Source of the DNA: an uncultured Methylophaga sp.
Lineage (GTDB): Bacteria > Pseudomonadota > Gammaproteobacteria > Nitrosococcales > Methylophagaceae
Length of the DNA: 64,000 nucleotides
Direction: 5' to 3'
Assembly (NCBI GenBank): GCA_913055695.1
Contig: CAJXKF010000008.1
Span: 1 to 64,000, forward strand
Below are positions 1 to 64,000 of the stretch, piece by piece. Under the pieces are notes generated by a model that did no database searches, had not been told where the DNA came from, and saw only the letters and a list, made by a program, of their open reading frames with translations. The first letter of the stretch is position 1. Each line of letters opens with the position of its first letter. A program made the translations under genes and the position numbers.

Positions 1-8
1 GCTTTGAT

Positions 9-98
9 GGAGAGCTGGCCGAGTGGCTGAAGGCGCGCCCCTGCTAAGGGCGTATAGGTTAACCCCTATCGAGGGTTCGAATCCCTCGCTCTCCGCCA
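9..98 (+). tRNA. tRNA-Ser (anticodon GCT)
   Basis: The acceptor stem GGAGAG pairs with CTCTCC at 89-94, followed by discriminator G and an encoded CCA at 96-98. The anticodon loop reads CT-GCT-AA. A long variable arm and the GGTTCGAATCC T-loop, typical of class II serine tRNAs, are visible. Confidence 0.97.
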
Positions 99-107
99 GA
101 ATTATTA

Positions 108-136
108 TTGCGAACAGTACATATTGTTAGTATAAT
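108..136 (+). promoter_or_regulatory. Sigma70 promoter for tRNA-Arg
   Basis: TTGCGA (108-113) and a perfect TATAAT (131-136) are separated by 17 bp. The -10 lies 11 bp before the mature tRNA-Arg 5' end, so tRNA-Arg can be transcribed independently of the upstream tRNA-Ser. Confidence 0.7.
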
Positions 137-147
137 AGTCGGCTTTA

Positions 148-224
148 GCGCCCGTAGCTCAGCTGGATAGAGTACCTGGCTACGAACCAGGCGGTCGGAG
201 GTTCGAATCCTCCCGGGCGCGCCA
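148..224 (+). tRNA. tRNA-Arg (anticodon ACG)
   Basis: The acceptor stem GCGCCCG pairs with CGGGCGC at 214-220; G221 and an encoded CCA (222-224) follow. The anticodon loop is CTACGAA, giving ACG (A34 expected to be modified to inosine). D and T arms are canonical. Confidence 0.97.
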
Positions 225-240
225 AAAAGTAAACACAATT

Positions 241-275
241 AAGCAGTTATTCGCCTCGCGATAACTGCTTTTTTT
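241..275 (+). terminator. Rho-independent terminator after tRNA-Arg
   Basis: AAGCAGTTAT pairs perfectly with ATAACTGCTT across a 10-nt loop and is followed directly by a T run. It ends the tRNA transcript. Confidence 0.9.
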
Positions 276-341
276 GTGCCTGAAATTCGGCCATTCTTTT
301 TTAGGTGCAATGGTTTAATTGAAGATAGACCGCCTGTCTCT

Positions 342-980
342 CTACTGATATTGCTGAAGCAGATCAGCTATCGCCTGCCGTTTGCTTTGCAGGGCATATT
401 CAGCAGCGCTTTTCCCTCTGTCATCCAGAAGACTCACGCTGGCTCCCTTATCAAGTAGTAGCCTGATCACCGGCATCTTTCCGGTAGCCGTGGCCCACAT
501 CAAAGGGGATACGCCATGATCACTGACATGATTGGGATCGGCACCGGCTGCCAGTAATAACTCAACAATATCAAGGTGCCCTTTACCAGCGGCATAATCC
601 AAAGCTGTTTTATAGGTATTATCGTAGGCATCGACATCGGCGCCCTTTTCCAGCAAGGCTGCGACGATAGCCGTATGTCCCTGGTAGGCTGCTGCAATCA
701 ATGGTGTTACATGGCGGGCATCTTTGGATTCAATGTCTGCGTCCCGCGCCAGTAGTAGCTTTACTATGTCAGCATGTCCCTGCATGGCGGCATGGTTGAG
801 AGCGGTGCCATCTTCTCTTGAACGGGCATTGACGTTATAGCCATTTTCCAGTGCGGTCTTAACTCCTTCGATATTGCCTTGTTCTGCCGCACTGATGATC
901 TGACTTTTACCCGCCATGACACTGAAAGCGGGCAATGACAGTGCCAATGCTGTAGTTACGATAAGTACTAAACGCTTCAT
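342..980 (-). CDS. Secreted ankyrin-repeat protein
   Basis: A 212-residue protein with an N-terminal signal peptide (positive start, hydrophobic stretch to about residue 20, likely cleavage after VMA) followed by four to five ankyrin repeats; repeat cores such as TALNHAAMQGHADIVKLLL and TPLIAAAYQGHTAIVAALL are easy to see. Ankyrin repeats are protein-binding scaffolds, and export puts this one in the periplasm. It is the last gene of a run with a dihaem cytochrome c (16 bp upstream) and a PQQ dehydrogenase, so it may assist periplasmic redox proteins. That role is inferred only from position; no catalytic motif is present. Confidence 0.85.
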   Translation of the reverse strand: MKRLVLIVTTALALSLPAFSVMAGKSQIISAAEQGNIEGVKTALENGYNVNARSREDGTALNHAAMQGHADIVKLLLARDADIESKDARHVTPLIAAAYQGHTAIVAALLEKGADVDAYDNTYKTALDYAAGKGHLDIVELLLAAGADPNHVSDHGVSPLMWATATGKMPVIRLLLDKGASVSLLDDRGKSAAEYALQSKRQAIADLLQQYQ

Positions 981-996
981 ATGCGTTATGCCTCCT

Positions 997-1602
997 CTAA
1001 AGGCTGGTGATGTAATGAACCAGAGCCTCGATTTCTTTATTTGTCATATCACCGATGACCGAATTCATCACACTGGCATGACGTGTACCATCCCTGAAAG
1101 CTTTAAGTTCTTCCTCAAGGTACGCTGGCTGCTGACCACTGATTCTGGGCATAGAGCCCGATCCGGTAAGACCACTGCCATGACAGCTGGCGCACTGGTT
1201 TTTTTTGGCAATCTTTCTGCCCTTTTCAACCTTGTCTGGGTCTAGTTGAAATCCACCGTCTTCTTTTACGCTGTAATCAAAGGGCTCAAAATGACTGAAA
1301 TATTCAGCCAGTTTGATTGCTTGCTCCTTATCTTTGATGGTTTGAGCCTGAGGGGTCATCACCGGATCTTTGCGTCGTCCCTGCATGAAGTTTTGTAGCT
1401 GAGTGTAAAGATAAGTGGTCTTTTGACCTGCCAGTGAGGGGTACTGACCGTTTTTTGAGTGTCCGTTTTCACCATGACAAGTCATGCACTGCTGCGCTTT
1501 TTGTTTGATTTCAGTACTGAAACCATTCCCGTCCTGTGCCAGCCCGGCTGCAGAGAGCAACAGACCAAAGGTAAAACAGACAGTCCTCGTTCCTGTTTTC
1601 AT
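997..1602 (-). CDS. Dihaem cytochrome c (c4-like)
   Basis: A 201-residue exported protein: signal peptide in residues 1-22, then two cytochrome c domains with haem sites CMTCH (C39, C42, H43) and CASCH (C137, C140, H141). Methionines in DPVMTP and HASVMN are the likely axial ligands. Size and duplicated fold match the cytochrome c4 family, periplasmic electron carriers feeding terminal oxidases. It lies about 90 bp downstream of the PQQ dehydrogenase on the same strand with a strong hairpin between, so it is the probable electron acceptor of that enzyme or a link onward to the oxidase. Confidence 0.88.
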   Translation of the reverse strand: MKTGTRTVCFTFGLLLSAAGLAQDGNGFSTEIKQKAQQCMTCHGENGHSKNGQYPSLAGQKTTYLYTQLQNFMQGRRKDPVMTPQAQTIKDKEQAIKLAEYFSHFEPFDYSVKEDGGFQLDPDKVEKGRKIAKKNQCASCHGSGLTGSGSMPRISGQQPAYLEEELKAFRDGTRHASVMNSVIGDMTNKEIEALVHYITSL

Positions 1603-1641
1603 GATTGTATGCCGTTAATTATGAATCGTGAGATTGAGGAA

Positions 1642-1671
1642 CTGCACAGCCGTGAATACACGGCTGTGCAG
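1642..1671 (-). other. Perfect intercistronic stem-loop
   Basis: Thirteen bases CTGCACAGCCGTG pair without mismatch to CACGGCTGTGCAG around a 4-base loop, between the PQQ dehydrogenase stop and the cytochrome start. Only a weak pyrimidine tail follows on the minus strand, so it looks more like an mRNA-stabilising or partial-termination element than a full terminator. Confidence 0.6.
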
Positions 1672-1691
1672 TTTGTATGGTGAAACAGACT

Positions 1692-3374
1692 TCATGGCAG
1701 TGCGAATACAAACACCGAATTACCACGTTTGTAATCAAGCTGCACATTACCACCTGCGGCAACGGCAATGTATTGCTTGCCATCAATGGTGTAGCTTACT
1801 GGTGGCGCGTTGACGCCGGCACCACAGTTGAACTTCCATAAGACTTTACCGGTTTTGGCATCGTAGGCTTTAAAATAGCCATTGCCCTCACCGGTGAAAA
1901 CCAAGCCACCAGCGGTAGCCAGAACACCGCCAATCATGGGCTGTTCGGTTTTGGTCTTCCATTCGATTTTGCCGGTATTGACATCAACCGCCGTGACATT
2001 ACCCCACTGCTCTTCACCCGGAATGGATTCAAAAGCACCACCCAGCCATAAACTACCTCCCGGGTAAGGAGTTGAATTAACAGTGTAGGTCATCGGCTGA
2101 TGCAGGTTTACTGCATATGTCAGCTGTGTGTTCGGGTTATAGGCCATGGGCGACCATTCAACCCCGCCGTTGGCGCCCGGTAGCATGCGTGTACCTTCTT
2201 TTGTCGGCAGCGCAAACATGTTTTCCTGTGGCACCATGGCCTCGGAGAAACGGATTAACTCACCAGTTCTGCGATCATTGACATAAACGTGGCCGGTTTT
2301 ACCAGCGTGAATCACCGCCGGAACGACATTTCCGTTCTTGTCTTTGGCATCGATTAGAACGGGAGGACTGGCGGCATCCAGATCCCATACATCATGCGGC
2401 AGATACTGATAATACCACTTGAGTTTGCCGGTATTGAGATCAATGGCAACCAGAGAATTGGTGTAAAGGTTGTCGCCAGGACGCAAAGATCCGTCTAAAT
2501 CCGGTGACGGATTACCGACCGTAAAGATGACGGTATCAGTTTCCGTGTCAATCGCCGGAGTCATCCAGACCCCGCCACCCAGAGTTTTATATGGATCACC
2601 CTGTTTTTCAAGCGCTTTTTTCTCAGCCTTGATATCGCGGTGGAGACTTCGTCCAGTTGCGTCAGTTTCGGCCCATACACCTACCGAATTTTCAGGGATA
2701 GTATGGAAATTCCACAACTGTTCACCAGTGTCTGCATCATAGGCCCTGACAAAACCACGGATACCATATTCACCACCGTTGGTGCCGATGATGACTTTAC
2801 CATCTGCTACTGTCGGGGCCATGGTCTCGCTGTAGCCGAGATCAGGATCAGCAATGTCGGCTTTCCATTCCTGTTTACCGGTTTTGGCATTGATTGCTAC
2901 CAGGCTGGAATCCAGCGTGCCCATGAATAATTTATCTTCATAGATAGCAACGCCACGATTATTAGGACCACAGCAGTAACGGGTAATCGGCCCGTTTTCG
3001 TAGTTGTAATGCCAGAACTGCTCACCGGTTTTAGCATCTATGGCATAAACATGGTTAAAAGAGGTGGTCAAATACATCACCCCGTTTATCACAATCGGGG
3101 CAGTCTCCATTGATTCCAGCACCTCGGTCTGGAATACAAAGGCCGGTGTCAGTTGAGACACGTTTTTTGTATTGATCTGGTTGGACTTCGCGAAGCGGGT
3201 ACTGTCATAACTGCCGTTGAAATGCAGCCAGTTATCTGTATTTTCTCCGGCCTTATTGAGCATTTTCTGAGTGGCATTGATATCAACCGGTACCTCATCA
3301 GCTAAAGCGTTGGCAGAAAGCCCCGCCGTCAGCAGGCAGCTTGCCAGTAAAAAAGGCGATATTTTGTGCTTCAT
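1692..3374 (-). CDS. PQQ-dependent alcohol dehydrogenase, lanthanide-type signature
   Basis: A 560-residue quinoprotein with a signal peptide (residues 1-25) and repeated eight-bladed propeller motifs such as [11 protein letters not shown] and [11 protein letters not shown]. Adjacent cysteines C134-C135 (RYCCG) form the vicinal disulphide typical of PQQ alcohol dehydrogenases. Metal ligands are visible: E202 (GGEYGIRG) and N288 (VGNPSPD), the catalytic base D331 in VWDLD, and an extra aspartate D333 two residues on. An Asp at that +2 position marks XoxF/PedH-type lanthanide enzymes; calcium enzymes have Ala or Ser. There is no C-terminal cytochrome domain, so electrons should pass to a separate cytochrome, plausibly the dihaem protein downstream. 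The substrate cannot be told; the sequence looks more like general alcohol dehydrogenases than XoxF. Confidence 0.88.
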
Positions 3375-3467
3375 GATGTTCTCTCCTCAGAATCTGTGAT
3401 TCTCGTTGTTGTCTAAAATGAAACGACGATGGACATCGCATGAGGGAGATGTTTTTCACATTCGGTA

Positions 3468-3483
3468 TGTGATCTATTTCACA
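3468..3483. promoter_or_regulatory. CRP/Vfr-like operator upstream of the PQQ dehydrogenase
   Basis: TGTGA-N6-TCACA (TGTGATCTATTTCACA) with matching flanking A and T is an essentially perfect CRP-family site, 94 bp upstream of the dehydrogenase start. The surrounding gene-free stretch 3375-3758 also holds a short inverted repeat CGCCTG-ATG-CAGGCG (3503-3517) and AT-rich sequence serving as a divergent promoter region; nothing else recognisable is there. Confidence 0.6.
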
Positions 3484-3758
3484 TCTTGTGTATTCAGCTC
3501 TACGCCTGATGCAGGCGACTGTCAAGTTAGAGACATATACCAAAACAAATATACATAATTGATTTAAATAGGTATTTTATAAATCATCAAGAAACTAACC
3601 ACGTGCTTGCATGAGAATAATTCGCTTTAATTGCGACTATTTTTTACTGATTTTAAGGTCTGGAATAAAAATGGCGCACAATACAAGTTATGAAAAATGT
3701 CACAGACAATCAGCACGAAAAATGCGATAGTGACACGGTCCAATCTGGAGGTTTTACA

Positions 3759-4067
3759 ATGAAACTCAGTGTATTGTTATTTAGTTTAAGTCTGTTTTCA
3801 GCACCGCTGTTTGCAGATGACTCTTCCACTCTCGATGCGGCTGTCGGCGGTGGTATCGGCGGCGCTATCGGTGCCGCAGTAGGCAATGAGGTCGGTGGCA
3901 AGGATGGCGCCATGATTGGCGGTGCAGTCGGCGCTGCAGCTGGTGTAGCTGTTAACACTGATGAAGATGGTCACGACCATGATCGTCATCATGGCGAAGT
4001 GTATATTGACGACCACCACGGCGGGCATTTCTGTCCCCCCGGACAAGCCAAAAAAGGCAATTGCTGA
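3759..4067 (+). CDS. Secreted glycine-zipper protein with His-rich tail
   Basis: The start at 3759 is preferred because TGGAGG lies 9 bp upstream and the product then opens with a clear signal peptide (MKLSVLLFSLSLFSAPLFA); a longer frame from 3690 lacks both. The mature part carries GxxxG-type glycine-zipper repeats (residues about 28-65), as in small membrane-interacting 17-kDa-antigen-like proteins, then a tail rich in His and Asp (HDHDRHH, DDHHGGHF) and two cysteines near the end. The tail may bind metal. Divergent from the PQQ dehydrogenase and convergent with the chemoreceptor. Function unknown. Confidence 0.75.
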   Translation: MKLSVLLFSLSLFSAPLFADDSSTLDAAVGGGIGGAIGAAVGNEVGGKDGAMIGGAVGAAAGVAVNTDEDGHDHDRHHGEVYIDDHHGGHFCPPGQAKKGNC

Positions 4068-4090
4068 ACAGATAAACCTAAACGGCATTA

Positions 4091-4130
4091 AAAACGGCCC
4101 TGAAGTCAGTGGCTCCAGGGCCGTTTTTGT
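4091..4130. terminator. Bidirectional terminator
   Basis: ACGGCCCTG pairs with CAGGGCCGT and is flanked by an A run on the left and a T run on the right, between two convergent genes. It can stop transcription from both sides. Confidence 0.85.
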
Positions 4131-4135
4131 TTGTC

Positions 4136-5722
4136 TTACGCTGACTGACTGAAGCGTCGTATCATGTTCAGCAGCGCCGCGGATTCTTGAGCCAGGTTTT
4201 CTGCATTGCTATTAACCAGGTTCGCATTGGAGACCACGCTCTCAGCCTCGGAACTGATATGAACAACATTGCGGTTAATATCATCACTGACCGCGCTCTG
4301 CTCTTCAACCGCAGTGGCAATCAGCGTATTGAGGTCATTCAATTCCTGCACTTTATCCTTGATGCTGGACACGGATGTAATCGACGCTGAAATATCCTCC
4401 CGGCTTGATGATGCGGTTTGCTGGGTTTTCTTCATGCCGGCAACGACTTTATCCACGGCCTGATCCAGTCTCTGGATCAACTCGGAGATTTCCTGCGTCG
4501 ATTGCTGCGTGCGACTTGCCAGGGAACGAACTTCATCAGCGACCACGGCAAAACCACGACCATACTCCCCTGCCCGCGCTGCCTCGATGGCAGCATTAAG
4601 CGCCAGTAAATTGGTCTGCTCAGCAATATCACTAATCACCCCGATAATCGGGTTGATAGCGTTGGAATCGTCCTCCAGTTCGCTGATGATACTGTTGATA
4701 TCACTGAAAGCCGCATCCAGCGAACCAAGGCTGTTTACTGCCGTCGAGGCTTTACGTTCACTGGCTTTGGTCAGTTCATCCACTTCTGTAGCCGTTGACG
4801 CAGCTTTGCTTGCATTGTTGGACACTTCCTGAATGCTGGAACTCATCTCGGTCATCGCGGTGGCGACCTGTTCTGTCTGTGATGCCTGAGACTGGATTGA
4901 TTCCATGATCGACTGCTGCGAGCTGAAGGTATCCTGCGCCTCGGAGTCGATTTTGCTTGCCGTATCCCTGAGCCGGACCAGCACTGTATTGAGTTTGGCC
5001 TGGCTCAGTTTATTAACCAGTGTCAGTTGACCGATTTCATCATTGTTACCGGTACAGACCATCGCCATCAGCGGGTTATCAACTTCTTTGCGGGCTTCTT
5101 TCAAAGCACGGTCGAGACTGGCAAAAATCCATTTATGCAACAAAGCATAACTGCCTGCACCTATCAATAATGGCAGGATGAAAGGCAGCAGCAAAGGCAG
5201 TGATGTCAGCATCGGCAGTTGTGCGCTTACTGCGGTCAGTATCACGACCAGGGTCATGCTCAGCATATTTTTGTGCTTTAAACCGAAGCGGCTGAACAGC
5301 TGACCTAATTTCGGTTTTTTACCGGCGTTGATTTGTTCATAGAGCGTTTCAGCGCGTTTGACATATTCTGCTTTGGGTTTTACCCGAACAGACTCGTAAC
5401 CGACAATTTGCTGACCATTAAAAATGGGGGTGACATAGGCATCGACCCAGTAATAGTCACCGTTTTTACTGCGGTTTTTGACAATCCCCATCCAGTGATT
5501 TTTGGCCTTGATGGTATTCCATAGATCTTCAAACGCGGCGGGCGGCATATCCGGGTGACGGATGATGTTGTGACTTTTGCCCAGCATTTCATCACTTGGG
5601 AAGCCGCTGACTCTCTCGAAAGCAGCGTTAAAGCCGGTGATGCTCCCCTTCAGATCAGTGGTGGAAATGAGTTCTTCTTCGAATGTGACTTCGTTGTCCG
5701 TGACGGGTAAATTTTTTTTCAT
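4136..5722 (-). CDS. Aer-like PAS methyl-accepting chemotaxis protein
   Basis: A 528-residue chemoreceptor. An N-terminal PAS domain (about residues 15-120, with [12 protein letters not shown] and [10 protein letters not shown]) strongly resembles the FAD-binding PAS of the aerotaxis receptor Aer. A hydrophobic hairpin (about 155-195) anchors it to the inner membrane, and the C-terminal half is the MCP signalling coiled coil with the conserved hairpin tip [18 protein letters not shown]. No periplasmic ligand domain is present, so it should sense redox or energy state internally and signal through CheW/CheA. AAGG lies before the ATG. No che genes are nearby. Confidence 0.92.
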
Positions 5723-5833
5723 TCTTGCTACCTTGTAACGAGCATCAACTAAAACTGATGTTGTCGTCTGCTCGCAGAGGTTATCGGCAATAATGCGAAA
5801 GAGTTAACCAGAAAAGCGGAACAATGATCTGGA

Positions 5834-8389
5834 TCAGCTAATGCGGCGTTTTTGCAGATATTCTGACGCCGGCACCGGTCGACCATACAGAAATCCCTGA
5901 AACTGTGTGCAACCCAGTTCGCGCAAGCGTTCAGCCTGCTGTTTGGTTTCCACCCCTTCGGCAATGACAGTCAGTTCCAGACTCTGACCTAATGCCAGTA
6001 TAGTTTTGATTATTGCCTCATCGTCCTGGTTATAGCCCAGCTCGCGGACGAAAGACTGGTCAATCTTGAGTTGGTGAATTGGCAGGAGCTTCAGATAACT
6101 CAGGGAAGCATAGCCAGTACCGAAATCATCCAGAGAGAAGCGAATGCCCAGTGACTGAAGATGATGCATCCGATCCGCTACCTGTTCAAGATTATCGATA
6201 AGCAGGTTTTCAGTGACTTCGAACTTAAGCCTGCTGGCATCAATTCCGGATTGTCTGACAAGCTCTTCAACATACTCAACAAAGCCGCTGTGGCGAAACT
6301 GTCGGGGACTGATATTAACAGCCAGCGTCCAGTCCGCCGTCTTTGGATCATCAGCCCATTCTGACAATATCTCGCAGGCCATTTCGATAACCCAGTGTCC
6401 GAGTGGAATGATAAGGCCACTGTCTTCGGCTATAGGGATAAACTCCAGCGGTGAAATGGTTCCCATTGCCTTATCATGCCAGCGCAGCAGTGCCTCCATG
6501 CCAATCACCGTCTCGTTCTTATCAAGCTGAGCCTGCAAAAAAAGCAACATCTGCCGGTTCTCGATGGCATCGCGTAATGCGACTTCCAATATGCTGCGTC
6601 GATTGATGGCTTCCTGCATCTGTGGATCAAAAAAACGCTGACAGTTACGACCGTGGAGCTTGGCTTCGTTCAGAGCGAGATCAGCCAGCCTGACCAGTCT
6701 TTCAGTCTGACCATCAGCATCACTGAACAGGGCAATACCGACACAGACCGTGGCATTGTAGTGCCCATTACTGAGCTGGTACGGCACTGATAATAACTGT
6801 CTCAAGTCTGTCGCAAGGGTTGCCATAAACTGCCTATCATGCTTGTCCGGTGGTATCGGAACCAGACAGGCAAACTCATCTGAGCTGATTCTGAAAATAC
6901 TCATATTATTTTCAGCGAAAGACAGCAGGCGCTGTGCAATCTGCGACAGCAGCTCATCCCCTTGTGCGTGACTGCGCGACTCATTGATGATTTTAAAGTC
7001 ATCCACATCGACCACCATCACGGCACCGTGGACAGAGCGTTCTTCCTCCAACACCTTATCAATACGCCTGAACAGCTCAAAACGATTAGGCAGCCCGGTC
7101 AGCGGATCAGAATATTCCAGTGCCTGCAGACGTTCATGCATTTTCTTGTTGTTGGTGATATCGGTTGAAATACCGCACAAGGCATAAATCTTGTCATAAG
7201 CATCGCGCAGTGGAATTTTTACCGACAGAAAATGGCGAGTTTCACCCTGAGTGGTATCGCTTACCTCTTCTTCCTCGACCAGTCGTTCACCGTATTCGAG
7301 CACTTTTACATCGTTGTGTCGCAAATGCTGGCAGGTTTGCTCACTGAAGATCTTCTCATCGGTTTCGCCAATCAGCGCTTCCGGCGCCATGCCAGTCAAA
7401 TCAGTGACCTTCTGATTGACATAGCGATAGCGATGTTGACGGTCTTTGATATACACAATGGCATCAAGACTGTTCAGAATCGTGTTGAGGCGATTCTCGC
7501 TCTCAAACAAATCACGGCTTTTGAGGTTGACCTGTCTGCGCAGCAACTGGTTTAAGCTGGCCACCAGGATGACAATAATTACCAGCGCGGTCATCAGCCA
7601 CCATATGCTGGCAGGAATCGCCTTTTCTGAAGGTAAGGTCCATTTCTCCAACACCTGATAATAAATAGAGTCAGGCATCACCTTCCAGCGGGTCAGGTAG
7701 GCATCAATCACCTCGAGTATGGCACCGTCACGCTGAGGGGAAACAGCATAAAACAGGCGTGCCGGCTGAAACAGAATGGGTGTTGCATTCAGCGACAAGG
7801 CCTGCATTTTATTGTTGCCGTAATAGTGACTCGATACAACAGCATCGGCCTCACCGCTGACCACCGCATCGAAAGCGTTATCAAGGCTATTGGTAGCTAG
7901 CCAGTTAACGTCAAGCGAGAAATTACTGGCAAGATTTTGCAGATAATCCTGCTGCACTGAGCCATCCAGTACCGCGACTGTTTTGCCATCCAGATCCAGC
8001 AGGTTGCCTAACCTGACATCGTCAGCAGTATAGACCTGAGACCAGCTCATCAATGCCGGTTCAGTATGAAACTGATAGCGCTGGTCACGGGACCGGTTTT
8101 TCGCCACATCGGGCAGTATATCCAGCTCGCCGTTTTCCAGCATTTTCAGACAGGCATTCCAGGTACAGGGTACCGGTTCAATCCGCCAGTTTTCACGGCT
8201 GGCAATCTGTTTAAGCAAATCCCCCATGATGCCACTGGCTTCGCCCTGCTCATTCAGCATCAGTTTGGGTGGATTGTTATAGACCCCGACCCGTAACGGT
8301 ACAGGTTCGGCATAGCTGGCCATGCTGAATGCCATGATGGCAAAGACACACAAAGACCACCTACCAACAACCCGAATGCGTGGTACCAC
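5834..8389 (-). CDS. SBP-PAS-GGDEF(degenerate)-EAL signalling protein
   Basis: A multidomain c-di-GMP protein. I prefer a GTG start at 8389 because AGGGGA lies just upstream and a signal peptide follows; the open frame extends to a TTG at 8467. Order: signal peptide, periplasmic SBP_bac_3-like sensor (VPLRVGVYNNPPKLMLN onward, about residues 30-260), one membrane helix (WWLMTALVIIVILVASL), PAS with PAC, GGDEF-type domain and EAL domain. The GGDEF signature reads SSDEF, so cyclase activity is probably lost. The EAL domain keeps MEALLRW, the Asn of NISP, EVTE, DDFGTGYASL, LKID and AEGVET, so it is predicted to hydrolyse c-di-GMP, perhaps tuned by a small polar ligand such as an amino acid. Confidence 0.88.
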   Translation of the reverse strand: MVPRIRVVGRWSLCVFAIMAFSMASYAEPVPLRVGVYNNPPKLMLNEQGEASGIMGDLLKQIASRENWRIEPVPCTWNACLKMLENGELDILPDVAKNRSRDQRYQFHTEPALMSWSQVYTADDVRLGNLLDLDGKTVAVLDGSVQQDYLQNLASNFSLDVNWLATNSLDNAFDAVVSGEADAVVSSHYYGNNKMQALSLNATPILFQPARLFYAVSPQRDGAILEVIDAYLTRWKVMPDSIYYQVLEKWTLPSEKAIPASIWWLMTALVIIVILVASLNQLLRRQVNLKSRDLFESENRLNTILNSLDAIVYIKDRQHRYRYVNQKVTDLTGMAPEALIGETDEKIFSEQTCQHLRHNDVKVLEYGERLVEEEEVSDTTQGETRHFLSVKIPLRDAYDKIYALCGISTDITNNKKMHERLQALEYSDPLTGLPNRFELFRRIDKVLEEERSVHGAVMVVDVDDFKIINESRSHAQGDELLSQIAQRLLSFAENNMSIFRISSDEFACLVPIPPDKHDRQFMATLATDLRQLLSVPYQLSNGHYNATVCVGIALFSDADGQTERLVRLADLALNEAKLHGRNCQRFFDPQMQEAINRRSILEVALRDAIENRQMLLFLQAQLDKNETVIGMEALLRWHDKAMGTISPLEFIPIAEDSGLIIPLGHWVIEMACEILSEWADDPKTADWTLAVNISPRQFRHSGFVEYVEELVRQSGIDASRLKFEVTENLLIDNLEQVADRMHHLQSLGIRFSLDDFGTGYASLSYLKLLPIHQLKIDQSFVRELGYNQDDEAIIKTILALGQSLELTVIAEGVETKQQAERLRELGCTQFQGFLYGRPVPASEYLQKRRIS

Positions 8390-8470
8390 TATCGTCCCCT
8401 GTGATGCTCCCTGGCATCCTTTACCTGCTGCCGGGTTGCACAAACCACAGCAACTGATGAAATCCAACGC

Positions 8471-8884
8471 TTATTTTTTGTTTTTGTTCTTTTTCTTGCT
8501 CTTCTTTTTGTCTTTCTTGGCTTTTTTATCTTTCTTTTTGCTCTTGTCTTTGTCTTTTTTGGCTTTTTTGTCTGCTTTGTCTTTGTTCTTTTTAGTTTTG
8601 GTTTTGGTTTTGGACTGCGGTGATTCGACCGCCGTCTCGACCGCATTCGCCGGGCTTTCCCGCACTGCAGTCAATGCTTTCATCCCCATCTTACGAAAGC
8701 GGGTCACGATATATTTCACCTGACCCAGCGAGAGACCGCTGGATTCTGCAGCCCGGGCCTGCGTTTGACCCTGATGAATGGCCAGTAAGGCCACCGCACG
8801 CTGGTTGTCTTTATGCTCTGATTGCGCCAGTTTTTGACAACCCCTGACTTCAGCGGGTTTGAGGAGTTTTGCAGAATTGGCCAT
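8471..8884 (-). CDS. HTH protein with lysine-rich low-complexity tail
   Basis: A 137-residue protein. Residues about 20-75 resemble a homeodomain-like helix-turn-helix of the transposase/resolvase kind (AVALLAIHQGQTQARAAESSG followed by a recognition helix LGQVKYIVTRFRKMG). From about residue 90 to the end it is almost only Lys with Asp, Ala, Ser, Thr and Asn, in repeating KKDKK/KAKKDK blocks. A histone-H1-like basic tail on an HTH suggests a nucleoid-associated or general DNA-binding protein. It lies just upstream of the EAL-protein frame and 17 bp after the DUF2726-like gene. Function unknown. Confidence 0.7.
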   Translation of the reverse strand: MANSAKLLKPAEVRGCQKLAQSEHKDNQRAVALLAIHQGQTQARAAESSGLSLGQVKYIVTRFRKMGMKALTAVRESPANAVETAVESPQSKTKTKTKKNKDKADKKAKKDKDKSKKKDKKAKKDKKKSKKKNKNKK

Positions 8885-8901
8885 GATCTGATTGTTCCTT
8901 A

Positions 8902-9738
8902 TCAGTCGACGGATAAATCAAACTCCGGCTCGTCATCCTGCTTTTTGTGACGTTGCCTTAATGATTGACACTCAGTGACATTATCATGCTGTTCAGCTTC
9001 GGAGAATTTGAGCCTGGTATCTTTGCTAATGGCTGACTGCTGTTCTGAACTCTCGCTTTTATCTGTTCTCAGTAAAGGCTCTTGCCGCTGCGGCTTTGTC
9101 TCTTTCCGTGGCTGGCGCTTGGCTTCAGACTCTTGCCTTGGCGGCTGTTTTTTCTCAACAGCTTCGGCGGGCTGATTTACTGATGACGGGGTCTGCTGAC
9201 GAGGTTCCTCGGGGTCGAGATAGACCTTGATATCATGAGCCGGACTTTGTTCCAGTCTTATCGTCGGTTCAAGCAACATCGTGATTTCCTGACGAATTTG
9301 TTTATCGCTGTAGGCATTATTGACATCAAAAATATGAAAAGGCAACTTGCTCTGCTGACAGATATCACGGATAAACTGTTGACGACTGCCCAGCTTGTCC
9401 TGATGTATCAGAATCAATACGCAGGCGATTTTGCCGGTGGCTTTTTCGGTAAGAACAAGATCGGTTGAAGTCGATTCAATACGTGACTTGATTTCCTGCG
9501 CTTTCTTATCACGGGCAGCCTCTGTCACTAATAAATCAGCAAGGCGCACATGAGGATGAGAGTCATAGTCTTCACCAACCGCCGTGTCCAGCTGCGATTT
9601 GAAGTCTCTCACCAGCTTATCCATCAGCATTTTCCGGGGGCTCACATCAAGCTTGGTCGACTTGATTTTTCTGTAGAGTCGAATTGCCACCCACAGCAGA
9701 ATCAAAACGCCAATTAATGAAAAACCTAGCTTCAGCAT
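8902..9738 (-). CDS. Membrane-anchored DUF2726-like protein
   Basis: A 278-residue protein with one N-terminal membrane helix (LGFSLIGVLILLWVAIRLY), then a domain from about 55 to 160 resembling DUF2726, a family related to restriction-endonuclease-like folds (HPHVRLADLLV, TDLVLTEKATGKIACVLIL, SRQQFIRDICQQSKLPFHIF). The C-terminal 110 residues are Gln/Lys/Glu/Arg-rich and probably disordered. No intact nuclease motif is obvious. Read with the HTH protein and the EAL gene on the same strand. The role is unknown; the family is common as a stand-alone protein in gammaproteobacteria. Confidence 0.65.
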   Translation of the reverse strand: MLKLGFSLIGVLILLWVAIRLYRKIKSTKLDVSPRKMLMDKLVRDFKSQLDTAVGEDYDSHPHVRLADLLVTEAARDKKAQEIKSRIESTSTDLVLTEKATGKIACVLILIHQDKLGSRQQFIRDICQQSKLPFHIFDVNNAYSDKQIRQEITMLLEPTIRLEQSPAHDIKVYLDPEEPRQQTPSSVNQPAEAVEKKQPPRQESEAKRQPRKETKPQRQEPLLRTDKSESSEQQSAISKDTRLKFSEAEQHDNVTECQSLRQRHKKQDDEPEFDLSVD

Positions 9739-9750
9739 TACCGCTCCTCT

Positions 9751-10857
9751 TCAGACTCTGGCCATATCAACAAGCATGCGTCTGGCTCCCCACTGACCGG
9801 GGACAGCCTCAAAAACGCCAGCACAAGGCGTGCCACAGTTAAGACAACAGCCTTTCTCATCCAGTTGCCAGCTTGATAAGCGATACCAGTCACGGCCGAT
9901 TAACAGGCTGCCGCAATGATGACACCAGGTGCTGTCCGCTGCGATATCATGCATGTTGCCGACATAGGCATAGCGTACACCCTGTTCCCTGGCAATATCT
10001 CTGGCCCTGCGCACAGTTTGGGTGGGGGTTGATGGTTTATCCAGCATTTTCCAGTCCGGATGAAAGACAGTGAAATGCATCGGCACATCGGGCCCTAAAT
10101 GCTCAATGACCCACTGGCACATTTCCTTAATTTCCTTTTCGGAATCATTCTCGCCAGGAATCAGCAGCGTAGTCAGCTCAAACCAGACATCGGTCTCGTG
10201 TTTGAGATATTCCAGTGTTTCCAGTACCGGTTGCAACTGCGATCCGGTAATTTTCTTGTAGAATCGCTCGCTGAAAGCTTTGAGATCGACATTGGCTGCA
10301 TCGATGTAACGGTAAAATTCACTGCGAGGTTCCGGGCATACATAGCCCGCAGTGACCGCGACCGTTTTGATATCCTGCTCATGACAGGCCTGCGCCACAT
10401 CAATGGCATACTCATGGAAAATGACCGGATCATTATAGGTGAAGGCAATACTGCGACAGCCAAGCGCTTTGGCCTTATCAGCCAGCTTGTGAGGTGTGGC
10501 CTGAGCCAGCAGCGTATCCATTTCTCTGGATTTGCTGATATCCCAGTTCTGACAGAACTTGCAGGCCAGATTACAGCCAGCCGTGCCGAATGAAAGCACC
10601 GCTGTACCCGGCAGAAAATGATTGAGCGGCTTTTTTTCGATGGGATCGATAACAAAACCGCTGGAGCGGCCCCAGGTTGTCAGTACAACCTGTCCCTGAT
10701 AATTGGCGCGGACAAAACACAAACCGCGCTGACCTTCATGTAGTTTGCACAATCTCGGGCATAAATCACATTGCACCCGGCCATCATCCAGGGCATGCCA
10801 GTACTGTGTGGGAACCGCATCAGTAAAGTCGTCAGATTTGGCATTATTCTGATTCAT
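9751..10857 (-). CDS. amrS: AmmeMemoRadiSam radical SAM enzyme AmrS
   Basis: A 368-residue radical SAM protein. The start at 10857 is chosen for its strong upstream AGGAGGGGG; the frame continues to 10896. The SAM cluster motif CxxxCxxC is CNLACKFC, followed by QNWDISKSREMD, characteristic of the AmrS/PflA-like family. Additional cysteines lie near the N-terminus (CDLCPRLCKL) and C-terminus (CHHCG, CLNCGTPC). The partners amrB and amrA are divergently transcribed next door, so the full three-gene AmmeMemoRadiSam set is present. Its substrate is not known to me; the set is widely conserved but poorly characterised. Confidence 0.92.
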   Translation of the reverse strand: MNQNNAKSDDFTDAVPTQYWHALDDGRVQCDLCPRLCKLHEGQRGLCFVRANYQGQVVLTTWGRSSGFVIDPIEKKPLNHFLPGTAVLSFGTAGCNLACKFCQNWDISKSREMDTLLAQATPHKLADKAKALGCRSIAFTYNDPVIFHEYAIDVAQACHEQDIKTVAVTAGYVCPEPRSEFYRYIDAANVDLKAFSERFYKKITGSQLQPVLETLEYLKHETDVWFELTTLLIPGENDSEKEIKEMCQWVIEHLGPDVPMHFTVFHPDWKMLDKPSTPTQTVRRARDIAREQGVRYAYVGNMHDIAADSTWCHHCGSLLIGRDWYRLSSWQLDEKGCCLNCGTPCAGVFEAVPGQWGARRMLVDMARV

Positions 10858-10944
10858 ATCCCCCCTCCTCGTGCAGGAGATATTGCAATAAATCATTGAT
10901 AAGATGATACTTATTCATATTACGCCGATAAGCGGAGGGTTGCC

Positions 10945-11733
10945 ATGGAAATCGTTCGCCCCAGTGCCGTCGCCGGCCTGTTTTACCCGGCTGACGCCCA
11001 CAAACTCAGCACTATGATTGCCCGAAACCTGCAGACCAGTAGCTCCCGCGCGGACATTGCGCCGAAGGCATTGATCGTTCCTCATGCCGGCTATGTCTAC
11101 TCCGGCGCTGTCGCCGCCAGTGCCTATAAACATCTGGAACACCGCAAAGAGGTCATCAAACGCGTCGTGCTCATCGGGCCTTCACACCGGGTACCATTTG
11201 AGGGGCTGGCTGTTTCCTCGGTTGACTGGTTCGAAACCCCGATGGGATTGATACCGGTCGACCGCCAGGCTGAAAGCAAAATCATGCAAATCGACGGAGT
11301 GCAGGTAATGGAGCAGGCTCATGCCAAAGAGCATAGCCTGGAAGTTCAATTGCCCTTCCTGCAATACCTGCTCGACGATTTCAAAATCGTGCCGATTGTA
11401 GCAGGCCATGCCAGTCCCAAACTGGTGTCCGACGTGCTCGATGCACTCTGGGACGGACCCGAAACACTGATAGTCATCAGCTCTGATTTGAGTCATTACC
11501 TCGACTACGACAGCGCCTGCGAAATCGATGCCGAAACCTCCCAGGCTATCATCAGCATGGATAACCATGTGATTGATGGTTATCACGCCTGTGGCAGTGT
11601 CGGCATCAATGGCTTGCTGCTTTATGCCCGTCAGCACAATATGCAGGGCCAGATTCTGGATTTGCGAAATTCCGGTGATACCGCTGGTAAACGAGATAGT
11701 GTCGTGGGCTATGGCGCCTACCTGTTCCAATAG
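10945..11733 (+). CDS. amrB: AmmeMemoRadiSam system protein B (Memo family)
   Basis: A 262-residue Memo-like protein starting RPSAVAGLFYPADA, with conserved His-containing motifs IVPHAGYVYSG, IGPSHRVPF and EHSLEVQLPFLQ, plus SSDLSHYLDY. These histidines match the metal or active-site cluster of the Memo fold, related to class III extradiol dioxygenases. It starts 87 bp from the divergent amrS and ends 2 bp before amrA. A candidate promoter TTGATA-16-TATTAC lies upstream between the divergent genes. Biochemical role unresolved; probably a partner of AmrS and AmrA. Confidence 0.92.
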   Translation: MEIVRPSAVAGLFYPADAHKLSTMIARNLQTSSSRADIAPKALIVPHAGYVYSGAVAASAYKHLEHRKEVIKRVVLIGPSHRVPFEGLAVSSVDWFETPMGLIPVDRQAESKIMQIDGVQVMEQAHAKEHSLEVQLPFLQYLLDDFKIVPIVAGHASPKLVSDVLDALWDGPETLIVISSDLSHYLDYDSACEIDAETSQAIISMDNHVIDGYHACGSVGINGLLLYARQHNMQGQILDLRNSGDTAGKRDSVVGYGAYLFQ

Positions 11734-11735
11734 TC

Positions 11736-12287
11736 ATGATTGCGCCGCCCGATCGTTTTTTACTGCGTAAGATTGCCCGTGATGCCATCAAATACGGGCT
11801 CAGGCATCAGGCAGTGATGCCGCTGGAACTGAATAGTCTGCCTGCTGAAGTGACAAAGGATGGTGCCAGTTTTGTGACTCTATACCTGTCCGGTGCTTTA
11901 CATGGCTGTATCGGTACCCTGGAAGCTTACCGGCCTCTGGCTGTTGATGTCGCGAGCAATGCCTATGCGGCGGCCTTCCGGGATCTACGATTTGATCCTG
12001 TGACGGCTGATAGTGTTGACGAGCTGGATATTCATATTTCCGTACTCAGTACACCGGAGTCGATTTCCTGTCAGTCTGAACAGTCGCTGCTGAATCAGCT
12101 CAAGGCCGGAGAAGATGGCCTGATTATCGAAGATGAACATCACCGCGCCACTTTCCTGCCCGCTGTCTGGGACTCGCTGCATAGTCCTGAACAGTTTGTC
12201 GCGGCTTTGAAACGTAAAGCCGGCATGCCTGTTGATTACTGGTCAGATAGCATCCGCTGTTACCGTTATCATACGGAAAGCTTCTAG
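11736..12287 (+). CDS. amrA: AmmeMemoRadiSam system protein A (AMMECR1 family)
   Basis: A 183-residue AMMECR1-domain protein with the family hallmark LHGCIGTLEAYRPLAVDVASN and later the FLPAVWD stretch. The gene begins 2 bp after amrB, so the two are translationally linked. AMMECR1 proteins are cytoplasmic with no established reaction; co-occurrence with AmrB and the radical SAM protein AmrS suggests one modification pathway. Followed by about 150 bp containing a short ACGGG-TTA-CCCGT hairpin that may weakly terminate. Confidence 0.92.
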   Translation: MIAPPDRFLLRKIARDAIKYGLRHQAVMPLELNSLPAEVTKDGASFVTLYLSGALHGCIGTLEAYRPLAVDVASNAYAAAFRDLRFDPVTADSVDELDIHISVLSTPESISCQSEQSLLNQLKAGEDGLIIEDEHHRATFLPAVWDSLHSPEQFVAALKRKAGMPVDYWSDSIRCYRYHTESF

Positions 12288-12435
12288 GGCAGCGGGTCAA
12301 CACGGGTTACCCGTTTGCTAAAGGGCTTTAAGCTCTGTGCATCAACCGTTTTTTGTGTTGAAAATCTGGCGATTTTCAATGCGAGATCGAATAAAATATC
12401 GGCTTTTGCTCAGCCACCAAGCCCAGGTATTGTCT

Positions 12436-13746
12436 ATGAAAGCCCCTCAAGTCGGATTCGTCAGTCTCGGTTGTCCCAAAGCGCTGGTCGACAGTGAACG
12501 TATTATCACCAAGCTGCGCTCCGAAGGCTATGACATCTCCCCGAGCTATGACGATGCGGATCTGGTTATCGTCAACACCTGCGGTTTTATTGATTCTGCA
12601 GTGGAGGAGTCGCTGGAAAGCATTGGAGAAGCAGTCGCCAAAAACGGTAAAGTTATTGTCACCGGCTGTCTCGGCAGCCGCGACAATGATATCCGTGAGC
12701 GGCATCCGCAGGTGCTGGAAATCACCGGTGCGCACGCACTGGAAGAAGTCGTGGGCGCGGTACATAAACACCTGCCGCCACAGCATGATCCCTTCGTCAG
12801 TCTGGTCCCGCCGGAAGGCATCAAGCTGACGCCCCGCCATTACGCCTATCTGAAAATTTCTGAAGGCTGTAATCACCGCTGCACCTTCTGCATTATTCCC
12901 TCGATGCGCGGCGATCTGGTCAGTCGCCCGATTCATCACGTCATGCATGAAGCCAAGCGACTGGCTGATGCCGGGGTCAGAGAGCTGCTGGTGATTTCTC
13001 AGGACACCAGCGCCTATGGCGTCGATTTGAAATACCAGTCCGCGGAATGGAACGGGCGCGAACGCGCGACGCGGTTTTACGAACTAGTGGAAGCGCTGGG
13101 TGAACTAGGGATTTGGGTCAGACTGCATTATGTTTACCCCTACCCGCATGTGGATGAGGTGATTCCACTGATGGCGGAGGGCAAAATCCTGCCTTATCTG
13201 GATATCCCTTTCCAGCATGCCAGCCCGCGTATTCTCAAACTGATGAAACGACCGGCGTCCAGCCAGAACAATCTCGAACGCATTCAGGCCTGGCGTGCGA
13301 TCTGTCCTGATCTTACTATTCGCAGCACCTTTATTGTCGGCTTTCCCGGCGAGACCGAAGAAGAATTCCAGCAACTGCTTGATTTCCTGACCGAAGCACA
13401 ACTGGACCGGGTCGGTTGCTTCACCTATTCCCCGGTTGACGGTGCCGTCGCCAATGATCTGCCTGATCAGATACCGGATGAGATTAAGCAGGAACGGCTG
13501 GAACGCTTTATGGCGCATCAGGCACAAATCAGTGCGGACAGACTGCAGCAGAAAGTCGGTCGTCGTGGCCGCGTCATTATTGATGAAGTGGTTGCAGAAG
13601 GCGCAGTAGGCCGCAGTGAAGCGGATGCACCGGAAATTGATGGTCAGGTCTTTATCGACCATGCCACCCATTTGAAGGTCGGCGATATCGTCGAAGTCGA
13701 GTTTGAAGAGGCCGATGAGCATGACCTCTGGGCGCGACTCGTCTAG
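12436..13746 (+). CDS. rimO: Ribosomal protein S12 methylthiotransferase RimO
   Basis: A 436-residue methylthiotransferase; E. coli RimO is 441. The ATG at 12436 gives the normal N-terminus ([20 protein letters not shown]); an in-frame extension to 12337 has no support. The UPF0004 domain holds three cluster cysteines (LGCPK, VNTCGF, VTGCLG), the radical SAM motif is CNHRCTFC, and a C-terminal TRAM domain follows ([12 protein letters not shown] onward). The enzyme adds a methylthio group to an aspartate of ribosomal protein S12. Ends 1 bp before the convergent HAD gene. Confidence 0.95.
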
Positions 13747-13747
13747 G

Positions 13748-14521
13748 TCAGGTCTCTGCTGCCTCGCGACTACGATAAAAGACTTCCCTTATCGCTTCCA
13801 CTACAGACTCCGCAACCGTAGCCAGCCCGGCCTTGTTCTCATCGCCGGGCAGATATTTGCCGGTTCGCACCAGACAGGCCTGAAGCCCCGCTTCCATCGC
13901 GCCAATCACATCGGCATCGACATCATCACCTATCATCAGCACTTCCTCGGGTTTACAGCCAAGCGAAGTTACTGCGGCATGGAAAAAGCCCGCGGCCGGT
14001 TTGCCCAGGATTTCAGCTTCGATTTCAGCTGCGTATTCCAATGCGTCGATAAAGGGACCGGCATCGAGCTGAAGCTGTCCGCAGCTTTTGAAATAGCGGT
14101 TGCGGCCAATACCCAATAGCGGCGCGCCGTTAATCAGCAGCGAAAAAGCCTTATTGAGATGAGCATAATCAAATCGGTCAGCGGCATCTGCCAGCACTAC
14201 CGCATTAGGGTCGTGCTGATTGATATCTTCAAACTCGGCTTCCAGGTCAGGGTGAATCAGAAAATAAGGCCGCAGTCCGCGTTGCTCACAGACCTGTTTT
14301 ACCGCAACCGGCGCGGTGAAGATATCATCCTGACTGACCTCAAAGCCCATCTTTTTCAGACTGTTGACAATATCGTAACTGGTGGAGCGTGAGGTGTTGG
14401 TGACAAAGCGCATCGGCACACCTTTTTGCTGCAATGAGGCGATCAGATCAACCGCACCGGGGATCGGTCGTTTGTCTACATGCAGCACACCGCTGATATC
14501 AAACAAAATCGCCTTGAGCAT
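13748..14521 (-). CDS. HAD-IIA hydrolase, LHPP/HDHD2-like
   Basis: A 257-residue HAD phosphatase; AAAGGAGG 7 bp upstream favours the ATG at 14521. Motif I is LFDISGVLHVD, the DxSG variant typical of the LHPP/TIGR01458 branch, then MRFVTNTSRS (motif II), a C2 cap, KPAAGFF (motif III Lys) and MIGDDVDADV (motif IV). Homologues act on phosphoryl groups of small molecules or phospho-amino acids; the substrate is undetermined. Convergent with rimO. Confidence 0.88.
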   Translation of the reverse strand: MLKAILFDISGVLHVDKRPIPGAVDLIASLQQKGVPMRFVTNTSRSTSYDIVNSLKKMGFEVSQDDIFTAPVAVKQVCEQRGLRPYFLIHPDLEAEFEDINQHDPNAVVLADAADRFDYAHLNKAFSLLINGAPLLGIGRNRYFKSCGQLQLDAGPFIDALEYAAEIEAEILGKPAAGFFHAAVTSLGCKPEEVLMIGDDVDADVIGAMEAGLQACLVRTGKYLPGDENKAGLATVAESVVEAIREVFYRSREAAET

Positions 14522-14597
14522 CACAAAGCCTCCTTTTGTGAAAGCGACAGCTTCAGTATGCGCCCGTGCTCAGTCAGACTCAAATCACAATCCGGTA

Positions 14598-16064
14598 TCA
14601 GCGTGAGGGAGGTCTCACGTGACGCGCAAGAATACGCTGGTTTTCATGCTGCACCGCCTGGTTTTTCCGCCAGGACCAGAGCAGGTCCCGGGCCTGCCTC
14701 GCCTGTGACTGATAATCGATGATAGGCTCAGGGTAATCCTGCCCCAGCGTGATTTGGTACATCTGCTGTTCCATCACTGTTAATTGCCAGGGCTGATGCA
14801 ATAGATCATCAGGCAAATCTCTCAGTTCCGGACACCATTCACGGATGAAGATACCGTTAGGATCCTGCTCCTGGCTCTGCTTTATCGGATTATAGATGCG
14901 AATGGTGTTGGTGCCGGTCACACCGGCCTGCATCTGGAACTGGGGGTAATGAATGCCCGGCTCAAAATCCAGAAACAGACGTGCCAGATGCGTGACGCCC
15001 CGGCGCCAGTCGATAAGAAGATGATGACTGAGAAAACTGACCAGCATGGCCCGCATCCGAAAATTGATATAACCGGTCTGATGCAGACAGCGCATGCAGG
15101 CATCGACCAGCGGAAAACCGGTCTGTCCCTGCTTCCAGGCCGACAGATCGGCTTCCAGTCTGTCATCATCGCGATAAGGAAAGTCCTGATAGCCGCGATT
15201 GACCGGCCGGAATTGCATTTCGCATTCACTTTCAAACTTCTGCATAAAATGACAGTGCCAGTGCAGACGGGATGACAATGCGACCAGACTGCGCCGCCAG
15301 CCACGGTCCTGCCAGTGCGCCAGCAGATCCTGGTACATCTCCCGCAGACTGATATTGCCCCAGGCCAGATAGGCTGACATCCGGCTACAGGCTTCGCGAC
15401 TCGCGGAGGGACTCGACAGCCGGCGGTAGTAATCCTGTCCCCTGCCCTGATAAAAACTCTCCAGTGTCTGCCGGGCTGCCTGACTGCCGCCCTGCTGAAA
15501 TGCCGGGTCAGTTTCCAGCCAGGTTTCAGGTGGCTGCCAGTCAGATTTCGCTTGCCAGCCCAGAGTTTGCAGTTTTGCCCAATCAGGCTGCTGCAACTCG
15601 GCTCGCATCACGCTCTGCCAGTGTTTATCCCAGTCATCACGGTTGGGTTTGGCCCGCTCAACCGCACCACAGGGATATTCCTGCCACTGTACCTTGTTAT
15701 CACGGCACCACGCAGCCACTTGCCGGTCACGTTCAAAAGTATTGGCCAGGCCGATTTCCTGATGGCTGAAAATCTCCCTGATACGAAAAGTCTTATTCAG
15801 ATTGCCGAGCAGAGCAGGCATCTCAGCCTGCACTACTATCAATTGCTGCTGAGAGTGTTTCAGTTGCTGCTGCATGTCAGCCAGCGACTGCCAGATGAAC
15901 CGCCAGTGCCTGGTGCTGTAATGCGGATCCGCCAGCAGCATGGGCTCAATCACATAAAGCAGTAAAGCCGGCAACCCGGACTGACTGGCAGCCTTGAGCG
16001 GCGCGTGATCTGTTAAACGCAGATCACGTTTGAACCAGACCAGGTTAATATCCGGACGCTGCAT
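14598..16064 (-). CDS. Deoxyribodipyrimidine photolyase / cryptochrome family protein
   Basis: A 488-residue photolyase-family flavoprotein: N-terminal antenna domain starting [18 protein letters not shown] and a C-terminal FAD domain with [49 protein letters not shown] and [16 protein letters not shown], the region that binds FAD and lesion DNA. It is predicted to repair UV pyrimidine dimers with light. It starts 5 bp after the DASH-type gene, so the two form an operon. A blue-light signalling role cannot be excluded from sequence alone. Confidence 0.85.
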
Positions 16065-16069
16065 CAGTA

Positions 16070-17395
16070 TCAGTGGTTTTTGGGCGGTACGATCGGCCAG
16101 TCCGCGGCATCCAGTGAATCCAGTTGCGGACTTGTCACTTCACCCTGCCATTTGCGAATGAACTGGCCGTCAGGATCGTATTGGCGGGTCTGTTTGTCGA
16201 TATTGAAATGGCGGCCGCCCCGCGGATCCATGCCGACGCCGGCAATATATTGCCAGTTACCCCAGTTGGACGCGACATCATAATCAATCAGTTGCTGCTC
16301 AAAATAAGCCGCACCAAAGCGCCAGTCCAGCTGCAGTTCATTGACAAAACAGCTGGCCACAATCTGACGGCCGCGGTTACTCATATACCCCGTCTCATTG
16401 AGCTGTTTCATCAGCGCATTGACCAGCGGATACGGCGTATTGCCATGGCACCATTTCTGATAACGCTCCGGGTAAAAACAGCACTGTATTTTCTTATTGC
16501 TGACACCGCCGGCACTGAACAGTTTGTGCCTGAGTTTAAGCGCGACCCACTGGAAATACTCACGCCACAATAATTCGAAATAAATCCAGTAGGTGGACTC
16601 ATTCGCAGTCTGCTGTTTTTCGTAACGTTTCAGGCGCTGCATGAGCCGGCGAACTGACAAACTGCCATTGGCCAGCCAGGCTGAAAACTTGGTGGAATGA
16701 TGCCAGCCGTCAAGTTCATTGCGCCATGCTTTGTAATGCGCAGGATCCGTGCCCGAAAAATAATCCTCCAGATGCGCTAATGCCGCACTTTCCCCGCCTT
16801 CAAAAGCCGCCGTGGTTTTAGGTTTGACCAGCACCGCTTCGGATTCGTCGTTCAGGCTTCCCACTGCAGCTGGTAATGTCTTGGGCATAACCAGCGGCGG
16901 ATCAATATCGATGGCTTCGACCTGTCTGCGGAACTGGCTGAAAGTGGCGGGCAGGTTTTCCAGAGAGAACGGTAACTGTTCAGGACGAAACAGCGTATGG
17001 GAGGCAATCGACTCAAACCGCAGACGCGGAAAATCCGCTTTAAGGTGCTGCCATTGGCGGTTTTCAAATACGCCCACATGCTGACTGCGGTAAACGGCGC
17101 CGATATCAAAACGGCTGATAAGTCTGGAAATAATCTCGACCGGGTCACCACTGAGAATAATCAGCGATTGTCCCCGTTTTGAGAGCTGCGCCGATAAATC
17201 CAGCAGCGTCTGATTCATGAACTGGCGCCGGATTTCACCGATTGGCTTGGCATTGAGCCCGGTTGGCCGGTCCCACTGGGCATCGATACAAAACAGGCAA
17301 ATCAGACGCTCGCAGTTGAGACTGGCCTCAAGCAGCACCGGATTGTCATGTACGCGGCAATCATTATTGAACCAGACTAGTCCTGTTTTGATCAT
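16070..17395 (-). CDS. DASH-family cryptochrome
   Basis: A 441-residue member of the cryptochrome DASH clade: [18 protein letters not shown] at the start, the DASH-characteristic [10 protein letters not shown] segment, and FAD-domain motifs [30 protein letters not shown] and [14 protein letters not shown] proteins repair dimers in single-stranded or loop DNA using FAD and often a folate antenna. It is first in the two-gene light-repair operon. The ribosome-binding site before ATG is poor. Confidence 0.88.
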
Positions 17396-17446
17396 TTTTT
17401 TACACCCAGACTGTAAAACTTAAACTGAGTTAACCGGAGTCAGACC

Positions 17447-17848
17447 ATGACACAAGCTACCCAGCTCACTGTATTTTATGATGGGCGCTGTCCACTTTGT
17501 GTGAAAGAAATCCGTGCACTGAAACAGCATGATGCGGCTGGCCTGTTGCAACTGGAAAATATTCACGCCAAGGATGTCAGACAACGTTATCCACAACTTG
17601 ATCCGACAGCGGCTGAAAAAATCCTGCATGGGATTGACGCCAACGGTGAATGGCTGACCGGGCTTGATGTCACTGTCAAAGCCTGGCAACTGGTCAAGCG
17701 TCACCGCTGGTTAAGGATTTTACGCTGGCCGCTGATAAAACCACTGGCCGACATGTTTTACCGCTTTTTCGCCCGCCATCGTCAAAAAATGGCATTCCTG
17801 CTCACAGGCCAGCGCCACTGTGATCGCTGTCTCGGTGATGATTCCTGA
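17447..17848 (+). CDS. DCC-family thiol-disulphide oxidoreductase-like protein (DUF393)
   Basis: A 133-residue protein with the DUF393/YuxK signature near its start, TVFYDGRCPLCVKEIRAL, whose CPLC pair resembles a thioredoxin-fold redox site. The rest follows the family (GLLQLENIHAKD, GIDANGEW, GLDVTVKAW). A CGGAG precedes the ATG. Function in vivo is unknown. It is divergent from the cryptochrome operon and ends one base before the convergent amylosucrase. Confidence 0.85.
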   Translation: MTQATQLTVFYDGRCPLCVKEIRALKQHDAAGLLQLENIHAKDVRQRYPQLDPTAAEKILHGIDANGEWLTGLDVTVKAWQLVKRHRWLRILRWPLIKPLADMFYRFFARHRQKMAFLLTGQRHCDRCLGDDS

Positions 17849-19804
17849 TCAGCCTTCCTGCAACCAGTAAAAGCTGAATGGCGGGATCACCAGGATGTTT
17901 TTGAATATCTCTGGTTGCTGACCACTGTAGAGGTCGTAAAGCTGCCCATATTGCGGATCGCCCCAGCCAATCAGGTTATCCAGATTAAGATGCTGCGGTT
18001 TATCATTGAAGTTGGTCACCACTAGTACCTTGTCGAGTTGCTGGGTGATGTTGTAGCGCTCGAATACAAACAAATGCTCATTGCCGACATCAATCAGTTC
18101 ACGATTATTAAAATCAGCAAAAGCATCGATTTCCTTGCGCACCGCAATCATGCGTTTCAGGGATGAAAAAATCTCATACTGATAATGACCGGGCTGGTTA
18201 CGCAGTTCGGCTTTTTCCCAATCGATAACCGGCCGGTGAACCCAGCGGGAATCTCCCTTTTTATGCGGATCGGAAAGGAATGACACATCATTGATCGTGC
18301 CCAGTTCATCGCCGTAATATAGCAGTGGAATGCCGCCGAATGACATGATAAGACTGTGTAATAACAGAATGATTTTAATGGCGTTATCTTCTGCTTCGAT
18401 ATCGCTGTGTTCAAGCGCATATTCCAGTCCGACTAATGATGCCAGCGAACCGGAAATACGGGCGTCGCCGGTTTTTTCATTCTCACCGAAAGGCAAGCCG
18501 CGGGCATGGGAGTCTTTATAGCGCCCCATGAAATAATCGATCAGAAACTTGCGGTGACCGGCAGGCTGATAGCCCACCAGTTCAATATCCCTGTCATCGA
18601 AACCGAGACCGATGTCATCATGACAGCGGATATAATTGAGCCAGGTTGCCCGTTCCAGTTTTACCGGCAGACTCTTGATACCCTGATTCAGCAGCTTGGC
18701 ATTTTTGGTAGCGACTGCATCCCACATCAAGGCCATAAAGGTCGCGTTATAGGCAATTTCGCATTCCTTGGCAATGACCGCATCTTCACCAAAGTATTTG
18801 GTGACTTCAACCGGCGCGACAATCGCTTCGGCGATATATAAAACCCCGGGCGCCGTGACCTGGCAGCAATCCTTGAGCAACTGCAGAATCAGATGTGCTT
18901 CGCGCTCATTCTGACAGGTACTGCCGATTTTTTTCCATAAAAAGGCCACCGCATCCAGTCGCAATATATCGGCGCCCTGATTGGCCCAGAACAGAATCAC
19001 ATCGAGCATCTCGATGAACACAGCCGGGTTGGAGTAATTCAGGTCCCACTGATAATTATTGAACACCGTCATCACCCAGCGGCCCATTTCTTCATCCCAG
19101 GTAAAGTTACCGGGTGAAGTTTCGGGGAAGACTTCGGGCATGCTCTGTTCGAACATATCCGGCACATTACGGCTTTCGAAGGTGTAATAGTAATCCTGGT
19201 AGGTCTTATCACCCTGACGCGCTTTCTGCGCCCATTCATGCTCGTTCGAGGTATGGTTGAGCACCACATCCATGGTCAGCAGCATATCGCGCTGATGCAT
19301 CGCACGGGACAGATGCAGCAAGTCATCAATAGTCCCTGCCCTGTCATCAATCTGCCGGAAATCACTGACGGCATAGCCACCATCACTACTGCCGCGGGGA
19401 CATTGCATGATGGGCATGATATGCACCATGTTGACACCCAGTTCCTGGAAATAATTAAGATGGCTTTCCATCCCTTTCAGATCGCCGGCAAAACCATGAC
19501 TGTAGAGAGCCATGCCCACCCAGTTCTGGCTCAGGAACCAGTTATGATCAGCCTCACGTTCAATATCACGCTTACGCAGATCTTCAGGCCGGCGGATATA
19601 CTGCCAGGCCATGGTTTCCACCAGGCGCTGCGCCTGCTGCTGGAAATCATCACGTTCGCCATATAAGCGTTCGAACAGGGAATGAATCGCGTAGAAATTC
19701 GCTCCCAGCCGCGTGTAGAAATAACGCAAATCCTGCTTGGATATTCCCGCTTCTATTTCATTCAGAATATCGTTGAGCAGTTTATGGGCTTGTTGTTCGT
19801 ACAT
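17849..19804 (-). CDS. ams: Amylosucrase (GH13)
   Basis: A 651-residue GH13 subfamily 4 enzyme: N-terminal helical domain, then a (beta/alpha)8 barrel with the nucleophile Asp in DILRLDAVAF, general acid/base Glu in LYIAEAIVAP and transition-state stabiliser in YIRCHDDIG, all matching Neisseria amylosucrase motifs. It splits sucrose and adds the glucosyl unit to an alpha-1,4-glucan, releasing fructose. As the last gene of sps-spp-fruK-ams, it recycles the osmolyte sucrose into glycogen, with fructokinase handling the fructose. The same four-gene cluster is known from the methanotroph Methylomicrobium alcaliphilum. Cytoplasmic (no signal peptide). Confidence 0.95.
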   Translation of the reverse strand: MYEQQAHKLLNDILNEIEAGISKQDLRYFYTRLGANFYAIHSLFERLYGERDDFQQQAQRLVETMAWQYIRRPEDLRKRDIEREADHNWFLSQNWVGMALYSHGFAGDLKGMESHLNYFQELGVNMVHIMPIMQCPRGSSDGGYAVSDFRQIDDRAGTIDDLLHLSRAMHQRDMLLTMDVVLNHTSNEHEWAQKARQGDKTYQDYYYTFESRNVPDMFEQSMPEVFPETSPGNFTWDEEMGRWVMTVFNNYQWDLNYSNPAVFIEMLDVILFWANQGADILRLDAVAFLWKKIGSTCQNEREAHLILQLLKDCCQVTAPGVLYIAEAIVAPVEVTKYFGEDAVIAKECEIAYNATFMALMWDAVATKNAKLLNQGIKSLPVKLERATWLNYIRCHDDIGLGFDDRDIELVGYQPAGHRKFLIDYFMGRYKDSHARGLPFGENEKTGDARISGSLASLVGLEYALEHSDIEAEDNAIKIILLLHSLIMSFGGIPLLYYGDELGTINDVSFLSDPHKKGDSRWVHRPVIDWEKAELRNQPGHYQYEIFSSLKRMIAVRKEIDAFADFNNRELIDVGNEHLFVFERYNITQQLDKVLVVTNFNDKPQHLNLDNLIGWGDPQYGQLYDLYSGQQPEIFKNILVIPPFSFYWLQEG

Positions 19805-19828
19805 AGATTAAGCTTTAACTTATCCCGT

Positions 19829-20704
19829 TTAATTATTGATATAGCTATAGAATTCACTATCATCACAGATAGCGCCGCGCAGCCCCACCACCTTGGAGGC
19901 GAATGCCTGTGCCTCATGCAGGGTGGTATCGATATCCCAGTCATGCAGCAAACCATGAATATACATAGCAGTAAAAGCATCACCGGCGCCGACTGAATCG
20001 ACAAGCTGTTCATTCAGGGTCGGTTTGACCAGGTGAAATTCACCTTCAGTATCTCTGACAATCGCGCCTTTTTCACCACAGGTCACGATCAGCTGATCGA
20101 GGTGAAAATGGGTATGCATCCGCGTCATATCCTGGTGCAGATCGGCACTGCGGAAACCGAGTTCCGCCAGTTCATGCTGATTGAGTTTGACCCAGCGGGC
20201 CTGTTCCAGCCAGTGATAAACATCATCTTTCTGCCACCAGGGGCTGCGCAGATTCACATCGACGAAAATATCATAGTCGGGATTTTCGCTAAGTTTCTGC
20301 AGGGTCTGGTGGCTGGTCTCACTGCGGGCGGCGAGTGAGCCATGATAAAACAGGCCTTTTGCCGGTAAGTCATTGACCGCTGGATAGTCGATATAGTCCC
20401 AGGCGCTACCTTCAGCGATATCGTAGACCGGCTCGTTACCGTTAAAACTGACATTGACCCGGCCGGTCGGGTGAGACCTGTCCAGCTGCAATGTGGCGGC
20501 AGACAGTCCCCAGTCTTTTACTGCCTGCTGGATGTTTTCTCCCAGTTGATCATGACCGATTCGACTGATAAAAACAGGCTGATCCCCCATTGCCTGCAAA
20601 TGCCAGGCGACATTAAAAGGAGCACCACCCAGCTTGCTGTCACCATCAGGAAAACAGTCAAACAGGACTTCCCCGAATATCGTTACCGGTGTTGGATGCG
20701 TCAT
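19829..20704 (-). CDS. fruK: Fructokinase (PfkB family)
   Basis: A 291-residue ribokinase/PfkB-family kinase with the N-terminal SKLGGAPFNVAWHL glycine motif and the C-terminal VDSVGAGDAFTAMY motif containing the catalytic Asp. It phosphorylates fructose released by amylosucrase, returning it to central metabolism. The start codon overlaps the stop of the phosphatase gene by 4 bp (translational coupling), and ams follows after 24 bp. Confidence 0.92.
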   Translation of the reverse strand: MTHPTPVTIFGEVLFDCFPDGDSKLGGAPFNVAWHLQAMGDQPVFISRIGHDQLGENIQQAVKDWGLSAATLQLDRSHPTGRVNVSFNGNEPVYDIAEGSAWDYIDYPAVNDLPAKGLFYHGSLAARSETSHQTLQKLSENPDYDIFVDVNLRSPWWQKDDVYHWLEQARWVKLNQHELAELGFRSADLHQDMTRMHTHFHLDQLIVTCGEKGAIVRDTEGEFHLVKPTLNEQLVDSVGAGDAFTAMYIHGLLHDWDIDTTLHEAQAFASKVVGLRGAICDDSEFYSYINN

Positions 20705-21558
20705 GTGAGTTTCTCTGTATTGCTGGTTTCTGCGAAATAAGGTGAATAATGAAACACGCCCTGCAGTACGCCGGCTGAATAGTTACCGTTATGTTGCTGT
20801 GGCTCATTGCCGGCGAGATAGAGCGCATCAATATGACCGTTATGCTGGGATAACTGCAGTGCCGCTTTTTTGATCTCATCACTGGCATTGGCGACCAGCA
20901 CCGACTGAATCCGGCTGGTCAGTACCGGCAGATCATTACCGCTATCGCCGGCGAAAATCACCTCATTAAGGTCATAGCCGAGTTTATTCTGTAAAAACTC
21001 GATGGCATGCAATTTAGTGGCGTTGCGCGGCAATACATCAAGCAGGCCGATGTTTTTGGGCTCATCCACGCTCCACAAAATACTGGCAGCCACCCCCGCC
21101 TCATTCAGAAAGGCCTCGATACGGGCGATAATGCTGTCTTTATCAAGGTATAGCGGCAGGTAGTAACTCAGTTTATGCGTATTCTGCTTGCTGCTTTCCT
21201 GCAGCCTCAGTTCACTGATGGGTTTCAGAATGGCTTTGAGCTGAGCATGGGTTTTTCCATGCCAGTCTTCATCAATTTCCGCCTCCCAGTCTGCCATCTG
21301 TTGCCAGCTGCCTTTACCAATCTGGTAAATCTTGGTGCCCACATCGGTAATGGCGAAATCGGGCTCAGGCAAGGCGTAGTTTTTGATAGCGCGTTTCACC
21401 AGAGACACATGACGACCGGTCACATAAACCAGCCTGACATCAGAGCGTCGACAAAAGCGATTGAATTCGCGGCGGGCATCAGGCGGCTCCGGCTGAAACC
21501 CGTTAGGGATAATCGTGCGATCCATATCGGTACAAAGCAGCAGTTTGGCTTCTTTCAT
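20701..21558 (-). CDS. spp: Sucrose-6-phosphate phosphatase
   Basis: A 285-residue HAD-superfamily phosphatase of the Cof/SPP type. Motif I is LLCTDMDRTIIPNG, motif II VTGRHVSLV, and the C-terminal motif GDSGNDLPVL. It removes phosphate from sucrose-6-phosphate, the second step of sucrose synthesis. It overlaps the sucrose-phosphate synthase gene and the fructokinase gene by 4 bp each, so the three are tightly coupled. Confidence 0.92.
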   Translation of the reverse strand: MKEAKLLLCTDMDRTIIPNGFQPEPPDARREFNRFCRRSDVRLVYVTGRHVSLVKRAIKNYALPEPDFAITDVGTKIYQIGKGSWQQMADWEAEIDEDWHGKTHAQLKAILKPISELRLQESSKQNTHKLSYYLPLYLDKDSIIARIEAFLNEAGVAASILWSVDEPKNIGLLDVLPRNATKLHAIEFLQNKLGYDLNEVIFAGDSGNDLPVLTSRIQSVLVANASDEIKKAALQLSQHNGHIDALYLAGNEPQQHNGNYSAGVLQGVFHYSPYFAETSNTEKLT

Positions 21559-23708
21559 GACAGTGCTTTCTTGCTTGTGACGAGATCAAAGAACTGATAA
21601 TGGGCCAGCGCCTGGAGAATACCGGCGGCATAAGACGCGGTGGCAAAATAGATACGGTCCGTATCGACCAGCTGCGATAATTCCTCGTGATGGCGGTTGG
21701 CTACCACCGCAGCCAGGGTGTTGCCGCGCATCATATCCTCATCAGCACCGGAGCCACCGACCACCAGTATGTGTTCCAGTGGAATCTGCCAGCGATCGGC
21801 GACATAGCGCAGCGCCATGCCCTTCGAGGCCCTGATCGGCAGAATATCAAGATACTGGCCGAAAGCCAGTTGGGCATGGACTGACTGTTCCTCCCGGTGT
21901 AACAAGCGCTTGATATCTTCGATATCCGCCTCTTCCGGATCGATGTAGTAACTGAGCTTAAAACGGCTCTGTTCCGATTTGGGCTGTCTTTCCAGTCCCG
22001 GATAATCATCCAGCAGGGGGCGGATTTTATGCGGTGTCCAGTGATAGTCGATATGTTCGGCCCAGCCCTTGTCCGGCGTCAGTTTAGGCGCATAATAAAT
22101 TTCAGTGCCTGAACTGGTAATCAGGATATCGGGTTCGGGGATCTGATGCTTTTTCATGACCCGCAAAGCCACATCGAGACGGCGACCGGTAGCAATCGCA
22201 AATTTGGTGGTCTTGCGGTTCACCCGCAGTAAGCTCAACAGCTCCTGTAATGCGGCATCATCACCAATCAGGTTCAGATCCAGGTCACTGACCAGTGCCC
22301 GCTCGGCATACATCTGGCTGGTACGTTCCAGTGGTTTTCGATGCAGAAAGTCGGCGCGCTCGGCAATGGGCCTGACCAGTTCAAGATAACGCTCGGCATG
22401 GGCCTGCCAGGAATAATGCTTGGCAACCCCGTCCAGCCCCTGCCGTGAGTAGAGATTCCAGGTGGCATTATCGGTCAGCAGGTTCAGTAAGGCCTCAGTG
22501 ATGGTGTTCGCCTCCAGCGGATCAATCAGAAAACCGTTATGACAATTGCCAACAATATCCCGCGGGCCACCGTCTTCTGTTGCCACAATCGGCAGGCCAG
22601 AAGCCGCTGCCTCAATCAGCGTCAGGCCAAAAGGCTCAGTCAGCGCCGGATTGACAAACACGCCGCCGGAAGCGGCTGCAATACGGTAAATCAACGGAAC
22701 CTGATCCCGCTGGTGATGTTTAGGTAAGGCGACTTTGCCGTAGAGATCGTAACGGTCAATGCCCACCAGCAAATCATGAAACACTTCCTGGGCGCCATGT
22801 TCCAGGTCATCGATATCATCACGGTTACCGGCGATAATGACCAGATTGGCCAGTCTCTGCAGTTCATCAGACTCACCATAGGCTTCAATCAGTACACTGA
22901 TATTCTTGCGCTTATCCGGTCGTGATAAAGCCAGAATAATGGGTTTGTCCGGCTCGGTCAGATGCGCAGTGAGATAGCCGAATAAGTCATCTTTGAGTTC
23001 GCCGCCCACCGGGGGTTTAAACTGGGTGATATTCGTCCCGGGCGGAATAACCCGCATCTGTTCGGGCTGATAGTGATCATAGATTTCGTATTGTTCTTCG
23101 ATTTCCTGGTGGGTACTGGTAATGACGCGTTCGGCAGTCGCCAGCGTAATTTCTTCTGCCTCGACCCGGCGTGACATGTTATAGCGCTGCTCAATCTGAT
23201 CGGCACTGAGACCGCTGGCAAGCAGACGGCGACGCTTGACCCGGCCGAGCGAATGCCCCGTATGTACAAGTGGAATACCGAGCAGGTTGGCCACATGCGA
23301 ACCGACCAGCCCGGCATCGGCATAGTGACTGTGAATTAAATCCGGAAACTGGTTTTGCTCGCGGAAAAAATCAGCCAGATTATCGGCGAACACATCAAGG
23401 TGATCCCAGAGCTGTTCTTTGTAGATGTATTCTTCAGGACCGGCGTCGATTCTAACGATGCGGAATTTGTCATTAATGAGCTCAATGGGTACTGAATAAT
23501 CCGGTGAAACATGATCATCCTTGATATAACGGGTGATTAAATCCACCTGTGCCACATCCGGTCTTTCGGACAGCGCCTGCGCCAGTTCCAGTACATACAG
23601 GGTCTGACCACCGGTATCAGCATCGCGCCCCAGCTCCAGGTTGTTTCCACGGATCAGGCCGTGAACACTGATAAGGGCAATGTAGATCGGTCCCGGTTGG
23701 TCGCTCAT
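21555..23708 (-). CDS. sps: Sucrose-phosphate synthase with C-terminal HAD domain
   Basis: A 717-residue two-domain protein. Residues to about 460 form a GT4 glycosyltransferase with LGRDADTGGQTLYVLEL, HSHYADAGLVG, LALSRPDKRKN and the donor-site stretch EPFGLTLIEAAASGLPIVA. Residues from about 470 form an SPP-like HAD domain whose motif I reads SDLDLNLIGDD: both Asp remain but the usual Thr position is Asn, so activity is uncertain and the separate phosphatase is probably required. It makes sucrose-6-phosphate from a sugar nucleotide and fructose-6-phosphate for osmoprotection. First gene of the cluster; TATAGT at about 23784-23789 on the minus strand is a candidate -10. Confidence 0.93.
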   Translation of the reverse strand: MSDQPGPIYIALISVHGLIRGNNLELGRDADTGGQTLYVLELAQALSERPDVAQVDLITRYIKDDHVSPDYSVPIELINDKFRIVRIDAGPEEYIYKEQLWDHLDVFADNLADFFREQNQFPDLIHSHYADAGLVGSHVANLLGIPLVHTGHSLGRVKRRRLLASGLSADQIEQRYNMSRRVEAEEITLATAERVITSTHQEIEEQYEIYDHYQPEQMRVIPPGTNITQFKPPVGGELKDDLFGYLTAHLTEPDKPIILALSRPDKRKNISVLIEAYGESDELQRLANLVIIAGNRDDIDDLEHGAQEVFHDLLVGIDRYDLYGKVALPKHHQRDQVPLIYRIAAASGGVFVNPALTEPFGLTLIEAAASGLPIVATEDGGPRDIVGNCHNGFLIDPLEANTITEALLNLLTDNATWNLYSRQGLDGVAKHYSWQAHAERYLELVRPIAERADFLHRKPLERTSQMYAERALVSDLDLNLIGDDAALQELLSLLRVNRKTTKFAIATGRRLDVALRVMKKHQIPEPDILITSSGTEIYYAPKLTPDKGWAEHIDYHWTPHKIRPLLDDYPGLERQPKSEQSRFKLSYYIDPEEADIEDIKRLLHREEQSVHAQLAFGQYLDILPIRASKGMALRYVADRWQIPLEHILVVGGSGADEDMMRGNTLAAVVANRHHEELSQLVDTDRIYFATASYAAGILQALAHYQFFDLVTSKKALS

Positions 23709-23832
23709 TTAGATTGATTCTCCGAAATTGATGTCTGACGTCGCTGCAGGAATGCGATGCCTTGCTCAATGATCCTGAATCTACTATAGCATCCCTGCAG
23801 GCGAGCCTGATGACAGTGACGTCACAAAACCA

Positions 23833-23858
23833 GCGTGCCGCTGCTTCAGCCGGCACGC
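23833..23858 (-). terminator. Probable terminator after the 2OG oxygenase gene
   Basis: GCGTGCCG and CGGCACGC form a perfect 8-bp stem around a 10-base loop. On the minus strand TGGTTTTG follows, a modest T tract. The rest of 23709-23917 holds only the promoter region of the sucrose cluster. Confidence 0.5.
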
Positions 23859-23917
23859 GATTTAGGACAGGTGGGAACAGTCAGTGTTCCGCGACAAGCT
23901 TACCGGCGCTGGAAAGC

Positions 23918-24538
23918 TTATTTGAATAAGGATTTCAGTCTGGCACTGAGTCGATGGAAAAAGCGGTGTTTGTTACCGGCAGCCTGACTGGTCAGAAAAT
24001 TAATCTGAATCGACTGCCGCTGACCTTCAAAACTGGGGTAACCGTGCCAGCAATTATCGGTCACCTTGAATGCCAGAAGGCTGCCGGGACCCGGCGCGAT
24101 TTCCTCGACATAATCATCCATATCATGCTCACTACGCAGCACCCGTAACCTACCGCTTGCTGCCGGCCAGTCATGATTCAGGTATATCAGAATCGTCGCT
24201 ACCTTGGTTTTGGAGTCAGTATGAATACGGCCGTCTTTCTTGCGTGAATAACCACGCAAGGTAATCATCATCGGCAAATCCATGACTTTGACATCAAACT
24301 TATCACAGATAATACGGCGAAATTCCGGGGTATCAATGGAGTCAATCAGCGACTTGAAGGTCGGCTGCATCTCAACATCATCAATGTTGTAACTGCCGCC
24401 CTCATTAATCGCCGGGAAGGCATCGATGATAGCACCGACCTTGTCCGAATCAATGGCTCTGTCTACCGTGAAATAGGGATAGGGTTCGGTTTTTAGCGGC
24501 GCATTAGCCAGCGCATCCAGTTTGAATACGTTTTGCAT
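23918..24538 (-). CDS. Fe(II)/2-oxoglutarate-dependent oxygenase family protein
   Basis: A 206-residue protein with the double-stranded beta-helix features of prolyl-4-hydroxylase-like oxygenases: metal ligands in RIHTDSKTK (HxD) and distal His in CWHGYPSFEGQRQSIQINF, where the following Arg would bind 2-oxoglutarate. GPGSLLAFKV sits between. The C-terminus is basic. Homologues hydroxylate proteins, sugars or small molecules; the substrate is not evident. It stands alone upstream of the sucrose cluster. Confidence 0.78.
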   Translation of the reverse strand: MQNVFKLDALANAPLKTEPYPYFTVDRAIDSDKVGAIIDAFPAINEGGSYNIDDVEMQPTFKSLIDSIDTPEFRRIICDKFDVKVMDLPMMITLRGYSRKKDGRIHTDSKTKVATILIYLNHDWPAASGRLRVLRSEHDMDDYVEEIAPGPGSLLAFKVTDNCWHGYPSFEGQRQSIQINFLTSQAAGNKHRFFHRLSARLKSLFK

Positions 24539-24647
24539 AAGAAATCACAATGTCCAGATAAGCTGTAAGGTTACCATGTGGCCGGGACAGCAGAAAGCAA
24601 TTTGTCTCTGTTATACCCGGCTTCATCCGCTTGCTCAGGGTGACTTG

Positions 24648-25181
24648 TCAGCGATGAATCCTGAGCTCGCGCTGGCTGCGTTCAGGATCCGGATCTTCCT
24701 GTGTTTCCACGCTTTCAATCCACGCAATATAATCGCTCGGCAGCGCATGCTCACGCGCTCCTTCAATAACATGGCGCTTGTACCAAGAGTAAGGCTGAAG
24801 TTGCGGCTCGATCAGAATAGCAAGATAAGTCAGTGCCTCCAGCCGTGTGCCATCTTCCATTTCCACCTCGACCCGGGCGATTTTGTACCCCTCGCCCTCA
24901 CACATATCGAGCCTGGCCTGCTCATCGGCATCAAAGCGGAACAGCACACCCTGCGTCAGATCTGTCGGATTACCGGTTTCAAAAGCATCACACTTGGCCG
25001 AATTATCCACCACACTGTGTTTGTGAAAGCGCAGCTGATGACCGCGAAGCACCGCTCTGGCATAGAACTTGGCTGAGGGAACCCGCGCCTGCAGACGTCT
25101 AGTGGACATATTAGAGCCATAGGCAAAATAAGTGACTTGTTCACGATGCGCTCCCGGGGCTGGGTAGGCTTTTTCGCTCAT
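24648..25181 (-). CDS. Gamma-glutamylcyclotransferase (AIG2-like) family protein
   Basis: A 177-residue protein with the AIG2/GGCT signature FAYGSNMSTRRLQARVPSA and a later acidic cluster LDMCEGEGYKI holding the likely catalytic Glu. Members turn gamma-glutamyl amino compounds into 5-oxoproline. In an organism that makes gamma-glutamylmethylamide such an activity could matter, but that link is speculation. I start at 25181, 16 bp after the preceding gene; the frame runs open to 25223, overlapping it. Confidence 0.75.
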   Translation of the reverse strand: MSEKAYPAPGAHREQVTYFAYGSNMSTRRLQARVPSAKFYARAVLRGHQLRFHKHSVVDNSAKCDAFETGNPTDLTQGVLFRFDADEQARLDMCEGEGYKIARVEVEMEDGTRLEALTYLAILIEPQLQPYSWYKRHVIEGAREHALPSDYIAWIESVETQEDPDPERSQRELRIHR

Positions 25182-25197
25182 AGCTCTGACAGCAGGT

Positions 25198-25719
25198 TCA
25201 GCGTGAAGACAACATCTCGTCAATCTCGATCATGACATTCTCGATATTTCTCGGAATGGTTTCCTGCGGCCGCCCTTTCACTTCGGTTTTAAATTCCTGC
25301 AGCAGCTCACCTGAACTCACGTCTACCACGCGAAGCATGATGTAGGAGAACAGATAGGTCGGCTTATGATAGCGACCGACTATGATGTAATCGGCGCCAT
25401 AACGGGCACCGAGTTCGGCAGCCGCGTCGGGGCGGTCAAACAAAAAGCCTACGCCTTTATCGGCTTTTTTATGTGCCTTGTCGCTAACAGTGACAAGCTC
25501 GTAGCTGTCACGCTTTTCAAAGCCATCACGCAAAAGCCGCTCTGTCAGTGCTACATTCTGTTCATCCCTGGCAGCGATTTCTGCATTTTTCTGCGGGTCG
25601 CTCAATGGCATGGTCAGATTACGCAGTTCCATATCGAGCACAGCCACTTTAGCCTCAGCCAGCACAGTCGCTGAGACAAACAGACTGAAACAGACCAGCA
25701 GTTTCAACAAGCATTTCAT
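25198..25719 (-). CDS. Periplasmic DUF2380/DUF3280-like protein
   Basis: A 173-residue exported protein. The start at 25719 is preferred (GAGGATAACA before ATG, then signal peptide MKCLLKLLVCFSLFVSATVLAEA). The mature part matches the DUF2380/DUF3280 pattern: KVAVLDMELRNLT, a middle helix, ELGARYGADYIIVGRYHK and VVDVSSGELL. The fold resembles the anticodon-binding-like domain of CsgG/TolB-type secretion lipoproteins. Function unknown; such genes recur near methanol and formaldehyde oxidation genes, recalled rather than verified here. Confidence 0.7.
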   Translation of the reverse strand: MKCLLKLLVCFSLFVSATVLAEAKVAVLDMELRNLTMPLSDPQKNAEIAARDEQNVALTERLLRDGFEKRDSYELVTVSDKAHKKADKGVGFLFDRPDAAAELGARYGADYIIVGRYHKPTYLFSYIMLRVVDVSSGELLQEFKTEVKGRPQETIPRNIENVMIEIDEMLSSR

Positions 25720-25827
25720 TGTTATCCTCATCTTCAATTGAAAACGTGGATAAACCACTATAGCGAATCTGACCTGCCCCGGGTCAAGCGGGACAGGTCA
25801 GAAAAAAGCCTCGACCTTGCCTGATAC

Positions 25828-27951
25828 TCAGCTGGCGAGGCTGACCTGCACCAGATTATCGGTAAAAGTCGGTGCATGCCCCATATCGACAAACTCGGCC
25901 GAGCTGACACAGTTGACCGTGCCTTTATTAAGCTGTCGCCAGTAACCGAGCGTCGCCACCACAATGCCGGGACTGACATCATCGGTGATTTGCGCCACGC
26001 CCTCGAAGGCACCGCGTTGGTTGAACACGCGTACCTTGTCGCCGCTCTGAATATTGCGCATATCGGCATCGGCCGCGTTAATCATCACGAACTGCTCGCC
26101 CTGACCTTTGATCTTGTCTTCGATATTGGCGTAACAGGAGTTCAGAAAACCATGGCTCTTGGGCGAGATAATATTGAGTGGATAGTCACTGGCCAGCGTC
26201 GGATTGGATTCGGGGCTTTCCCGTGATGGCACATAATCCGGCAGGCTATCAATCGGTTCGCCCGGCTGGAAGCCTTCATACATCTGGCGGAAAGGTGGTG
26301 CCACAAAATTGGTCGCCCCTTCCACCATAAACTGGCATTTGCCGGTCGGTGTCGGGAAATTACCCGCTTTATGCGGTGCCCGGTCATCCGGCGTACCGAC
26401 TTTGAGGCGGGCAAAGCCATGCTGACGCAGATAATCCAGATCAATGCCTTCACAGGCCGGTGAATCCCAGTCGACATAATTTTCCAGACATTCCGTATCC
26501 GACCACTTGAAGTTGTCTTCCTGATAGCCCATTTTCGCTGCCAAACGACGGAAAATCTCATTATTGGGCAAAGCTTCACCGGGTGCTTCGGCACATTTCT
26601 CGTTATAGGTCAGATACAGATGGCCCCAGGACAGGATCATATCCTCCATTTCCGCACCCATCGCAGCAGGCAACACAATATCGGCGTAGGAAGCGGTATC
26701 AGACAGGAAGTGCTCGGCCGAGACCAGGAACAGATCGTCACGCATCAGGCCTTCGACAATCTTGTCGGTTTCGGCAGCCTGGGTGACCGGGTTGGCATTC
26801 CAGCACATCATCGATTTGATCGGGACATCCAGGTTCATTTCCCCATTAAGAGCACGGCCAATCTGAATCGCATTGATGACGCGGGTGCCCTCCGGAATCA
26901 GGTCCGGACGGCTAATCACATCAAACTTGTAGGGATGCTCCCACACCGGGAACTGGGTCGCACCACCACCGACATGACGCCAGGCGCCGGTCAATGCCGG
27001 CAGACAGGTCACGGCGCGAATCGCCTGACCGCCACCGAAATTACGCTCTAATGCAACGCCCAGTCTGATTGCGGCAGGCTGCGTAGTCGCATACTCACGG
27101 GCAAACACACGGATTTCTTCGGCCGGAATGCCGGTGATTTTCTCGGCCCATTCAGGAGTACGGGTTTTGACCCGTTCAGCCAGCTCGCTAAAGCCTACCG
27201 TGTAGTTATCGACATAATCCTGATCCTGCAGGCCTTCTTCAATAATGGTATGCATCATCGCCATTGCCAGGGCGCCATCGGTGCCTGGTTTGGGCGCAAT
27301 ATGCCAGTCAGCTTCCTTGGCAGTACGCGAACGGTAGGGATCAATCACCACCACCTTGGCACCGCGCTTCTGTGCGTCTTTGACGATATGCCAGTGATGC
27401 AGATTGGTACTGACTGAGTTACAGCCCCAGATAACAATAAATTTGGAATGCACGTAACTTTCCGGATCGAGACCGGCGGTCGGACCGACGGTGAGCAGCC
27501 AGGCAGTACAGGAACCCTCACCACAGAAAGTGCGTTCACAGACCGTGGCGCCCATTTTATTAAAGAAAGCATCACCGCCATTGAGGCCATGGACCAGGCC
27601 CTGATGTCCGAGATAGCTGTAAGGGATTATCGCCTGCGGTCCATACTCATCAATAATCGCTTTCCAGCGTGTGGTGATCTCATCCAGCGCTTCATCCCAG
27701 CTGATTTGTTCAAACTGGCCGCTGCCTTTGGGGCCGGTCCGGCGCATGGGGTGCAGTAAGCGGTCGGGGTGATAATGCCGCTTTTCGTAATCTTTCAGCT
27801 TGACGCAAAGGCCACCGCGGGTCATCGGGTGGTCGGCATTGCCCTTGACTGAAATCAGCTTGCCGTTTTCAACTTCAAACACCATTGAGCAGGTATCGGG
27901 ACAGTCATGCGGGCAGGCGCCGTGATGCGTGGTTTTTAAAACACTGGCCAT
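25828..27951 (-). CDS. Molybdopterin oxidoreductase (DMSO reductase family)
   Basis: A 707-residue catalytic subunit. N-terminal 4Fe-4S ligands C13, C17, C21 and C49 lie in HHGACPHDCPDTC and GGLC. The core follows (SWDEALDEI, IIPYSYLGHQG, IVIWGCNSVSTNLHHW, VVVIDPYRSRTA, WNANPV, DIVLPA), with a C-terminal dinucleotide-binding domain (FVMINAADADMRNIQSGDKV). There is no Tat signal, so it is cytoplasmic. It falls in the broad group of formate-dehydrogenase-like or sulphoxide reductase-like enzymes; the substrate is not identifiable. No electron-transfer subunit is adjacent; it may use a ferredoxin. Confidence 0.85.
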   Translation of the reverse strand: MASVLKTTHHGACPHDCPDTCSMVFEVENGKLISVKGNADHPMTRGGLCVKLKDYEKRHYHPDRLLHPMRRTGPKGSGQFEQISWDEALDEITTRWKAIIDEYGPQAIIPYSYLGHQGLVHGLNGGDAFFNKMGATVCERTFCGEGSCTAWLLTVGPTAGLDPESYVHSKFIVIWGCNSVSTNLHHWHIVKDAQKRGAKVVVIDPYRSRTAKEADWHIAPKPGTDGALAMAMMHTIIEEGLQDQDYVDNYTVGFSELAERVKTRTPEWAEKITGIPAEEIRVFAREYATTQPAAIRLGVALERNFGGGQAIRAVTCLPALTGAWRHVGGGATQFPVWEHPYKFDVISRPDLIPEGTRVINAIQIGRALNGEMNLDVPIKSMMCWNANPVTQAAETDKIVEGLMRDDLFLVSAEHFLSDTASYADIVLPAAMGAEMEDMILSWGHLYLTYNEKCAEAPGEALPNNEIFRRLAAKMGYQEDNFKWSDTECLENYVDWDSPACEGIDLDYLRQHGFARLKVGTPDDRAPHKAGNFPTPTGKCQFMVEGATNFVAPPFRQMYEGFQPGEPIDSLPDYVPSRESPESNPTLASDYPLNIISPKSHGFLNSCYANIEDKIKGQGEQFVMINAADADMRNIQSGDKVRVFNQRGAFEGVAQITDDVSPGIVVATLGYWRQLNKGTVNCVSSAEFVDMGHAPTFTDNLVQVSLAS

Positions 27952-28066
27952 TTCTCTCTCCTGTAATCATCTGATTTTTATTATTTTTATTATTGTAAGG
28001 TTTAAAACCCTACTCCGGACTATACACCAAATCCGGACGGGAAATTTGCCCAGTGAAAAACAGGAT

Positions 28067-29242
28067 TTATGCCGTTGCCCTGAGTGCCTGTTCCAGGTCC
28101 GCAATCAGGTCATCCACTGCTTCCAGCCCTACCGACAGTCGTATCATTCTGTCACTGATACCTGCCTTATCCAGCAGCGCTTTAGGCAGACCGTAATGGG
28201 AGCTGGTCACGGGCTGCGTTATCAGGGTTTCCGCCCCGCCCAGGCTGGGTGCCAGTTTCATCAGTGTGAGCCTGTCTGCAAACTGTCTGGCTGCTGTAGC
28301 GCTGCCTTTGAGGTCAAAGCTGAGCATACCACCGAAGCCGCGCATCTGACGTGTGGCGAGCTCATGATTTTCCGAAGTCTCAAGGCCGGGGTAATAAACT
28401 TTTTCTATTAAAGGATGCTGATGCAGAAACGCCGCCAGCGTCTCCGCATTTTTATTGTGCCGTTCCACCCTCAGCGGCAGCGTCACCAGGCTGCGTTTGA
28501 GTTTATGTGCCACTTCCGGCGCAATGGCCTGTCCCAGGCTCTTGCGCCATTCATTGAGCTCAGTGATTTCGCGATCTTTGCCAGCGACGACACCGGCCGT
28601 CAGGTCGCTGTGACCGCCCAGATATTTGGTTGCGCTCTGTAGCGCAAAATCCGCACCCAGACTCAGCGGCTGCTGGTTAATCGGGGTGGCAAATGTATTG
28701 TCAACCGCAAGCCGCGCTCCATGCTGATGACTGAGCCTGGCAGTTTTCTCAATATCACTGACTTTTAGGGTCGGGTTGGCCGGGGTTTCCATAAACACCA
28801 GTGATGCCCCCTGCCCCAGCGCCGACACGAAGTCCGCATCATCATCACTGGCGACAAAACGGGTAGTAATGCCCAGCAAGGCGGCCTGTTGCTGCAGAAA
28901 TACCATGGTGCCGCCATAAATCTCACCGAAACAGATAATGCCGCCACGCCCGAAAGCCAGACAAAGCGAACTGATCGCGGCCATACCGGAACCAAAGGCC
29001 AGTGCCGACTCGGCCTTATCCAGTGCAGCAAGGCGCTGCTCCAGAGAAGTAATACTGGGGTTCATGCCATAACGTGAGTAAAACGCCGCCTGCTTGCGTC
29101 CCCCCACCACTTCCAGCAAGGCTTCGGTATCAGCAAAGCTGAAGGTGGTGGAATCATACAAAGGCGAGACTGCGGCGCCGAATGGGTCGTCAATCTGACC
29201 GCTGTGAATGGCCTCGGTTGAGAAATCATCATGCTCTGCCAT
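28067..29242 (-). CDS. Cys/Met-metabolism PLP enzyme (trans-sulphuration family)
   Basis: A 391-residue fold-type I PLP enzyme. The PLP lysine lies in LQSATKYLGGHSD, the phosphate-binding segment is FGSGMAAISS, and the N-terminal STEAIHSGQ and YDSTTFSF are family hallmarks. The family includes cystathionine gamma-synthase, cystathionine beta/gamma-lyase, methionine gamma-lyase and O-acetylhomoserine sulphhydrylase; which one this is cannot be settled by eye. It sits alone between the molybdoenzyme and the divergent cupin gene. Confidence 0.88.
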   Translation of the reverse strand: MAEHDDFSTEAIHSGQIDDPFGAAVSPLYDSTTFSFADTEALLEVVGGRKQAAFYSRYGMNPSITSLEQRLAALDKAESALAFGSGMAAISSLCLAFGRGGIICFGEIYGGTMVFLQQQAALLGITTRFVASDDDADFVSALGQGASLVFMETPANPTLKVSDIEKTARLSHQHGARLAVDNTFATPINQQPLSLGADFALQSATKYLGGHSDLTAGVVAGKDREITELNEWRKSLGQAIAPEVAHKLKRSLVTLPLRVERHNKNAETLAAFLHQHPLIEKVYYPGLETSENHELATRQMRGFGGMLSFDLKGSATAARQFADRLTLMKLAPSLGGAETLITQPVTSSHYGLPKALLDKAGISDRMIRLSVGLEAVDDLIADLEQALRATA

Positions 29243-29385
29243 CGCGCTGTCCTCTGTGCTGATTGTTTTAATTGCAACTTAGGCTTATCGCTACATCCCG
29301 TCAATCCAGGCTTATGAAACAGCTCGTTCACTGCCGCCCTATTGAGCGATACAGCTTTGTTCTTATTGCATTTTATTCCTTTTTC

Positions 29386-29401
29386 TACTCCCTAGTGAGT
29401 A
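29386..29401. promoter_or_regulatory. NarL-type 7-2-7 site upstream of the cupin gene
   Basis: TACTCCC-TA-GTGAGTA. After exactly 37 bp comes TTTAAT (29439-29444), a -10-like hexamer, then the cupin start at 29481. AGCCTTCTTGAGAATTG directly after the site is shared almost exactly with the small-RNA A promoter. The rest of 29243-29480 shows no gene. Confidence 0.6.
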
Positions 29402-29480
29402 AGCCTTCTTGAGAATTGCCGCTGTGTTGCCGGGACTATTTAATGCGAGTGTCATTCATGACAAACAATTGAGGTAGACA

Positions 29481-29822
29481 ATGAAATACAAACAGAACGC
29501 AATTTCAGATCCACAACCATCTATGGGTGTTGACGGTGTGGATGCGACCCTCGGCGATACCTTTGTCTCCGACAGCAAAGACAAAACCCTCTGCGCCGGT
29601 TTTTTCCATCTGAACAAAACCGACAAGCCATTGGTATACACCTATGATTACGAGGAAATGAAAGTCATCGTTGATGGTGAGTTTGTCATCACAGATGAAT
29701 CCGGTTACAAGGTTCACGCTAAAGTCGGTGACGTTTTCTTCTTTGGTGACGGTGAAACCATCACATTTGAAACGCCATCCCACGGCGTCGGTTTCTTTAC
29801 CGGTCAGCGTCAGCCTATCTGA
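29481..29822 (+). CDS. EutQ-like cupin protein
   Basis: A 113-residue single-domain cupin. Residues about 40-108 form the beta-barrel (VYTYDYEEMKVIVDGEFVITDESGYKVHAKVGDVFFFGDGETITFET), like the cupin of ethanolamine-utilisation protein EutQ, but without the usual metal-binding histidines in motif 1. GAGG lies before the ATG. No ethanolamine genes are nearby; the gene is preceded by a NarL-type site of the kind found at the dmm operon, which hints at a role in methylated-amine use. Biochemical role unknown. Confidence 0.8.
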   Translation: MKYKQNAISDPQPSMGVDGVDATLGDTFVSDSKDKTLCAGFFHLNKTDKPLVYTYDYEEMKVIVDGEFVITDESGYKVHAKVGDVFFFGDGETITFETPSHGVGFFTGQRQPI

Positions 29823-29860
29823 TCTGATTGACCAAGGCCTGCTCAGATCGAGTTCGCCAT

Positions 29861-29890
29861 AAAAAAACGGCCCGAATCGGGCCGTTTTTG
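29861..29890. terminator. Bidirectional terminator
   Basis: ACGGCCCG pairs with CGGGCCGT over a minimal loop, preceded by seven A and followed by a T run, between the convergent cupin and narL-like genes. Confidence 0.88.
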
Positions 29891-29903
29891 TTTTGTCTCT
29901 CGT

Positions 29904-30548
29904 TTATGACCTGGTTTTCTGCTGATGCCGCCAGACAGCAGCTTCGAGACGGCTGGTCAGGTTGAGTTTACGCAGCAGGTTTTTGATATGCACCTTGACG
30001 GTGGTATCACTGATGCCCAATCGACGGGCAATATTCTTGTTGTTCATACCTTCGGCCAGACATTCCAGGATCTCAGTTTCCCGCTCGGTCAGATTGACGT
30101 TCTCAGCGGTTTTGGATTCCGGCTCAAGCAAGGCGCGCTTCAGTACATCATTCAAGCATTCCTGTAACACCGTGACACCGCCAAAGGCTTTAAGCAGATT
30201 GGCACGCAGCTCTTCCGGTTCCATGTCTTTCAACAGATAACCATTGGCACCGGAGCGTAGAGCTTCCAGCAAGTCATCTTCAGCATCGGAGACCGTCAGC
30301 ACCACAATATGGGCCTTGGAACCAGCCTGTTTGAAACGGCGCAGGGTTTCCAGCCCATCCATGCCTTTCATATTCAAATCCAGCAGGATGATATCCGGCG
30401 CCAGCTCAGGCTCCAGTTCCAGTCCTTCAAGGCCTGACGCCGCTTCACCAACCACCTCAAAGACCGGATCATCGGAAATGATCTGTCTCACGCCTTTACG
30501 AAATAGCGGATGGTCGTCAATCAGCATGACTTTAATGGTTTCACTCAT
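29904..30548 (-). CDS. narL: NarL-like response regulator
   Basis: A 214-residue LuxR/NarL-family regulator. Receiver domain: acidic pair D11-D12, phospho-acceptor D57 (IILLDLNM), switch T84 (VVLTVSD) and K106 (YLLKDM). C-terminal GerE helix-turn-helix about 147-210 (LTERETEILECLAEGMNNKN). The recognition segment TTVKVHIKNLLRKLNLTSR matches E. coli NarL STVKVHVKHMLKKMKLKSR and keeps the Lys, Val and Lys that contact TACYYMT heptamers. It is 14 bp downstream of the sensor gene. Matching 7-2-7 sites precede several amine-related operons in this window, so the real regulon may be methylated-amine metabolism rather than nitrate respiration. Confidence 0.9.
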   Translation of the reverse strand: MSETIKVMLIDDHPLFRKGVRQIISDDPVFEVVGEAASGLEGLELEPELAPDIILLDLNMKGMDGLETLRRFKQAGSKAHIVVLTVSDAEDDLLEALRSGANGYLLKDMEPEELRANLLKAFGGVTVLQECLNDVLKRALLEPESKTAENVNLTERETEILECLAEGMNNKNIARRLGISDTTVKVHIKNLLRKLNLTSRLEAAVWRHQQKTRS

Positions 30549-30562
30549 GATTCTCTCTTCTT

Positions 30563-32416
30563 CTATTGTGCCAGTTTCGGGGTAAAGACCAGTCTGACAC
30601 GGGTCCCGCCATAGCGGCGGTTCATGACCTCTATCTCTCCCCCCAGATTATATGCCCGTTCTTTCATTATCGCCTGACCATGATGGTCATACGTCGGCGA
30701 AGCCGGTGTTAAGCCGACACCGTTATCATCAATAACCAGTTCCACTGCGCCGCTGCGTAACATGCGCATCAGTACCGAGACCGCACTGGCGCCGGAGTGA
30801 CGCACAATATTGGATAAGGCCTCACGCACCACATGCAGGATATGAAATTCCTCGTTGACCGTCAGCCGGCAGTTAATCAGGCGGTTATCGAGCGAAATGC
30901 GGATATCGGAACGCTGCGAGAACTCATCAATAGCGGCCTGTATCGCATAGCCCAGTCCACGCAGGTCCATGTGTACACGGAAGGTCGTGAGCAGTTCCCG
31001 CAGTTCACGGTAAGCATTATCCAGCCCTTCGCGCAGTTCCTTAATCGCATCGGCCTGTTTCACATCATCAAGGTGAGTCGACTGCAGACGTGCCACCTGG
31101 ATCTTCATGAAGGACAGCGACTGCGCCAGTGAATCATGCAGTTCACGGGCAATCGCCGAACGCTCTTCCAGTACCGCAAGGCGCCTGCCCTCTTCATCGT
31201 GACTCTGGTATTTGGCCACCATGGATAACAGGTTAGCGGTGATTTCCAGTACTTTAATTTCTGAATCCTCCAGCAGCCTGGAAGGCTCCATCTCAACCAG
31301 TAATACACCGATACCATTACTGGCGCTCGGGAAGGAAACCGCCAGACAAGCCACTTTCTGAGCTTCGCTGTTCTTCACCGTGAAATTCAGCATGCCTGCC
31401 GACAATAACTGGTCAAAACGCGCATTATCCATTGGGTTGGGCTTGTGATGGGAAAAGATGACCCGTTCTGAGGTGATGACCGCGGCATCATCGGTATAAA
31501 TCAGTGAGGCATTACTGAAGTTGAATACCCGCTCCAATGAATACAGCATCTTTAACAGGGTGCGCTCACTCATCACATCTTCACTGGCACTCTCAATAAA
31601 GCGCAACAGAAAATCCTGCGCCCGGATCAGGGTCTTGACCTGCTCACTGGTACGGTTAGCCCAGCTGATTTCAGCATCGGCGCCCTGGGCATGGGCAGTG
31701 ACTTCAGCAATACGGCTTTCAATCAGCGCAAACTCATCATCGCCGCTGCGACTGTCCGGGCTGTGTACCCGCTGATTGATAAAGCGCAGCATATTATCGA
31801 AACGTTCGACCAGCAGCTTGCGGGCAGAGATGGCAATCACCAGCGAGCAGCTGAAAACAAAGATCAGGCTGACCGACTGTAATAAACCGATGACTGAGCG
31901 TTTCACTTCACTGTCTCGTTGCAGGGCTTGATTCAGCTCATCATAGGATTCGGCAATGCGTTCAGCGAGTCGAAGCTGGGCGGTGAGGCGCATATTGTAA
32001 CCAGCGACCTGGTTGAAACTCGACTGCAATTGCTCAACCCGGTGCACAGCCTGTCGGATATCCGGGTTCTCCTGTTTCAGCATCCATTGCACATCCTTGT
32101 CATCCAGACGCAGGTAATTCTGCTGCATATCGCTGAATGTGCTGTTGGCTTCCTGCAGACTGACAGCATCGATAAAGGAAAGCTGACGGTGCCAGTAGAC
32201 CTTCTGTGTATTGACTTTGTCTATGGCTGCCTGGCTGGAAGGGATATAATCGAGGAGGAAAAAATTACTTGCCTGCATCAGCAGCACTGTCAGCAGCAAA
32301 CAGCCCAGTAACAATAGCAGTTTGGCATACAGGGTGCGCTGGCTGAAGCCGTTAATCAGCGCTGAGATTTGTCTGAAACGCGAAGGCATTCGCCGCGGCT
32401 TTTTCACTGTAATCAC
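30563..32416 (-). CDS. NarX-like sensor histidine kinase
   Basis: A 617-residue membrane kinase: helix 1 (about 30-55), periplasmic four-helix-type domain (about 57-172), helix 2 (about 174-198), HAMP-like linker, GAF-like domain (about 265-400), HisKA_3 box with H427 (ARELHDSLAQSLSF) and HATPase_c (HVVREALSNIVRHSGAS, DNGVGL, GQAIMKERAYNLGGEIEV). The layout is that of NarX/NarQ. The periplasmic first helix lacks the P-box pattern (INxAGxxRMQ) that senses nitrate, reading IDKVNTQKVYWHRQL instead, so the ligand may differ. A GTG start is used; it lies 15 bp from the divergent PAS gene. Confidence 0.88.
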   Translation of the reverse strand: MITVKKPRRMPSRFRQISALINGFSQRTLYAKLLLLLGCLLLTVLLMQASNFFLLDYIPSSQAAIDKVNTQKVYWHRQLSFIDAVSLQEANSTFSDMQQNYLRLDDKDVQWMLKQENPDIRQAVHRVEQLQSSFNQVAGYNMRLTAQLRLAERIAESYDELNQALQRDSEVKRSVIGLLQSVSLIFVFSCSLVIAISARKLLVERFDNMLRFINQRVHSPDSRSGDDEFALIESRIAEVTAHAQGADAEISWANRTSEQVKTLIRAQDFLLRFIESASEDVMSERTLLKMLYSLERVFNFSNASLIYTDDAAVITSERVIFSHHKPNPMDNARFDQLLSAGMLNFTVKNSEAQKVACLAVSFPSASNGIGVLLVEMEPSRLLEDSEIKVLEITANLLSMVAKYQSHDEEGRRLAVLEERSAIARELHDSLAQSLSFMKIQVARLQSTHLDDVKQADAIKELREGLDNAYRELRELLTTFRVHMDLRGLGYAIQAAIDEFSQRSDIRISLDNRLINCRLTVNEEFHILHVVREALSNIVRHSGASAVSVLMRMLRSGAVELVIDDNGVGLTPASPTYDHHGQAIMKERAYNLGGEIEVMNRRYGGTRVRLVFTPKLAQ

Positions 32417-32431
32417 ACTAGAGGCCTGACA

Positions 32432-33817
32432 ATGAGTTTAATTTTGTTTTCCATGGTGATGCTCAGTACCATTTTCATGCTGATCTTCGGTTTCTGGTGG
32501 GACAGCTCCGCCCCCTTTAAAGTCCATCTGGCGGTGCTGGCCACTGGCCTCGCCGCATTGATTTCCGTCATCATGGTTATCAGCATCTATCCCCGCTTGC
32601 AGCGCCGGCTCAAATTACAAACACCCAATCGGCTTGATAACCTGAACTGGGGCCAGGATATTTCCGCCAAGTTGTCTTCTCCCGCCGCTGTGATTGACGG
32701 CTTCAATATCAAATTCGCCAACAGCGCCTTTCTCAAGGAGCTGGGTCTGACCGGCATGTCCGAGTTTGTCAGTGATATGCCCCTGACCAATCTGGTGCAC
32801 CCCAGTAACCATGATCAACTCAATCAATTCATCAGCCAGCAGGAAGAGGATAACAACCGTACCCTGTCGCTGCGCATGCTCTACGTCGATGGTACGACAA
32901 TCCCGGTTCATATGTCATTGTCGCCACTCAACCGCGAACAGCAGCCGGATATGCATCTGCTGCAATTCTCACTGACCAGCGCCTCACGCCCGGTCAGTGA
33001 AAACGATGATGTCGAAGCGGCACAATGCCGCCTGCTACTGGAACGGATCGAGCAAATCGTGTTTCAGGTCAATGTTGATCTGGAACTGCTGTTCGTCAAT
33101 CCGGCCTGGCAGCGTTTGCTGGACTATACTCCGGATGAAACCATCGGTCGTGATCTGTTCCGCTTTATTCATCCCGAAGATGTGCCACTGGCTGAGGCAC
33201 GCCTGCACGCCTTGTCCGAAGGTAAACGCCAGCAGACCCAGTTTGAGCTGCGGCTGATTGCCAAAAACGGCATGTCGCAGTGGTGTGAAATCCGCGCCAC
33301 CACCACCTCCAGGCTCAAAGGTGAACGCAGCAGCGTCATCGGCACACTGACCGATATCAGCCGGATGAAACAGGCCTCTGAAGGCCTCAAGGCCAATGCC
33401 CGCAGCTCAACCGAAATGATCATGTCGCGGATTCCGGCCATGGTCTATCGCTGCAAAAATGACCGCAACTGGTCGCTGGAATATGTCAGCACCGGTAGCC
33501 TCGAAGTCACTGAATACCAGCCTTATGAACTGGTGCGCACGCCCAGCACATCCTATATGAGCCTGATTCATCCCGAAGATCAGTCAGGCTGCTGGGAATA
33601 TGTCCAGCAGCAGCTGGCCAAACAACAGGGCTTCCAGCTGATTTACCGGCTGATCACCCGCTCCGGAAAAACCAAATGGGTGTTTGAACAGGGCCGTGGC
33701 GTCTTTTCCGGTGCCAATGAACTGCTGTCACTGGAAGGTATCATCACCGATCTGCAATGTGATGATTATGAGCGCTTGAGAGAGGGACTCGATAATATGC
33801 TGTGTTCACTCAAATAA
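32432..33817 (+). CDS. Membrane PAS-domain protein without output domain
   Basis: A 461-residue protein; GAGG before the ATG at 32432 sets the start (an in-frame extension to 32369 overlaps the kinase gene). Two membrane helices (ILFSMVMLSTIFMLIFGFWW and LAVLATGLAALISVIMVISI) are followed by three PAS modules (about 80-195, 205-325 with a PAC GTLTDISRMK, and 335-455). No kinase, GGDEF, EAL, MCP or HTH domain follows, so it must signal by contact. Its divergent placement from the NarX-like kinase suggests an accessory sensor of that system, an inference from position. Confidence 0.8.
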   Translation: MSLILFSMVMLSTIFMLIFGFWWDSSAPFKVHLAVLATGLAALISVIMVISIYPRLQRRLKLQTPNRLDNLNWGQDISAKLSSPAAVIDGFNIKFANSAFLKELGLTGMSEFVSDMPLTNLVHPSNHDQLNQFISQQEEDNNRTLSLRMLYVDGTTIPVHMSLSPLNREQQPDMHLLQFSLTSASRPVSENDDVEAAQCRLLLERIEQIVFQVNVDLELLFVNPAWQRLLDYTPDETIGRDLFRFIHPEDVPLAEARLHALSEGKRQQTQFELRLIAKNGMSQWCEIRATTTSRLKGERSSVIGTLTDISRMKQASEGLKANARSSTEMIMSRIPAMVYRCKNDRNWSLEYVSTGSLEVTEYQPYELVRTPSTSYMSLIHPEDQSGCWEYVQQQLAKQQGFQLIYRLITRSGKTKWVFEQGRGVFSGANELLSLEGIITDLQCDDYERLREGLDNMLCSLK

Positions 33818-33844
33818 AAGCCCGGACAGCTTGGCTGCCCGGGC
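33812..33844 (-). terminator. Terminator of the dmm operon
   Basis: On the minus strand GCCCGGGCAGC pairs with GCTGTCCGGGC (one mismatch) across a 3-base loop, followed by TTTTATTT. It follows dmmA and also faces the convergent PAS gene. Confidence 0.75.
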
Positions 33845-33865
33845 CTGATTCAGCGTAAAAACAGT

Positions 33866-34918
33866 TTATTCCGGATGCGTGCCTAACTCCAGCTCAGTGC
33901 CATCATCCATCGGTGCCAGATGATCAATCACCATCTGCCGGTAGAAGTCGAGGCCTTTGTATTCGGACAAATCCGGATGCAGATTGGTCAATACGCGGCG
34001 CAGACGTTTAGCCCAGCGGGGATAAGTCGCCAGTTCATTCACACTGGCGAGATAACCGCGCACACTGAAAGCAATCGCATTGCTGCGTGGCAGCCGGAAC
34101 AAGGCCTGCAGTTCCACCCGCAGATGCACTTTGTCACCGACATTTTCCGGCGTCACCGAGACATTGTCCGGTCCCCACAGCGGGTAGTTTTCCGGTGACG
34201 TATCCAGGCGTGGATTGACCGTCATGGTCCAGTTAAGACGACGCACCGGGCTGCCATACTGCAAATGCAGCAGGTATTTCAGCGCGCGGTCAAAAATACC
34301 CAGCTCATTCGCCTGTGGTACGGGGCCATGCCATTCCTTGAAGGACATGCCGGCATCGAAGGCCATTGACCAGTCGGCCTGGCTGGTGACGATGCCCATA
34401 TCGGCAAACAGATCATCATCGCGCTGATCCAGAATGATCCAGTCGCCCTGCACCTGACGGCCGACAAATTCAAACGGCTGCATCGGCAGGGTTGATTCAT
34501 CACCGAACACAAACTTCTGGTCAATACCCAGCGGCTTGTTGATCCAGTGCCAGTTATCACCGTCTTTAGTGAGCTTGAATTGTTCAGGATAATCAGTCGA
34601 CAGGGAGTCCATCACCAGTTCGACCATATCCCACTGTGCATCCATCATATGCGGCAACGCGATATAACGGAGTGGATCATCTTCCAGCACCAGTGCGCGA
34701 TCGGCACATTCAGCGACATAATGCTCATCGACATCGATAGCATGTTCGAATACCGAACCCGGCGCACCGCCGTTATGCTGCTCAATATTGACGCTGTACA
34801 TATACTCGTCTTCAGCAAACGGGAACGGGAAACGGCGAATCGCTTCCGCAGAGTTGCTATAGGTATAGTCGTCGCGGAAAGTTTCTTGTTTAAATGCGAG
34901 ATTCTTAGCCATATTCAT
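33866..34918 (-). CDS. dmmA: Dimethylamine monooxygenase subunit DmmA (DUF3445, haem-dependent)
   Basis: A protein of about 350 residues of the DUF3445/HODM family (haem-dependent oxidative N-demethylase). Family features include RRFPFPFAEDEYMYSVNI near the start, LGIDQKFVFGDE, FEFVGRQVQGDWIILDQ and the LFRLPRSNAIAFSVRGYL segment. In Ruegeria and Methylocella, DmmA with DmmB and DmmC oxidises dimethylamine to monomethylamine and formaldehyde using NADPH and O2. GAGGAG before ATG 34918 sets the start. It is last in dmmD-dmmC-dmmB-dmmA; published operons are usually written dmmDABC, so this order is a variant. Confidence 0.88.
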   Translation of the reverse strand: MNMAKNLAFKQETFRDDYTYSNSAEAIRRFPFPFAEDEYMYSVNIEQHNGGAPGSVFEHAIDVDEHYVAECADRALVLEDDPLRYIALPHMMDAQWDMVELVMDSLSTDYPEQFKLTKDGDNWHWINKPLGIDQKFVFGDESTLPMQPFEFVGRQVQGDWIILDQRDDDLFADMGIVTSQADWSMAFDAGMSFKEWHGPVPQANELGIFDRALKYLLHLQYGSPVRRLNWTMTVNPRLDTSPENYPLWGPDNVSVTPENVGDKVHLRVELQALFRLPRSNAIAFSVRGYLASVNELATYPRWAKRLRRVLTNLHPDLSEYKGLDFYRQMVIDHLAPMDDGTELELGTHPE

Positions 34919-34928
34919 CACTTACTCC

Positions 34929-35882
34929 TCAAAGATTGACCACCAGTTTGGAGCATTTAGCCCGTGATACACATGGCATAATGCTTCTGCCTTCGGCCTT
35001 TTCATGGTCGGACAGGTAATGGTCGTTGTGCATAATCACGCCGTCGCAGGAAACCACTTCCAGCTCACAGCGACCGCAGGCACCGCCACGGCACAGAAAC
35101 GGTGGCTCGGCACCGGCCTCTTCCATCGCTTCCAGCATGCTCATATCACCCGGCACAGTGACTTCCATCCCGCTCAGCGCCAGTTCAACGGTGAACTCAT
35201 CCCCTGACGGTGGCGCGGTAAACTCTTCACTGTGGACATGGTTATCCGGCCAGCCCAGGTTTTTCGCATGCAGATGCAACGCCTTGACCATCGGTACCGG
35301 CCCACAGATATAGACATGGGTGCCCAGAGGCTGATGACTCAACAAATCGGGGATATCCAGTCGTTCGTCTTCACTGTCGACGTAGAAGTGAACACGATCA
35401 CCGCACATCTCCTGCAACTGTTCACGAAAAGCCGCATGTTCAGGTGAGCGGTAGGCATAGTGCAGTTCATAGTCATAACCCAAGCGGTTCAGATCCGAAA
35501 TCTGTGACATGAAGGGTGTGATACCGATACCGCCTGCAATCAGAATATGCCGGCGTCCCAGCTTGGAGATCGCAAACAGATTTGTCGGGTAGGTGATTTG
35601 CAGTGTGCTGCCGGGTTTAACCTGTTCATGCATGTAAACCGAACCACCGCGCGAGTTTTCCTGTTTACGAACTGAAATATGGTAGCTGTCGGTATTGGCG
35701 GTCGAGCCCATCAATGAATAGGGATTACGGTGAATGCGACCATTGATGTCCATTGATACAACCACGTGACTGCCACCGGAAAAACGCGGCAAGGGTTCGC
35801 CGTTTTCCTGGACCAGCGTGAAGTGCTTGACCACTTCAGTCACTTGTTCCACTTCAGCCACTTTCACATTTAATACACTCAT
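34929..35882 (-). CDS. dmmB: Dimethylamine monooxygenase reductase subunit DmmB
   Basis: A 317-residue ferredoxin reductase of the phthalate-dioxygenase-reductase type: flavin domain (HRNPYSLMGS), NAD(P)-binding domain (HILIAGGIGITPFMSQI, HVYICGPVPMV) and a C-terminal 2Fe-2S domain with CRGGACGRCELEV plus a distal Cys (SIMPCVSRA). It passes electrons from NAD(P)H to the haem subunit DmmA. It overlaps dmmC by 4 bp and precedes dmmA by 10 bp. Confidence 0.88.
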   Translation of the reverse strand: MSVLNVKVAEVEQVTEVVKHFTLVQENGEPLPRFSGGSHVVVSMDINGRIHRNPYSLMGSTANTDSYHISVRKQENSRGGSVYMHEQVKPGSTLQITYPTNLFAISKLGRRHILIAGGIGITPFMSQISDLNRLGYDYELHYAYRSPEHAAFREQLQEMCGDRVHFYVDSEDERLDIPDLLSHQPLGTHVYICGPVPMVKALHLHAKNLGWPDNHVHSEEFTAPPSGDEFTVELALSGMEVTVPGDMSMLEAMEEAGAEPPFLCRGGACGRCELEVVSCDGVIMHNDHYLSDHEKAEGRSIMPCVSRAKCSKLVVNL

Positions 35883-36481
35883 GGGTAAATCTCCTCTGCT
35901 GCCGGAATATTGCCCGGTTCCTCAGCATCCACCATGACGCCCATATAAGCGCCGAGACGGCGTGAGAAATGGTCGCGAACAAACAGGTGACGACCGCAGC
36001 CACTGCATTGATGAATACTGTGATGCACATCTTTGTCGGTTGTTTTGCAGTGAACGCAGTAAACTGATCTGGCAAGGGTGCCGCTCAGCTCTTTCTCGAC
36101 ATTGCGATCCTGCACGCCATAGACTTTCAGTTCCTCGATCACTGCCCAGATAAAGGCTTCGCTGCCTGCAACATAAAACTGTGTGCCCATCAGACAATCA
36201 GGTAATTGCTCCCTAAGTGCAGCCAGCACCGCTTCGCCTGACTCACACACCTGCAGACCTTCCGGTACCAGCTTGGTAATGATGTCAGCGTATTTTTTTG
36301 TTGCCGACGTGTCGTCGGCAAACAACAACTTGATTGGCTCACGGGGACACATCTGTTGAAATAATTTCAGTACTGCAATTCCCCCCTCGCCTTCGGCGAT
36401 GACAACATGGCCGGTCGCATGCTGCTTCCAGACCAGTGAGTCATAAAGGGGTTTGCTTCTGATCCAATATCCTCTTTCCAT
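35879..36481 (-). CDS. dmmC: Dimethylamine monooxygenase subunit DmmC
   Basis: A 200-residue protein; GAGG upstream of ATG 36481 sets the start (the frame runs open to 36601). The N-terminal part resembles the NAD-binding half of a ferredoxin reductase, and the C-terminus carries two CxxC pairs (VYCVHCKTT, HQCSGCGRHLF) that look like a zinc ribbon or rubredoxin-like metal site. This shape and location fit DmmC, the third component needed for dimethylamine monooxygenase activity. Its exact role is not established. Confidence 0.8.
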   Translation of the reverse strand: MERGYWIRSKPLYDSLVWKQHATGHVVIAEGEGGIAVLKLFQQMCPREPIKLLFADDTSATKKYADIITKLVPEGLQVCESGEAVLAALREQLPDCLMGTQFYVAGSEAFIWAVIEELKVYGVQDRNVEKELSGTLARSVYCVHCKTTDKDVHHSIHQCSGCGRHLFVRDHFSRRLGAYMGVMVDAEEPGNIPAAEEIYP

Positions 36482-36542
36482 CGCTTTTTCCTCATCTTGT
36501 TGCCCCTGCCACTTCCCTGTGACATGCCAGGCAGGGTGACTA

Positions 36543-37691
36543 CTATTGTTCGGGATGAGTACGCAGACGCATCGGGTCGTAGAAAGGTGTCTTGACGACA
36601 TGGGCCTTGACCGGCGTTTCGGCTGCCACTACCACCTGAGTGCCAAGTTGCGAGAACTCGGGTTTGAGATGCACCATGGCAATCGATTTCATCAGGTAAC
36701 GGCTGAAGCTGGCACTGGTGACTACGCCGATTTCTTTACCATCTTTGATGATTTTGGCGCCTGCCGGCATCGCTTCGCTGCTCTGACAGACCAGACCGGC
36801 CTGCTTGAAGCGTTCGCGGCCTTTCAGTTTCAGCAGCGCCTCTTTACCGACGTAATCGCCTTTTTTGTTCAGATCCACACACCAGTGCATATTGACTTCC
36901 CACGGTGTGGTGTCACCTTCCGGCATATCGAATGGATAGAACAATAAAGCGGCTTCAACCCGGGTCAGATCCAGCGATTCCCAGGAACCGGCCATAATGC
37001 CGTAGGCATGGCCTTTTTCCATGATGCTGTCCCAGATATGCACTGCATCTTCACCGCTGCAATACACTTCATAACCGCGCTCACCGGAATAACCGCCACG
37101 GGCGATAATCACATCACAGCCGAACAGTTTGGTTTCAACATGTTTGAAATAGGGCAGGCGGGCCAGATCAATACTGACTTCAGGGCCGAGAATATCCACC
37201 GATTTCGGTCCCTGCAGCGACAGGATGTGCACGTCAAAATCCTGCTCGATAGTGACATCGAGGCCTTCAGACAGTCTCGCCAGATTTTGCTGGGTACTGC
37301 CGCCACCATGAGAGATACGGTAGTGATCCTTGGCATCACAAATCAGCATGATGTCGTCAACCAGAGCACCCTCTTCGTTCACTTCAGCAGCCAGACGAGA
37401 AGTCCCCGGTTCCAGTTCCGTCACATCAATTGCCACCAGTTTATCCAGCACTTTCAGCGCGGCCGGACCGGTCACATTGAGAATATTGAGGGCTGAGACA
37501 TCATAAAGTGCCGCCCGGGTTCTCACTGCAATGACTTCATCATGCGGATCGCTATGGTAAAACTGCGGGATTGGCATGCCCCAGATGGACTCATCCAGCT
37601 TGGAACCAAGCTCGCGATGACGTTCATTGAGGACTGAATTACGGGTAATTGCCGCTTCAGCGGCTTCGGCTGGTTGGGTAGAATTGCTCAT
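36543..37691 (-). CDS. dmmD: GcvT-family tetrahydrofolate-dependent protein DmmD
   Basis: A 382-residue aminomethyltransferase (GcvT) family protein with VRTRAALYDVSALNILNVTGPAAL, a folate-binding core including GYSGERGYEVYC and the C-terminal barrel. In dmm operons this protein is proposed to move the C1 unit released from dimethylamine onto tetrahydrofolate, avoiding free formaldehyde. It is first in the operon, 62 bp before dmmC, and a palindromic NarL-type site sits 82 bp upstream. Confidence 0.87.
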   Translation of the reverse strand: MSNSTQPAEAAEAAITRNSVLNERHRELGSKLDESIWGMPIPQFYHSDPHDEVIAVRTRAALYDVSALNILNVTGPAALKVLDKLVAIDVTELEPGTSRLAAEVNEEGALVDDIMLICDAKDHYRISHGGGSTQQNLARLSEGLDVTIEQDFDVHILSLQGPKSVDILGPEVSIDLARLPYFKHVETKLFGCDVIIARGGYSGERGYEVYCSGEDAVHIWDSIMEKGHAYGIMAGSWESLDLTRVEAALLFYPFDMPEGDTTPWEVNMHWCVDLNKKGDYVGKEALLKLKGRERFKQAGLVCQSSEAMPAGAKIIKDGKEIGVVTSASFSRYLMKSIAMVHLKPEFSQLGTQVVVAAETPVKAHVVKTPFYDPMRLRTHPEQ

Positions 37692-37772
37692 GACACTGGC
37701 TCCGCTTTAATAACAGGAAGTTCATAAGCAAATTAACGCAATTAAAAGGGCTTCAAAATTCTCTTGATGGCG

Positions 37773-37788
37773 TACTCCCTTGGGAGTA
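37773..37788. promoter_or_regulatory. Perfect NarL-type 7-2-7 palindrome upstream of dmmD
   Basis: TACTCCC-TT-GGGAGTA is a perfect 16-bp inverted repeat. On the minus strand GAGAATT lies 10 bp after the site (also at the cupin and permease promoters), and TAATTT begins after exactly 37 bp as a -10-like hexamer. Confidence 0.65.
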
Positions 37789-37815
37789 AAAAATTCCCTC
37801 TGATGCCAGTAAAAA

Positions 37816-39507
37816 TCAGGTCAGCAGACTGTCAATGAGAATATTACTGACATACAGAATGAGCCCGCCCAGCAACAGCGCCAGGTAGGGTAAAACGCCT
37901 GCCCTGCCGATCGCCGCACCCTGTCTCTGTAGATCCTCGCGCATGCCGCCCGGAAATTCGCCTTTATCGGTCAGGTAATGTCGCCAGAGGAAAATCGGAA
38001 TGCTGACAACTGCCATCAGCAAACCACTCAGCAAGGCCCCCCTACCCCAGACATTGGCACCCAGTCCCATGATCGCGATATTGACATAGGCAAGCACAAT
38101 CCCGACTCCCAGCATGATATCCGGTGCCCTGAACGGGCGGTGCCAGTTACTGCGGTCGATACGGTGAATCCAGCCGGCATTGAGATTAAGGAAATTAAAA
38201 ATCATATAGCCGACATTCGAGGCCGCCAGCAGAAATACATAGTCCGACATCATCAACAGCAACAGATTGATCACCAGGTTGGTCCACATGGCATAGGTCG
38301 GCGCACCATCCTCATTGACATGCGCCAGGTAACGCGGCAACAGACCGTCCACCGATCCCTGATACAACGTTCTGGAAGAACCCGACATCGCGGTCATCAT
38401 CGCCAGTACCATCGCCAGGACCAGCATCGCCACGATCAGGTTTGCCACCAGTGGCTGGCCACCGACCATGGCCGACAAGACATGGGCCACACCGATACCG
38501 CTGTAGATATCTTCTGCTAGCATGCCGCTGTATTTGGCGGGTTCGAGGATATGGCCTTCTGAGTCAAGGATGGCCGGCTGAATCATTTCACCCAGCCCCA
38601 GATACGACTGAAAAGCCACTGGTAGCAGAATATAGGCCACCAGACAAAATAAACCGGCATAGAAAATCGCCCTGTGCGTGTCACGTCCGGGATTTTTGAA
38701 TTCACGGGTGTAGCACAGCGCGGTTTCAAAAGCGTATGCCGACCAGCCGGCAATAAACAGCCCCCCCGCCATTAACACCCAGCCCTGCAGATTCCACTCA
38801 CCCGCCACCACGCTCCCCATGGAATCATAGGCGACGGGGGTTAAAGGGAAAAAATGCTCGCGTGGCAAATCACCGCTAAGCAGCGGCACCAGTCCAATCA
38901 GCATTAAGGGGATCAGTGCGCTCAATGCCAGCAGCATGGTGGTTCGGGCCGAACGCAGCACACCGCCATTCTGGATTGCAAACACCACCAGTAATATGGT
39001 GGCCCCCACAATAAAGGTCGCATCAATCCGCAGACTCAGGCCCTGCTTGAGTGCACCCAGATCAATCAGTGTCAGTTGCCAGGTGTTAATGACGGCATCG
39101 GCCGGAAACAGGGCATTAAGAATATAGCCGGCTGACAGGCCGGAACCGATGGCGAGCACCGGCGACCAGGCCCACCAGTGACACCAGATTGAAACCGGCG
39201 CTATCAGTTTGCTGTATGGCATCCAGGCGATAGCGCCATGAACCGAGACGCCGCCTGCTTTGTGCGGAAACAAGCCCGCAATTTCAGCATAGGTAAAAGC
39301 CTGCAGAAAGCCAAAGCTGATGGCGATAATCCAGACCAGCCAGGCCGGTTTACCGACGGTCGCCGAAATTGCCCCCATAGAGAACAGCACCAGTGCCGCA
39401 ACGCCGCTGGCAATCCAGAAAGACCCTCTCCAGTCTATGGCCCGATGCAGGGTATTAATGCGACCTCCACTAGGCTGGAACGGGATGGAAATATCCTGCT
39501 GACTCAC
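37816..39507 (-). CDS. APC-superfamily amino acid/amine permease
   Basis: A 563-residue transporter with about 12-14 membrane helices of the APC type. The first helix carries IASGVAALVLFSMGAIS, followed by a helix-rich core with conserved glycines. A GTG start follows AGGGAG. Its neighbours are the dmm operon downstream and the guanidinium exporter upstream, so a methylated amine or related amine is a likely substrate, though this is by association only. Confidence 0.85.
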   Translation of the reverse strand: MSQQDISIPFQPSGGRINTLHRAIDWRGSFWIASGVAALVLFSMGAISATVGKPAWLVWIIAISFGFLQAFTYAEIAGLFPHKAGGVSVHGAIAWMPYSKLIAPVSIWCHWWAWSPVLAIGSGLSAGYILNALFPADAVINTWQLTLIDLGALKQGLSLRIDATFIVGATILLVVFAIQNGGVLRSARTTMLLALSALIPLMLIGLVPLLSGDLPREHFFPLTPVAYDSMGSVVAGEWNLQGWVLMAGGLFIAGWSAYAFETALCYTREFKNPGRDTHRAIFYAGLFCLVAYILLPVAFQSYLGLGEMIQPAILDSEGHILEPAKYSGMLAEDIYSGIGVAHVLSAMVGGQPLVANLIVAMLVLAMVLAMMTAMSGSSRTLYQGSVDGLLPRYLAHVNEDGAPTYAMWTNLVINLLLLMMSDYVFLLAASNVGYMIFNFLNLNAGWIHRIDRSNWHRPFRAPDIMLGVGIVLAYVNIAIMGLGANVWGRGALLSGLLMAVVSIPIFLWRHYLTDKGEFPGGMREDLQRQGAAIGRAGVLPYLALLLGGLILYVSNILIDSLLT

Positions 39508-39573
39508 TATGCGCTCCCTGTAGGGATATCAATTGACTTAAAGGCCGGACACCGGCCTTCAGGCAGACAACGC

Positions 39574-39897
39574 TCAGGCTTCGGCAGTACTCAGCTTCAA
39601 TCCGATAATACCCACAATAATAAAGGCAATGCTAATCAGCCTGCTTAAACTGGTGGATTCGTCAAACAACATGATGCCGAATATTACCGTGCCCACCGCA
39701 CCGATGCCGACCCAGACACCGTAAGCGGTGCCGACCGGTATATCGCGCATGGCCATACCCAGCAGCCAGAAGCTGAGTAACAGGGTGAAGACTGTCGCTA
39801 TGGTGGGTAACGGCCGTGTCAGGCCATCACTGTATTTGAGCCCTATTGCCCAGACTACTTCCAACAGTCCGGCAATAAATAAAATCATCCAGGCCAT
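39574..39897 (-). CDS. gdx: Guanidinium exporter Gdx (SugE, SMR family)
   Basis: A 107-residue four-helix small-multidrug-resistance protein very close to E. coli SugE/Gdx throughout: [28 protein letters not shown], with the essential Glu13 and Trp16, and [15 protein letters not shown]. Start 39897 follows AAGGA. A guanidine-II riboswitch directly upstream confirms the assignment: the protein exports guanidinium in exchange for protons and the gene is switched on by guanidine. Confidence 0.93.
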
Positions 39898-39919
39898 CTG
39901 AATGGTCCTTATTATTGGC

Positions 39920-39960
39920 GGGTCGTCCCTTCTCAAAGACCGTTATCAGGGTCGTCCCTG
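39920..39960 (-). promoter_or_regulatory. Guanidine-II (mini-ykkC) riboswitch
   Basis: On the minus strand two short hairpins appear in order: CAGGG-ACGA-CCCTG (39960-39947) and GGG-ACGA-CCC (39929-39920), joined by a 17-base linker. The ACGR tetraloops on GC stems are the defining feature of this class. The ribosome-binding AAGGA of gdx is 9 bases downstream of the second hairpin, fitting translational control. Confidence 0.93.
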
Positions 39961-39979
39961 CGGTCAGCAATTATATTTG

Positions 39980-41110
39980 TCAGGCGCTGACTCTGTCTTT
40001 TTGCGCCTCATCCCCGGGTAGCATAAAGTCATGCACCGTGAGGCCAAAGCCAGCCATCGCTGGCAGTATACGCGGCCGCGTCAGCAGCGTCATACCGGTG
40101 ACACCCAAATCTTTCAGAATTTGTGCCCCCACGCCATAGTGTTTGAGCTTCAACCTGGGCAGCTCGGTGGATTCACCGATACCGTCATCATGCATGAGAA
40201 GCAGCACGCCCGCGCCGGATTCGCAGATGGCCTGCATCGCTTCTGTCACGCTCCAGCTGTGGCCGCGTCGATCATTGTCGAGCAAATCCAGACCATTAAA
40301 TGGCGCATGTACCCGCACCAGGGTGTTGTGACTGGAGCGGATATCACCATACACCAGAGCCTGATGCTGTTCACCGCTGTGAATATCACCGTAGCGGCTG
40401 AGTGCAAACTCACCAAAAATCGTGCTCAGCTTGCGGGTATCCTGATGCACGACAATGGTTTCCTGCTGATGTCGGTAGGCGATTAAATCGGCAATCGTAC
40501 CCACTTTCAGCCCGTGCTGTTCTGCAAAACGGAGTAAATCCGGCATTCTGGCCATCGTGCCGTCATCATTCATGATCTCGCAGATAACCGAAGCCGGCTC
40601 TCTGCCAGCCAGCTGAGCCAGATCACAACCAGCTTCGGTATGGCCGGCACGTGACAACACGCCGGCCGGCTGGGCCATCAACGGAAAGATATGGCCCGGA
40701 CTGACGATATCAGCCGGGCTGGCATCGCTGGCGACCGCAGCCTGAATGGTGCGGGCACGATCGGCGGTGGAAATGCCGGTGGTCACGCCGCTTGCGGCCT
40801 CTATCGACACGGTGAAATTGGTGCCCAGCGAGGTGCCATTATGACCCACCATTAATGGCAGATTAAGCTGCCGGCAACGCGCTTCAGTCAGTGTCAGGCA
40901 TATCAGGCCGCGGCCGTGCATGGCCATGAAATTGATGGCTTCAGCATTGATGGCGTCAGCCGCCATGATCAGATCGCCTTCGTTTTCACGATCTTCATCA
41001 TCCATCAACACCACCATTTTGCCCTGGCGGATGTCCTCAATAATCTCTTCAATCGGTGAAACTGTGCGGGATGCAGCTTTGGCTCTGAATGCGACAGTGG
41101 AATAAGTCAT
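39980..41110 (-). CDS. ribB: Dihydroxybutanone-phosphate synthase RibB with degenerate RibA domain
   Basis: A 376-residue fusion. Residues to about 205 are a complete DHBP synthase: VVLMDDEDRENEGDLI, THE-type FMAMHGRGLICL, TNFTVSIEA and RAGHTEAGCDLA. It makes the four-carbon precursor of riboflavin from ribulose-5-phosphate. The C-terminal half resembles GTP cyclohydrolase II but has lost the zinc cysteines: the stretch after LVRVHAPFNG reads LDLLDNDRRGHSW where CxxGD...RCDCG is expected. It should therefore act only as RibB, with the second domain structural or regulatory. It follows folE2 by 9 bp, likely one transcript. Confidence 0.9.
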   Translation of the reverse strand: MTYSTVAFRAKAASRTVSPIEEIIEDIRQGKMVVLMDDEDRENEGDLIMAADAINAEAINFMAMHGRGLICLTLTEARCRQLNLPLMVGHNGTSLGTNFTVSIEAASGVTTGISTADRARTIQAAVASDASPADIVSPGHIFPLMAQPAGVLSRAGHTEAGCDLAQLAGREPASVICEIMNDDGTMARMPDLLRFAEQHGLKVGTIADLIAYRHQQETIVVHQDTRKLSTIFGEFALSRYGDIHSGEQHQALVYGDIRSSHNTLVRVHAPFNGLDLLDNDRRGHSWSVTEAMQAICESGAGVLLLMHDDGIGESTELPRLKLKHYGVGAQILKDLGVTGMTLLTRPRILPAMAGFGLTVHDFMLPGDEAQKDRVSA

Positions 41111-41119
41111 CTCGTCCCC

Positions 41120-41908
41120 TCACATGCGGTCAATCAATGCGTAAGCCGAATGGTTATGAATCGATTCAAAATTCTCACATTCAACCCGGAAGCCACCAAT
41201 TTGCGGTGCTTTTTCCAAAGCGCCGGCGATATCTCTGACCAGATCCTCGACAAATTTGGGATTGTCGTAGGCAAACTCGGTGACAAATTTTTCATCCGGC
41301 CGCTTGAGCAGACCATAAAGCTGACTGGATGCCTGGGCTTCAACCAGGGTAATCAGCTCGTCCAGGCTCATATTCTGGCCCATCTCGACTTCAACCGTGA
41401 CCAGTGAACGTTGATTATGCGCGCCGTACTGGGAAATCTTTTTGGAACAGGGGCAGAGACTGGTGACCGGAATTTCCGCCTTGACGGTGAGTTTATAGTC
41501 TTCACCGATTTCGGCATTCAGGGTCACATCGTAATCCATCATGCTGGTCACGCCTGAAACCGGCGCGGCTTTTTCCAGGAAAAACGGGAAACGCATCTGC
41601 ACATGACCGTTATCGGCTTCCAGCAGCTCCAGCATGGCGCGCATAAAAGCCGGCATCGTCGTTACCGAAAACACCTGTTTCGGCTGCTCCAGCAGCTCGA
41701 CAAATCGAGACATATGGGTGCCTTTGACATGATGCGGCAAACAGACAGTCATATTGAAATCAGCCACGACACGGATGGGATTGCCATCATGACTGTCAAA
41801 GAAAATGGGATAACGTAAAGATTTGATGCCTACCCGATCGATCGGTAGCTGGCGTTTATCAGGTGTGTTCTGGACATCTTCGAGGCCAGCTTTAAGAGGC
41901 AGGTTCAT
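41120..41908 (-). CDS. folE2: GTP cyclohydrolase FolE2
   Basis: A 262-residue type IB GTP cyclohydrolase: VGIKSLRYPIFF, MSRFVELLE, SLCPCSKKISQYGAHNQRS with the catalytic Cys, and the C-terminal RVECENFESIHNHSAYA. It opens tetrahydrofolate synthesis from GTP and can work without zinc, depending on the strain. AAGGA upstream of ATG 41908 sets the start. It is co-directional with ribB-like; the candidate small RNA A ends 53 bp upstream, so folE2 could be expressed by read-through from that promoter. Confidence 0.93.
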   Translation of the reverse strand: MNLPLKAGLEDVQNTPDKRQLPIDRVGIKSLRYPIFFDSHDGNPIRVVADFNMTVCLPHHVKGTHMSRFVELLEQPKQVFSVTTMPAFMRAMLELLEADNGHVQMRFPFFLEKAAPVSGVTSMMDYDVTLNAEIGEDYKLTVKAEIPVTSLCPCSKKISQYGAHNQRSLVTVEVEMGQNMSLDELITLVEAQASSQLYGLLKRPDEKFVTEFAYDNPKFVEDLVRDIAGALEKAPQIGGFRVECENFESIHNHSAYALIDRM

Positions 41909-41960
41909 AATACGTATCCTTATCTTGCAGACTGTGCAGTCGGTTAGTGTTGGCTTATCC

Positions 41961-42109
41961 AAAAAGGAAGGCGAACTGCTCACTGCTGTCTACAGATGCC
42001 ATTGAGAACATCATGCTGGCAGTGACAGCCCGCCTCCAACGTCCCAACGAGAGAACGGTTTAGAGGATAACCATGAAGAAGCTGAACCCCTGTCTTAAAA
42101 ATCAGCTTC
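41961..42109 (-). ncRNA. Candidate small RNA A (paralogue of B)
   Basis: Predicted minus-strand transcript of about 149 nt beginning 7 nt after the GATAAT hexamer. In order: 5' hairpin GAAGCUGA...UCAGCUUC; hairpin GGUU-AUCCUCUA-AACC with UCCUC in the loop; hairpin CGUUCUC...GGGACG; and a long terminator stem (CUGUCACUGC pairing GCAGUGAGCAG, extended by GGAGGCG/CGCCUUCC) ending in UUUUU at 41965-41961. The first three elements recur in B with altered but still pairing bases. Alternatively it is an attenuating leader of folE2-ribB, whose start is 53 bp on. Confidence 0.6.
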
Positions 42110-42115
42110 AGTTTA

Positions 42116-42174
42116 ATTATCACGGCGGCTTCAGCCTGCAACAATTCCAAAGAAGGCTTACTACCTAGGTGTTA
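42116..42174 (-). promoter_or_regulatory. NarL-type site and promoter of small RNA A
   Basis: The 7-2-7 element is TACTACC-TA-GGTGTTA on the plus strand (42159-42174). On the minus strand 37 bp follow it before GATAAT (42121-42116). Confidence 0.58.
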
Positions 42175-42185
42175 GAAATAAGGTC

Positions 42186-42332
42186 TCAATGCGGTTCAGA
42201 CGAACCGAAATCGTCGCTGTCTTGTGCGGTCAGCATGCCGCCGCTATAGCTGCCGGTCATCCAGCCATTGATAGTCAGATGAGTCAGTACCAATGCCATG
42301 AACTTGAAAGACTTGTTGATTGCAATCGACAT
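42186..42332 (-). CDS. Small hypothetical protein, 48 aa
   Basis: A short frame beginning MSIAINKSFKFMALVLTHLT, with AAGAAGGG about 6 bases before the ATG and a complete stop. A hydrophobic stretch (FMALVLTHLTINGWM) could insert in the membrane; the tail is acidic (DSDDFGSSEPH). It sits between the two small RNA units. No family recognised; the ribosome-binding site is the main support. The remainder of 42333-42440 shows nothing clear. Confidence 0.4.
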   Translation of the reverse strand: MSIAINKSFKFMALVLTHLTINGWMTGSYSGGMLTAQDSDDFGSSEPH

Positions 42333-42440
42333 TTGAAACCCTTCTTGTCAGGGTCCGGCCGGCCCGGCTCATCAGTTCAGCAATGAGTGCCAGGCAGATG
42401 AATCGACAGCTAGCCAGGTCATTTCATCAGAGACAGCCAT

Positions 42441-42570
42441 AAAAAAAGGGAGCTGTCGAAACCGGGCAATAAACGCTTGCATCCGACTCCGGCAACTCCC
42501 TAACATTCCAATCGGAACGGGTTAGAGGATAACCATGAAGAAGCTGAAACATTCGCTGAAAACCAGCTTC
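42441..42570 (-). ncRNA. Candidate small RNA B (paralogue of A)
   Basis: Predicted minus-strand transcript of about 130 nt. Elements: 5' hairpin with GAAGCUG pairing CAGCUUC; UUCAU; hairpin GGUUA-UCCUC-UAACC; hairpin CGUUCC-GAUU-GGAAUG; terminator with GGGAG pairing CUCCC followed by seven U. The arrangement is collinear with A, 461 bp away. UCCUC in a loop is the complement of Shine-Dalgarno sequences, typical of small RNAs that block translation. Short plus-strand frames starting ATGAAGAAGCTGAA lie antisense to both copies and look spurious. Confidence 0.62.
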
Positions 42571-42576
42571 AGTTTC

Positions 42577-42635
42577 ATTATCTCCTTTGTCCCTGATAGT
42601 TACCATTGTGAAGAGGTATTACTACCAAGGTCATA
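42577..42635 (-). promoter_or_regulatory. NarL-type site and promoter of small RNA B
   Basis: The 7-2-7 element reads TACTACC-AA-GGTCATA on the plus strand (42620-42635). Exactly 37 bp separate it from GATAAT (42582-42577) on the minus strand, the same as in copy A. Confidence 0.58.
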
Positions 42636-42666
42636 GCTGCTCTTCTCCTTTCCGCTTGGCGTTTTT

Positions 42667-43386
42667 TTACATCGATTTGGACACACTGAAGACAACGCGG
42701 CCATCTGCGAGATCGTCGCTGTAGAGGTCTTCACCATCACTGTCGGTGTCGGTAAAGCTCAGATCAAAACCGAAACCGGCAAAGTCTTTCGACAGACCAA
42801 TGCGATAGTCAGTGGCACTGTCCGGATTACCAGCACCAAATACATCTTCGTCATAGTCGTAATAACCGACCGCGGCACTGAGGTTGATGCCGGCCGGCAA
42901 ACCGTAATCAAAGCCCAGATTGTAATAAGTGCCGGTCTCGCTTGTACCGTATACATCGCCAGAATGCGCTACGCCCAGCGTGAAATAGCTGTAACTTAAA
43001 GAACCATAGACTTCATTCCAGTCCAGGCCGGATTCGCCAGGATAGTCGTAACGCAGAATACCGAGATCATAGCCGATACCGGAATCTCCTATCGTGTTGG
43101 CATAGCCAGCATAGTAATCAACTTCGATGCTGGTCTCCGGCGCAACGTCGCCAAAATCGACATTAGAAGCCCAGATACCGGTATAGAAACCACTGCTGTG
43201 ACCATAGTCAAAGCTGCCGGAAATGGCTGGTTTGTTATCAGTCTGGGAATAGCCACGCCAGACATAATCGCTGGATAAAGCGACACTGGCACTGGTGCTG
43301 TGCTGGCCATTTTCACTTTCCCAGGCCATCGCTGCCCCTGATGTCATCAAGCCGCTGGCGGCCATTAACAGGATCATTTTTTTCAT
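42667..43386 (-). CDS. TorF-family putative porin
   Basis: A 239-residue exported protein: start MKKMILLMAASGLMTSGAAMAWE is a signal peptide, chosen over an in-frame ATG 30 bp upstream. The mature protein is a series of amphipathic beta strands with aromatic girdles (SASVALSSDYVWRGYSQTDNKPAISGSFDYGHSSGFYTGIW), the pattern of the TIGR02001/TorF outer-membrane family, ending in SVSKSM. It probably forms an outer-membrane channel. It lies 72 bp after the APC permease gene, so the pair could import one substrate through both membranes. Confidence 0.85.
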   Translation of the reverse strand: MKKMILLMAASGLMTSGAAMAWESENGQHSTSASVALSSDYVWRGYSQTDNKPAISGSFDYGHSSGFYTGIWASNVDFGDVAPETSIEVDYYAGYANTIGDSGIGYDLGILRYDYPGESGLDWNEVYGSLSYSYFTLGVAHSGDVYGTSETGTYYNLGFDYGLPAGINLSAAVGYYDYDEDVFGAGNPDSATDYRIGLSKDFAGFGFDLSFTDTDSDGEDLYSDDLADGRVVFSVSKSM

Positions 43387-43458
43387 GTTGTTTTCTCTCT
43401 TTGTGGTGTGAAACAAATCAGGGGGCAGAATTTACTGCCCCCTGTGATCAAAGCGTTA

Positions 43459-44916
43459 TCATTTACTGGCAACAGCACTCATGGTTGCCTTGTGCTGACG
43501 GGTTTCATACTGGGTGTAGAGCCAGATCGGCAGGTACATGCCCAGCACGATGAAGCCAACCCAGGTAGAGAACCAGCCGACTTCCAGACTGTTCAGATAC
43601 ACCACACCAACCAGGCACAGCGGAATATTGAACAGACCGAACAGCATGGCGATGTTTTTCCAGCCAGCCGGTGCTTTGAATGGTCTTTCAACATTGGCAA
43701 AGCGAGGGTCTTTTTTGGCTTTGACATAGGCAAACAGACTGATGCCGTTAGCACAGGTGTAACCAATCGCAGAAGCTGCCAGAATTGCTGCCGGTGTACC
43801 CATGGAAATCAGCACCAGGTTGAACAGGCCGATGACGACCATCGCCAGCACCGGGGTACCGTGACCATTCACTTTACTCAAGACTTTAGGCAGATTACCT
43901 TCATGCGCCATGGAGTGCATCGCACGGGCAGACCCCAGATAGGCGGTCTGGATAATCAGAATCATCGCTGCAACCAGCATGATGATAGTGATAACAGAAC
44001 CGGACTCACCAAAGGCCGCCTGAGCAACTGGAATCATCGGTGACAGCGGCTCAGCCAGCACGCCTTCAACACCCAGAACGCCGATAACTGCAGCCTGAAC
44101 CAGCACAAAGGTCAGCAGACAGATGGCACCGCAGACAAACAGGGCTTTGGGCACATCAACCGACGGTTTTTTGTACTCAGGACCATAAATCGCGGCGGTT
44201 TCCCAGGCACAGGCACTCCACTGGGCTATCGCAAACAGTCCGAACAGAATCAGAATATGATGCATATCCCAGGACCAGTCTGTCGGTAACCAGGAAGAAG
44301 TGATATTGGTCATATCAACGGCACCGGTCGCAAACGGCGCTGCCGTCATCACCACCAGCGGGATGATAGATACCGCAGCCAGGATATAACCCAGCACAGC
44401 ACCATCTTTGAGACCGAAATAGTTAACAATAATCAGACCACTGAAAATAACCACACCGGAAATCAGTGACAGCTGGTATTCAGTGAACATCTCCCCCAGC
44501 CCCGGGAACAGACCCTGCAGGTAACTGCCAACCAGTATGGCGAAGATAGCTAACACCGGGTTCCAGGCAAACCAGTAACTCCAGGCACTGAAACCGCCAA
44601 TCAACTTACCTTTGTCATACTTTCCCTGGTAATCTTTGGATGTAAAAACATGCTGGGCAAAACCGGGCAGACCGGATGCTCTGGGAAAAGCCGTCGCCAT
44701 TTCCGCATAGGCCAGATTCTGCATAAACCCCTGCAGCACCGACAGCCCCCAGACCAGAATCGCGGCCGCGGCCACCCACATGGGGAAGTAGCCCAGCGAC
44801 GGTAAAATTAATAACGGCACCCCTGATGCGATTGCCAGTCCCTGTTTCCAGTCAATTGACCGCTCCAGTGACTCTGCATCGTGGGTGCCAACAGATGAAT
44901 CGTTGTACTCACTCAT
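43459..44916 (-). CDS. APC-superfamily amino acid/amine permease
   Basis: A 485-residue transporter with about 12-13 helices. The first helix has GLAIASGVPLLILPSLGYFPMW; a later stretch AQWSACAWETAAIYGPEYKKP resembles the permease at 37816-39507, showing that they are paralogues. Followed by the TorF-family gene. A NarL-type site lies 133 bp upstream, so uptake of a methylated amine under the same control as dmm is a reasonable inference. Confidence 0.86.
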   Translation of the reverse strand: MSEYNDSSVGTHDAESLERSIDWKQGLAIASGVPLLILPSLGYFPMWVAAAAILVWGLSVLQGFMQNLAYAEMATAFPRASGLPGFAQHVFTSKDYQGKYDKGKLIGGFSAWSYWFAWNPVLAIFAILVGSYLQGLFPGLGEMFTEYQLSLISGVVIFSGLIIVNYFGLKDGAVLGYILAAVSIIPLVVMTAAPFATGAVDMTNITSSWLPTDWSWDMHHILILFGLFAIAQWSACAWETAAIYGPEYKKPSVDVPKALFVCGAICLLTFVLVQAAVIGVLGVEGVLAEPLSPMIPVAQAAFGESGSVITIIMLVAAMILIIQTAYLGSARAMHSMAHEGNLPKVLSKVNGHGTPVLAMVVIGLFNLVLISMGTPAAILAASAIGYTCANGISLFAYVKAKKDPRFANVERPFKAPAGWKNIAMLFGLFNIPLCLVGVVYLNSLEVGWFSTWVGFIVLGMYLPIWLYTQYETRQHKATMSAVASK

Positions 44917-45048
44917 ATCTCTATCTCCAGCTAATCGTTCAGCCTGTGGCTGAAACGGCGTTGTAGTTCAGACGGTTCCGAATCGGCAATTCAGGACCTG
45001 AATCGAACTTACCCCTTCTGTCAAAGCAGGGTAATTCTCTTCTGTGAG

Positions 45049-45064
45049 TACTCCGAAGGGAGTA
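45049..45064. promoter_or_regulatory. NarL-type 7-2-7 site upstream of the permease/TorF pair
   Basis: TACTCCG-AA-GGGAGTA. On the minus strand GAGAATT lies about 10 bp after it and TAAGTT begins after exactly 37 bp. TACCCC and GGGTA arms at 45010-45032 form an additional wide inverted repeat. Nothing else is seen in 44917-45164. Confidence 0.6.
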
Positions 45065-45164
45065 GGAAAAATAAATCTATGCTTTTGATTAACAATAAAA
45101 AACCGCCACCGAACCCAAACAGATTCAGTGCCGGATCACTGGCTGAAATATGCCGACGTCAGAC

Positions 45165-45452
45165 TTACTGAAGCATGTGGTTATGCCATCGAATCCGTGC
45201 CCACAAATAGGCATCCATCACTGACAAGGCATAAATGAACAGTCCACCGGCAAACTGGCCGATAATCGAAATGTCAGGGCCGGCCAGATTAAAAGTGACC
45301 ACACCCAGCACCAGCATAAAAAACAGCATGGTGAGCCCTCGCATCGGGGCCTGATTCAGTACCTGCCCAACGCCGGGAAGGATGATAGCGATCAGCAGCA
45401 CCAGATAGGGATGCCAGGGTCTGACAGTGTTTGTTTCAGGCTGCGTTTTCAT
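45165..45452 (-). CDS. Small membrane protein, unknown family
   Basis: A 95-residue protein with two or three hydrophobic helices (YLVLLIAIILPGVGQVLNQAP, LTMLFFMLVLGVVTFNLAG, IIGQFAGGLFIYALSVMDAYLWAR). PGVGQxxN and RGL-type motifs resemble small TM2/DUF-type membrane proteins. It overlaps the preceding gene by 17 bp, so the two are translationally coupled. Function unknown. Confidence 0.7.
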   Translation of the reverse strand: MKTQPETNTVRPWHPYLVLLIAIILPGVGQVLNQAPMRGLTMLFFMLVLGVVTFNLAGPDISIIGQFAGGLFIYALSVMDAYLWARIRWHNHMLQ

Positions 45453-46107
45453 AGCTCACTCGATCCAGCTTGACCAGTACATTCTGAAGTTGACGTGTCA
45501 GCGCCGCGATTTCAGAGGGATCCAGCGGCTCCATATCAAAATCTGCTGTACGCAACAGCAGGTAATGCCCTCTGTCAGCTTGCTTTATCAAATAAGTCAA
45601 ACGCACCGCTTCCGGGGTAATCAGCAACTCCTTGGCGCGCTGATCGGCAAATATCGTTCTGACATCACTATCAATTTTTTGTAACACCGGGGCATTGCCA
45701 CGACTGACGTATCGGGCATGTTGCGGCCAGCTTTTCAAGGGCGTGATTTCACGGTCCCAGTTCCAGCCGGGGCTGAAGACATCACTGTTACTGGGTCTGA
45801 CCAGAATATCGAGACTGTCACTGGCATCATCAGGCCGCAGCATAGTAATGTGCAGCCACATGATCGGTAATTTACGCGCGGTCAGATTATCCACTTCCAG
45901 CCTGAGTGCCACGCTATGACCGGCAAAGTGTCCCAGCACATGGCGGAACCCAGCCCTGTCAGCGACACTATGTCTGATATTCAGCACTTTATGTGCCTCG
46001 TCAAATAAGGCGGCTCGATCCCCCACCACTTGACGGTGATGCCGGCGATACAACTGCCACAGGACAATGGCGAATACCAGACTGATAAAACTAATAAACA
46101 GTGTCAT
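45436..46107 (-). CDS. Hypothetical membrane-anchored protein
   Basis: A 223-residue protein with one N-terminal membrane helix (LFISFISLVFAIVLWQLY) and a soluble domain of mixed strands and helices (LFDEAHKVLNIRHSVADRAGF, VDNLTARKLPIMWLHITMLR, GWNWDREITPLKSWPQ). I recognise no family or active site. It follows the Usp terminator and precedes the small membrane protein by overlap. Confidence 0.7.
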   Translation of the reverse strand: MTLFISFISLVFAIVLWQLYRRHHRQVVGDRAALFDEAHKVLNIRHSVADRAGFRHVLGHFAGHSVALRLEVDNLTARKLPIMWLHITMLRPDDASDSLDILVRPSNSDVFSPGWNWDREITPLKSWPQHARYVSRGNAPVLQKIDSDVRTIFADQRAKELLITPEAVRLTYLIKQADRGHYLLLRTADFDMEPLDPSEIAALTRQLQNVLVKLDRVSYENAA

Positions 46108-46125
46108 TTTTGCCTCCTTATAACG

Positions 46126-46158
46126 GCAAAAAAAGCCCCGTAACCAGAGTTACGGGGC
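46126..46158 (-). terminator. Rho-independent terminator after usp
   Basis: GCCCCGTAAC pairs perfectly with GTTACGGGGC across a four-base loop, followed on the minus strand by seven T. Confidence 0.92.
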
Positions 46159-46164
46159 AAAAGG

Positions 46165-46593
46165 TCAACGCACGACCGTGACCGGACAATGCGCTTTGCT
46201 GATCACCTGCTCGGCAATCGAACCAAGCAGCGCCTTGGCGACACCGGTTCGTCCCACCGATCCTGTTATCACATGGTCATGATCATTGTGTTCGGCATAA
46301 TCAATGATCGCCTTGGCAATGTTATGACCGGGTACGGTGGTGCAGTAGACCGGCTCCAGATCCCGCTGATGCGCGCGTTCCATCGCATCATGCAGTTCCA
46401 TCTGGATCTGGTCATCTGCCGCCTTGAGCATGTTGGAGTTCCAGAAGTAAGTATGTGAAACATCCTCACCGGTAGGCATCACCACATGAATAAAGGTCAG
46501 CTCGGCATCCGCCAGTTTGGCCAGTTCAATAGCAAAGTCCACCGCCTTCTGAGCACTGCGGGAGCCATCGGTTGCACATAAAATCTTTTTCAT
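46165..46593 (-). CDS. Universal stress protein (UspA family)
   Basis: A 142-residue Usp-fold protein: MKKILCATDGSRSAQKAVDFAIELA at the start and the nucleotide-binding tail GSVGRTGVAKALLGSIAEQVISKAHCPVTVVR (G-x2-G-x9-G-S type). Start 46593 follows TTGAGGAGG. It is the last gene of the 48900-46165 membrane operon, 11 bp after the permease stop; Usp proteins often pair with transporters and bind ATP or AMP. Confidence 0.92.
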   Translation of the reverse strand: MKKILCATDGSRSAQKAVDFAIELAKLADAELTFIHVVMPTGEDVSHTYFWNSNMLKAADDQIQMELHDAMERAHQRDLEPVYCTTVPGHNIAKAIIDYAEHNDHDHVITGSVGRTGVAKALLGSIAEQVISKAHCPVTVVR

Positions 46594-46604
46594 GTCGATC
46601 CTCC

Positions 46605-47999
46605 TCAATAGCCTTTGGGCCGTGGCCACGGCATGGTGAACTGGTCACCACGTTTAACGAACTGATAACGACGCAGGACAAACCATACCGACGCAACGAT
46701 ATAGAAAGCCATGATCGACAGCAGTGAAGCACCGTAGCCCAGGAAGGTCGCGAAATAGACCACTGAACACAGCCCCAGCAATACCAGCGCCGGTATCGGG
46801 TGGAAGGGATGAATATAGCCACGCTTGATAACACCGAGTGGCCACATTTTTCTGAACTTCATCATATTGATTGACATGAAGGTGTAACCCAGCAGCCCCG
46901 ACAGGATCGAGAAGGTAATAACCTGATCCAGCAGACCGGTGAAGGCAAACGACACAGCAATCGGGATCAGGAAAATGATGGCCCGGAACGGCGTACGGTA
47001 ATGCGGGTGAATCGCGCCAAACCAGGTCGGCATGTAACGATCCCGTCCCATTGAGAACCAGGCCCGCGCTGCATCATTGATACAACCGTTGGCCGAAGCA
47101 ATCGCTGCGAACATGGTGCCGATGAACAACACCACCTGCAGGCTCGGATTACCGATAATCGAGGCCGCATCATACAGCGGTGTGGTTGCCTGACCCAGAT
47201 ACTGCCACGGCATCAGACCGGTCGAGACGTACCAGGTCAGCGTGGCTGCTACCAGCAGGGTCAGAATGCCGCCAATCGTACCCAGCGGAATGGCCCGGCC
47301 AGCGCTGCGTACCTCTTCGGCTGCCTGACAGGTCCCCTCGATACCAAGGTAATACCACATACCGAACTGCAAGGCCGCGACCACCCCGATCCAGCCATAA
47401 GGCAAGTCTGTCAGCAAATCACTGTGCTTTAATACACTCCCCGGGTTGAGCGGGTCGCTGCCGACAAACAGCGCAATAATGGCCAGAAAGGCAAACAGGG
47501 TAATGACAAAGTTCACCGTCAAGGTCATGAACACACCGCGGTAATTGAGCCAGGCCAAAAAGGCAATGGTCAGTACCACAAACGGCTGCGGATTCAAGCC
47601 TTCATAGCCGGTGGCTGCTGCGACTGCCGTCATCAAGTCACCGACAATCAAGGCATCAGCCGCCTCCAGCATGGTATAGGCCATCACCAGATACAGGCCG
47701 ACATTAAAGGCCATTAACGGGCCGATAATATGTTTGGCCTGCGTGTACTGACCACCCGCTGCCGCAACCGTTGAAGTCACTTCCGAGTCGATCATGGCGA
47801 CGCAGCTATAAAGCAGACCGATCACCCAGCAGGCAATCAGCGCACCATAGGCACCGCCTTTAGCGACCGAGAAGTTCCAGCCCATGAACTCACCGACCAG
47901 TACAATCCCAACCCCCAAAGCCCAGACATGAAACGGGTTGAGCACCTTGAACATTGAGATGCGTTGTACATTTTCTGCACTTGTTGATTCTGCCGTCAT
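46605..47999 (-). CDS. APC-superfamily permease
   Basis: A 464-residue permease with about 12 helices: VWALGVGIVLVGEFMGWNFSVAKGGAYG in the first helices and WYYLGIEGTCQAAEEVRSAGRAIPLG in the middle resemble the ethanolamine/amine-type APC members. Its start codon overlaps the stop of a 59-residue membrane protein. Being in a unit just downstream of mgsABC points to methylamine or related amine uptake; by association only. Confidence 0.87.
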   Translation of the reverse strand: MTAESTSAENVQRISMFKVLNPFHVWALGVGIVLVGEFMGWNFSVAKGGAYGALIACWVIGLLYSCVAMIDSEVTSTVAAAGGQYTQAKHIIGPLMAFNVGLYLVMAYTMLEAADALIVGDLMTAVAAATGYEGLNPQPFVVLTIAFLAWLNYRGVFMTLTVNFVITLFAFLAIIALFVGSDPLNPGSVLKHSDLLTDLPYGWIGVVAALQFGMWYYLGIEGTCQAAEEVRSAGRAIPLGTIGGILTLLVAATLTWYVSTGLMPWQYLGQATTPLYDAASIIGNPSLQVVLFIGTMFAAIASANGCINDAARAWFSMGRDRYMPTWFGAIHPHYRTPFRAIIFLIPIAVSFAFTGLLDQVITFSILSGLLGYTFMSINMMKFRKMWPLGVIKRGYIHPFHPIPALVLLGLCSVVYFATFLGYGASLLSIMAFYIVASVWFVLRRYQFVKRGDQFTMPWPRPKGY

Positions 48000-48175
48000 C
48001 GCACGCCCTCCTCTTCTTTGATCTGTTCGAGCAACTCATCGGCCCCTTCACGGGAGCTCACCAGCAGCTCTTCATCAAACTCGCGCGATACGCTGATGGC
48101 ATCGGCCAGAATCCACAACAGCAGCAGCCCGGAGATAATCCAGGCGGCGTAACTTAAAATATCCCACCAAATCAT
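47996..48175 (-). CDS. Small single-helix membrane protein, 59 aa
   Basis: A short frame with GGAGG 8 bases before ATG, coding for MIWWDILSYAAWIISGLLLL, a hydrophobic helix, followed by an acidic amphipathic tail (SREFDEELLVSSREGADELL, EQIKEEEGVR). Both ends overlap neighbours by ATGA junctions: its start with the 136-residue gene and its stop with the permease. Such coupling argues that it is real and may be a small subunit of the transporter. Confidence 0.8.
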   Translation of the reverse strand: MIWWDILSYAAWIISGLLLLWILADAISVSREFDEELLVSSREGADELLEQIKEEEGVR

Positions 48176-48582
48176 TGTCTTGCCTCCGCATCTGGTTGCT
48201 TGTTTGCCCCATTGAACTTCTCATGGATAACTTCGCGGTATTGTTTGTTGGAAACCCGAAGCACAAAAAAGAAGTAACCGATAATGACCAGTGCGGTAAT
48301 GGCCAGCATCAGCGGATCGATGGTGTAATCAAACTTGTTGTTGATGATGTCAGCAGCTGATGCCGGGTCATGCCCGAGCTTTTGCCACTGTTCCTGTTCA
48401 ACGGCGGAGACGCCCAGCGCTTCCCAGGTATAGGACTGGACTTGGGCTGTTTCTTCGACTGACTTGACGTCAGATTCCAGAAACAGGGGGATATACAGAC
48501 TGACGTAAACTAGGACCAGGATAAACAGGCTGTCGAACAACTGACCCCGTTTAGCTTGGATCTTGGGTATATAGTTGGACAT
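48172..48582 (-). CDS. Membrane protein, 136 aa, transporter-cluster
   Basis: A protein with two membrane helices (LFDSLFILVLVYVSLYIPLFL and LMLAITALVIIGYFFFVLRV) flanking a polar loop of about 60 residues (EETAQVQSYTWEALGVSAVE). GAGG precedes the ATG. It lies 12 bp after the 101-residue gene and overlaps the 59-residue gene. No family recognised; the layout suggests an accessory subunit for the permease downstream. Confidence 0.78.
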   Translation of the reverse strand: MSNYIPKIQAKRGQLFDSLFILVLVYVSLYIPLFLESDVKSVEETAQVQSYTWEALGVSAVEQEQWQKLGHDPASAADIINNKFDYTIDPLMLAITALVIIGYFFFVLRVSNKQYREVIHEKFNGANKQPDAEARQ

Positions 48583-48594
48583 GGCATTTCCTCA

Positions 48595-48900
48595 TTAATT
48601 GACTTTTGCATCGTTTTTGGCTGCCCGGTTCTCATCCAGATGCTTGATATCCAATCCATAGATAAAGGCCTTATCTTCCGCGTAATGGCGAGTCATTGAC
48701 CCGACAGAAGCGGTGTTGAAAAGCACCAGAAAGCCACTTGAAATAATGAGTACCCATTGAATGATGGGATCATCGACGATGTTTAAGATACTAATGAGGA
48801 CGAAGCCCACAGCCAGCCAGATCAGAATGATGTCCGACCAGGCCATGATACAGTCCCGTACATACATGTTATGTATGCGTTTTTTTAAATTATTATTCAT
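48595..48900 (-). CDS. Membrane protein, 101 aa, transporter-cluster
   Basis: A protein with two helices (IILIWLAVGFVLISILNIV and WVLIISSGFLVLFNTASVG) and a charged tail (KAFIYGLDIKHLDENRAAKN). GAGAGG lies before the ATG. It opens the unit of three small membrane proteins, a permease and usp. Position after mgsC, separated by a long terminator hairpin, suggests co-regulation with or partial read-through from the NMG operon. Confidence 0.78.
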   Translation of the reverse strand: MNNNLKKRIHNMYVRDCIMAWSDIILIWLAVGFVLISILNIVDDPIIQWVLIISSGFLVLFNTASVGSMTRHYAEDKAFIYGLDIKHLDENRAAKNDAKVN

Positions 48901-48967
48901 GGTTAATTTCCTCTCTCTTGCTTAATTGATTGAACTACACGGATTCCTCCTCAGGATTGAAAATGCA

Positions 48968-49060
48968 AAAAAGATAAGGGCCGATACCACGCTGAAAGAC
49001 GCACTTGATGACGGGGTAAGGATCACAAGTGAATTCATTCTTTGCAGTACCGGCCCTTAT
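48968..49060 (-). terminator. Long terminator/attenuator hairpin after mgsC
   Basis: ATAAGGGCCG (minus strand, 49060-49051) pairs with CGGCCCTTAT (48983-48974), followed by CTTTTTT. The 67-nt interior contains further nested pairing, CACTTG with CAAGTG and AAAGA with TCTTT. It separates the NMG operon from the downstream membrane genes and could allow partial read-through. Confidence 0.78.
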
Positions 49061-49085
49061 TTCGATCGCTCGTTAAAAACGGGGC

Positions 49086-50420
49086 TTAGAAGGTCTGTTG
49101 CTGACCGGGAATCCAGCTGGTGCCGGCCAGTGGTACACGGGCCATCGCAGCAGATTCAACAGTCAGGGCAACCAGATCTTCCGGTTCCAGGTTACGCAGG
49201 TCGTTCTTACCACAGGCACGGGCCAGGGTTTGCGCTTCCAGGGTTAAAACACGCAGGTAGTTCGCCAGACGACGGCCACCTTCAATCGGGTCAAAGCGTT
49301 TCATCAGCTCAGGATCCTGGGTTGAAATACCGGCTGGATCTCGACCTTCATGCCAGTCATCATAAGAACCGGCTGTCGATCCCAGTTTCTGGTACTCGTC
49401 TTCCCATTTCGGATCGTTGTCACCCAGTGCGACCATCGCAGCGGTACCAATCGCGACTGCATCCGCACCCAGCGCCATACACTTGGCGACGTCGGCACCG
49501 TTACGGATACCACCGGATACAATCAGCTGTACCTTGCGGTGCATGCCCATTTCCTGCAGTGCCTGTACGGCTTGCGGGATGGCGGCCATGGTCGGAATAC
49601 CGACGTGTTCGATAAACACGTCCTGAGTTGCTGCGGTACCGCCCTGCATACCGTCGACGACGATAACGTCTGCGCCGGCTTTGACCGCCAGTTTCACATC
49701 ATAGTAAGTGCGGGTGGCACCAACCTTGATGTAGATAGGCACCTGCCAGTCGGTGATTTCACGCAGTTCCTTGATTTTGATTTCAAGATCATCAGGACCG
49801 GTCCAGTCAGGGTGACGACAGGCAGAGCGCTGATCCACGCCTTTCGGCAAAGTACGCATCTTGGCCACACGATCGGTGATCTTCTGACCCAGCAGCATAC
49901 CGCCACCGCCCGGTTTGGCACCCTGACCCAGAACCACTTCGATGGCATCAGCTTTACGCAGATCATCAGGGTTCATGCCGTAACGTGATGGCAGATACTG
50001 ATAGACCAGCTTGGTCGACTGACCACGCTCTTCCGGGGTCATACCACCGTCACCGGTGGTGGTTGAGGTACCGACAGCAGAGGCACCACGACCCAGCGCT
50101 TCTTTGGCATAGGCAGACAGCGCGCCGAAGCTCATACCGGCAATCGTAATCGGGATTTCCAGCTCGATAGGTTTCTTGGCAAAACGGTTACCGAGGGTCA
50201 CCGTGGTATTGCATTTTTCACGATAGCCTTCCAGCGGGTAACGCGACATACTCGCGCCCAGGAACAGCAGATCGTCAAAGTGCGGCAGCTTGCGCTTGGC
50301 ACCGGCGCCGCGGATATCGTAAATACCGGTATCGGCAGCGCGACGGATTTCAGCCATCGTCAAACGGTCAAATGTCGCTGACTCGCGCGGTACGGTCATG
50401 TATTTTCTTTTTTCAGTCAT
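49086..50420 (-). CDS. mgsC: N-methylglutamate synthase subunit C (FMN glutamate-synthase-like)
   Basis: A 444-residue protein matching the FMN-binding domain of glutamate synthase: GMSFGALSAYAKEALGRGASAVGTSTTTGDGGM, GAKPGGGGMLLGQKI, IKVGATRTYYDVKLAVKAGADVIVVDGMQGGTAATQ and LIVSGGIRNGADVAKCMALGADAVAIG. Cysteines CMALGA and CGKN lie near the C-terminus. With MgsA and MgsB it forms N-methylglutamate synthase. Last gene of mgdABCD-gmaS-mgsABC. Confidence 0.93.
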   Translation of the reverse strand: MTEKRKYMTVPRESATFDRLTMAEIRRAADTGIYDIRGAGAKRKLPHFDDLLFLGASMSRYPLEGYREKCNTTVTLGNRFAKKPIELEIPITIAGMSFGALSAYAKEALGRGASAVGTSTTTGDGGMTPEERGQSTKLVYQYLPSRYGMNPDDLRKADAIEVVLGQGAKPGGGGMLLGQKITDRVAKMRTLPKGVDQRSACRHPDWTGPDDLEIKIKELREITDWQVPIYIKVGATRTYYDVKLAVKAGADVIVVDGMQGGTAATQDVFIEHVGIPTMAAIPQAVQALQEMGMHRKVQLIVSGGIRNGADVAKCMALGADAVAIGTAAMVALGDNDPKWEDEYQKLGSTAGSYDDWHEGRDPAGISTQDPELMKRFDPIEGGRRLANYLRVLTLEAQTLARACGKNDLRNLEPEDLVALTVESAAMARVPLAGTSWIPGQQQTF

Positions 50421-50445
50421 TTCTAATTCCTCGCAATATCAGCAA

Positions 50446-51186
50446 TTAATAAGAGCCAGCGTTATCAACTTTGAAGTTGTAAAGCTGTCTGGCAGAGCCG
50501 TAGCGTTTGAAATCTCTCGGGTCCTGATCGGTCACACCGGCGCGTTCAAACAGTTCGGTCAGTTCCTCGATGTGTTCGGCCCGCATTTCTTTTTCAATGC
50601 AGTCCGCACCCAGAGATTTCACGCTGCCTTTGACATAGATGTGGGCTTCATAGAGTGAGTCGCCCAGCGCCTCACCGGCGTCACCGCACACGGCCAGCAC
50701 ACCGGCCTGTCCCATAAAGCAGCTCATATGTCCGACGCTGCCTTTAACCAGGATGTCGACACCTTTCATGGAAATACCACAGCGGGAACCGGCATCACCT
50801 TCAATCACCAGCAGACCACCATGTGCAGTCGCACCGGCTGCTGATGAAGCATTGCCTTTAACACGAACCAGACCTGACATCATGTTTTCCGCGACGCCCT
50901 GACCGGTGTGGCCGTGAATGGTGATTTCGGCTTCCTGGTTCATGCCGGCGCAGTAGTAACCGGCCGGACCGTGGATATCAATTTTCAGTTTCTGATTAAC
51001 ACCCACCGCCAGGTTATGGTGGCCTTTCGGGTTAAGCACATCCCATTTTTCGATGGTCATTTCTTTGTGTTGATCGTGCAGTGCCTGGTTCAGGTCACGC
51101 ACCGTCTGTACCGCCAGGTCAACGGTACCCACTCCGTTGATGGTTTCGAATGCAGCGGTTTGTTCTGCTAAGTTGTTTGTACTCAT
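50446..51186 (-). CDS. mgsB: N-methylglutamate synthase subunit B (GXGXG domain)
   Basis: A 246-residue protein that is a stand-alone version of the glutamate synthase C-terminal right-handed beta helix, with regularly spaced glycine repeats (GPAGYYCAGMNQEAEITIHGHTGQGVAENM, GLLVIEGDAGSRCGISMKGVDILVKGSVGHMSCFMGQAGVLAVCGDAGE). It is a structural subunit holding the MgsA and MgsC domains together. 25 bp separate it from mgsC. Confidence 0.92.
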   Translation of the reverse strand: MSTNNLAEQTAAFETINGVGTVDLAVQTVRDLNQALHDQHKEMTIEKWDVLNPKGHHNLAVGVNQKLKIDIHGPAGYYCAGMNQEAEITIHGHTGQGVAENMMSGLVRVKGNASSAAGATAHGGLLVIEGDAGSRCGISMKGVDILVKGSVGHMSCFMGQAGVLAVCGDAGEALGDSLYEAHIYVKGSVKSLGADCIEKEMRAEHIEELTELFERAGVTDQDPRDFKRYGSARQLYNFKVDNAGSY

Positions 51187-51209
51187 TATCTTCTCCTAAT
51201 CACCAAGTC

Positions 51210-52112
51210 TTAGTTGCCATTACGTTCCCAGACATAGATGCGCGCCGGTTCCGGTTCCCAGACCTTGGCGTCTTCGATACCGGGCAGCGTGGTCAGCGCC
51301 TGATATTCGGAGGCCATCGCCACATAATCATCGGTTTCAGCAATGACGGCGGGTTTACAGGCAATCGGATCACGCACCACGGCAAAACCGTCTTTGGTGC
51401 CAATCGTTAAGGTGTAAAAACCGTCCAGTGTTTTCAGCGCGTTCTCGAGTGCTTCGTTCAGAGAATCACCCTGCTCCAGACGGTAGGTCAGATAACCTGC
51501 CGCGACTTCGGTATCGTTTTCGGTATTGAATTCAATACCTTCACGTTGCAGCTCTTTACGCAGACGGTTGTGGTTGGAAAAAGAACCGTTATGTACCAGG
51601 CACAGATCCAGACCGGTTGAGAAAGGATGGCTGCCTGCCATGGTCACAGCAGATTCTGTTGCCATACGGGTATGACCAACGATATGGCTGCCTTTCATAT
51701 TACCGAGGTTGAACATATCGACGATACGCTCGGGCAGACCGACTTCTTTGAGGATCTCGATAGATTTACCCGAGCTCATGATCAGCACGTCGTCATGGTT
51801 TTCTTCCAGGTACTCTTCGACTTTTTCCGCATCAACGCCGACTTTGAACACAGCGACTTTGCTGTTCTGGAACCAGTTCACTTTGGTATCCAGGGCTTTC
51901 TCGATGTCTTTGGCCAGAGCTGCCCAGTCGTAGTTTTCGTCTTCATGACGCAAGGTCAGTTTGATGCCGTCTTCGACCGCATCACCGTAGACCGCAAAAC
52001 CGGCACTGTCGGGACCGCGTTCGGTCATCGCAATCAGCATCGGTGCGAACAGTTTGCCCAGTTCGCTCTCGTATTTATCGTTTTTCAGATAAAGACCAAC
52101 GATTCCACACAT
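51210..52112 (-). CDS. mgsA: N-methylglutamate synthase subunit A (class II amidotransferase)
   Basis: A 300-residue glutaminase-like domain with the nucleophile Cys2 after the initiator (MCGIVGLYLKND), then MTERGPDSAGFAVYG, RMATESAVTMAGSHPFSTGLDLCLVHNGSFSNHN and ENDTEVAAGYL. In NMG synthase it is thought to release methylamine from gamma-glutamylmethylamide for transfer to the FMN subunit. Follows gmaS by 36 bp. Confidence 0.92.
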   Translation of the reverse strand: MCGIVGLYLKNDKYESELGKLFAPMLIAMTERGPDSAGFAVYGDAVEDGIKLTLRHEDENYDWAALAKDIEKALDTKVNWFQNSKVAVFKVGVDAEKVEEYLEENHDDVLIMSSGKSIEILKEVGLPERIVDMFNLGNMKGSHIVGHTRMATESAVTMAGSHPFSTGLDLCLVHNGSFSNHNRLRKELQREGIEFNTENDTEVAAGYLTYRLEQGDSLNEALENALKTLDGFYTLTIGTKDGFAVVRDPIACKPAVIAETDDYVAMASEYQALTTLPGIEDAKVWEPEPARIYVWERNGN

Positions 52113-52148
52113 AAGATTTCTCCTAAAAAACGCCTCTCAGGCGGAGTA

Positions 52149-53519
52149 TTAATAAAACTCAACGTAGCGGTTGATTTCCCAATCGGAGACATGACGCATG
52201 TACTCCACCCATTCCATGTGTTTCAGTTCCAGAAACTCTTTGGCAAGTCCTTCACCGAGTGCTCCTTTGACGACATCGTCTTTCTCCAGTGCCAGCAAGG
52301 CTTCATGGAGGTTTTGCGGCAGGATGCCGATACCGTTTTGTTCCAGCTCAGCCGGGCTCATGTCATACAGGTTGCTGTCATGACCTTTACCCGGTTCCAA
52401 TTCACGTTCCACACCGTCAAGACCGGCAGCAATAGCTGCAGCCGCAGTCAGGTATGGGTTACAGGTACCATCCGGCAGACGCAGCTCAATACGGCCGTAG
52501 GGAATACGAACCATGGTTGAACGGTTGTTGTTGCCGTAGGAAATATAGGCAGGTGCCCAGGTTGCACCGGACAGTGAACGACCCACGACCAGGCGTTTGT
52601 ATGAATTCACGGTCGGGGCCGCAATCGCAGTCAGTGCAGGAGCATGCTCCAGGATGCCGGCCATGAAGTGGTAGGCCATCTTGGACAAACCAAGACCATT
52701 GGGATCGCTGTCATCATGGAACAGACTCTTCTCACCATCGCCGATAGACATATGCATGTGCATGCCATTACCCGGACGGTTGCTGAACGGTTTCGACATG
52801 AATGAGCAAATCATGCCCATTTCATTGGCGATTTCACTGGCACCCATCTTGAACAGGATGTAATCATCCGCGCTCTTCAGGCAGTCAGCATAGGTATAGT
52901 TGATTTCGAACTGACCGTTAGCATCTTCATGGTCAATCTGGTAAATATCCAGACCGACCTGAATCAGGGCTTCGGTCATTTTTTCCAGGTATTCGCCCTG
53001 ACGCTTGATGCCTTTATAGTCATAACAAGGCTTTTGCAGGGTGTCGGTCACATCACAGGGTGACAGTTGACCGGTGACCGCATCTTTTTTCAGCAGGGAG
53101 AATTCCGGCTCCAGACCGGTGTAGAGGATCCAGCCTTTTTCTTCCAGACGTTTGATCTGCTTTTTCAGCACGACGCGGCTGTCATGGTCGTATGGCTGAC
53201 CATTGACATGACCGTCACAGATAATGCGGGCATAGCCTGGCTGCCAGGGCAGCAGCGTCAGTGTGCTTAAATCACCGACTGCCATATAGTCGGGGCCATT
53301 CGGTGCAATACCCATACCCCAGATAGCGCCCCCGGCAAAGCCGGCACCGTTGCTGGTAATGTCTTCCAGATGTGACGCGGGTACTGATTTAACCTTGGCG
53401 ACACCGTGAATATCGACAAACTGAGCCAACACGTATTTCACGTCGTTGTCTTTCAGAAACTTCTTGGCCTGCTCGATTTGGGCTGACTCCAGAAGTGAGT
53501 CGTTGTGTTCGTATTTCAT
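52149..53519 (-). CDS. gmaS: Gamma-glutamylmethylamide synthetase
   Basis: A 456-residue glutamine-synthetase-fold enzyme. GS motifs are visible: [29 protein letters not shown] (metal Glu), [46 protein letters not shown] and [15 protein letters not shown]. It joins methylamine to glutamate with ATP. It is placed between mgdD and mgsA, the standard setting of gmaS; ordinary GlnA would be expected near ntrBC instead. Confidence 0.93.
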
Positions 53520-53557
53520 GAGCTCTTTCCTTCTGTTTATAAAAACAGCGTTGGTGA

Positions 53558-54232
53558 TTAAGTAAGCGAGTAATAAAAGTTGAAACCGACCGGACCGCCG
53601 CCCTGCTCTTCAATGATGCCAAGCAGGGTTTTCCACAAATAAGGGCCGAAGGTTCCGTCACACCAGATGCGATAAACAGATTGGCCGTTAAGCGTCTGCT
53701 TCAGCAGCGTTGCCGATACACCGGCGATGACAGTCATGACCAGACGATTTTCTTCCAAGGTGGCGCCGTCCAAATCGATGGCACACACTTCAGAGAACAA
53801 GGCTGGGGTCAGCTCACCGCTGACAATAAAAGCCGCGTCATTGCGCATCACTTTATGCACACCGCCTTGATTCACGGCGGTGTCGTTGAGCGTACGGGTG
53901 AGATCGTTTTCCGGCCGGTCTTCCAGCAGAAACTCGGTATTACCCAGACGCATCACCAGACTGCCGTTATCCTGCGGCGTCCAGCTGTTAGTGGTTTCAG
54001 GCAGCTTGATTCCTGCTGTCTGCAACCAGTTGGCAGCCTGCGGCCCTTTCACACCAAAACGGTTGAGATTACTGACATCGCAGATACTCAATGTCTTGTT
54101 GCGTGAGGCTTCCACGTCGGCTGCATCAAAGCTCAAAGCAGTCTCCATGCCATTGACCTCCCCGCTGACCGGTTTCCTTAATGCATGAGCAAAGGCCACC
54201 GGACTCATTAATACGGCGTCTTGCATGTTCAC
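53558..54232 (-). CDS. mgdD: N-methylglutamate dehydrogenase subunit D (SoxG-like)
   Basis: A 224-residue protein resembling the gamma subunit of heterotetrameric sarcosine oxidase, itself GcvT-like ([38 protein letters not shown]-type C-terminal pattern, [17 protein letters not shown]). It overlaps mgdC by 4 bp. It completes the four-subunit dehydrogenase. Confidence 0.88.
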
Positions 54233-57141
54233 TCTCCTCTACTCTCTAAAAGGTGGAAAAACGGTGCTTTACAGGCGGTCGCCGGCACCATCGCACCGGA
54301 GTCGGTACGGATCTGGAATCGGGCGCCGTCATGGCTCTGCTCAGGCGGTACAAAGGCAAAGCCGATATGCCGATCGAGATAGCCGCTGTAGGAAATACTG
54401 GTGACACGGCCGGCAATCTGGCTTGCACCATCAATGACCAGGTTGCACTCGTTTGGCAGCTCGCCGTTGAAGCCCGGATCCAGCACAAAGGTAGTGAGCT
54501 TCTTGTTAAGCGGCTTTTTCTCCAGGATTTTCAGGCTGCGCTGACCGATAAAGAATGGTTTGTCCATCGCTACCAGCGATTCCGAATGGGCCTCAAACGG
54601 GTTGGTCAGACCATCGGTATCGTGACTCACCAGGTGATGACCCATTTCCAGCCGCAGCAGACGCTGGGCATCGGTACCAAATGGACGGATACCTGCCGAT
54701 TTACCGGCTTCCATCAATGCTTTCCAGACATGCAGGCCGGCTTTATAGGGCACATGAATTTCAAAGGCGAGTTCGGCCACAAAGCTGACACGCATCACGC
54801 GGGCATCGACCCCCGCCACTTTGCCGCTACGGAAAGCGCCTTTACGCATGCCGGATTCAGAGACATCAATCTCGGTCAGTGCCGCTACGACCTCACGTGA
54901 CTTGGGACCTGCGACTGTCATCGCTGCCATGGCACCGGTCAGGTTGACCAGGGTCACCTGCATCTTCCACAGCTGCACGTTGCGCTGCATTTCACGGTAA
55001 ACCGTGGCGGCATTGGACGAGTTGGTGGAGACATAGAACTGGTCTTCAGCCATTCTTACCGCGACACCATCGTCACTGACGACACCGGCTTCATCCAGCA
55101 GCATGGCAATCCGGCTGCTGCCAATTTTCTGATCGGCAAACTTGCCGGTATAGAAGCGTTCCAGGAAGGCACCGGCATCACTGCCGAAGACTTCGATTTT
55201 GCCCAGCGTGCTGCCATCTATCATGCCCACGCTGTGACGCACATTCTGAGTTTCCTGCTGGACCGCCTCACTGGCAGTCAGACCGGAACCCGCCGGTGCG
55301 TAATAGGCCGGACGCATCCAGACACCGGCTTCCATCATCTCGCCGCCGTGATCGACATGCCACTGGTGCATGGCGGTATAACGGTGCGGATGGAAGCCCC
55401 GACCACCCAGATGACCAATCGGCGTCGGATGGAAGAACGGCCGCGCCGTGGTAGTGCCGATTTTTTCCACCGGCAGCTGACGGATGCGGGCCAGAATGCG
55501 GATGGCATTCATATTGGAATGCTTACCCTGGCTGGGTCCCATACCGACGGTGGTGAAGCGTTTCATCAATTCGATATTGTCGAAACCTTCTTTGGCGGCA
55601 TTGATAAAGTCCTTAACCTGAATATCTTCATCAAAATCAACAAAGTTCTTGCCTTTGGGATGATTGACGATGGGATAAGGATGGCTGGGGCGAGTGACCG
55701 AAACCGGTTTGAAGTTTTCCAGCTGAACAGATTTACCCAGGTAACTTGCTGCTTCAGAAGCTGCACGACGACCGTCATGCTGACGTGATTTCAGATCGAA
55801 TACGCCATTGACTTTACCGGCTGCAAACACGCCTTCCGGTAACTGGGCAGGGACAAACTGTTCGATATCGTAGTCATAGCCCATTTTGGTACCGGCCTGG
55901 TACAGCAATGCCGCAGCCGGTGCCCAGCCGGCACTCATGGCAACACCATCACAGCTCAGACGCACACTGCGGCTGGTGTCGGCTTCGGCGGTGGCTTCGT
56001 TGTAAGGGCAGACCACCACTTCTTTGACACCCAGCTTGTCACCGGTCGGCACTGCCTCATAAATGCAGCTGCCTTTGTGTACGCTGATGCCGCTGTCCTT
56101 AACCTTCTGAGTCAGCTCCTGGCCGGCGCCGCTGCTGCGCATATCAATGACGGCAACCACTTCAACGCCGACTGAAACCAGATCCAGCGCGGTACGATAG
56201 CCGTGATCATTCGCGGTAACGACTACCCCTTTTTCAAAGGGTTTGACTGCATAACGGTGCACCAGCCGCTGCGCAGCAGAGCCGAGCATGATGCCGGGCA
56301 GATCGTTGTAACGGAAAACAGGCGGCTGCTCGAACACACCAGTGGCGACAATCACCGATTGTGCACGCACCTTGGTGATGCCGCTTTTTTCGACGATGGG
56401 TACAAGATGGTCAGTGTAATAACCGCCTGCGTAGGCATCAGTAATCAGTTTAATATTGCTGTTGGCTTCGACTTCGCTCAGCAGTGTATTCAGCATGTCA
56501 GCTGAAGTCTGATCGCCGGCATAGTCATAGCTGAGGCTACCGCCTGCCTGACTGTTTTCATCCACCAGGATGACACTCAGACCTTCTGCCGCTGCAGTCA
56601 GGGCTGCTGACAAACCCGATACACCGGCACCGACCACCAGCACATCGCAGTGGGCATGACGTTTGGGACGGATATGGCGCGGGTAATTGAAGTTAACCTC
56701 ACCTAAACCGGCCGCTTTACGGATTTTGTCTTCCCAGAACGGGAACAGCCGTTTGGGTTTGTAGAAGGTCTTGTAATAAAACCCCACCGGCAGAAACGGT
56801 GACAAGTAGTCGATGTACTTGTTTTTATCCTTGATAACACCGCCATCAGTATTGACCGCTTTCAATTTCATATCATGGCGGACGGGCCAGACGTCGGCGC
56901 GGATATTGGTATCCTCACCGTCTGTCATCAGCGCATTGACATCATGATTGGCAAAGCTCAGCAGACCGCGGGCACGGTGATATTTGAAGCTGCGGCCCAG
57001 CACCCGGATACCATTGGCCCACAGCGCACTGCTGATGGTGTCGCCCTCATAACCCTGTACCTGCTGACCTTCGTATTCAAACGTCAGGGGCTTGTCGCGG
57101 TTGATCCACTCGCCTCTTTTCTTTGCAATTCGACTGGTCAT
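54229..57141 (-). CDS. mgdC: N-methylglutamate dehydrogenase subunit C (SoxA-like)
   Basis: A 970-residue alpha-type subunit: N-terminal ferredoxin-like domain (FEYEGQQVQGYEGDTISSALWANGIRVLGRSFKYHRARGL), NAD-binding domain (CDVLVVGAGVSGLSAALTAAAEGLSVILVDE, IVATGVFEQPPVF) and a C-terminal GcvT-like tetrahydrofolate domain (from about 590 on, GSGLTASEAVQQETQNVRHSVGMIDGSTLGK). It binds NAD and folate and channels the C1 unit to tetrahydrofolate. It overlaps mgdB and mgdD by 4 bp each. Confidence 0.92.
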   Translation of the reverse strand: MTSRIAKKRGEWINRDKPLTFEYEGQQVQGYEGDTISSALWANGIRVLGRSFKYHRARGLLSFANHDVNALMTDGEDTNIRADVWPVRHDMKLKAVNTDGGVIKDKNKYIDYLSPFLPVGFYYKTFYKPKRLFPFWEDKIRKAAGLGEVNFNYPRHIRPKRHAHCDVLVVGAGVSGLSAALTAAAEGLSVILVDENSQAGGSLSYDYAGDQTSADMLNTLLSEVEANSNIKLITDAYAGGYYTDHLVPIVEKSGITKVRAQSVIVATGVFEQPPVFRYNDLPGIMLGSAAQRLVHRYAVKPFEKGVVVTANDHGYRTALDLVSVGVEVVAVIDMRSSGAGQELTQKVKDSGISVHKGSCIYEAVPTGDKLGVKEVVVCPYNEATAEADTSRSVRLSCDGVAMSAGWAPAAALLYQAGTKMGYDYDIEQFVPAQLPEGVFAAGKVNGVFDLKSRQHDGRRAASEAASYLGKSVQLENFKPVSVTRPSHPYPIVNHPKGKNFVDFDEDIQVKDFINAAKEGFDNIELMKRFTTVGMGPSQGKHSNMNAIRILARIRQLPVEKIGTTTARPFFHPTPIGHLGGRGFHPHRYTAMHQWHVDHGGEMMEAGVWMRPAYYAPAGSGLTASEAVQQETQNVRHSVGMIDGSTLGKIEVFGSDAGAFLERFYTGKFADQKIGSSRIAMLLDEAGVVSDDGVAVRMAEDQFYVSTNSSNAATVYREMQRNVQLWKMQVTLVNLTGAMAAMTVAGPKSREVVAALTEIDVSESGMRKGAFRSGKVAGVDARVMRVSFVAELAFEIHVPYKAGLHVWKALMEAGKSAGIRPFGTDAQRLLRLEMGHHLVSHDTDGLTNPFEAHSESLVAMDKPFFIGQRSLKILEKKPLNKKLTTFVLDPGFNGELPNECNLVIDGASQIAGRVTSISYSGYLDRHIGFAFVPPEQSHDGARFQIRTDSGAMVPATACKAPFFHLLESRGE

Positions 57142-57401
57142 TTTGCTTCCTCCTGACCGGCAATGTAGGTACGGATGACTTTGTCAGCCATCGTGTCGCG
57201 TTCGGCAATAAACCAGGTGCCGCTGGGGCCGTGGTACCACCATTCCTTTTTCACACCGGGTGCACCGTTGCGGTAATGCACGTAGGCAGCCCATTCCTTG
57301 TCGCTGCAGGTGTCGGGATTCGGCATATCGCGGTATTCACCGCCGTAGGTGAATTCGCTGAGAGGCCGGATGCCGTTGATTGGACATTGAAGTAATTTCA
57401 T
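57138..57401 (-). CDS. mgdB: N-methylglutamate dehydrogenase subunit B (SoxD-like)
   Basis: An 87-residue protein matching the small delta subunit of sarcosine oxidase (LLQCPINGIRPLSEFTYGGEYRDMPNPDTCSDKEWAAYVHYRNG, then EWWYHGPSGTWFIAERDT). Cysteines such as C6 in the CPxC-like start would bind zinc in the homologue, though here the second Cys is replaced. 13 bp after mgdA, overlapping mgdC. Confidence 0.9.
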   Translation of the reverse strand: MKLLQCPINGIRPLSEFTYGGEYRDMPNPDTCSDKEWAAYVHYRNGAPGVKKEWWYHGPSGTWFIAERDTMADKVIRTYIAGQEEAK

Positions 57402-57414
57402 CGCTTAGCTCTCA

Positions 57415-58656
57415 TTAATGGCCGACCGAGGCTGCACCTTTTTCACCGGTCAGCTCGTAGTCTTCAAAACGGGATAAACGGAAAGGCTGGATAAGATCCG
57501 GCGCGGCATCGCGGGCAATGGTTTCGGCCATCGTCTTACCGCTGATAGGTGTCGCCTTGAAGCCCCAGGTGCCCCAACCGGCATCGAGATAGAAACCTTC
57601 CACCGGGGTTTTACCCATCACCGGCGCAAAGTCCGGGGTCAGGTCAGCCATACCGGCCCACTGACGCACAACCTTGACGTTGGACAGGAACGGGAACATA
57701 TCGACGATGTGCGAGGTGAGCCCTTCGACGAAGTCCAGCGAACTGCGGGTGGAATGCACTTCATACGGATCCAGCGAAGACCCCATCACCAGCTCACCAC
57801 GCGAGGACTGGCTGACATAAACGTGCAGGCTGCCGGACACCAGGATGGTATCGAGCCAGGGTTTCATCGGCTCACTGACACAGGCCTGCAGCGGATGAAT
57901 CACAATCGGGGTCTCGATATCGACCATATCGGTGATACGCGGTGTGAAACCGGCGACCGCGGACAAGACCCGGTTGGTTTCGATATACCCTTTACTGGTA
58001 TTCACGCCAACGACCTTGCCGCTTTTAACATCAATGCCGGTGACTTCCGTCATCTGGAAGATTTCCACACCCATGCGATCAGCTTCTTTGGCATAACCCC
58101 AGGCCACGGCATCGTGACGGGCCACAGAACCGGGGGCGTGATACAAAGCGCCCAGAATTGGTGCCTGACCACTGCACTGAATATCCAGCTGCGGGCAAGC
58201 CTCGGAGATTTCATCCGGGCCTACTACACGGCTGTCGACACCCACATGTTTGTTGACCTCGGCCCGCCAGCGCATGGTACGCATCGCTGATTCTGTGTGG
58301 GCCAGTGTGAAGTGACCGCGGGTGGAATAAAACAGGTTCAGATCCAGTTCTTCCGACAGGTCTTCATACATCTTGACGCTGGCATCGTAGAAATTGACGC
58401 CTTCCGGAGTCAGGTAGTTGGAACGAACAATCGTGGTGTTACGGCCGGTGTTACCGCCGCCGATGTAACCTTTTTCCAGCACGGCGACATTAGTGATGCC
58501 GTAATCTTTGGCCAGGTAGTAAGCCGCAGCCAGGCCATGACCACCGCCGCCGATAATGACGGCATCGTAGCTTTTCTTGGGCTGAGTACAGTCCCGGAAA
58601 AACCGTGGTGCCGGATGTTCCTTACTGAGACCGTATTTCAAAAGTCCTAATGGCAT
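57415..58656 (-). CDS. mgdA: N-methylglutamate dehydrogenase subunit A (SoxB-like, FAD)
   Basis: A 413-residue FAD oxidoreductase of the sarcosine oxidase beta type, with the Rossmann motif DAVIIGGGGHGLAAAYYLAKDYG, the FAD-linking region GGGNTGRNTTIVRSNY and the C-terminal YLDAGWGTWGFKATPISGKTMAETIA. It oxidises the N-methyl group of N-methylglutamate. First gene of mgdABCD-gmaS-mgsABC; TTGACA/GTAAAT and operator-like elements lie upstream. Confidence 0.93.
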   Translation of the reverse strand: MPLGLLKYGLSKEHPAPRFFRDCTQPKKSYDAVIIGGGGHGLAAAYYLAKDYGITNVAVLEKGYIGGGNTGRNTTIVRSNYLTPEGVNFYDASVKMYEDLSEELDLNLFYSTRGHFTLAHTESAMRTMRWRAEVNKHVGVDSRVVGPDEISEACPQLDIQCSGQAPILGALYHAPGSVARHDAVAWGYAKEADRMGVEIFQMTEVTGIDVKSGKVVGVNTSKGYIETNRVLSAVAGFTPRITDMVDIETPIVIHPLQACVSEPMKPWLDTILVSGSLHVYVSQSSRGELVMGSSLDPYEVHSTRSSLDFVEGLTSHIVDMFPFLSNVKVVRQWAGMADLTPDFAPVMGKTPVEGFYLDAGWGTWGFKATPISGKTMAETIARDAAPDLIQPFRLSRFEDYELTGEKGAASVGH

Positions 58657-58687
58657 TCTTAACCTCCACTGCCGTGGCGCTTGCTGC

Positions 58688-58728
58688 TACTACCTAAGAA
58701 GTAGACTGCGGCTACCACCTTTTTAGTA
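58688..58728. promoter_or_regulatory. Pair of NarL-type 7-2-7 sites in the mgdA leader
   Basis: Two sites: TACTACC-TA-AGAAGTA (58688-58703) and TACCACC-TT-TTTAGTA (58713-58728), 25 bp apart. Neither has a -10 hexamer at the usual 37 bp in the mgdA direction; on the plus strand the first site has CTATAT at that spacing. They lie downstream of the predicted mgdA start site, so repression or control of the divergent gene is possible. Confidence 0.5.
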
Positions 58729-58734
58729 AACATT

Positions 58735-58822
58735 GTTTCACTATATGAAACTTGATTTCCATTTACGCATGACTGATTTTTGATGTCAATACTTCTTGTA
58801 AACTTTTTTTCATATAATGAAT
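58735..58822. promoter_or_regulatory. mgdA promoter with two inverted repeats (putative XRE-cupin operators)
   Basis: A minus-strand promoter TTGACA (58789-58784), 17 bp, GTAAAT (58766-58761) is present. A perfect inverted repeat GTTTCA-CTATA-TGAAAC (58735-58751) lies at the expected transcript start and a near copy TTTCA-TATAA-TGAAT (58808-58822) lies upstream of the -35. The identical 5-bp spacing suggests two operators for one dimeric regulator, most simply the divergent XRE-cupin protein. On the plus strand TATAAT at 58853-58858 may serve that regulator gene. Confidence 0.55.
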
Positions 58823-58899
58823 CATTCGATAGTTTGGTCGCTAAAATCTGATGTATAATCAAAGCCCTGACAGAGGCATACAATGGAGTATTTTCAGGC

Positions 58900-59538
58900 G
58901 TGAATAAGAGAGAACCGCTTACTACAACAGGGACAAACGGCCATTCTTTGGATAAACATCTCGGCAACACGCTGCGCCATCTACGCATGGAAAACGGCCT
59001 GACCATTGCCGAAGTCAGCAAGCGGGCCAATGTCAGCCGTGGCATGTTGAGCAAAATCGAAAACGGTCTCACGTCACCCAGCCTCGAAAAACTGGAACAT
59101 CTGGCCAACGCCCTGGGTGTCACCCTGTCCCGCCTGTTTCATGACTACGACACGCCCAAGGCGGGGGCTCAGTATGTTCGGCACGGTGAAGGCATGGAAG
59201 TCGTGCGTCGTGGTACCAAAAGCGGGCACACCTATCATCTGCTGGCCTATGACACGGGCCCGAAAAAACTGTTTGAGCCGTTCCTGATTTCGCTCGATGA
59301 AGCCAGTGAAGTCTTTGATCCTTTCGAACATGCCGGTACCGAATTCATTTACATGCTGGAAGGCAAGCTGGAATATTCGGTGGGCGACAAACTCTACATT
59401 CTTGAACCCGGCGACTCGCTGACATTCGATGCCGAACAACCGCACCGGCCGATGGCCAAGCTGGAAATGCCGATCCGTTACCTGGCTATCATTTACTACG
59501 ACAGCCTTGACGATTTTGAAGGCGACCAGCAAAACTAA
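58900..59538 (+). CDS. XRE-cupin transcriptional regulator
   Basis: A 212-residue protein with a GTG start: XRE-type helix-turn-helix (residues about 26-80, LGNTLRHLRMENGLTIAEVSKRANVSRGMLSKIENGLTSPSLEKLEHLANALGV) followed by a cupin domain (about 130-200, HAGTEFIYMLEGKLEYSVGDKLYILEPGDSLTFDAEQPHRP). This architecture is used for small-molecule sensors such as PuuR- and sarcosine/betaine-related regulators. Divergent from mgdA, it probably controls the NMG operon and itself through the TTTCA-N5-TGAAA repeats. The effector could be N-methylglutamate or gamma-glutamylmethylamide; that is inference. Confidence 0.88.
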   Translation: MNKREPLTTTGTNGHSLDKHLGNTLRHLRMENGLTIAEVSKRANVSRGMLSKIENGLTSPSLEKLEHLANALGVTLSRLFHDYDTPKAGAQYVRHGEGMEVVRRGTKSGHTYHLLAYDTGPKKLFEPFLISLDEASEVFDPFEHAGTEFIYMLEGKLEYSVGDKLYILEPGDSLTFDAEQPHRPMAKLEMPIRYLAIIYYDSLDDFEGDQQN

Positions 59539-59957
59539 ACTCTTGCCTGAGCTGACTGACGCACAAGAATGGCGGCCATGTCAGTAAAGCTTTGCATCAA
59601 TTGCTGTTTGAGTTCTGTCGAATAACTAAGCTTGTCCAGCGCCATAGACATACTGGTCAGCCAGGCCTGACTCACGCTTTCATCAATATCGACATGGGCA
59701 TGGATCTGGCGCACATTGGAATGCCCCCACTTCTCTGCATAGAGTTTGGGGCCACCGAATAAACCGGAAAAGAAATTGAATTGCTCCATACGGGCATGGG
59801 CCATACCATGTCCCCGCAGGTGCAGCAGATAAACAGGCTTGCCGACCTCAGTCGTTTCCAGGATGCCGCAGAAAGTCTCCACCAGCTGTTCAACGCCTTC
59901 CGCGCCGCCAATCTGCTGGTAAATACTTTCACGACGTTTTGTCATCGCTTGCTGCAT
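59535..59957 (-). CDS. Truncated haemoglobin, group II
   Basis: A 140-residue 2-on-2 globin: YQQIGGAEGVEQLVETFCGIL at the N-terminus, then MAHARMEQFNFFSGLFGGPKLYAEKWGHSNVRQIHAHVDID, holding the proximal His of the F helix region and the group II WGH/GGPxxY pattern. AGGGGG precedes the ATG. Such globins bind O2, NO or CO and may detoxify NO. The gene's stop overlaps the convergent regulator by 4 bp. Its promoter shows the NarL-type site with a TAAAAT hexamer at 37 bp. Confidence 0.88.
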   Translation of the reverse strand: MQQAMTKRRESIYQQIGGAEGVEQLVETFCGILETTEVGKPVYLLHLRGHGMAHARMEQFNFFSGLFGGPKLYAEKWGHSNVRQIHAHVDIDESVSQAWLTSMSMALDKLSYSTELKQQLMQSFTDMAAILVRQSAQARV

Positions 59958-60039
59958 GCTTACCCCCTAACCACTCAGCAACCATTCATGAGTTTGATTT
60001 TAGTCAGGCTTAACAGGGGGTTAAATACCGATGAAAGTG

Positions 60040-60055
60040 TACTCCCAAAGGGGTA
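60040..60055. promoter_or_regulatory. NarL-type 7-2-7 site between globin and BLUF-EAL genes
   Basis: TACTCCC-AA-AGGGGTA. Toward the globin, TAAAAT begins after exactly 37 bp. Toward the BLUF-EAL gene a TATGTT begins after 40 bp. A single site could serve both promoters. Confidence 0.6.
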
Positions 60056-60131
60056 CACAACCCCGCTATGACGGGTTTACACAAGACCATGAAGCTATGT
60101 TAATGTCATACAAAAACAAGTGGAATTGGCT

Positions 60132-61349
60132 ATGTCACTGAGCCTGTTGGTCTACCGCAGTCGATCAACCAAGCAACTTAAAAAAGACAGGGTTGTCGCG
60201 ATGTCGAAGCACTTCGCTGCCAGAAACCGTGATCGTGACATCACCGGCATGCTGGTCTTCGATGGTGATTATTTCATGCAGGTACTGGAAGGCCCCAGGC
60301 AGAAAATCACCGCCCTGTATGAACTGATTCAGACTGATCCCCGGCATGAAGAAGTCGTGACAGTGCTGGATGAACCGATATACAGGCGCACCTTTGATGA
60401 CTGGGGTCTGGGGTTTATCGTTATCAATGATGAGGGCGGCAATCAGATCATCTCCAGCGATCTGAGTTTTGATAATCAACTCTACAAACTGGGACTGGAT
60501 AATCTTAAACAGGTTGATGAGACCCGGGCATCAATGATTATCGATGCCTTTGCCAAAGGCCGCTGGCGGGAAGCCTACACCGTACCCTCTGATGAGCTGT
60601 ATTTAGACCTGCCCGAGCAAGCCTTACCTGAATTCAACAAGGCAGATTCACTCGGCCTTTATCCGGTTAATTTTGCCTTCCAGCCCATCGTCAATCCGGT
60701 CAGCAAGCTGGTGACCTCTGCAGAAGCCTTGCTCAGAGGCCCCAACAACGAATCACCGGCTGAGATCCTGTCGCGCTACAGCGGTATTGATTTGTATCGT
60801 TTCGATCTGGAGTCCAAGCAATATGCACTGCAAATCGCTGCGGATATGGGGCTGCCCTGTTGCATCTCTGTGAATCTGTTGCCGATGTCATTGATCACGA
60901 TTCCGGATGCCGTCGATTTTCTGCTGGACAGAATTGAAAGACTGGGCCTTTCCAGTGAGCAGATCATCGTAGAAATCACCGAAGAAGAAGCCATCACCAA
61001 TCATGATGCCTTTTATGGTGCTGTTACCCGCCTCCGCGCCGCGGGGATTAAAGTGGCCATTGATGATTTTGGCGCCGGCTTTGCCGGATTGTCTCTGCTG
61101 GCAGAGTTTCAACCGGACAAACTGAAAATAGATCGCAAGCTGATTCAGGGCATTCAGAGTAATGGCCCCAAGCAGGCGATTGTCAGGGCGGTGGTTGAAT
61201 GCTGCTACTCTCTGGGAATCTCGGTCACTGCCGAAGGCGTTGAACAGGCAGCTGAAGTCGATTGGCTACTGGAGGCTGGGGTCAGCAAATTCCAGGGTTT
61301 TTTCTTTGCCCGCCCCGCTTTAAACAGCTTTCCTGAAATCAACTGGTAA
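60132..61349 (+). CDS. BLUF-EAL blue-light-controlled c-di-GMP phosphodiesterase
   Basis: A 405-residue protein. Residues 1-95 form a BLUF flavin photoreceptor with the key Tyr (LLVYRSRS), Asn (ARNRDRDITGMLVF), Gln (YFMQVLEGP) and Trp (FDDWGLGF) of the light-switch hydrogen-bond network. An EAL domain follows (about 165-400) with AEALLRG, SVNLLP, VEITEEEA, IDDFGAGFAG, KLKIDRKL and TAEGVEQ, all catalytic residues kept. Light should change c-di-GMP hydrolysis, as in Klebsiella BlrP1. Start at 60132; the frame opens at 60120. Confidence 0.92.
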   Translation: MSLSLLVYRSRSTKQLKKDRVVAMSKHFAARNRDRDITGMLVFDGDYFMQVLEGPRQKITALYELIQTDPRHEEVVTVLDEPIYRRTFDDWGLGFIVINDEGGNQIISSDLSFDNQLYKLGLDNLKQVDETRASMIIDAFAKGRWREAYTVPSDELYLDLPEQALPEFNKADSLGLYPVNFAFQPIVNPVSKLVTSAEALLRGPNNESPAEILSRYSGIDLYRFDLESKQYALQIAADMGLPCCISVNLLPMSLITIPDAVDFLLDRIERLGLSSEQIIVEITEEEAITNHDAFYGAVTRLRAAGIKVAIDDFGAGFAGLSLLAEFQPDKLKIDRKLIQGIQSNGPKQAIVRAVVECCYSLGISVTAEGVEQAAEVDWLLEAGVSKFQGFFFARPALNSFPEINW

Positions 61350-62945
61350 TCACCACTTCGCCACCCGGCGCATGATGTGGAAAATCAGATTCTGTTCATT
61401 CACGCCAGAGACAGCGGAAGCGCCGGGACCGATAGCATAAATTGCCACATCCTCACCGCCATGCGTTTCCGAGCTCAATGGCACCAGTGCTTCCTGGTGA
61501 TAGCCATGCGCTTGTGTATCGACATCACTGAGATCGTGTCGTCCCGTATCAGCCGGCTGACTGTAACTGACATCGGCATCGGTTTCATCACCCAGATCGC
61601 GGAATCCCAAACCATTGGCATAGCCCAGGGTGGTGTATGGCATACCATCCTCAGCTTGTGCCGGTTCGTCTTCACCGACATTGACGACCTTGCCCAGAAT
61701 CGGATTACCGCGCTTGGGATAACCCGCCATCGTGAAAACATGGCTGTGATCGGCTGTCACAATAATCAGCGTTTCATCGGTGCTGGTCTTCTCCAGCGCG
61801 ACGTCGACGGCACGGGATAATTCAATCGTATCGGTCAGGGCATTGAACGCATTTCCGGCATGATGTGCGTGATCAATCCGGCCCCCTTCCACCAGCAGGA
61901 AAAAGCCGTTTTCATTGTTATCCAGAATATCTATGGCCTTGGCTGTCATCTCACTGAGCGATGGCTCACCGGCATCATCATTAGCCCGATCCGCCTCGTA
62001 TCGCATATGCGATGACTCAAACAGTGCCAACAGTTTTTCCGTTTTAGCCGGGTCCACGGCGTCAAAGCCGGCCTGATTCTCGATATAGTGACCGCCCGGA
62101 TACTGTGCCTGCCACTCATCAATCAGATTTCGCTGATCGCTCCGTTCTCCGGTGAACAAAACCATGTCATCTGATGCCTGATTGGGCAGGAAATGACGGC
62201 GGCCACCGCCCATCATCACTTCGATACCATCAATATCTGCTTTCGGGAAACGTTGCTTGAGCCGCTGTTCAAAACTCACCAGTTGCGAAGCAATGTCTTC
62301 ACAACCACTTGCTACAGCCTCATCAGGCAGATCCGAATTGTCTTCCCAGTTACGTTCCGGCGATTTGGCATAAGTCGCCGCCGGCGTAGCATGAGTGACC
62401 CGGGTTGTGGTCACAAAGCCGGTTGACTGCCCCGCCAATTCGGCAAGTTCCAGCGCACTGACCAGTTCATTGCCACTGACACTGCCGCAGTCACCCCGTT
62501 GCACGTCTTCATCAATGCCGACAATACCGGCATCGGTTTTCACCCCGGTGATCAGCGCAGTCATGGTGCCGGCGGAATCCGGTGTCTGCGCATCCACATT
62601 GTAGGTTTTGGACATACCGGTAAACGGGAAAGACTCAAAGCTCAGGCTATTTTCCTCCCCTGCCAGACCTTTGTTCTGACCGTCAAGGATGCGTGCGGCC
62701 GTAATCGTGGACACGCCCATCCCGTCACCGACAAACAGAATGATGTTTTTGGCTTTTTTTTCCGGTTCATAAACTGGCTTTTGTGCCAGGCGGTCTTGCG
62801 CTTGCTGAAACCAATGATTTTGAGTCTGACTGGTCGGGACCTGGACAGGATCACTCTGAGCAGCACTGCTGAATAAAGCCAGGGCAAATAGATAACAATG
62901 ACGATGAAGAAACAACACTGACCGTCTCCAATATAAATAAATCAT
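61350..62945 (-). CDS. Alkaline phosphatase (PhoA family)
   Basis: A 531-residue exported alkaline phosphatase with an N-terminal hydrophobic signal. The core has NIILFVGDGMGVSTITAARI (metal Asp), the nucleophile Ser in TPDSAGTMTALITG, TTTRVTHATPAA, LLVEGGRIDHAHHAGNAF and IIVTADHSHVF, plus a late His (SETHGGEDVAIYA). It hydrolyses phosphomonoesters in the periplasm for phosphate supply. The start overlaps the stop of the upstream hypothetical gene (TAATG). No Pho box was identified. Confidence 0.93.
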   Translation of the reverse strand: MIYLYWRRSVLFLHRHCYLFALALFSSAAQSDPVQVPTSQTQNHWFQQAQDRLAQKPVYEPEKKAKNIILFVGDGMGVSTITAARILDGQNKGLAGEENSLSFESFPFTGMSKTYNVDAQTPDSAGTMTALITGVKTDAGIVGIDEDVQRGDCGSVSGNELVSALELAELAGQSTGFVTTTRVTHATPAATYAKSPERNWEDNSDLPDEAVASGCEDIASQLVSFEQRLKQRFPKADIDGIEVMMGGGRRHFLPNQASDDMVLFTGERSDQRNLIDEWQAQYPGGHYIENQAGFDAVDPAKTEKLLALFESSHMRYEADRANDDAGEPSLSEMTAKAIDILDNNENGFFLLVEGGRIDHAHHAGNAFNALTDTIELSRAVDVALEKTSTDETLIIVTADHSHVFTMAGYPKRGNPILGKVVNVGEDEPAQAEDGMPYTTLGYANGLGFRDLGDETDADVSYSQPADTGRHDLSDVDTQAHGYHQEALVPLSSETHGGEDVAIYAIGPGASAVSGVNEQNLIFHIMRRVAKW

Positions 62946-63508
62946 TAGCTTAACTTTGGATTATGACTTTGCGCTTGCAACTGAGAAATAGCTAATTCAA
63001 TTTCACCGTAATAGTCGGCAAACACGACCTCAACGCGCAGGCGCTCTGCTGAAGCCACCAATGCAGCGGGGTTGGAAACCTGCTCCAGCCACTGGCTGGC
63101 CTGCTCGGCTGGAATCAGATTGCAGACATCCCCAATGGGCCAGTGGAAATACAGCTCCTTGTGCTTTTTCTCAGCCAGCACCTCCGGATCCGTGCTTTCA
63201 GGAATAGGAATGTAAGAGCTGAACATTTCCAGACCACCCTGTTGTTCGGGGTCATTAGCGAAATATTCCAGCGATAGATCCCAGCCGCGGACCAGACCGG
63301 TATTCTCGTTACCCTGTTCCAGGCTGAAGCCGTACATTGCCAGTGTGCCGTCATTGATTTTGGGCAGTTTATTCAGCGCTTTCTGCACTGATTTGATGGC
63401 CTGAATGTCTGCGTCACTGAGACCATCCAGAGACAATAGCCAGTCACCGAGCTGTATCGCTGACTGAACCAGTTGTTTATGGGATTTATCAAGCTTAATG
63501 TGAGCCAT
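62945..63508 (-). CDS. Hypothetical protein, 187 aa
   Basis: A soluble protein with no signal or membrane segment. N-terminal helices (HKQLVQSAIQLGDWLLSLDGLSDADIQAIKSVQKALNKLP) are followed by strands (LAMYGFSLEQGNENTGLVRGWDLSLEYF) and a C-terminal helix. Trp and acidic residues are common. I do not recognise the family. It is coupled to the alkaline phosphatase by a 1-bp overlap and is 12 bp after the antiporter. Confidence 0.7.
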   Translation of the reverse strand: MAHIKLDKSHKQLVQSAIQLGDWLLSLDGLSDADIQAIKSVQKALNKLPKINDGTLAMYGFSLEQGNENTGLVRGWDLSLEYFANDPEQQGGLEMFSSYIPIPESTDPEVLAEKKHKELYFHWPIGDVCNLIPAEQASQWLEQVSNPAALVASAERLRVEVVFADYYGEIELAISQLQAQSHNPKLS

Positions 63509-63520
63509 GCCTAGTTCTAC

Positions 63521-64000
63521 TTATGCAAATACCGTGGTGATGAGGTAGACGGTATATGCCACATAAGCTGACAGCAGAATACCACCCTCGATCCGGTTGA
63601 TCCGTCCCTGTCCGCGGAAGCCATAACCAAGTATGAATAGCGAAATGGTCAGCACGATCATGGTCATCACATCACGGTAAAGCAGTTCCTGGCTCACTGC
63701 CATTGGCGCAATGCTGCCGGCGATACCGACGACTGCCAGGGTATTGAACAGGTTGGAACCGATGATGTTACCCAGCGCAATATCATGCTCGCCTTTACGG
63801 GCGGCAATAACCGATGAGGCGAGCTCCGGCAAAGAGGTGCCGACAGCAACAATAGTCAGGCCGATAATCAGGTCACTGACACCCAGCGCCGTAGCGATTT
63901 CAACTGCGCCCCAGACCAATACGCGTGAACTCAGAATCAGCAGTAAAAGACCGGTAATCAGCCAAAAGACAGCGCGCTTGATCGGCATCCGGTGCTGCTC
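63521..64000 (-). CDS. Ca2+/Na+ antiporter (CaCA family), partial at window edge
   Basis: At least 159 residues, C-terminal half only; the frame stays open to base 64000, so the start lies beyond. The alpha-2 repeat of the CaCA exchanger fold is visible: VSDLIIGLTIVAVGTSLPELASSVIAARKGEHDIALGNIIGSNLFNTLAVVG, with the Glu and Asn that bind the cation. Further helices follow (MTMIVLTISLFILGYGF). It resembles YrbG-type proteins. First gene of a unit with the hypothetical gene and alkaline phosphatase. Confidence 0.88.
   Translation of the reverse strand, partial: EQHRMPIKRAVFWLITGLLLLILSSRVLVWGAVEIATALGVSDLIIGLTIVAVGTSLPELASSVIAARKGEHDIALGNIIGSNLFNTLAVVGIAGSIAPMAVSQELLYRDVMTMIVLTISLFILGYGFRGQGRINRIEGGILLSAYVAYTVYLITTVFA

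Follow-up and report, generated by a model that had tools for sequence, protein, structure and literature searches.

A conserved, terminator-ended RNA element upstream of folE2-ribBA in a candidate NarL-type methylated-amine regulon of Methylophaga

In this work, we describe two diverged copies of one element, units B and A, which lie on the minus strand between the TorF gene and folE2 in a 64,000-nucleotide stretch of Methylophaga DNA (hereafter, the window). The sequence supports A and B as tandem paralogous, terminator-ended, apparently non-coding RNAs, each with an activator-type promoter, and together with related genomes it indicates that they represent a real conserved RNA element that has no Rfam match and lies inside a newly outlined amine regulon. 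The element can best be viewed as a terminator-ended folE2 leader, from which a trans-acting RNA is probably released, with cis attenuation as a close rival.

Units A and B in the window

The window includes a methylated-amine island, so called on the basis of family matches and gene order. Besides N-methylglutamate pathway-kind genes and a haem-dependent N-demethylase operon (Table 1), this island contains ribBA, an additional folE2, a permease of the TMAO type, and a gene judged SMR-like by eye.

In both units, a 7-2-7 site is followed after exactly 37 bp by GATAAT, and then by a 5' hairpin (P1), a common UUCUUCAUGGUUAUCCUCUAA stretch, a third hairpin (P3), and a terminator; 134 of 221 aligned positions are identical between A and B. 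The tandem collinear arrangement of paralogous units on the minus strand, the spacing of 37 bp, and the intrinsic terminators had been proposed in an initial annotation of this DNA, and each holds for both units, the strong terminal hairpins (dG of -28.0 kcal/mol in B and -37.7 kcal/mol in A) being followed by T-rich sequence. A simple motif scan of the stretch flagged neither terminator and no promoter. The proposed GGUUA-UCCUC-UAACC hairpin is exact in B; in A, however, the predicted stem is AUGGUU/AACCGU, and UCCUC lies in an 8-nt loop. When up to three mismatches are allowed, TTCTTCATGGTTATCCTCTAA has exactly two matches in the whole source genome, one per unit and both mismatch-free, and its reversed control has none. 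The units are beyond chance, since related units occur in 14 of the 24 genomes of the genus. A small ORF lies between B and A; a similar short ORF is seen by eye upstream of the G003 unit, and nine other islands gave no convincing match.

Table 1. Features of the window discussed in the text, with positions counted from its first nucleotide.
Feature	Positions	Strand	Evidence
Operator upstream of EutQ-like cupin gene (29481-29822)	29384..29421	+	Matrix score 31.8; site not in matrix
NarL-family response regulator, candidate activator	29904..30548	-	NCBIfam NarL 271.9 bits (cut-off 250)
NarX/NarQ-like sensor kinase	30563..32416	-	208-210 bits, far below NarX/NarQ cut-offs (553-578)
Haem-dependent N-demethylase operon	33866-37691		Family match, gene order
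Operator upstream of dimethylamine-type demethylase operon (36543-37691 onwards)	37753..37790	-	Matrix score 16.5; site not in matrix
ribBA, gene after folE2	39980..41110	-	525.7 bits (cut-off 513)
folE2 paralog of the island; ATG 52 nt past T tract of A	41123..41908	-	NCBIfam FolE2 287.9 bits (cut-off 215)
Terminator of A	41961..42037	-	dG -37.7
RNA A, about 149 nt, folE2 leader; start predicted from -10	41961..42109	-	Sequence, fold; model E 2.8e-15, A itself in model
UCCUC of A	42063..42067	-	Sequence
-10 of unit A, GATAAT, 37 bp past 7-2-7	42116..42121	-	Sequence
Operator of unit A (TAACACC-TA-GGTAGTA + AGCCTTCTTTGGAATTGTTG)	42139..42176	-	Matrix score 58.0, A in matrix; near-identical sites in genus
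Small ORF, 48 aa, between B and A	42186..42332	-	No Pfam family at E <= 0.1
Terminator of B	42441..42501	-	dG -28.0 + T7
RNA B, about 130 nt (P1, UCCUC stretch, P3, terminator); start predicted from -10	42441..42570	-	Sequence, fold; model E 1.7e-12, B itself in model
UCCUC of B	42525..42529	-	Sequence
-10 of unit B, GATAAT, 37 bp past 7-2-7	42577..42582	-	Sequence
Operator of unit B (7-2-7 TATGACC-TT-GGTAGTA + extension)	42600..42637	-	Matrix score 32.1; B among the 15 sites building matrix
h101 (101 aa), candidate target in trans; by eye, has hydrophobic stretches; start site GAGAGGAAATTAACCATGAA at 48896-48915	48598..48900	-	Complementarity
N-methylglutamate pathway-kind genes (glutamate-synthase-like, type III glutamine-synthetase, sarcosine-oxidase-like)	49086-58656		Family match, gene order
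Weaker operator upstream of truncated globin (59535-59957)	60020..60057	-	Matrix score 10.6; -10 TAAAAT at 37 bp

Distribution and position of the element

Related units were recovered by BLAST comparison of the A-B stretch over 58 genomes, without folE2 as a guide, and the set was completed by inspecting the DNA upstream of folE2, which gave 17 copies in 14 of the 24 Methylophaga genomes. A covariance model search across the genus, proposed as a check by the initial annotation, was performed genome-wide in the 24 genomes with a model built from the 17 copies, scoring the 150 best candidates per genome; it recovered the same 17, all already in the model, at E <= 5e-7 and added none, the next match having an E-value of 0.097. 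With stricter filters, the model found no copies in 39 other genomes of the order (14 of 63 genomes positive overall). A collection-wide scan with the P3 pattern gave seven matches: five in Methylophaga, one matching the same-genus genome G001, and one in a cyanobacterial MAG, which we take as chance. A viral scan gave four matches. For the window, Rfam at the gathering score reports two tRNAs only and no family for A or B, and at E <= 10 it reports five irrelevant weak matches (E 1.1-8.8), in agreement with the earlier statement that no described family fits the units. The copies were divided by eye, rather than from a tree, into clades I (that of the window), II, and III.

Every copy found (17/17) precedes the extra folE2 in a methylated-amine island, 14 directly and three as upstream duplicates; that is, the element has a conserved position in the leader of one gene. 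In the window and nine further islands, the upstream neighbour gene varies between species, and folE2-ribBA continues to adjoin the RNA unit. The distance from the end of the T tract to the folE2 ATG is 41-58 nt in 14/14 genomes, and between the terminator and this ATG no promoter-like 12-mer scores above 9 of 12 matches in any of them. Because no promoter is visible after the terminator, A can be regarded as the folE2-ribBA leader and, if terminated, as an RNA of about 149 nt; for the same reason, transcripts that reach folE2 very probably pass the terminator. The initial annotation missed that each unit is the 5' leader of folE2-ribBA or its duplicate and that the promoter is that of a methylated-amine regulon.

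The folE2 paralog is present in 15 of the 24 genomes, two of these being fragments at contig ends. In the fifteenth, G022 (locus L040), inspection by eye indicates that the RNA has been largely lost, terminator included, and that the operator and folE2 are kept. The distance from the operator start to the ATG is about 215-277 nt at folE2 genes with the RNA, 140 nt in G022, and mostly 78-104 nt at tmd, dmmD, and the cupin gene. G022 also shows neither h101 (see below) nor a close ortholog of the regulator encoded in the island. In copy 2 of G002 (L036), which is next to folE2, the operator and the UCCUC loop are lost, P3 and the terminator are retained, and a TTGACA-type promoter can be discerned by eye.

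Structure and conservation of the RNA

The P1 pairs and the terminator are mostly retained in all three clades, terminator hairpins being found in 17/17 copies with energies of -18.7 to -37.7 kcal/mol. A hairpin with an intact UCCUC loop is present in the predicted folds of five of the eight clade I copies, and two more (G005 copy 1 and G002 copy 2) have the hairpin with changed loops. The UCCUC stretch itself is conserved in clades I and II. Its predicted unpaired probability ranges from 0.92 to 1.00 in clade I (six copies, UCCUC intact) and from 0.36 to 0.87 in clade II; with the register of G016 corrected, the four UCCUC-bearing copies of clade III give 0.22, 0.23, 0.25, and 0.90. By these predictions, it is clearly accessible in clade I and variable in the others, and an open UCCUC loop is typical of clade I alone among the three clades.

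Between clades, identity is 0.63 for P3 and 0.49 from the P1 3' arm to UCCUC; the -35/-10 spacer reaches 0.29 and the gap between terminator and SD 0.32. Eleven of the 17 copies entered this comparison (ten in the case of the -35/-10 spacer), and cutting the segments at conserved motifs gives the blocks an advantage. Since the conserved blocks exceed the spacers, the RNA is more than a terminator. The initial annotation had taken the pairing maintained between A and B as covariation, a view that is not supported: the P1 arms of A and B are identical, P3 differs by an indel, and among the 17 copies a two-sided change occurs in one of 11 tested pairs, which is equalled in 374 of 500 shuffles. 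On the 17-copy core, RNAalifold predicts almost no structure (-0.23 kcal/mol).

A promoter class shared with methylated-amine genes

With an operator matrix built from 15 unit operators, the window yields three additional sites, located at the EutQ-like cupin gene, the N-demethylase operon, and the truncated globin gene; in 10 shuffled windows used as a control, a single score exceeded 8 (8.5). Nine further islands have sites before a gene that we take, from its sequence, to be trimethylamine dehydrogenase (tmd), before dmmD, cupin, and folE2, and sometimes before globin and permeases. The result is a genus-wide promoter class in which a site of the TACTCCC-NN-GGGAGTA type is followed by exactly 37 bp to the -10. 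At this spacing the -10 matches TATAAT at a mean of 4.19 of 6 positions, compared with 1.24-2.60 at 20 other spacings, over 42 sites that do not amount to 42 independent cases because many are orthologous. These comprise 40 of the 48 matrix sites and two further sites; the eight left out scored 11.8-19.4, one (in G012) lying before a TMAO-type permease and the others before no recognised regulon gene.

The class thus has the NarL-type hallmark, a 7-2-7 site at a fixed distance from the -10. Since the operator with its fixed spacing also precedes genes for trimethylamine and dimethylamine breakdown, the RNAs appear to belong to a NarL-type amine regulon, and we infer that the island NarL-family protein binds the 7-2-7 sites. 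An ortholog of this regulator (at least 70% identity) is present in 12 of the 24 genomes, 11 of which have the RNA. No close ortholog was found in three RNA-bearing genomes out of the 14, namely G001, G003 (incomplete), and G023, which is complete and has both RNA and operator. A single literature query on Methylophaga, trimethylamine, and response regulators found no description of the regulon.

A candidate target in trans

The initial annotation had suggested that the UCCUC loop blocks ribosome-binding sites. This proposal gains a candidate target, h101, in clades I and II, and loses generality, the open UCCUC loop not being general in the genus. The start site of h101 lies about 6 kb from the units, and h101 is the first of three adjacent genes of the island (h101, h136, and a permease). 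The ranking covered island genes only. Of the 29 compared in four or more species, h101 shows the strongest combined complementarity (z -8.0; +0.5 with the reversed RNA) and h136 comes second (z -6.8; control -2.5); over all genes, the controls range from -3.9 to +2.0. When a dinucleotide shuffle and the whole core were used, for six of the ten species holding both RNA and h101, h101 ranked 3/32 in G000, 1/27 in G015, 2/29 in G002, 7/22 in G017, 1/24 in G014, and 1/25 in G008, and h136 ranked 14, 9, 1, 8, 4, and 3, respectively; both z-scores and ranks overstate the case because related species are not independent.

A complementary core, UUCAUGGUU(A)(U), of 9-11 bp is found in all seven clade I and II species with both RNA and h101. 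In G000, the RNA UUCAUGGUUA-UCCUCU faces AGAGGA-AAT-TAACCATGAA, forming by eye 16 pairs with one 3-nt bulge. In the source genome, TAACCATGAA has seven matches: two in the complement of the RNAs, one at h101, and four elsewhere, where the ATG opens just 3, 6, 16, or 50 codons; in raw duplex energy with RNA A, three of these four beat h101 (-31.2 to -36.8 vs -25.0). Contiguous complementarity to h101 is lost in all three clade III species (best 7 bp, shuffle p 0.28-0.43), and the single-species p in clade I is only 0.02-0.19. Four of the 14 RNA genomes (G005, G012, G016, and G023) have no h101. The 89%-complete genome G006 has h101 with the same complementary start and no RNA was found in it; the h101 start motif is therefore independent of the RNA. 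The pattern GAGA-N0-10-AACCATGAA is present in 21 of 24 genomes, including RNA-free ones, and has two other places in the source genome, one of them a plausible gene start. On this complementarity, h101 can be considered a good candidate target for anti-Shine-Dalgarno pairing in trans.

Two other genes, p186 and the truncated globin gene, outscore h101 in G000. The start site of p186 (window 25198-25758), GAGGATAACAATGAAATG, resembles the RNA complement; in G005, it reads GAGGAGAAACATGAAG, without the core. In G000, good pairing is seen between the globin start, GGTTAGGGGG, and the CCUCUAACC segment of RNA B; the z of the globin gene is clearly negative in just two of five species. Two other ways of finding targets were rejected. 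Near-perfect 18-nt complements, beyond the two RNAs, comprised two sites with three mismatches, one being the start of a 126-aa protein, and an unfiltered ranking of duplexes at 58 start sites of the window was uninformative (-38.4 at best, -31.2 for the reversed control).

Discussion

The mechanism that we put first, tentatively and with slightly less than even confidence, is a leader with a NarL-type amine promoter that is mostly terminated and releases an sRNA acting in trans on h101. Each unit would comprise a NarL-type methylated-amine promoter, a structured RNA, and an intrinsic terminator, A being placed in the 5' leader of folE2-ribBA and B being its tandem duplicate further upstream. 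Most initiations would stop at the terminator and yield an sRNA of about 130-150 nt, and the remaining transcripts would read through and supply folE2-ribBA. The freed RNA would most likely act in trans, its conserved UUCAUGGUUAUCCUC stretch pairing in the cell over the h101 start codon and ribosome-binding site and lowering h101 translation while the amine regulon is on. In addition to the counter-evidence on h101 given above, UCCUC is mostly paired in three of the five clade III copies (0.22-0.25), and all copies found adjoin folE2, an arrangement for which action in trans alone has no need; both points speak against this mechanism.

The location of the copies, to which the model search added none, favours instead a cis transcription attenuator of folE2-ribBA (possibly a riboswitch or protein-responsive leader) with no trans role, which is quite possible, although we lean against it. 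The UCCUC/UAAC strand and the 5' arm of the terminator would form an antiterminator, and the hairpin around UCCUC would withhold this strand. The constant adjacency of folE2-ribBA in the ten islands compared, the short gap with no promoter-like 12-mer, the state of G022, and the longer operator-to-ATG distance where the RNA is present all argue in the same direction. The antiterminator helix also beats shuffled sequences in clade I (sum 134 vs a mean of 102.4, 0/1000 as high, relatedness being uncontrolled), but it does not exceed chance in clade II (443/1000), where UCCUC is conserved without antiterminator pairing, or in clade III (172/1000 with G016 in a shifted register; p 0.78 for G016 in the corrected register), so that a mutually exclusive antiterminator conserved across clades was not found. 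Moreover, cognate helices in clade I barely exceed non-cognate ones (16.8 vs 15.0), a partition-function test on all 17 copies gave 0.632, where shuffles averaged 0.524 and reached at most 0.685, and Rfam contains no riboswitch match. It is unlikely that both roles are combined, with one conserved strand acting as an anti-Shine-Dalgarno seed in trans and as an antiterminator metering folE2-ribBA in cis, driven by a NarL-type amine regulator; if this were true, one RNA switch would set both cofactor supply and the expression of the h101 group.

Less likely again is passive down-tuning, in which the terminator just dampens folE2-ribBA expression from an inducible promoter and the hairpins before it do nothing: the presence of terminator hairpins in every copy and the fact that G022 manages without the element are consistent with it, but conservation of the sequence blocks that precede the terminator clearly exceeds that of the spacers. 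We consider a conserved short peptide, encoded on either strand, very improbable. Clade I and II RNAs have AUG GUU AUC CUC (exceptions being G005 copy 1, with CUG for CUC, and G002 copy 2), and most of them have GAGG-N6-ATG AAG AAG on the opposite strand; however, the five clade III copies are without both motifs, the sense product is MVIL* in six clade I copies and continues differently in others, and the antisense products differ in sequence and length. Coding on either strand was rejected since frames and peptides are not conserved, and the non-coding reading of the initial annotation, for which coding signal in the short antisense frames was the counter-evidence to look for, stands.

Compared with known systems, the terminator-ended leader that we favour resembles Neisseria NgncR_162/163, also named NmsR and RcoF, in that there are two adjacent paralogous sRNAs. 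According to passages of the published description, the Neisseria RNAs have three stem-loops and block the ribosome-binding sites of targets via the SL2 loop or the linker (PMC9973317). The likeness noted here is in arrangement, and the open loop is not general in Methylophaga; unlike the Neisseria RNAs, each Methylophaga unit is headed by an activator-type promoter, and the units form a biosynthetic-gene leader. Riboswitches of folate genes, such as THF-II (folE), are likewise leader RNAs before a folE-type gene, as is A, but no such Rfam match appears even at E <= 10, and the units are tandem copies each with a promoter. The promoters resemble those of NarL/NarP, whose 7-2-7 heptamer is TACYYMT, in the type of their sites and in a response regulator above the NCBIfam NarL cut-off, whereas the genes behind the sites are mostly those of methylated-amine use and the sensor falls far short of the NarX/NarQ cut-offs (Table 1). 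Searches on methylamine or N-methylglutamate riboswitches and on folE2 riboswitches or leader RNAs gave nothing relevant among the matches listed, and the A/B RNA is not described in the passages available from the Methylophaga small RNA literature (e.g. PMC11526790).

The RNA element appears confined to one genus among the genomes searched. The regulon would link the breakdown of trimethylamine and dimethylamine with the supply of folate and flavin, and element and regulon together may offer direct ways to test how methylated amines are sensed and allocated by a marine methylamine consumer.
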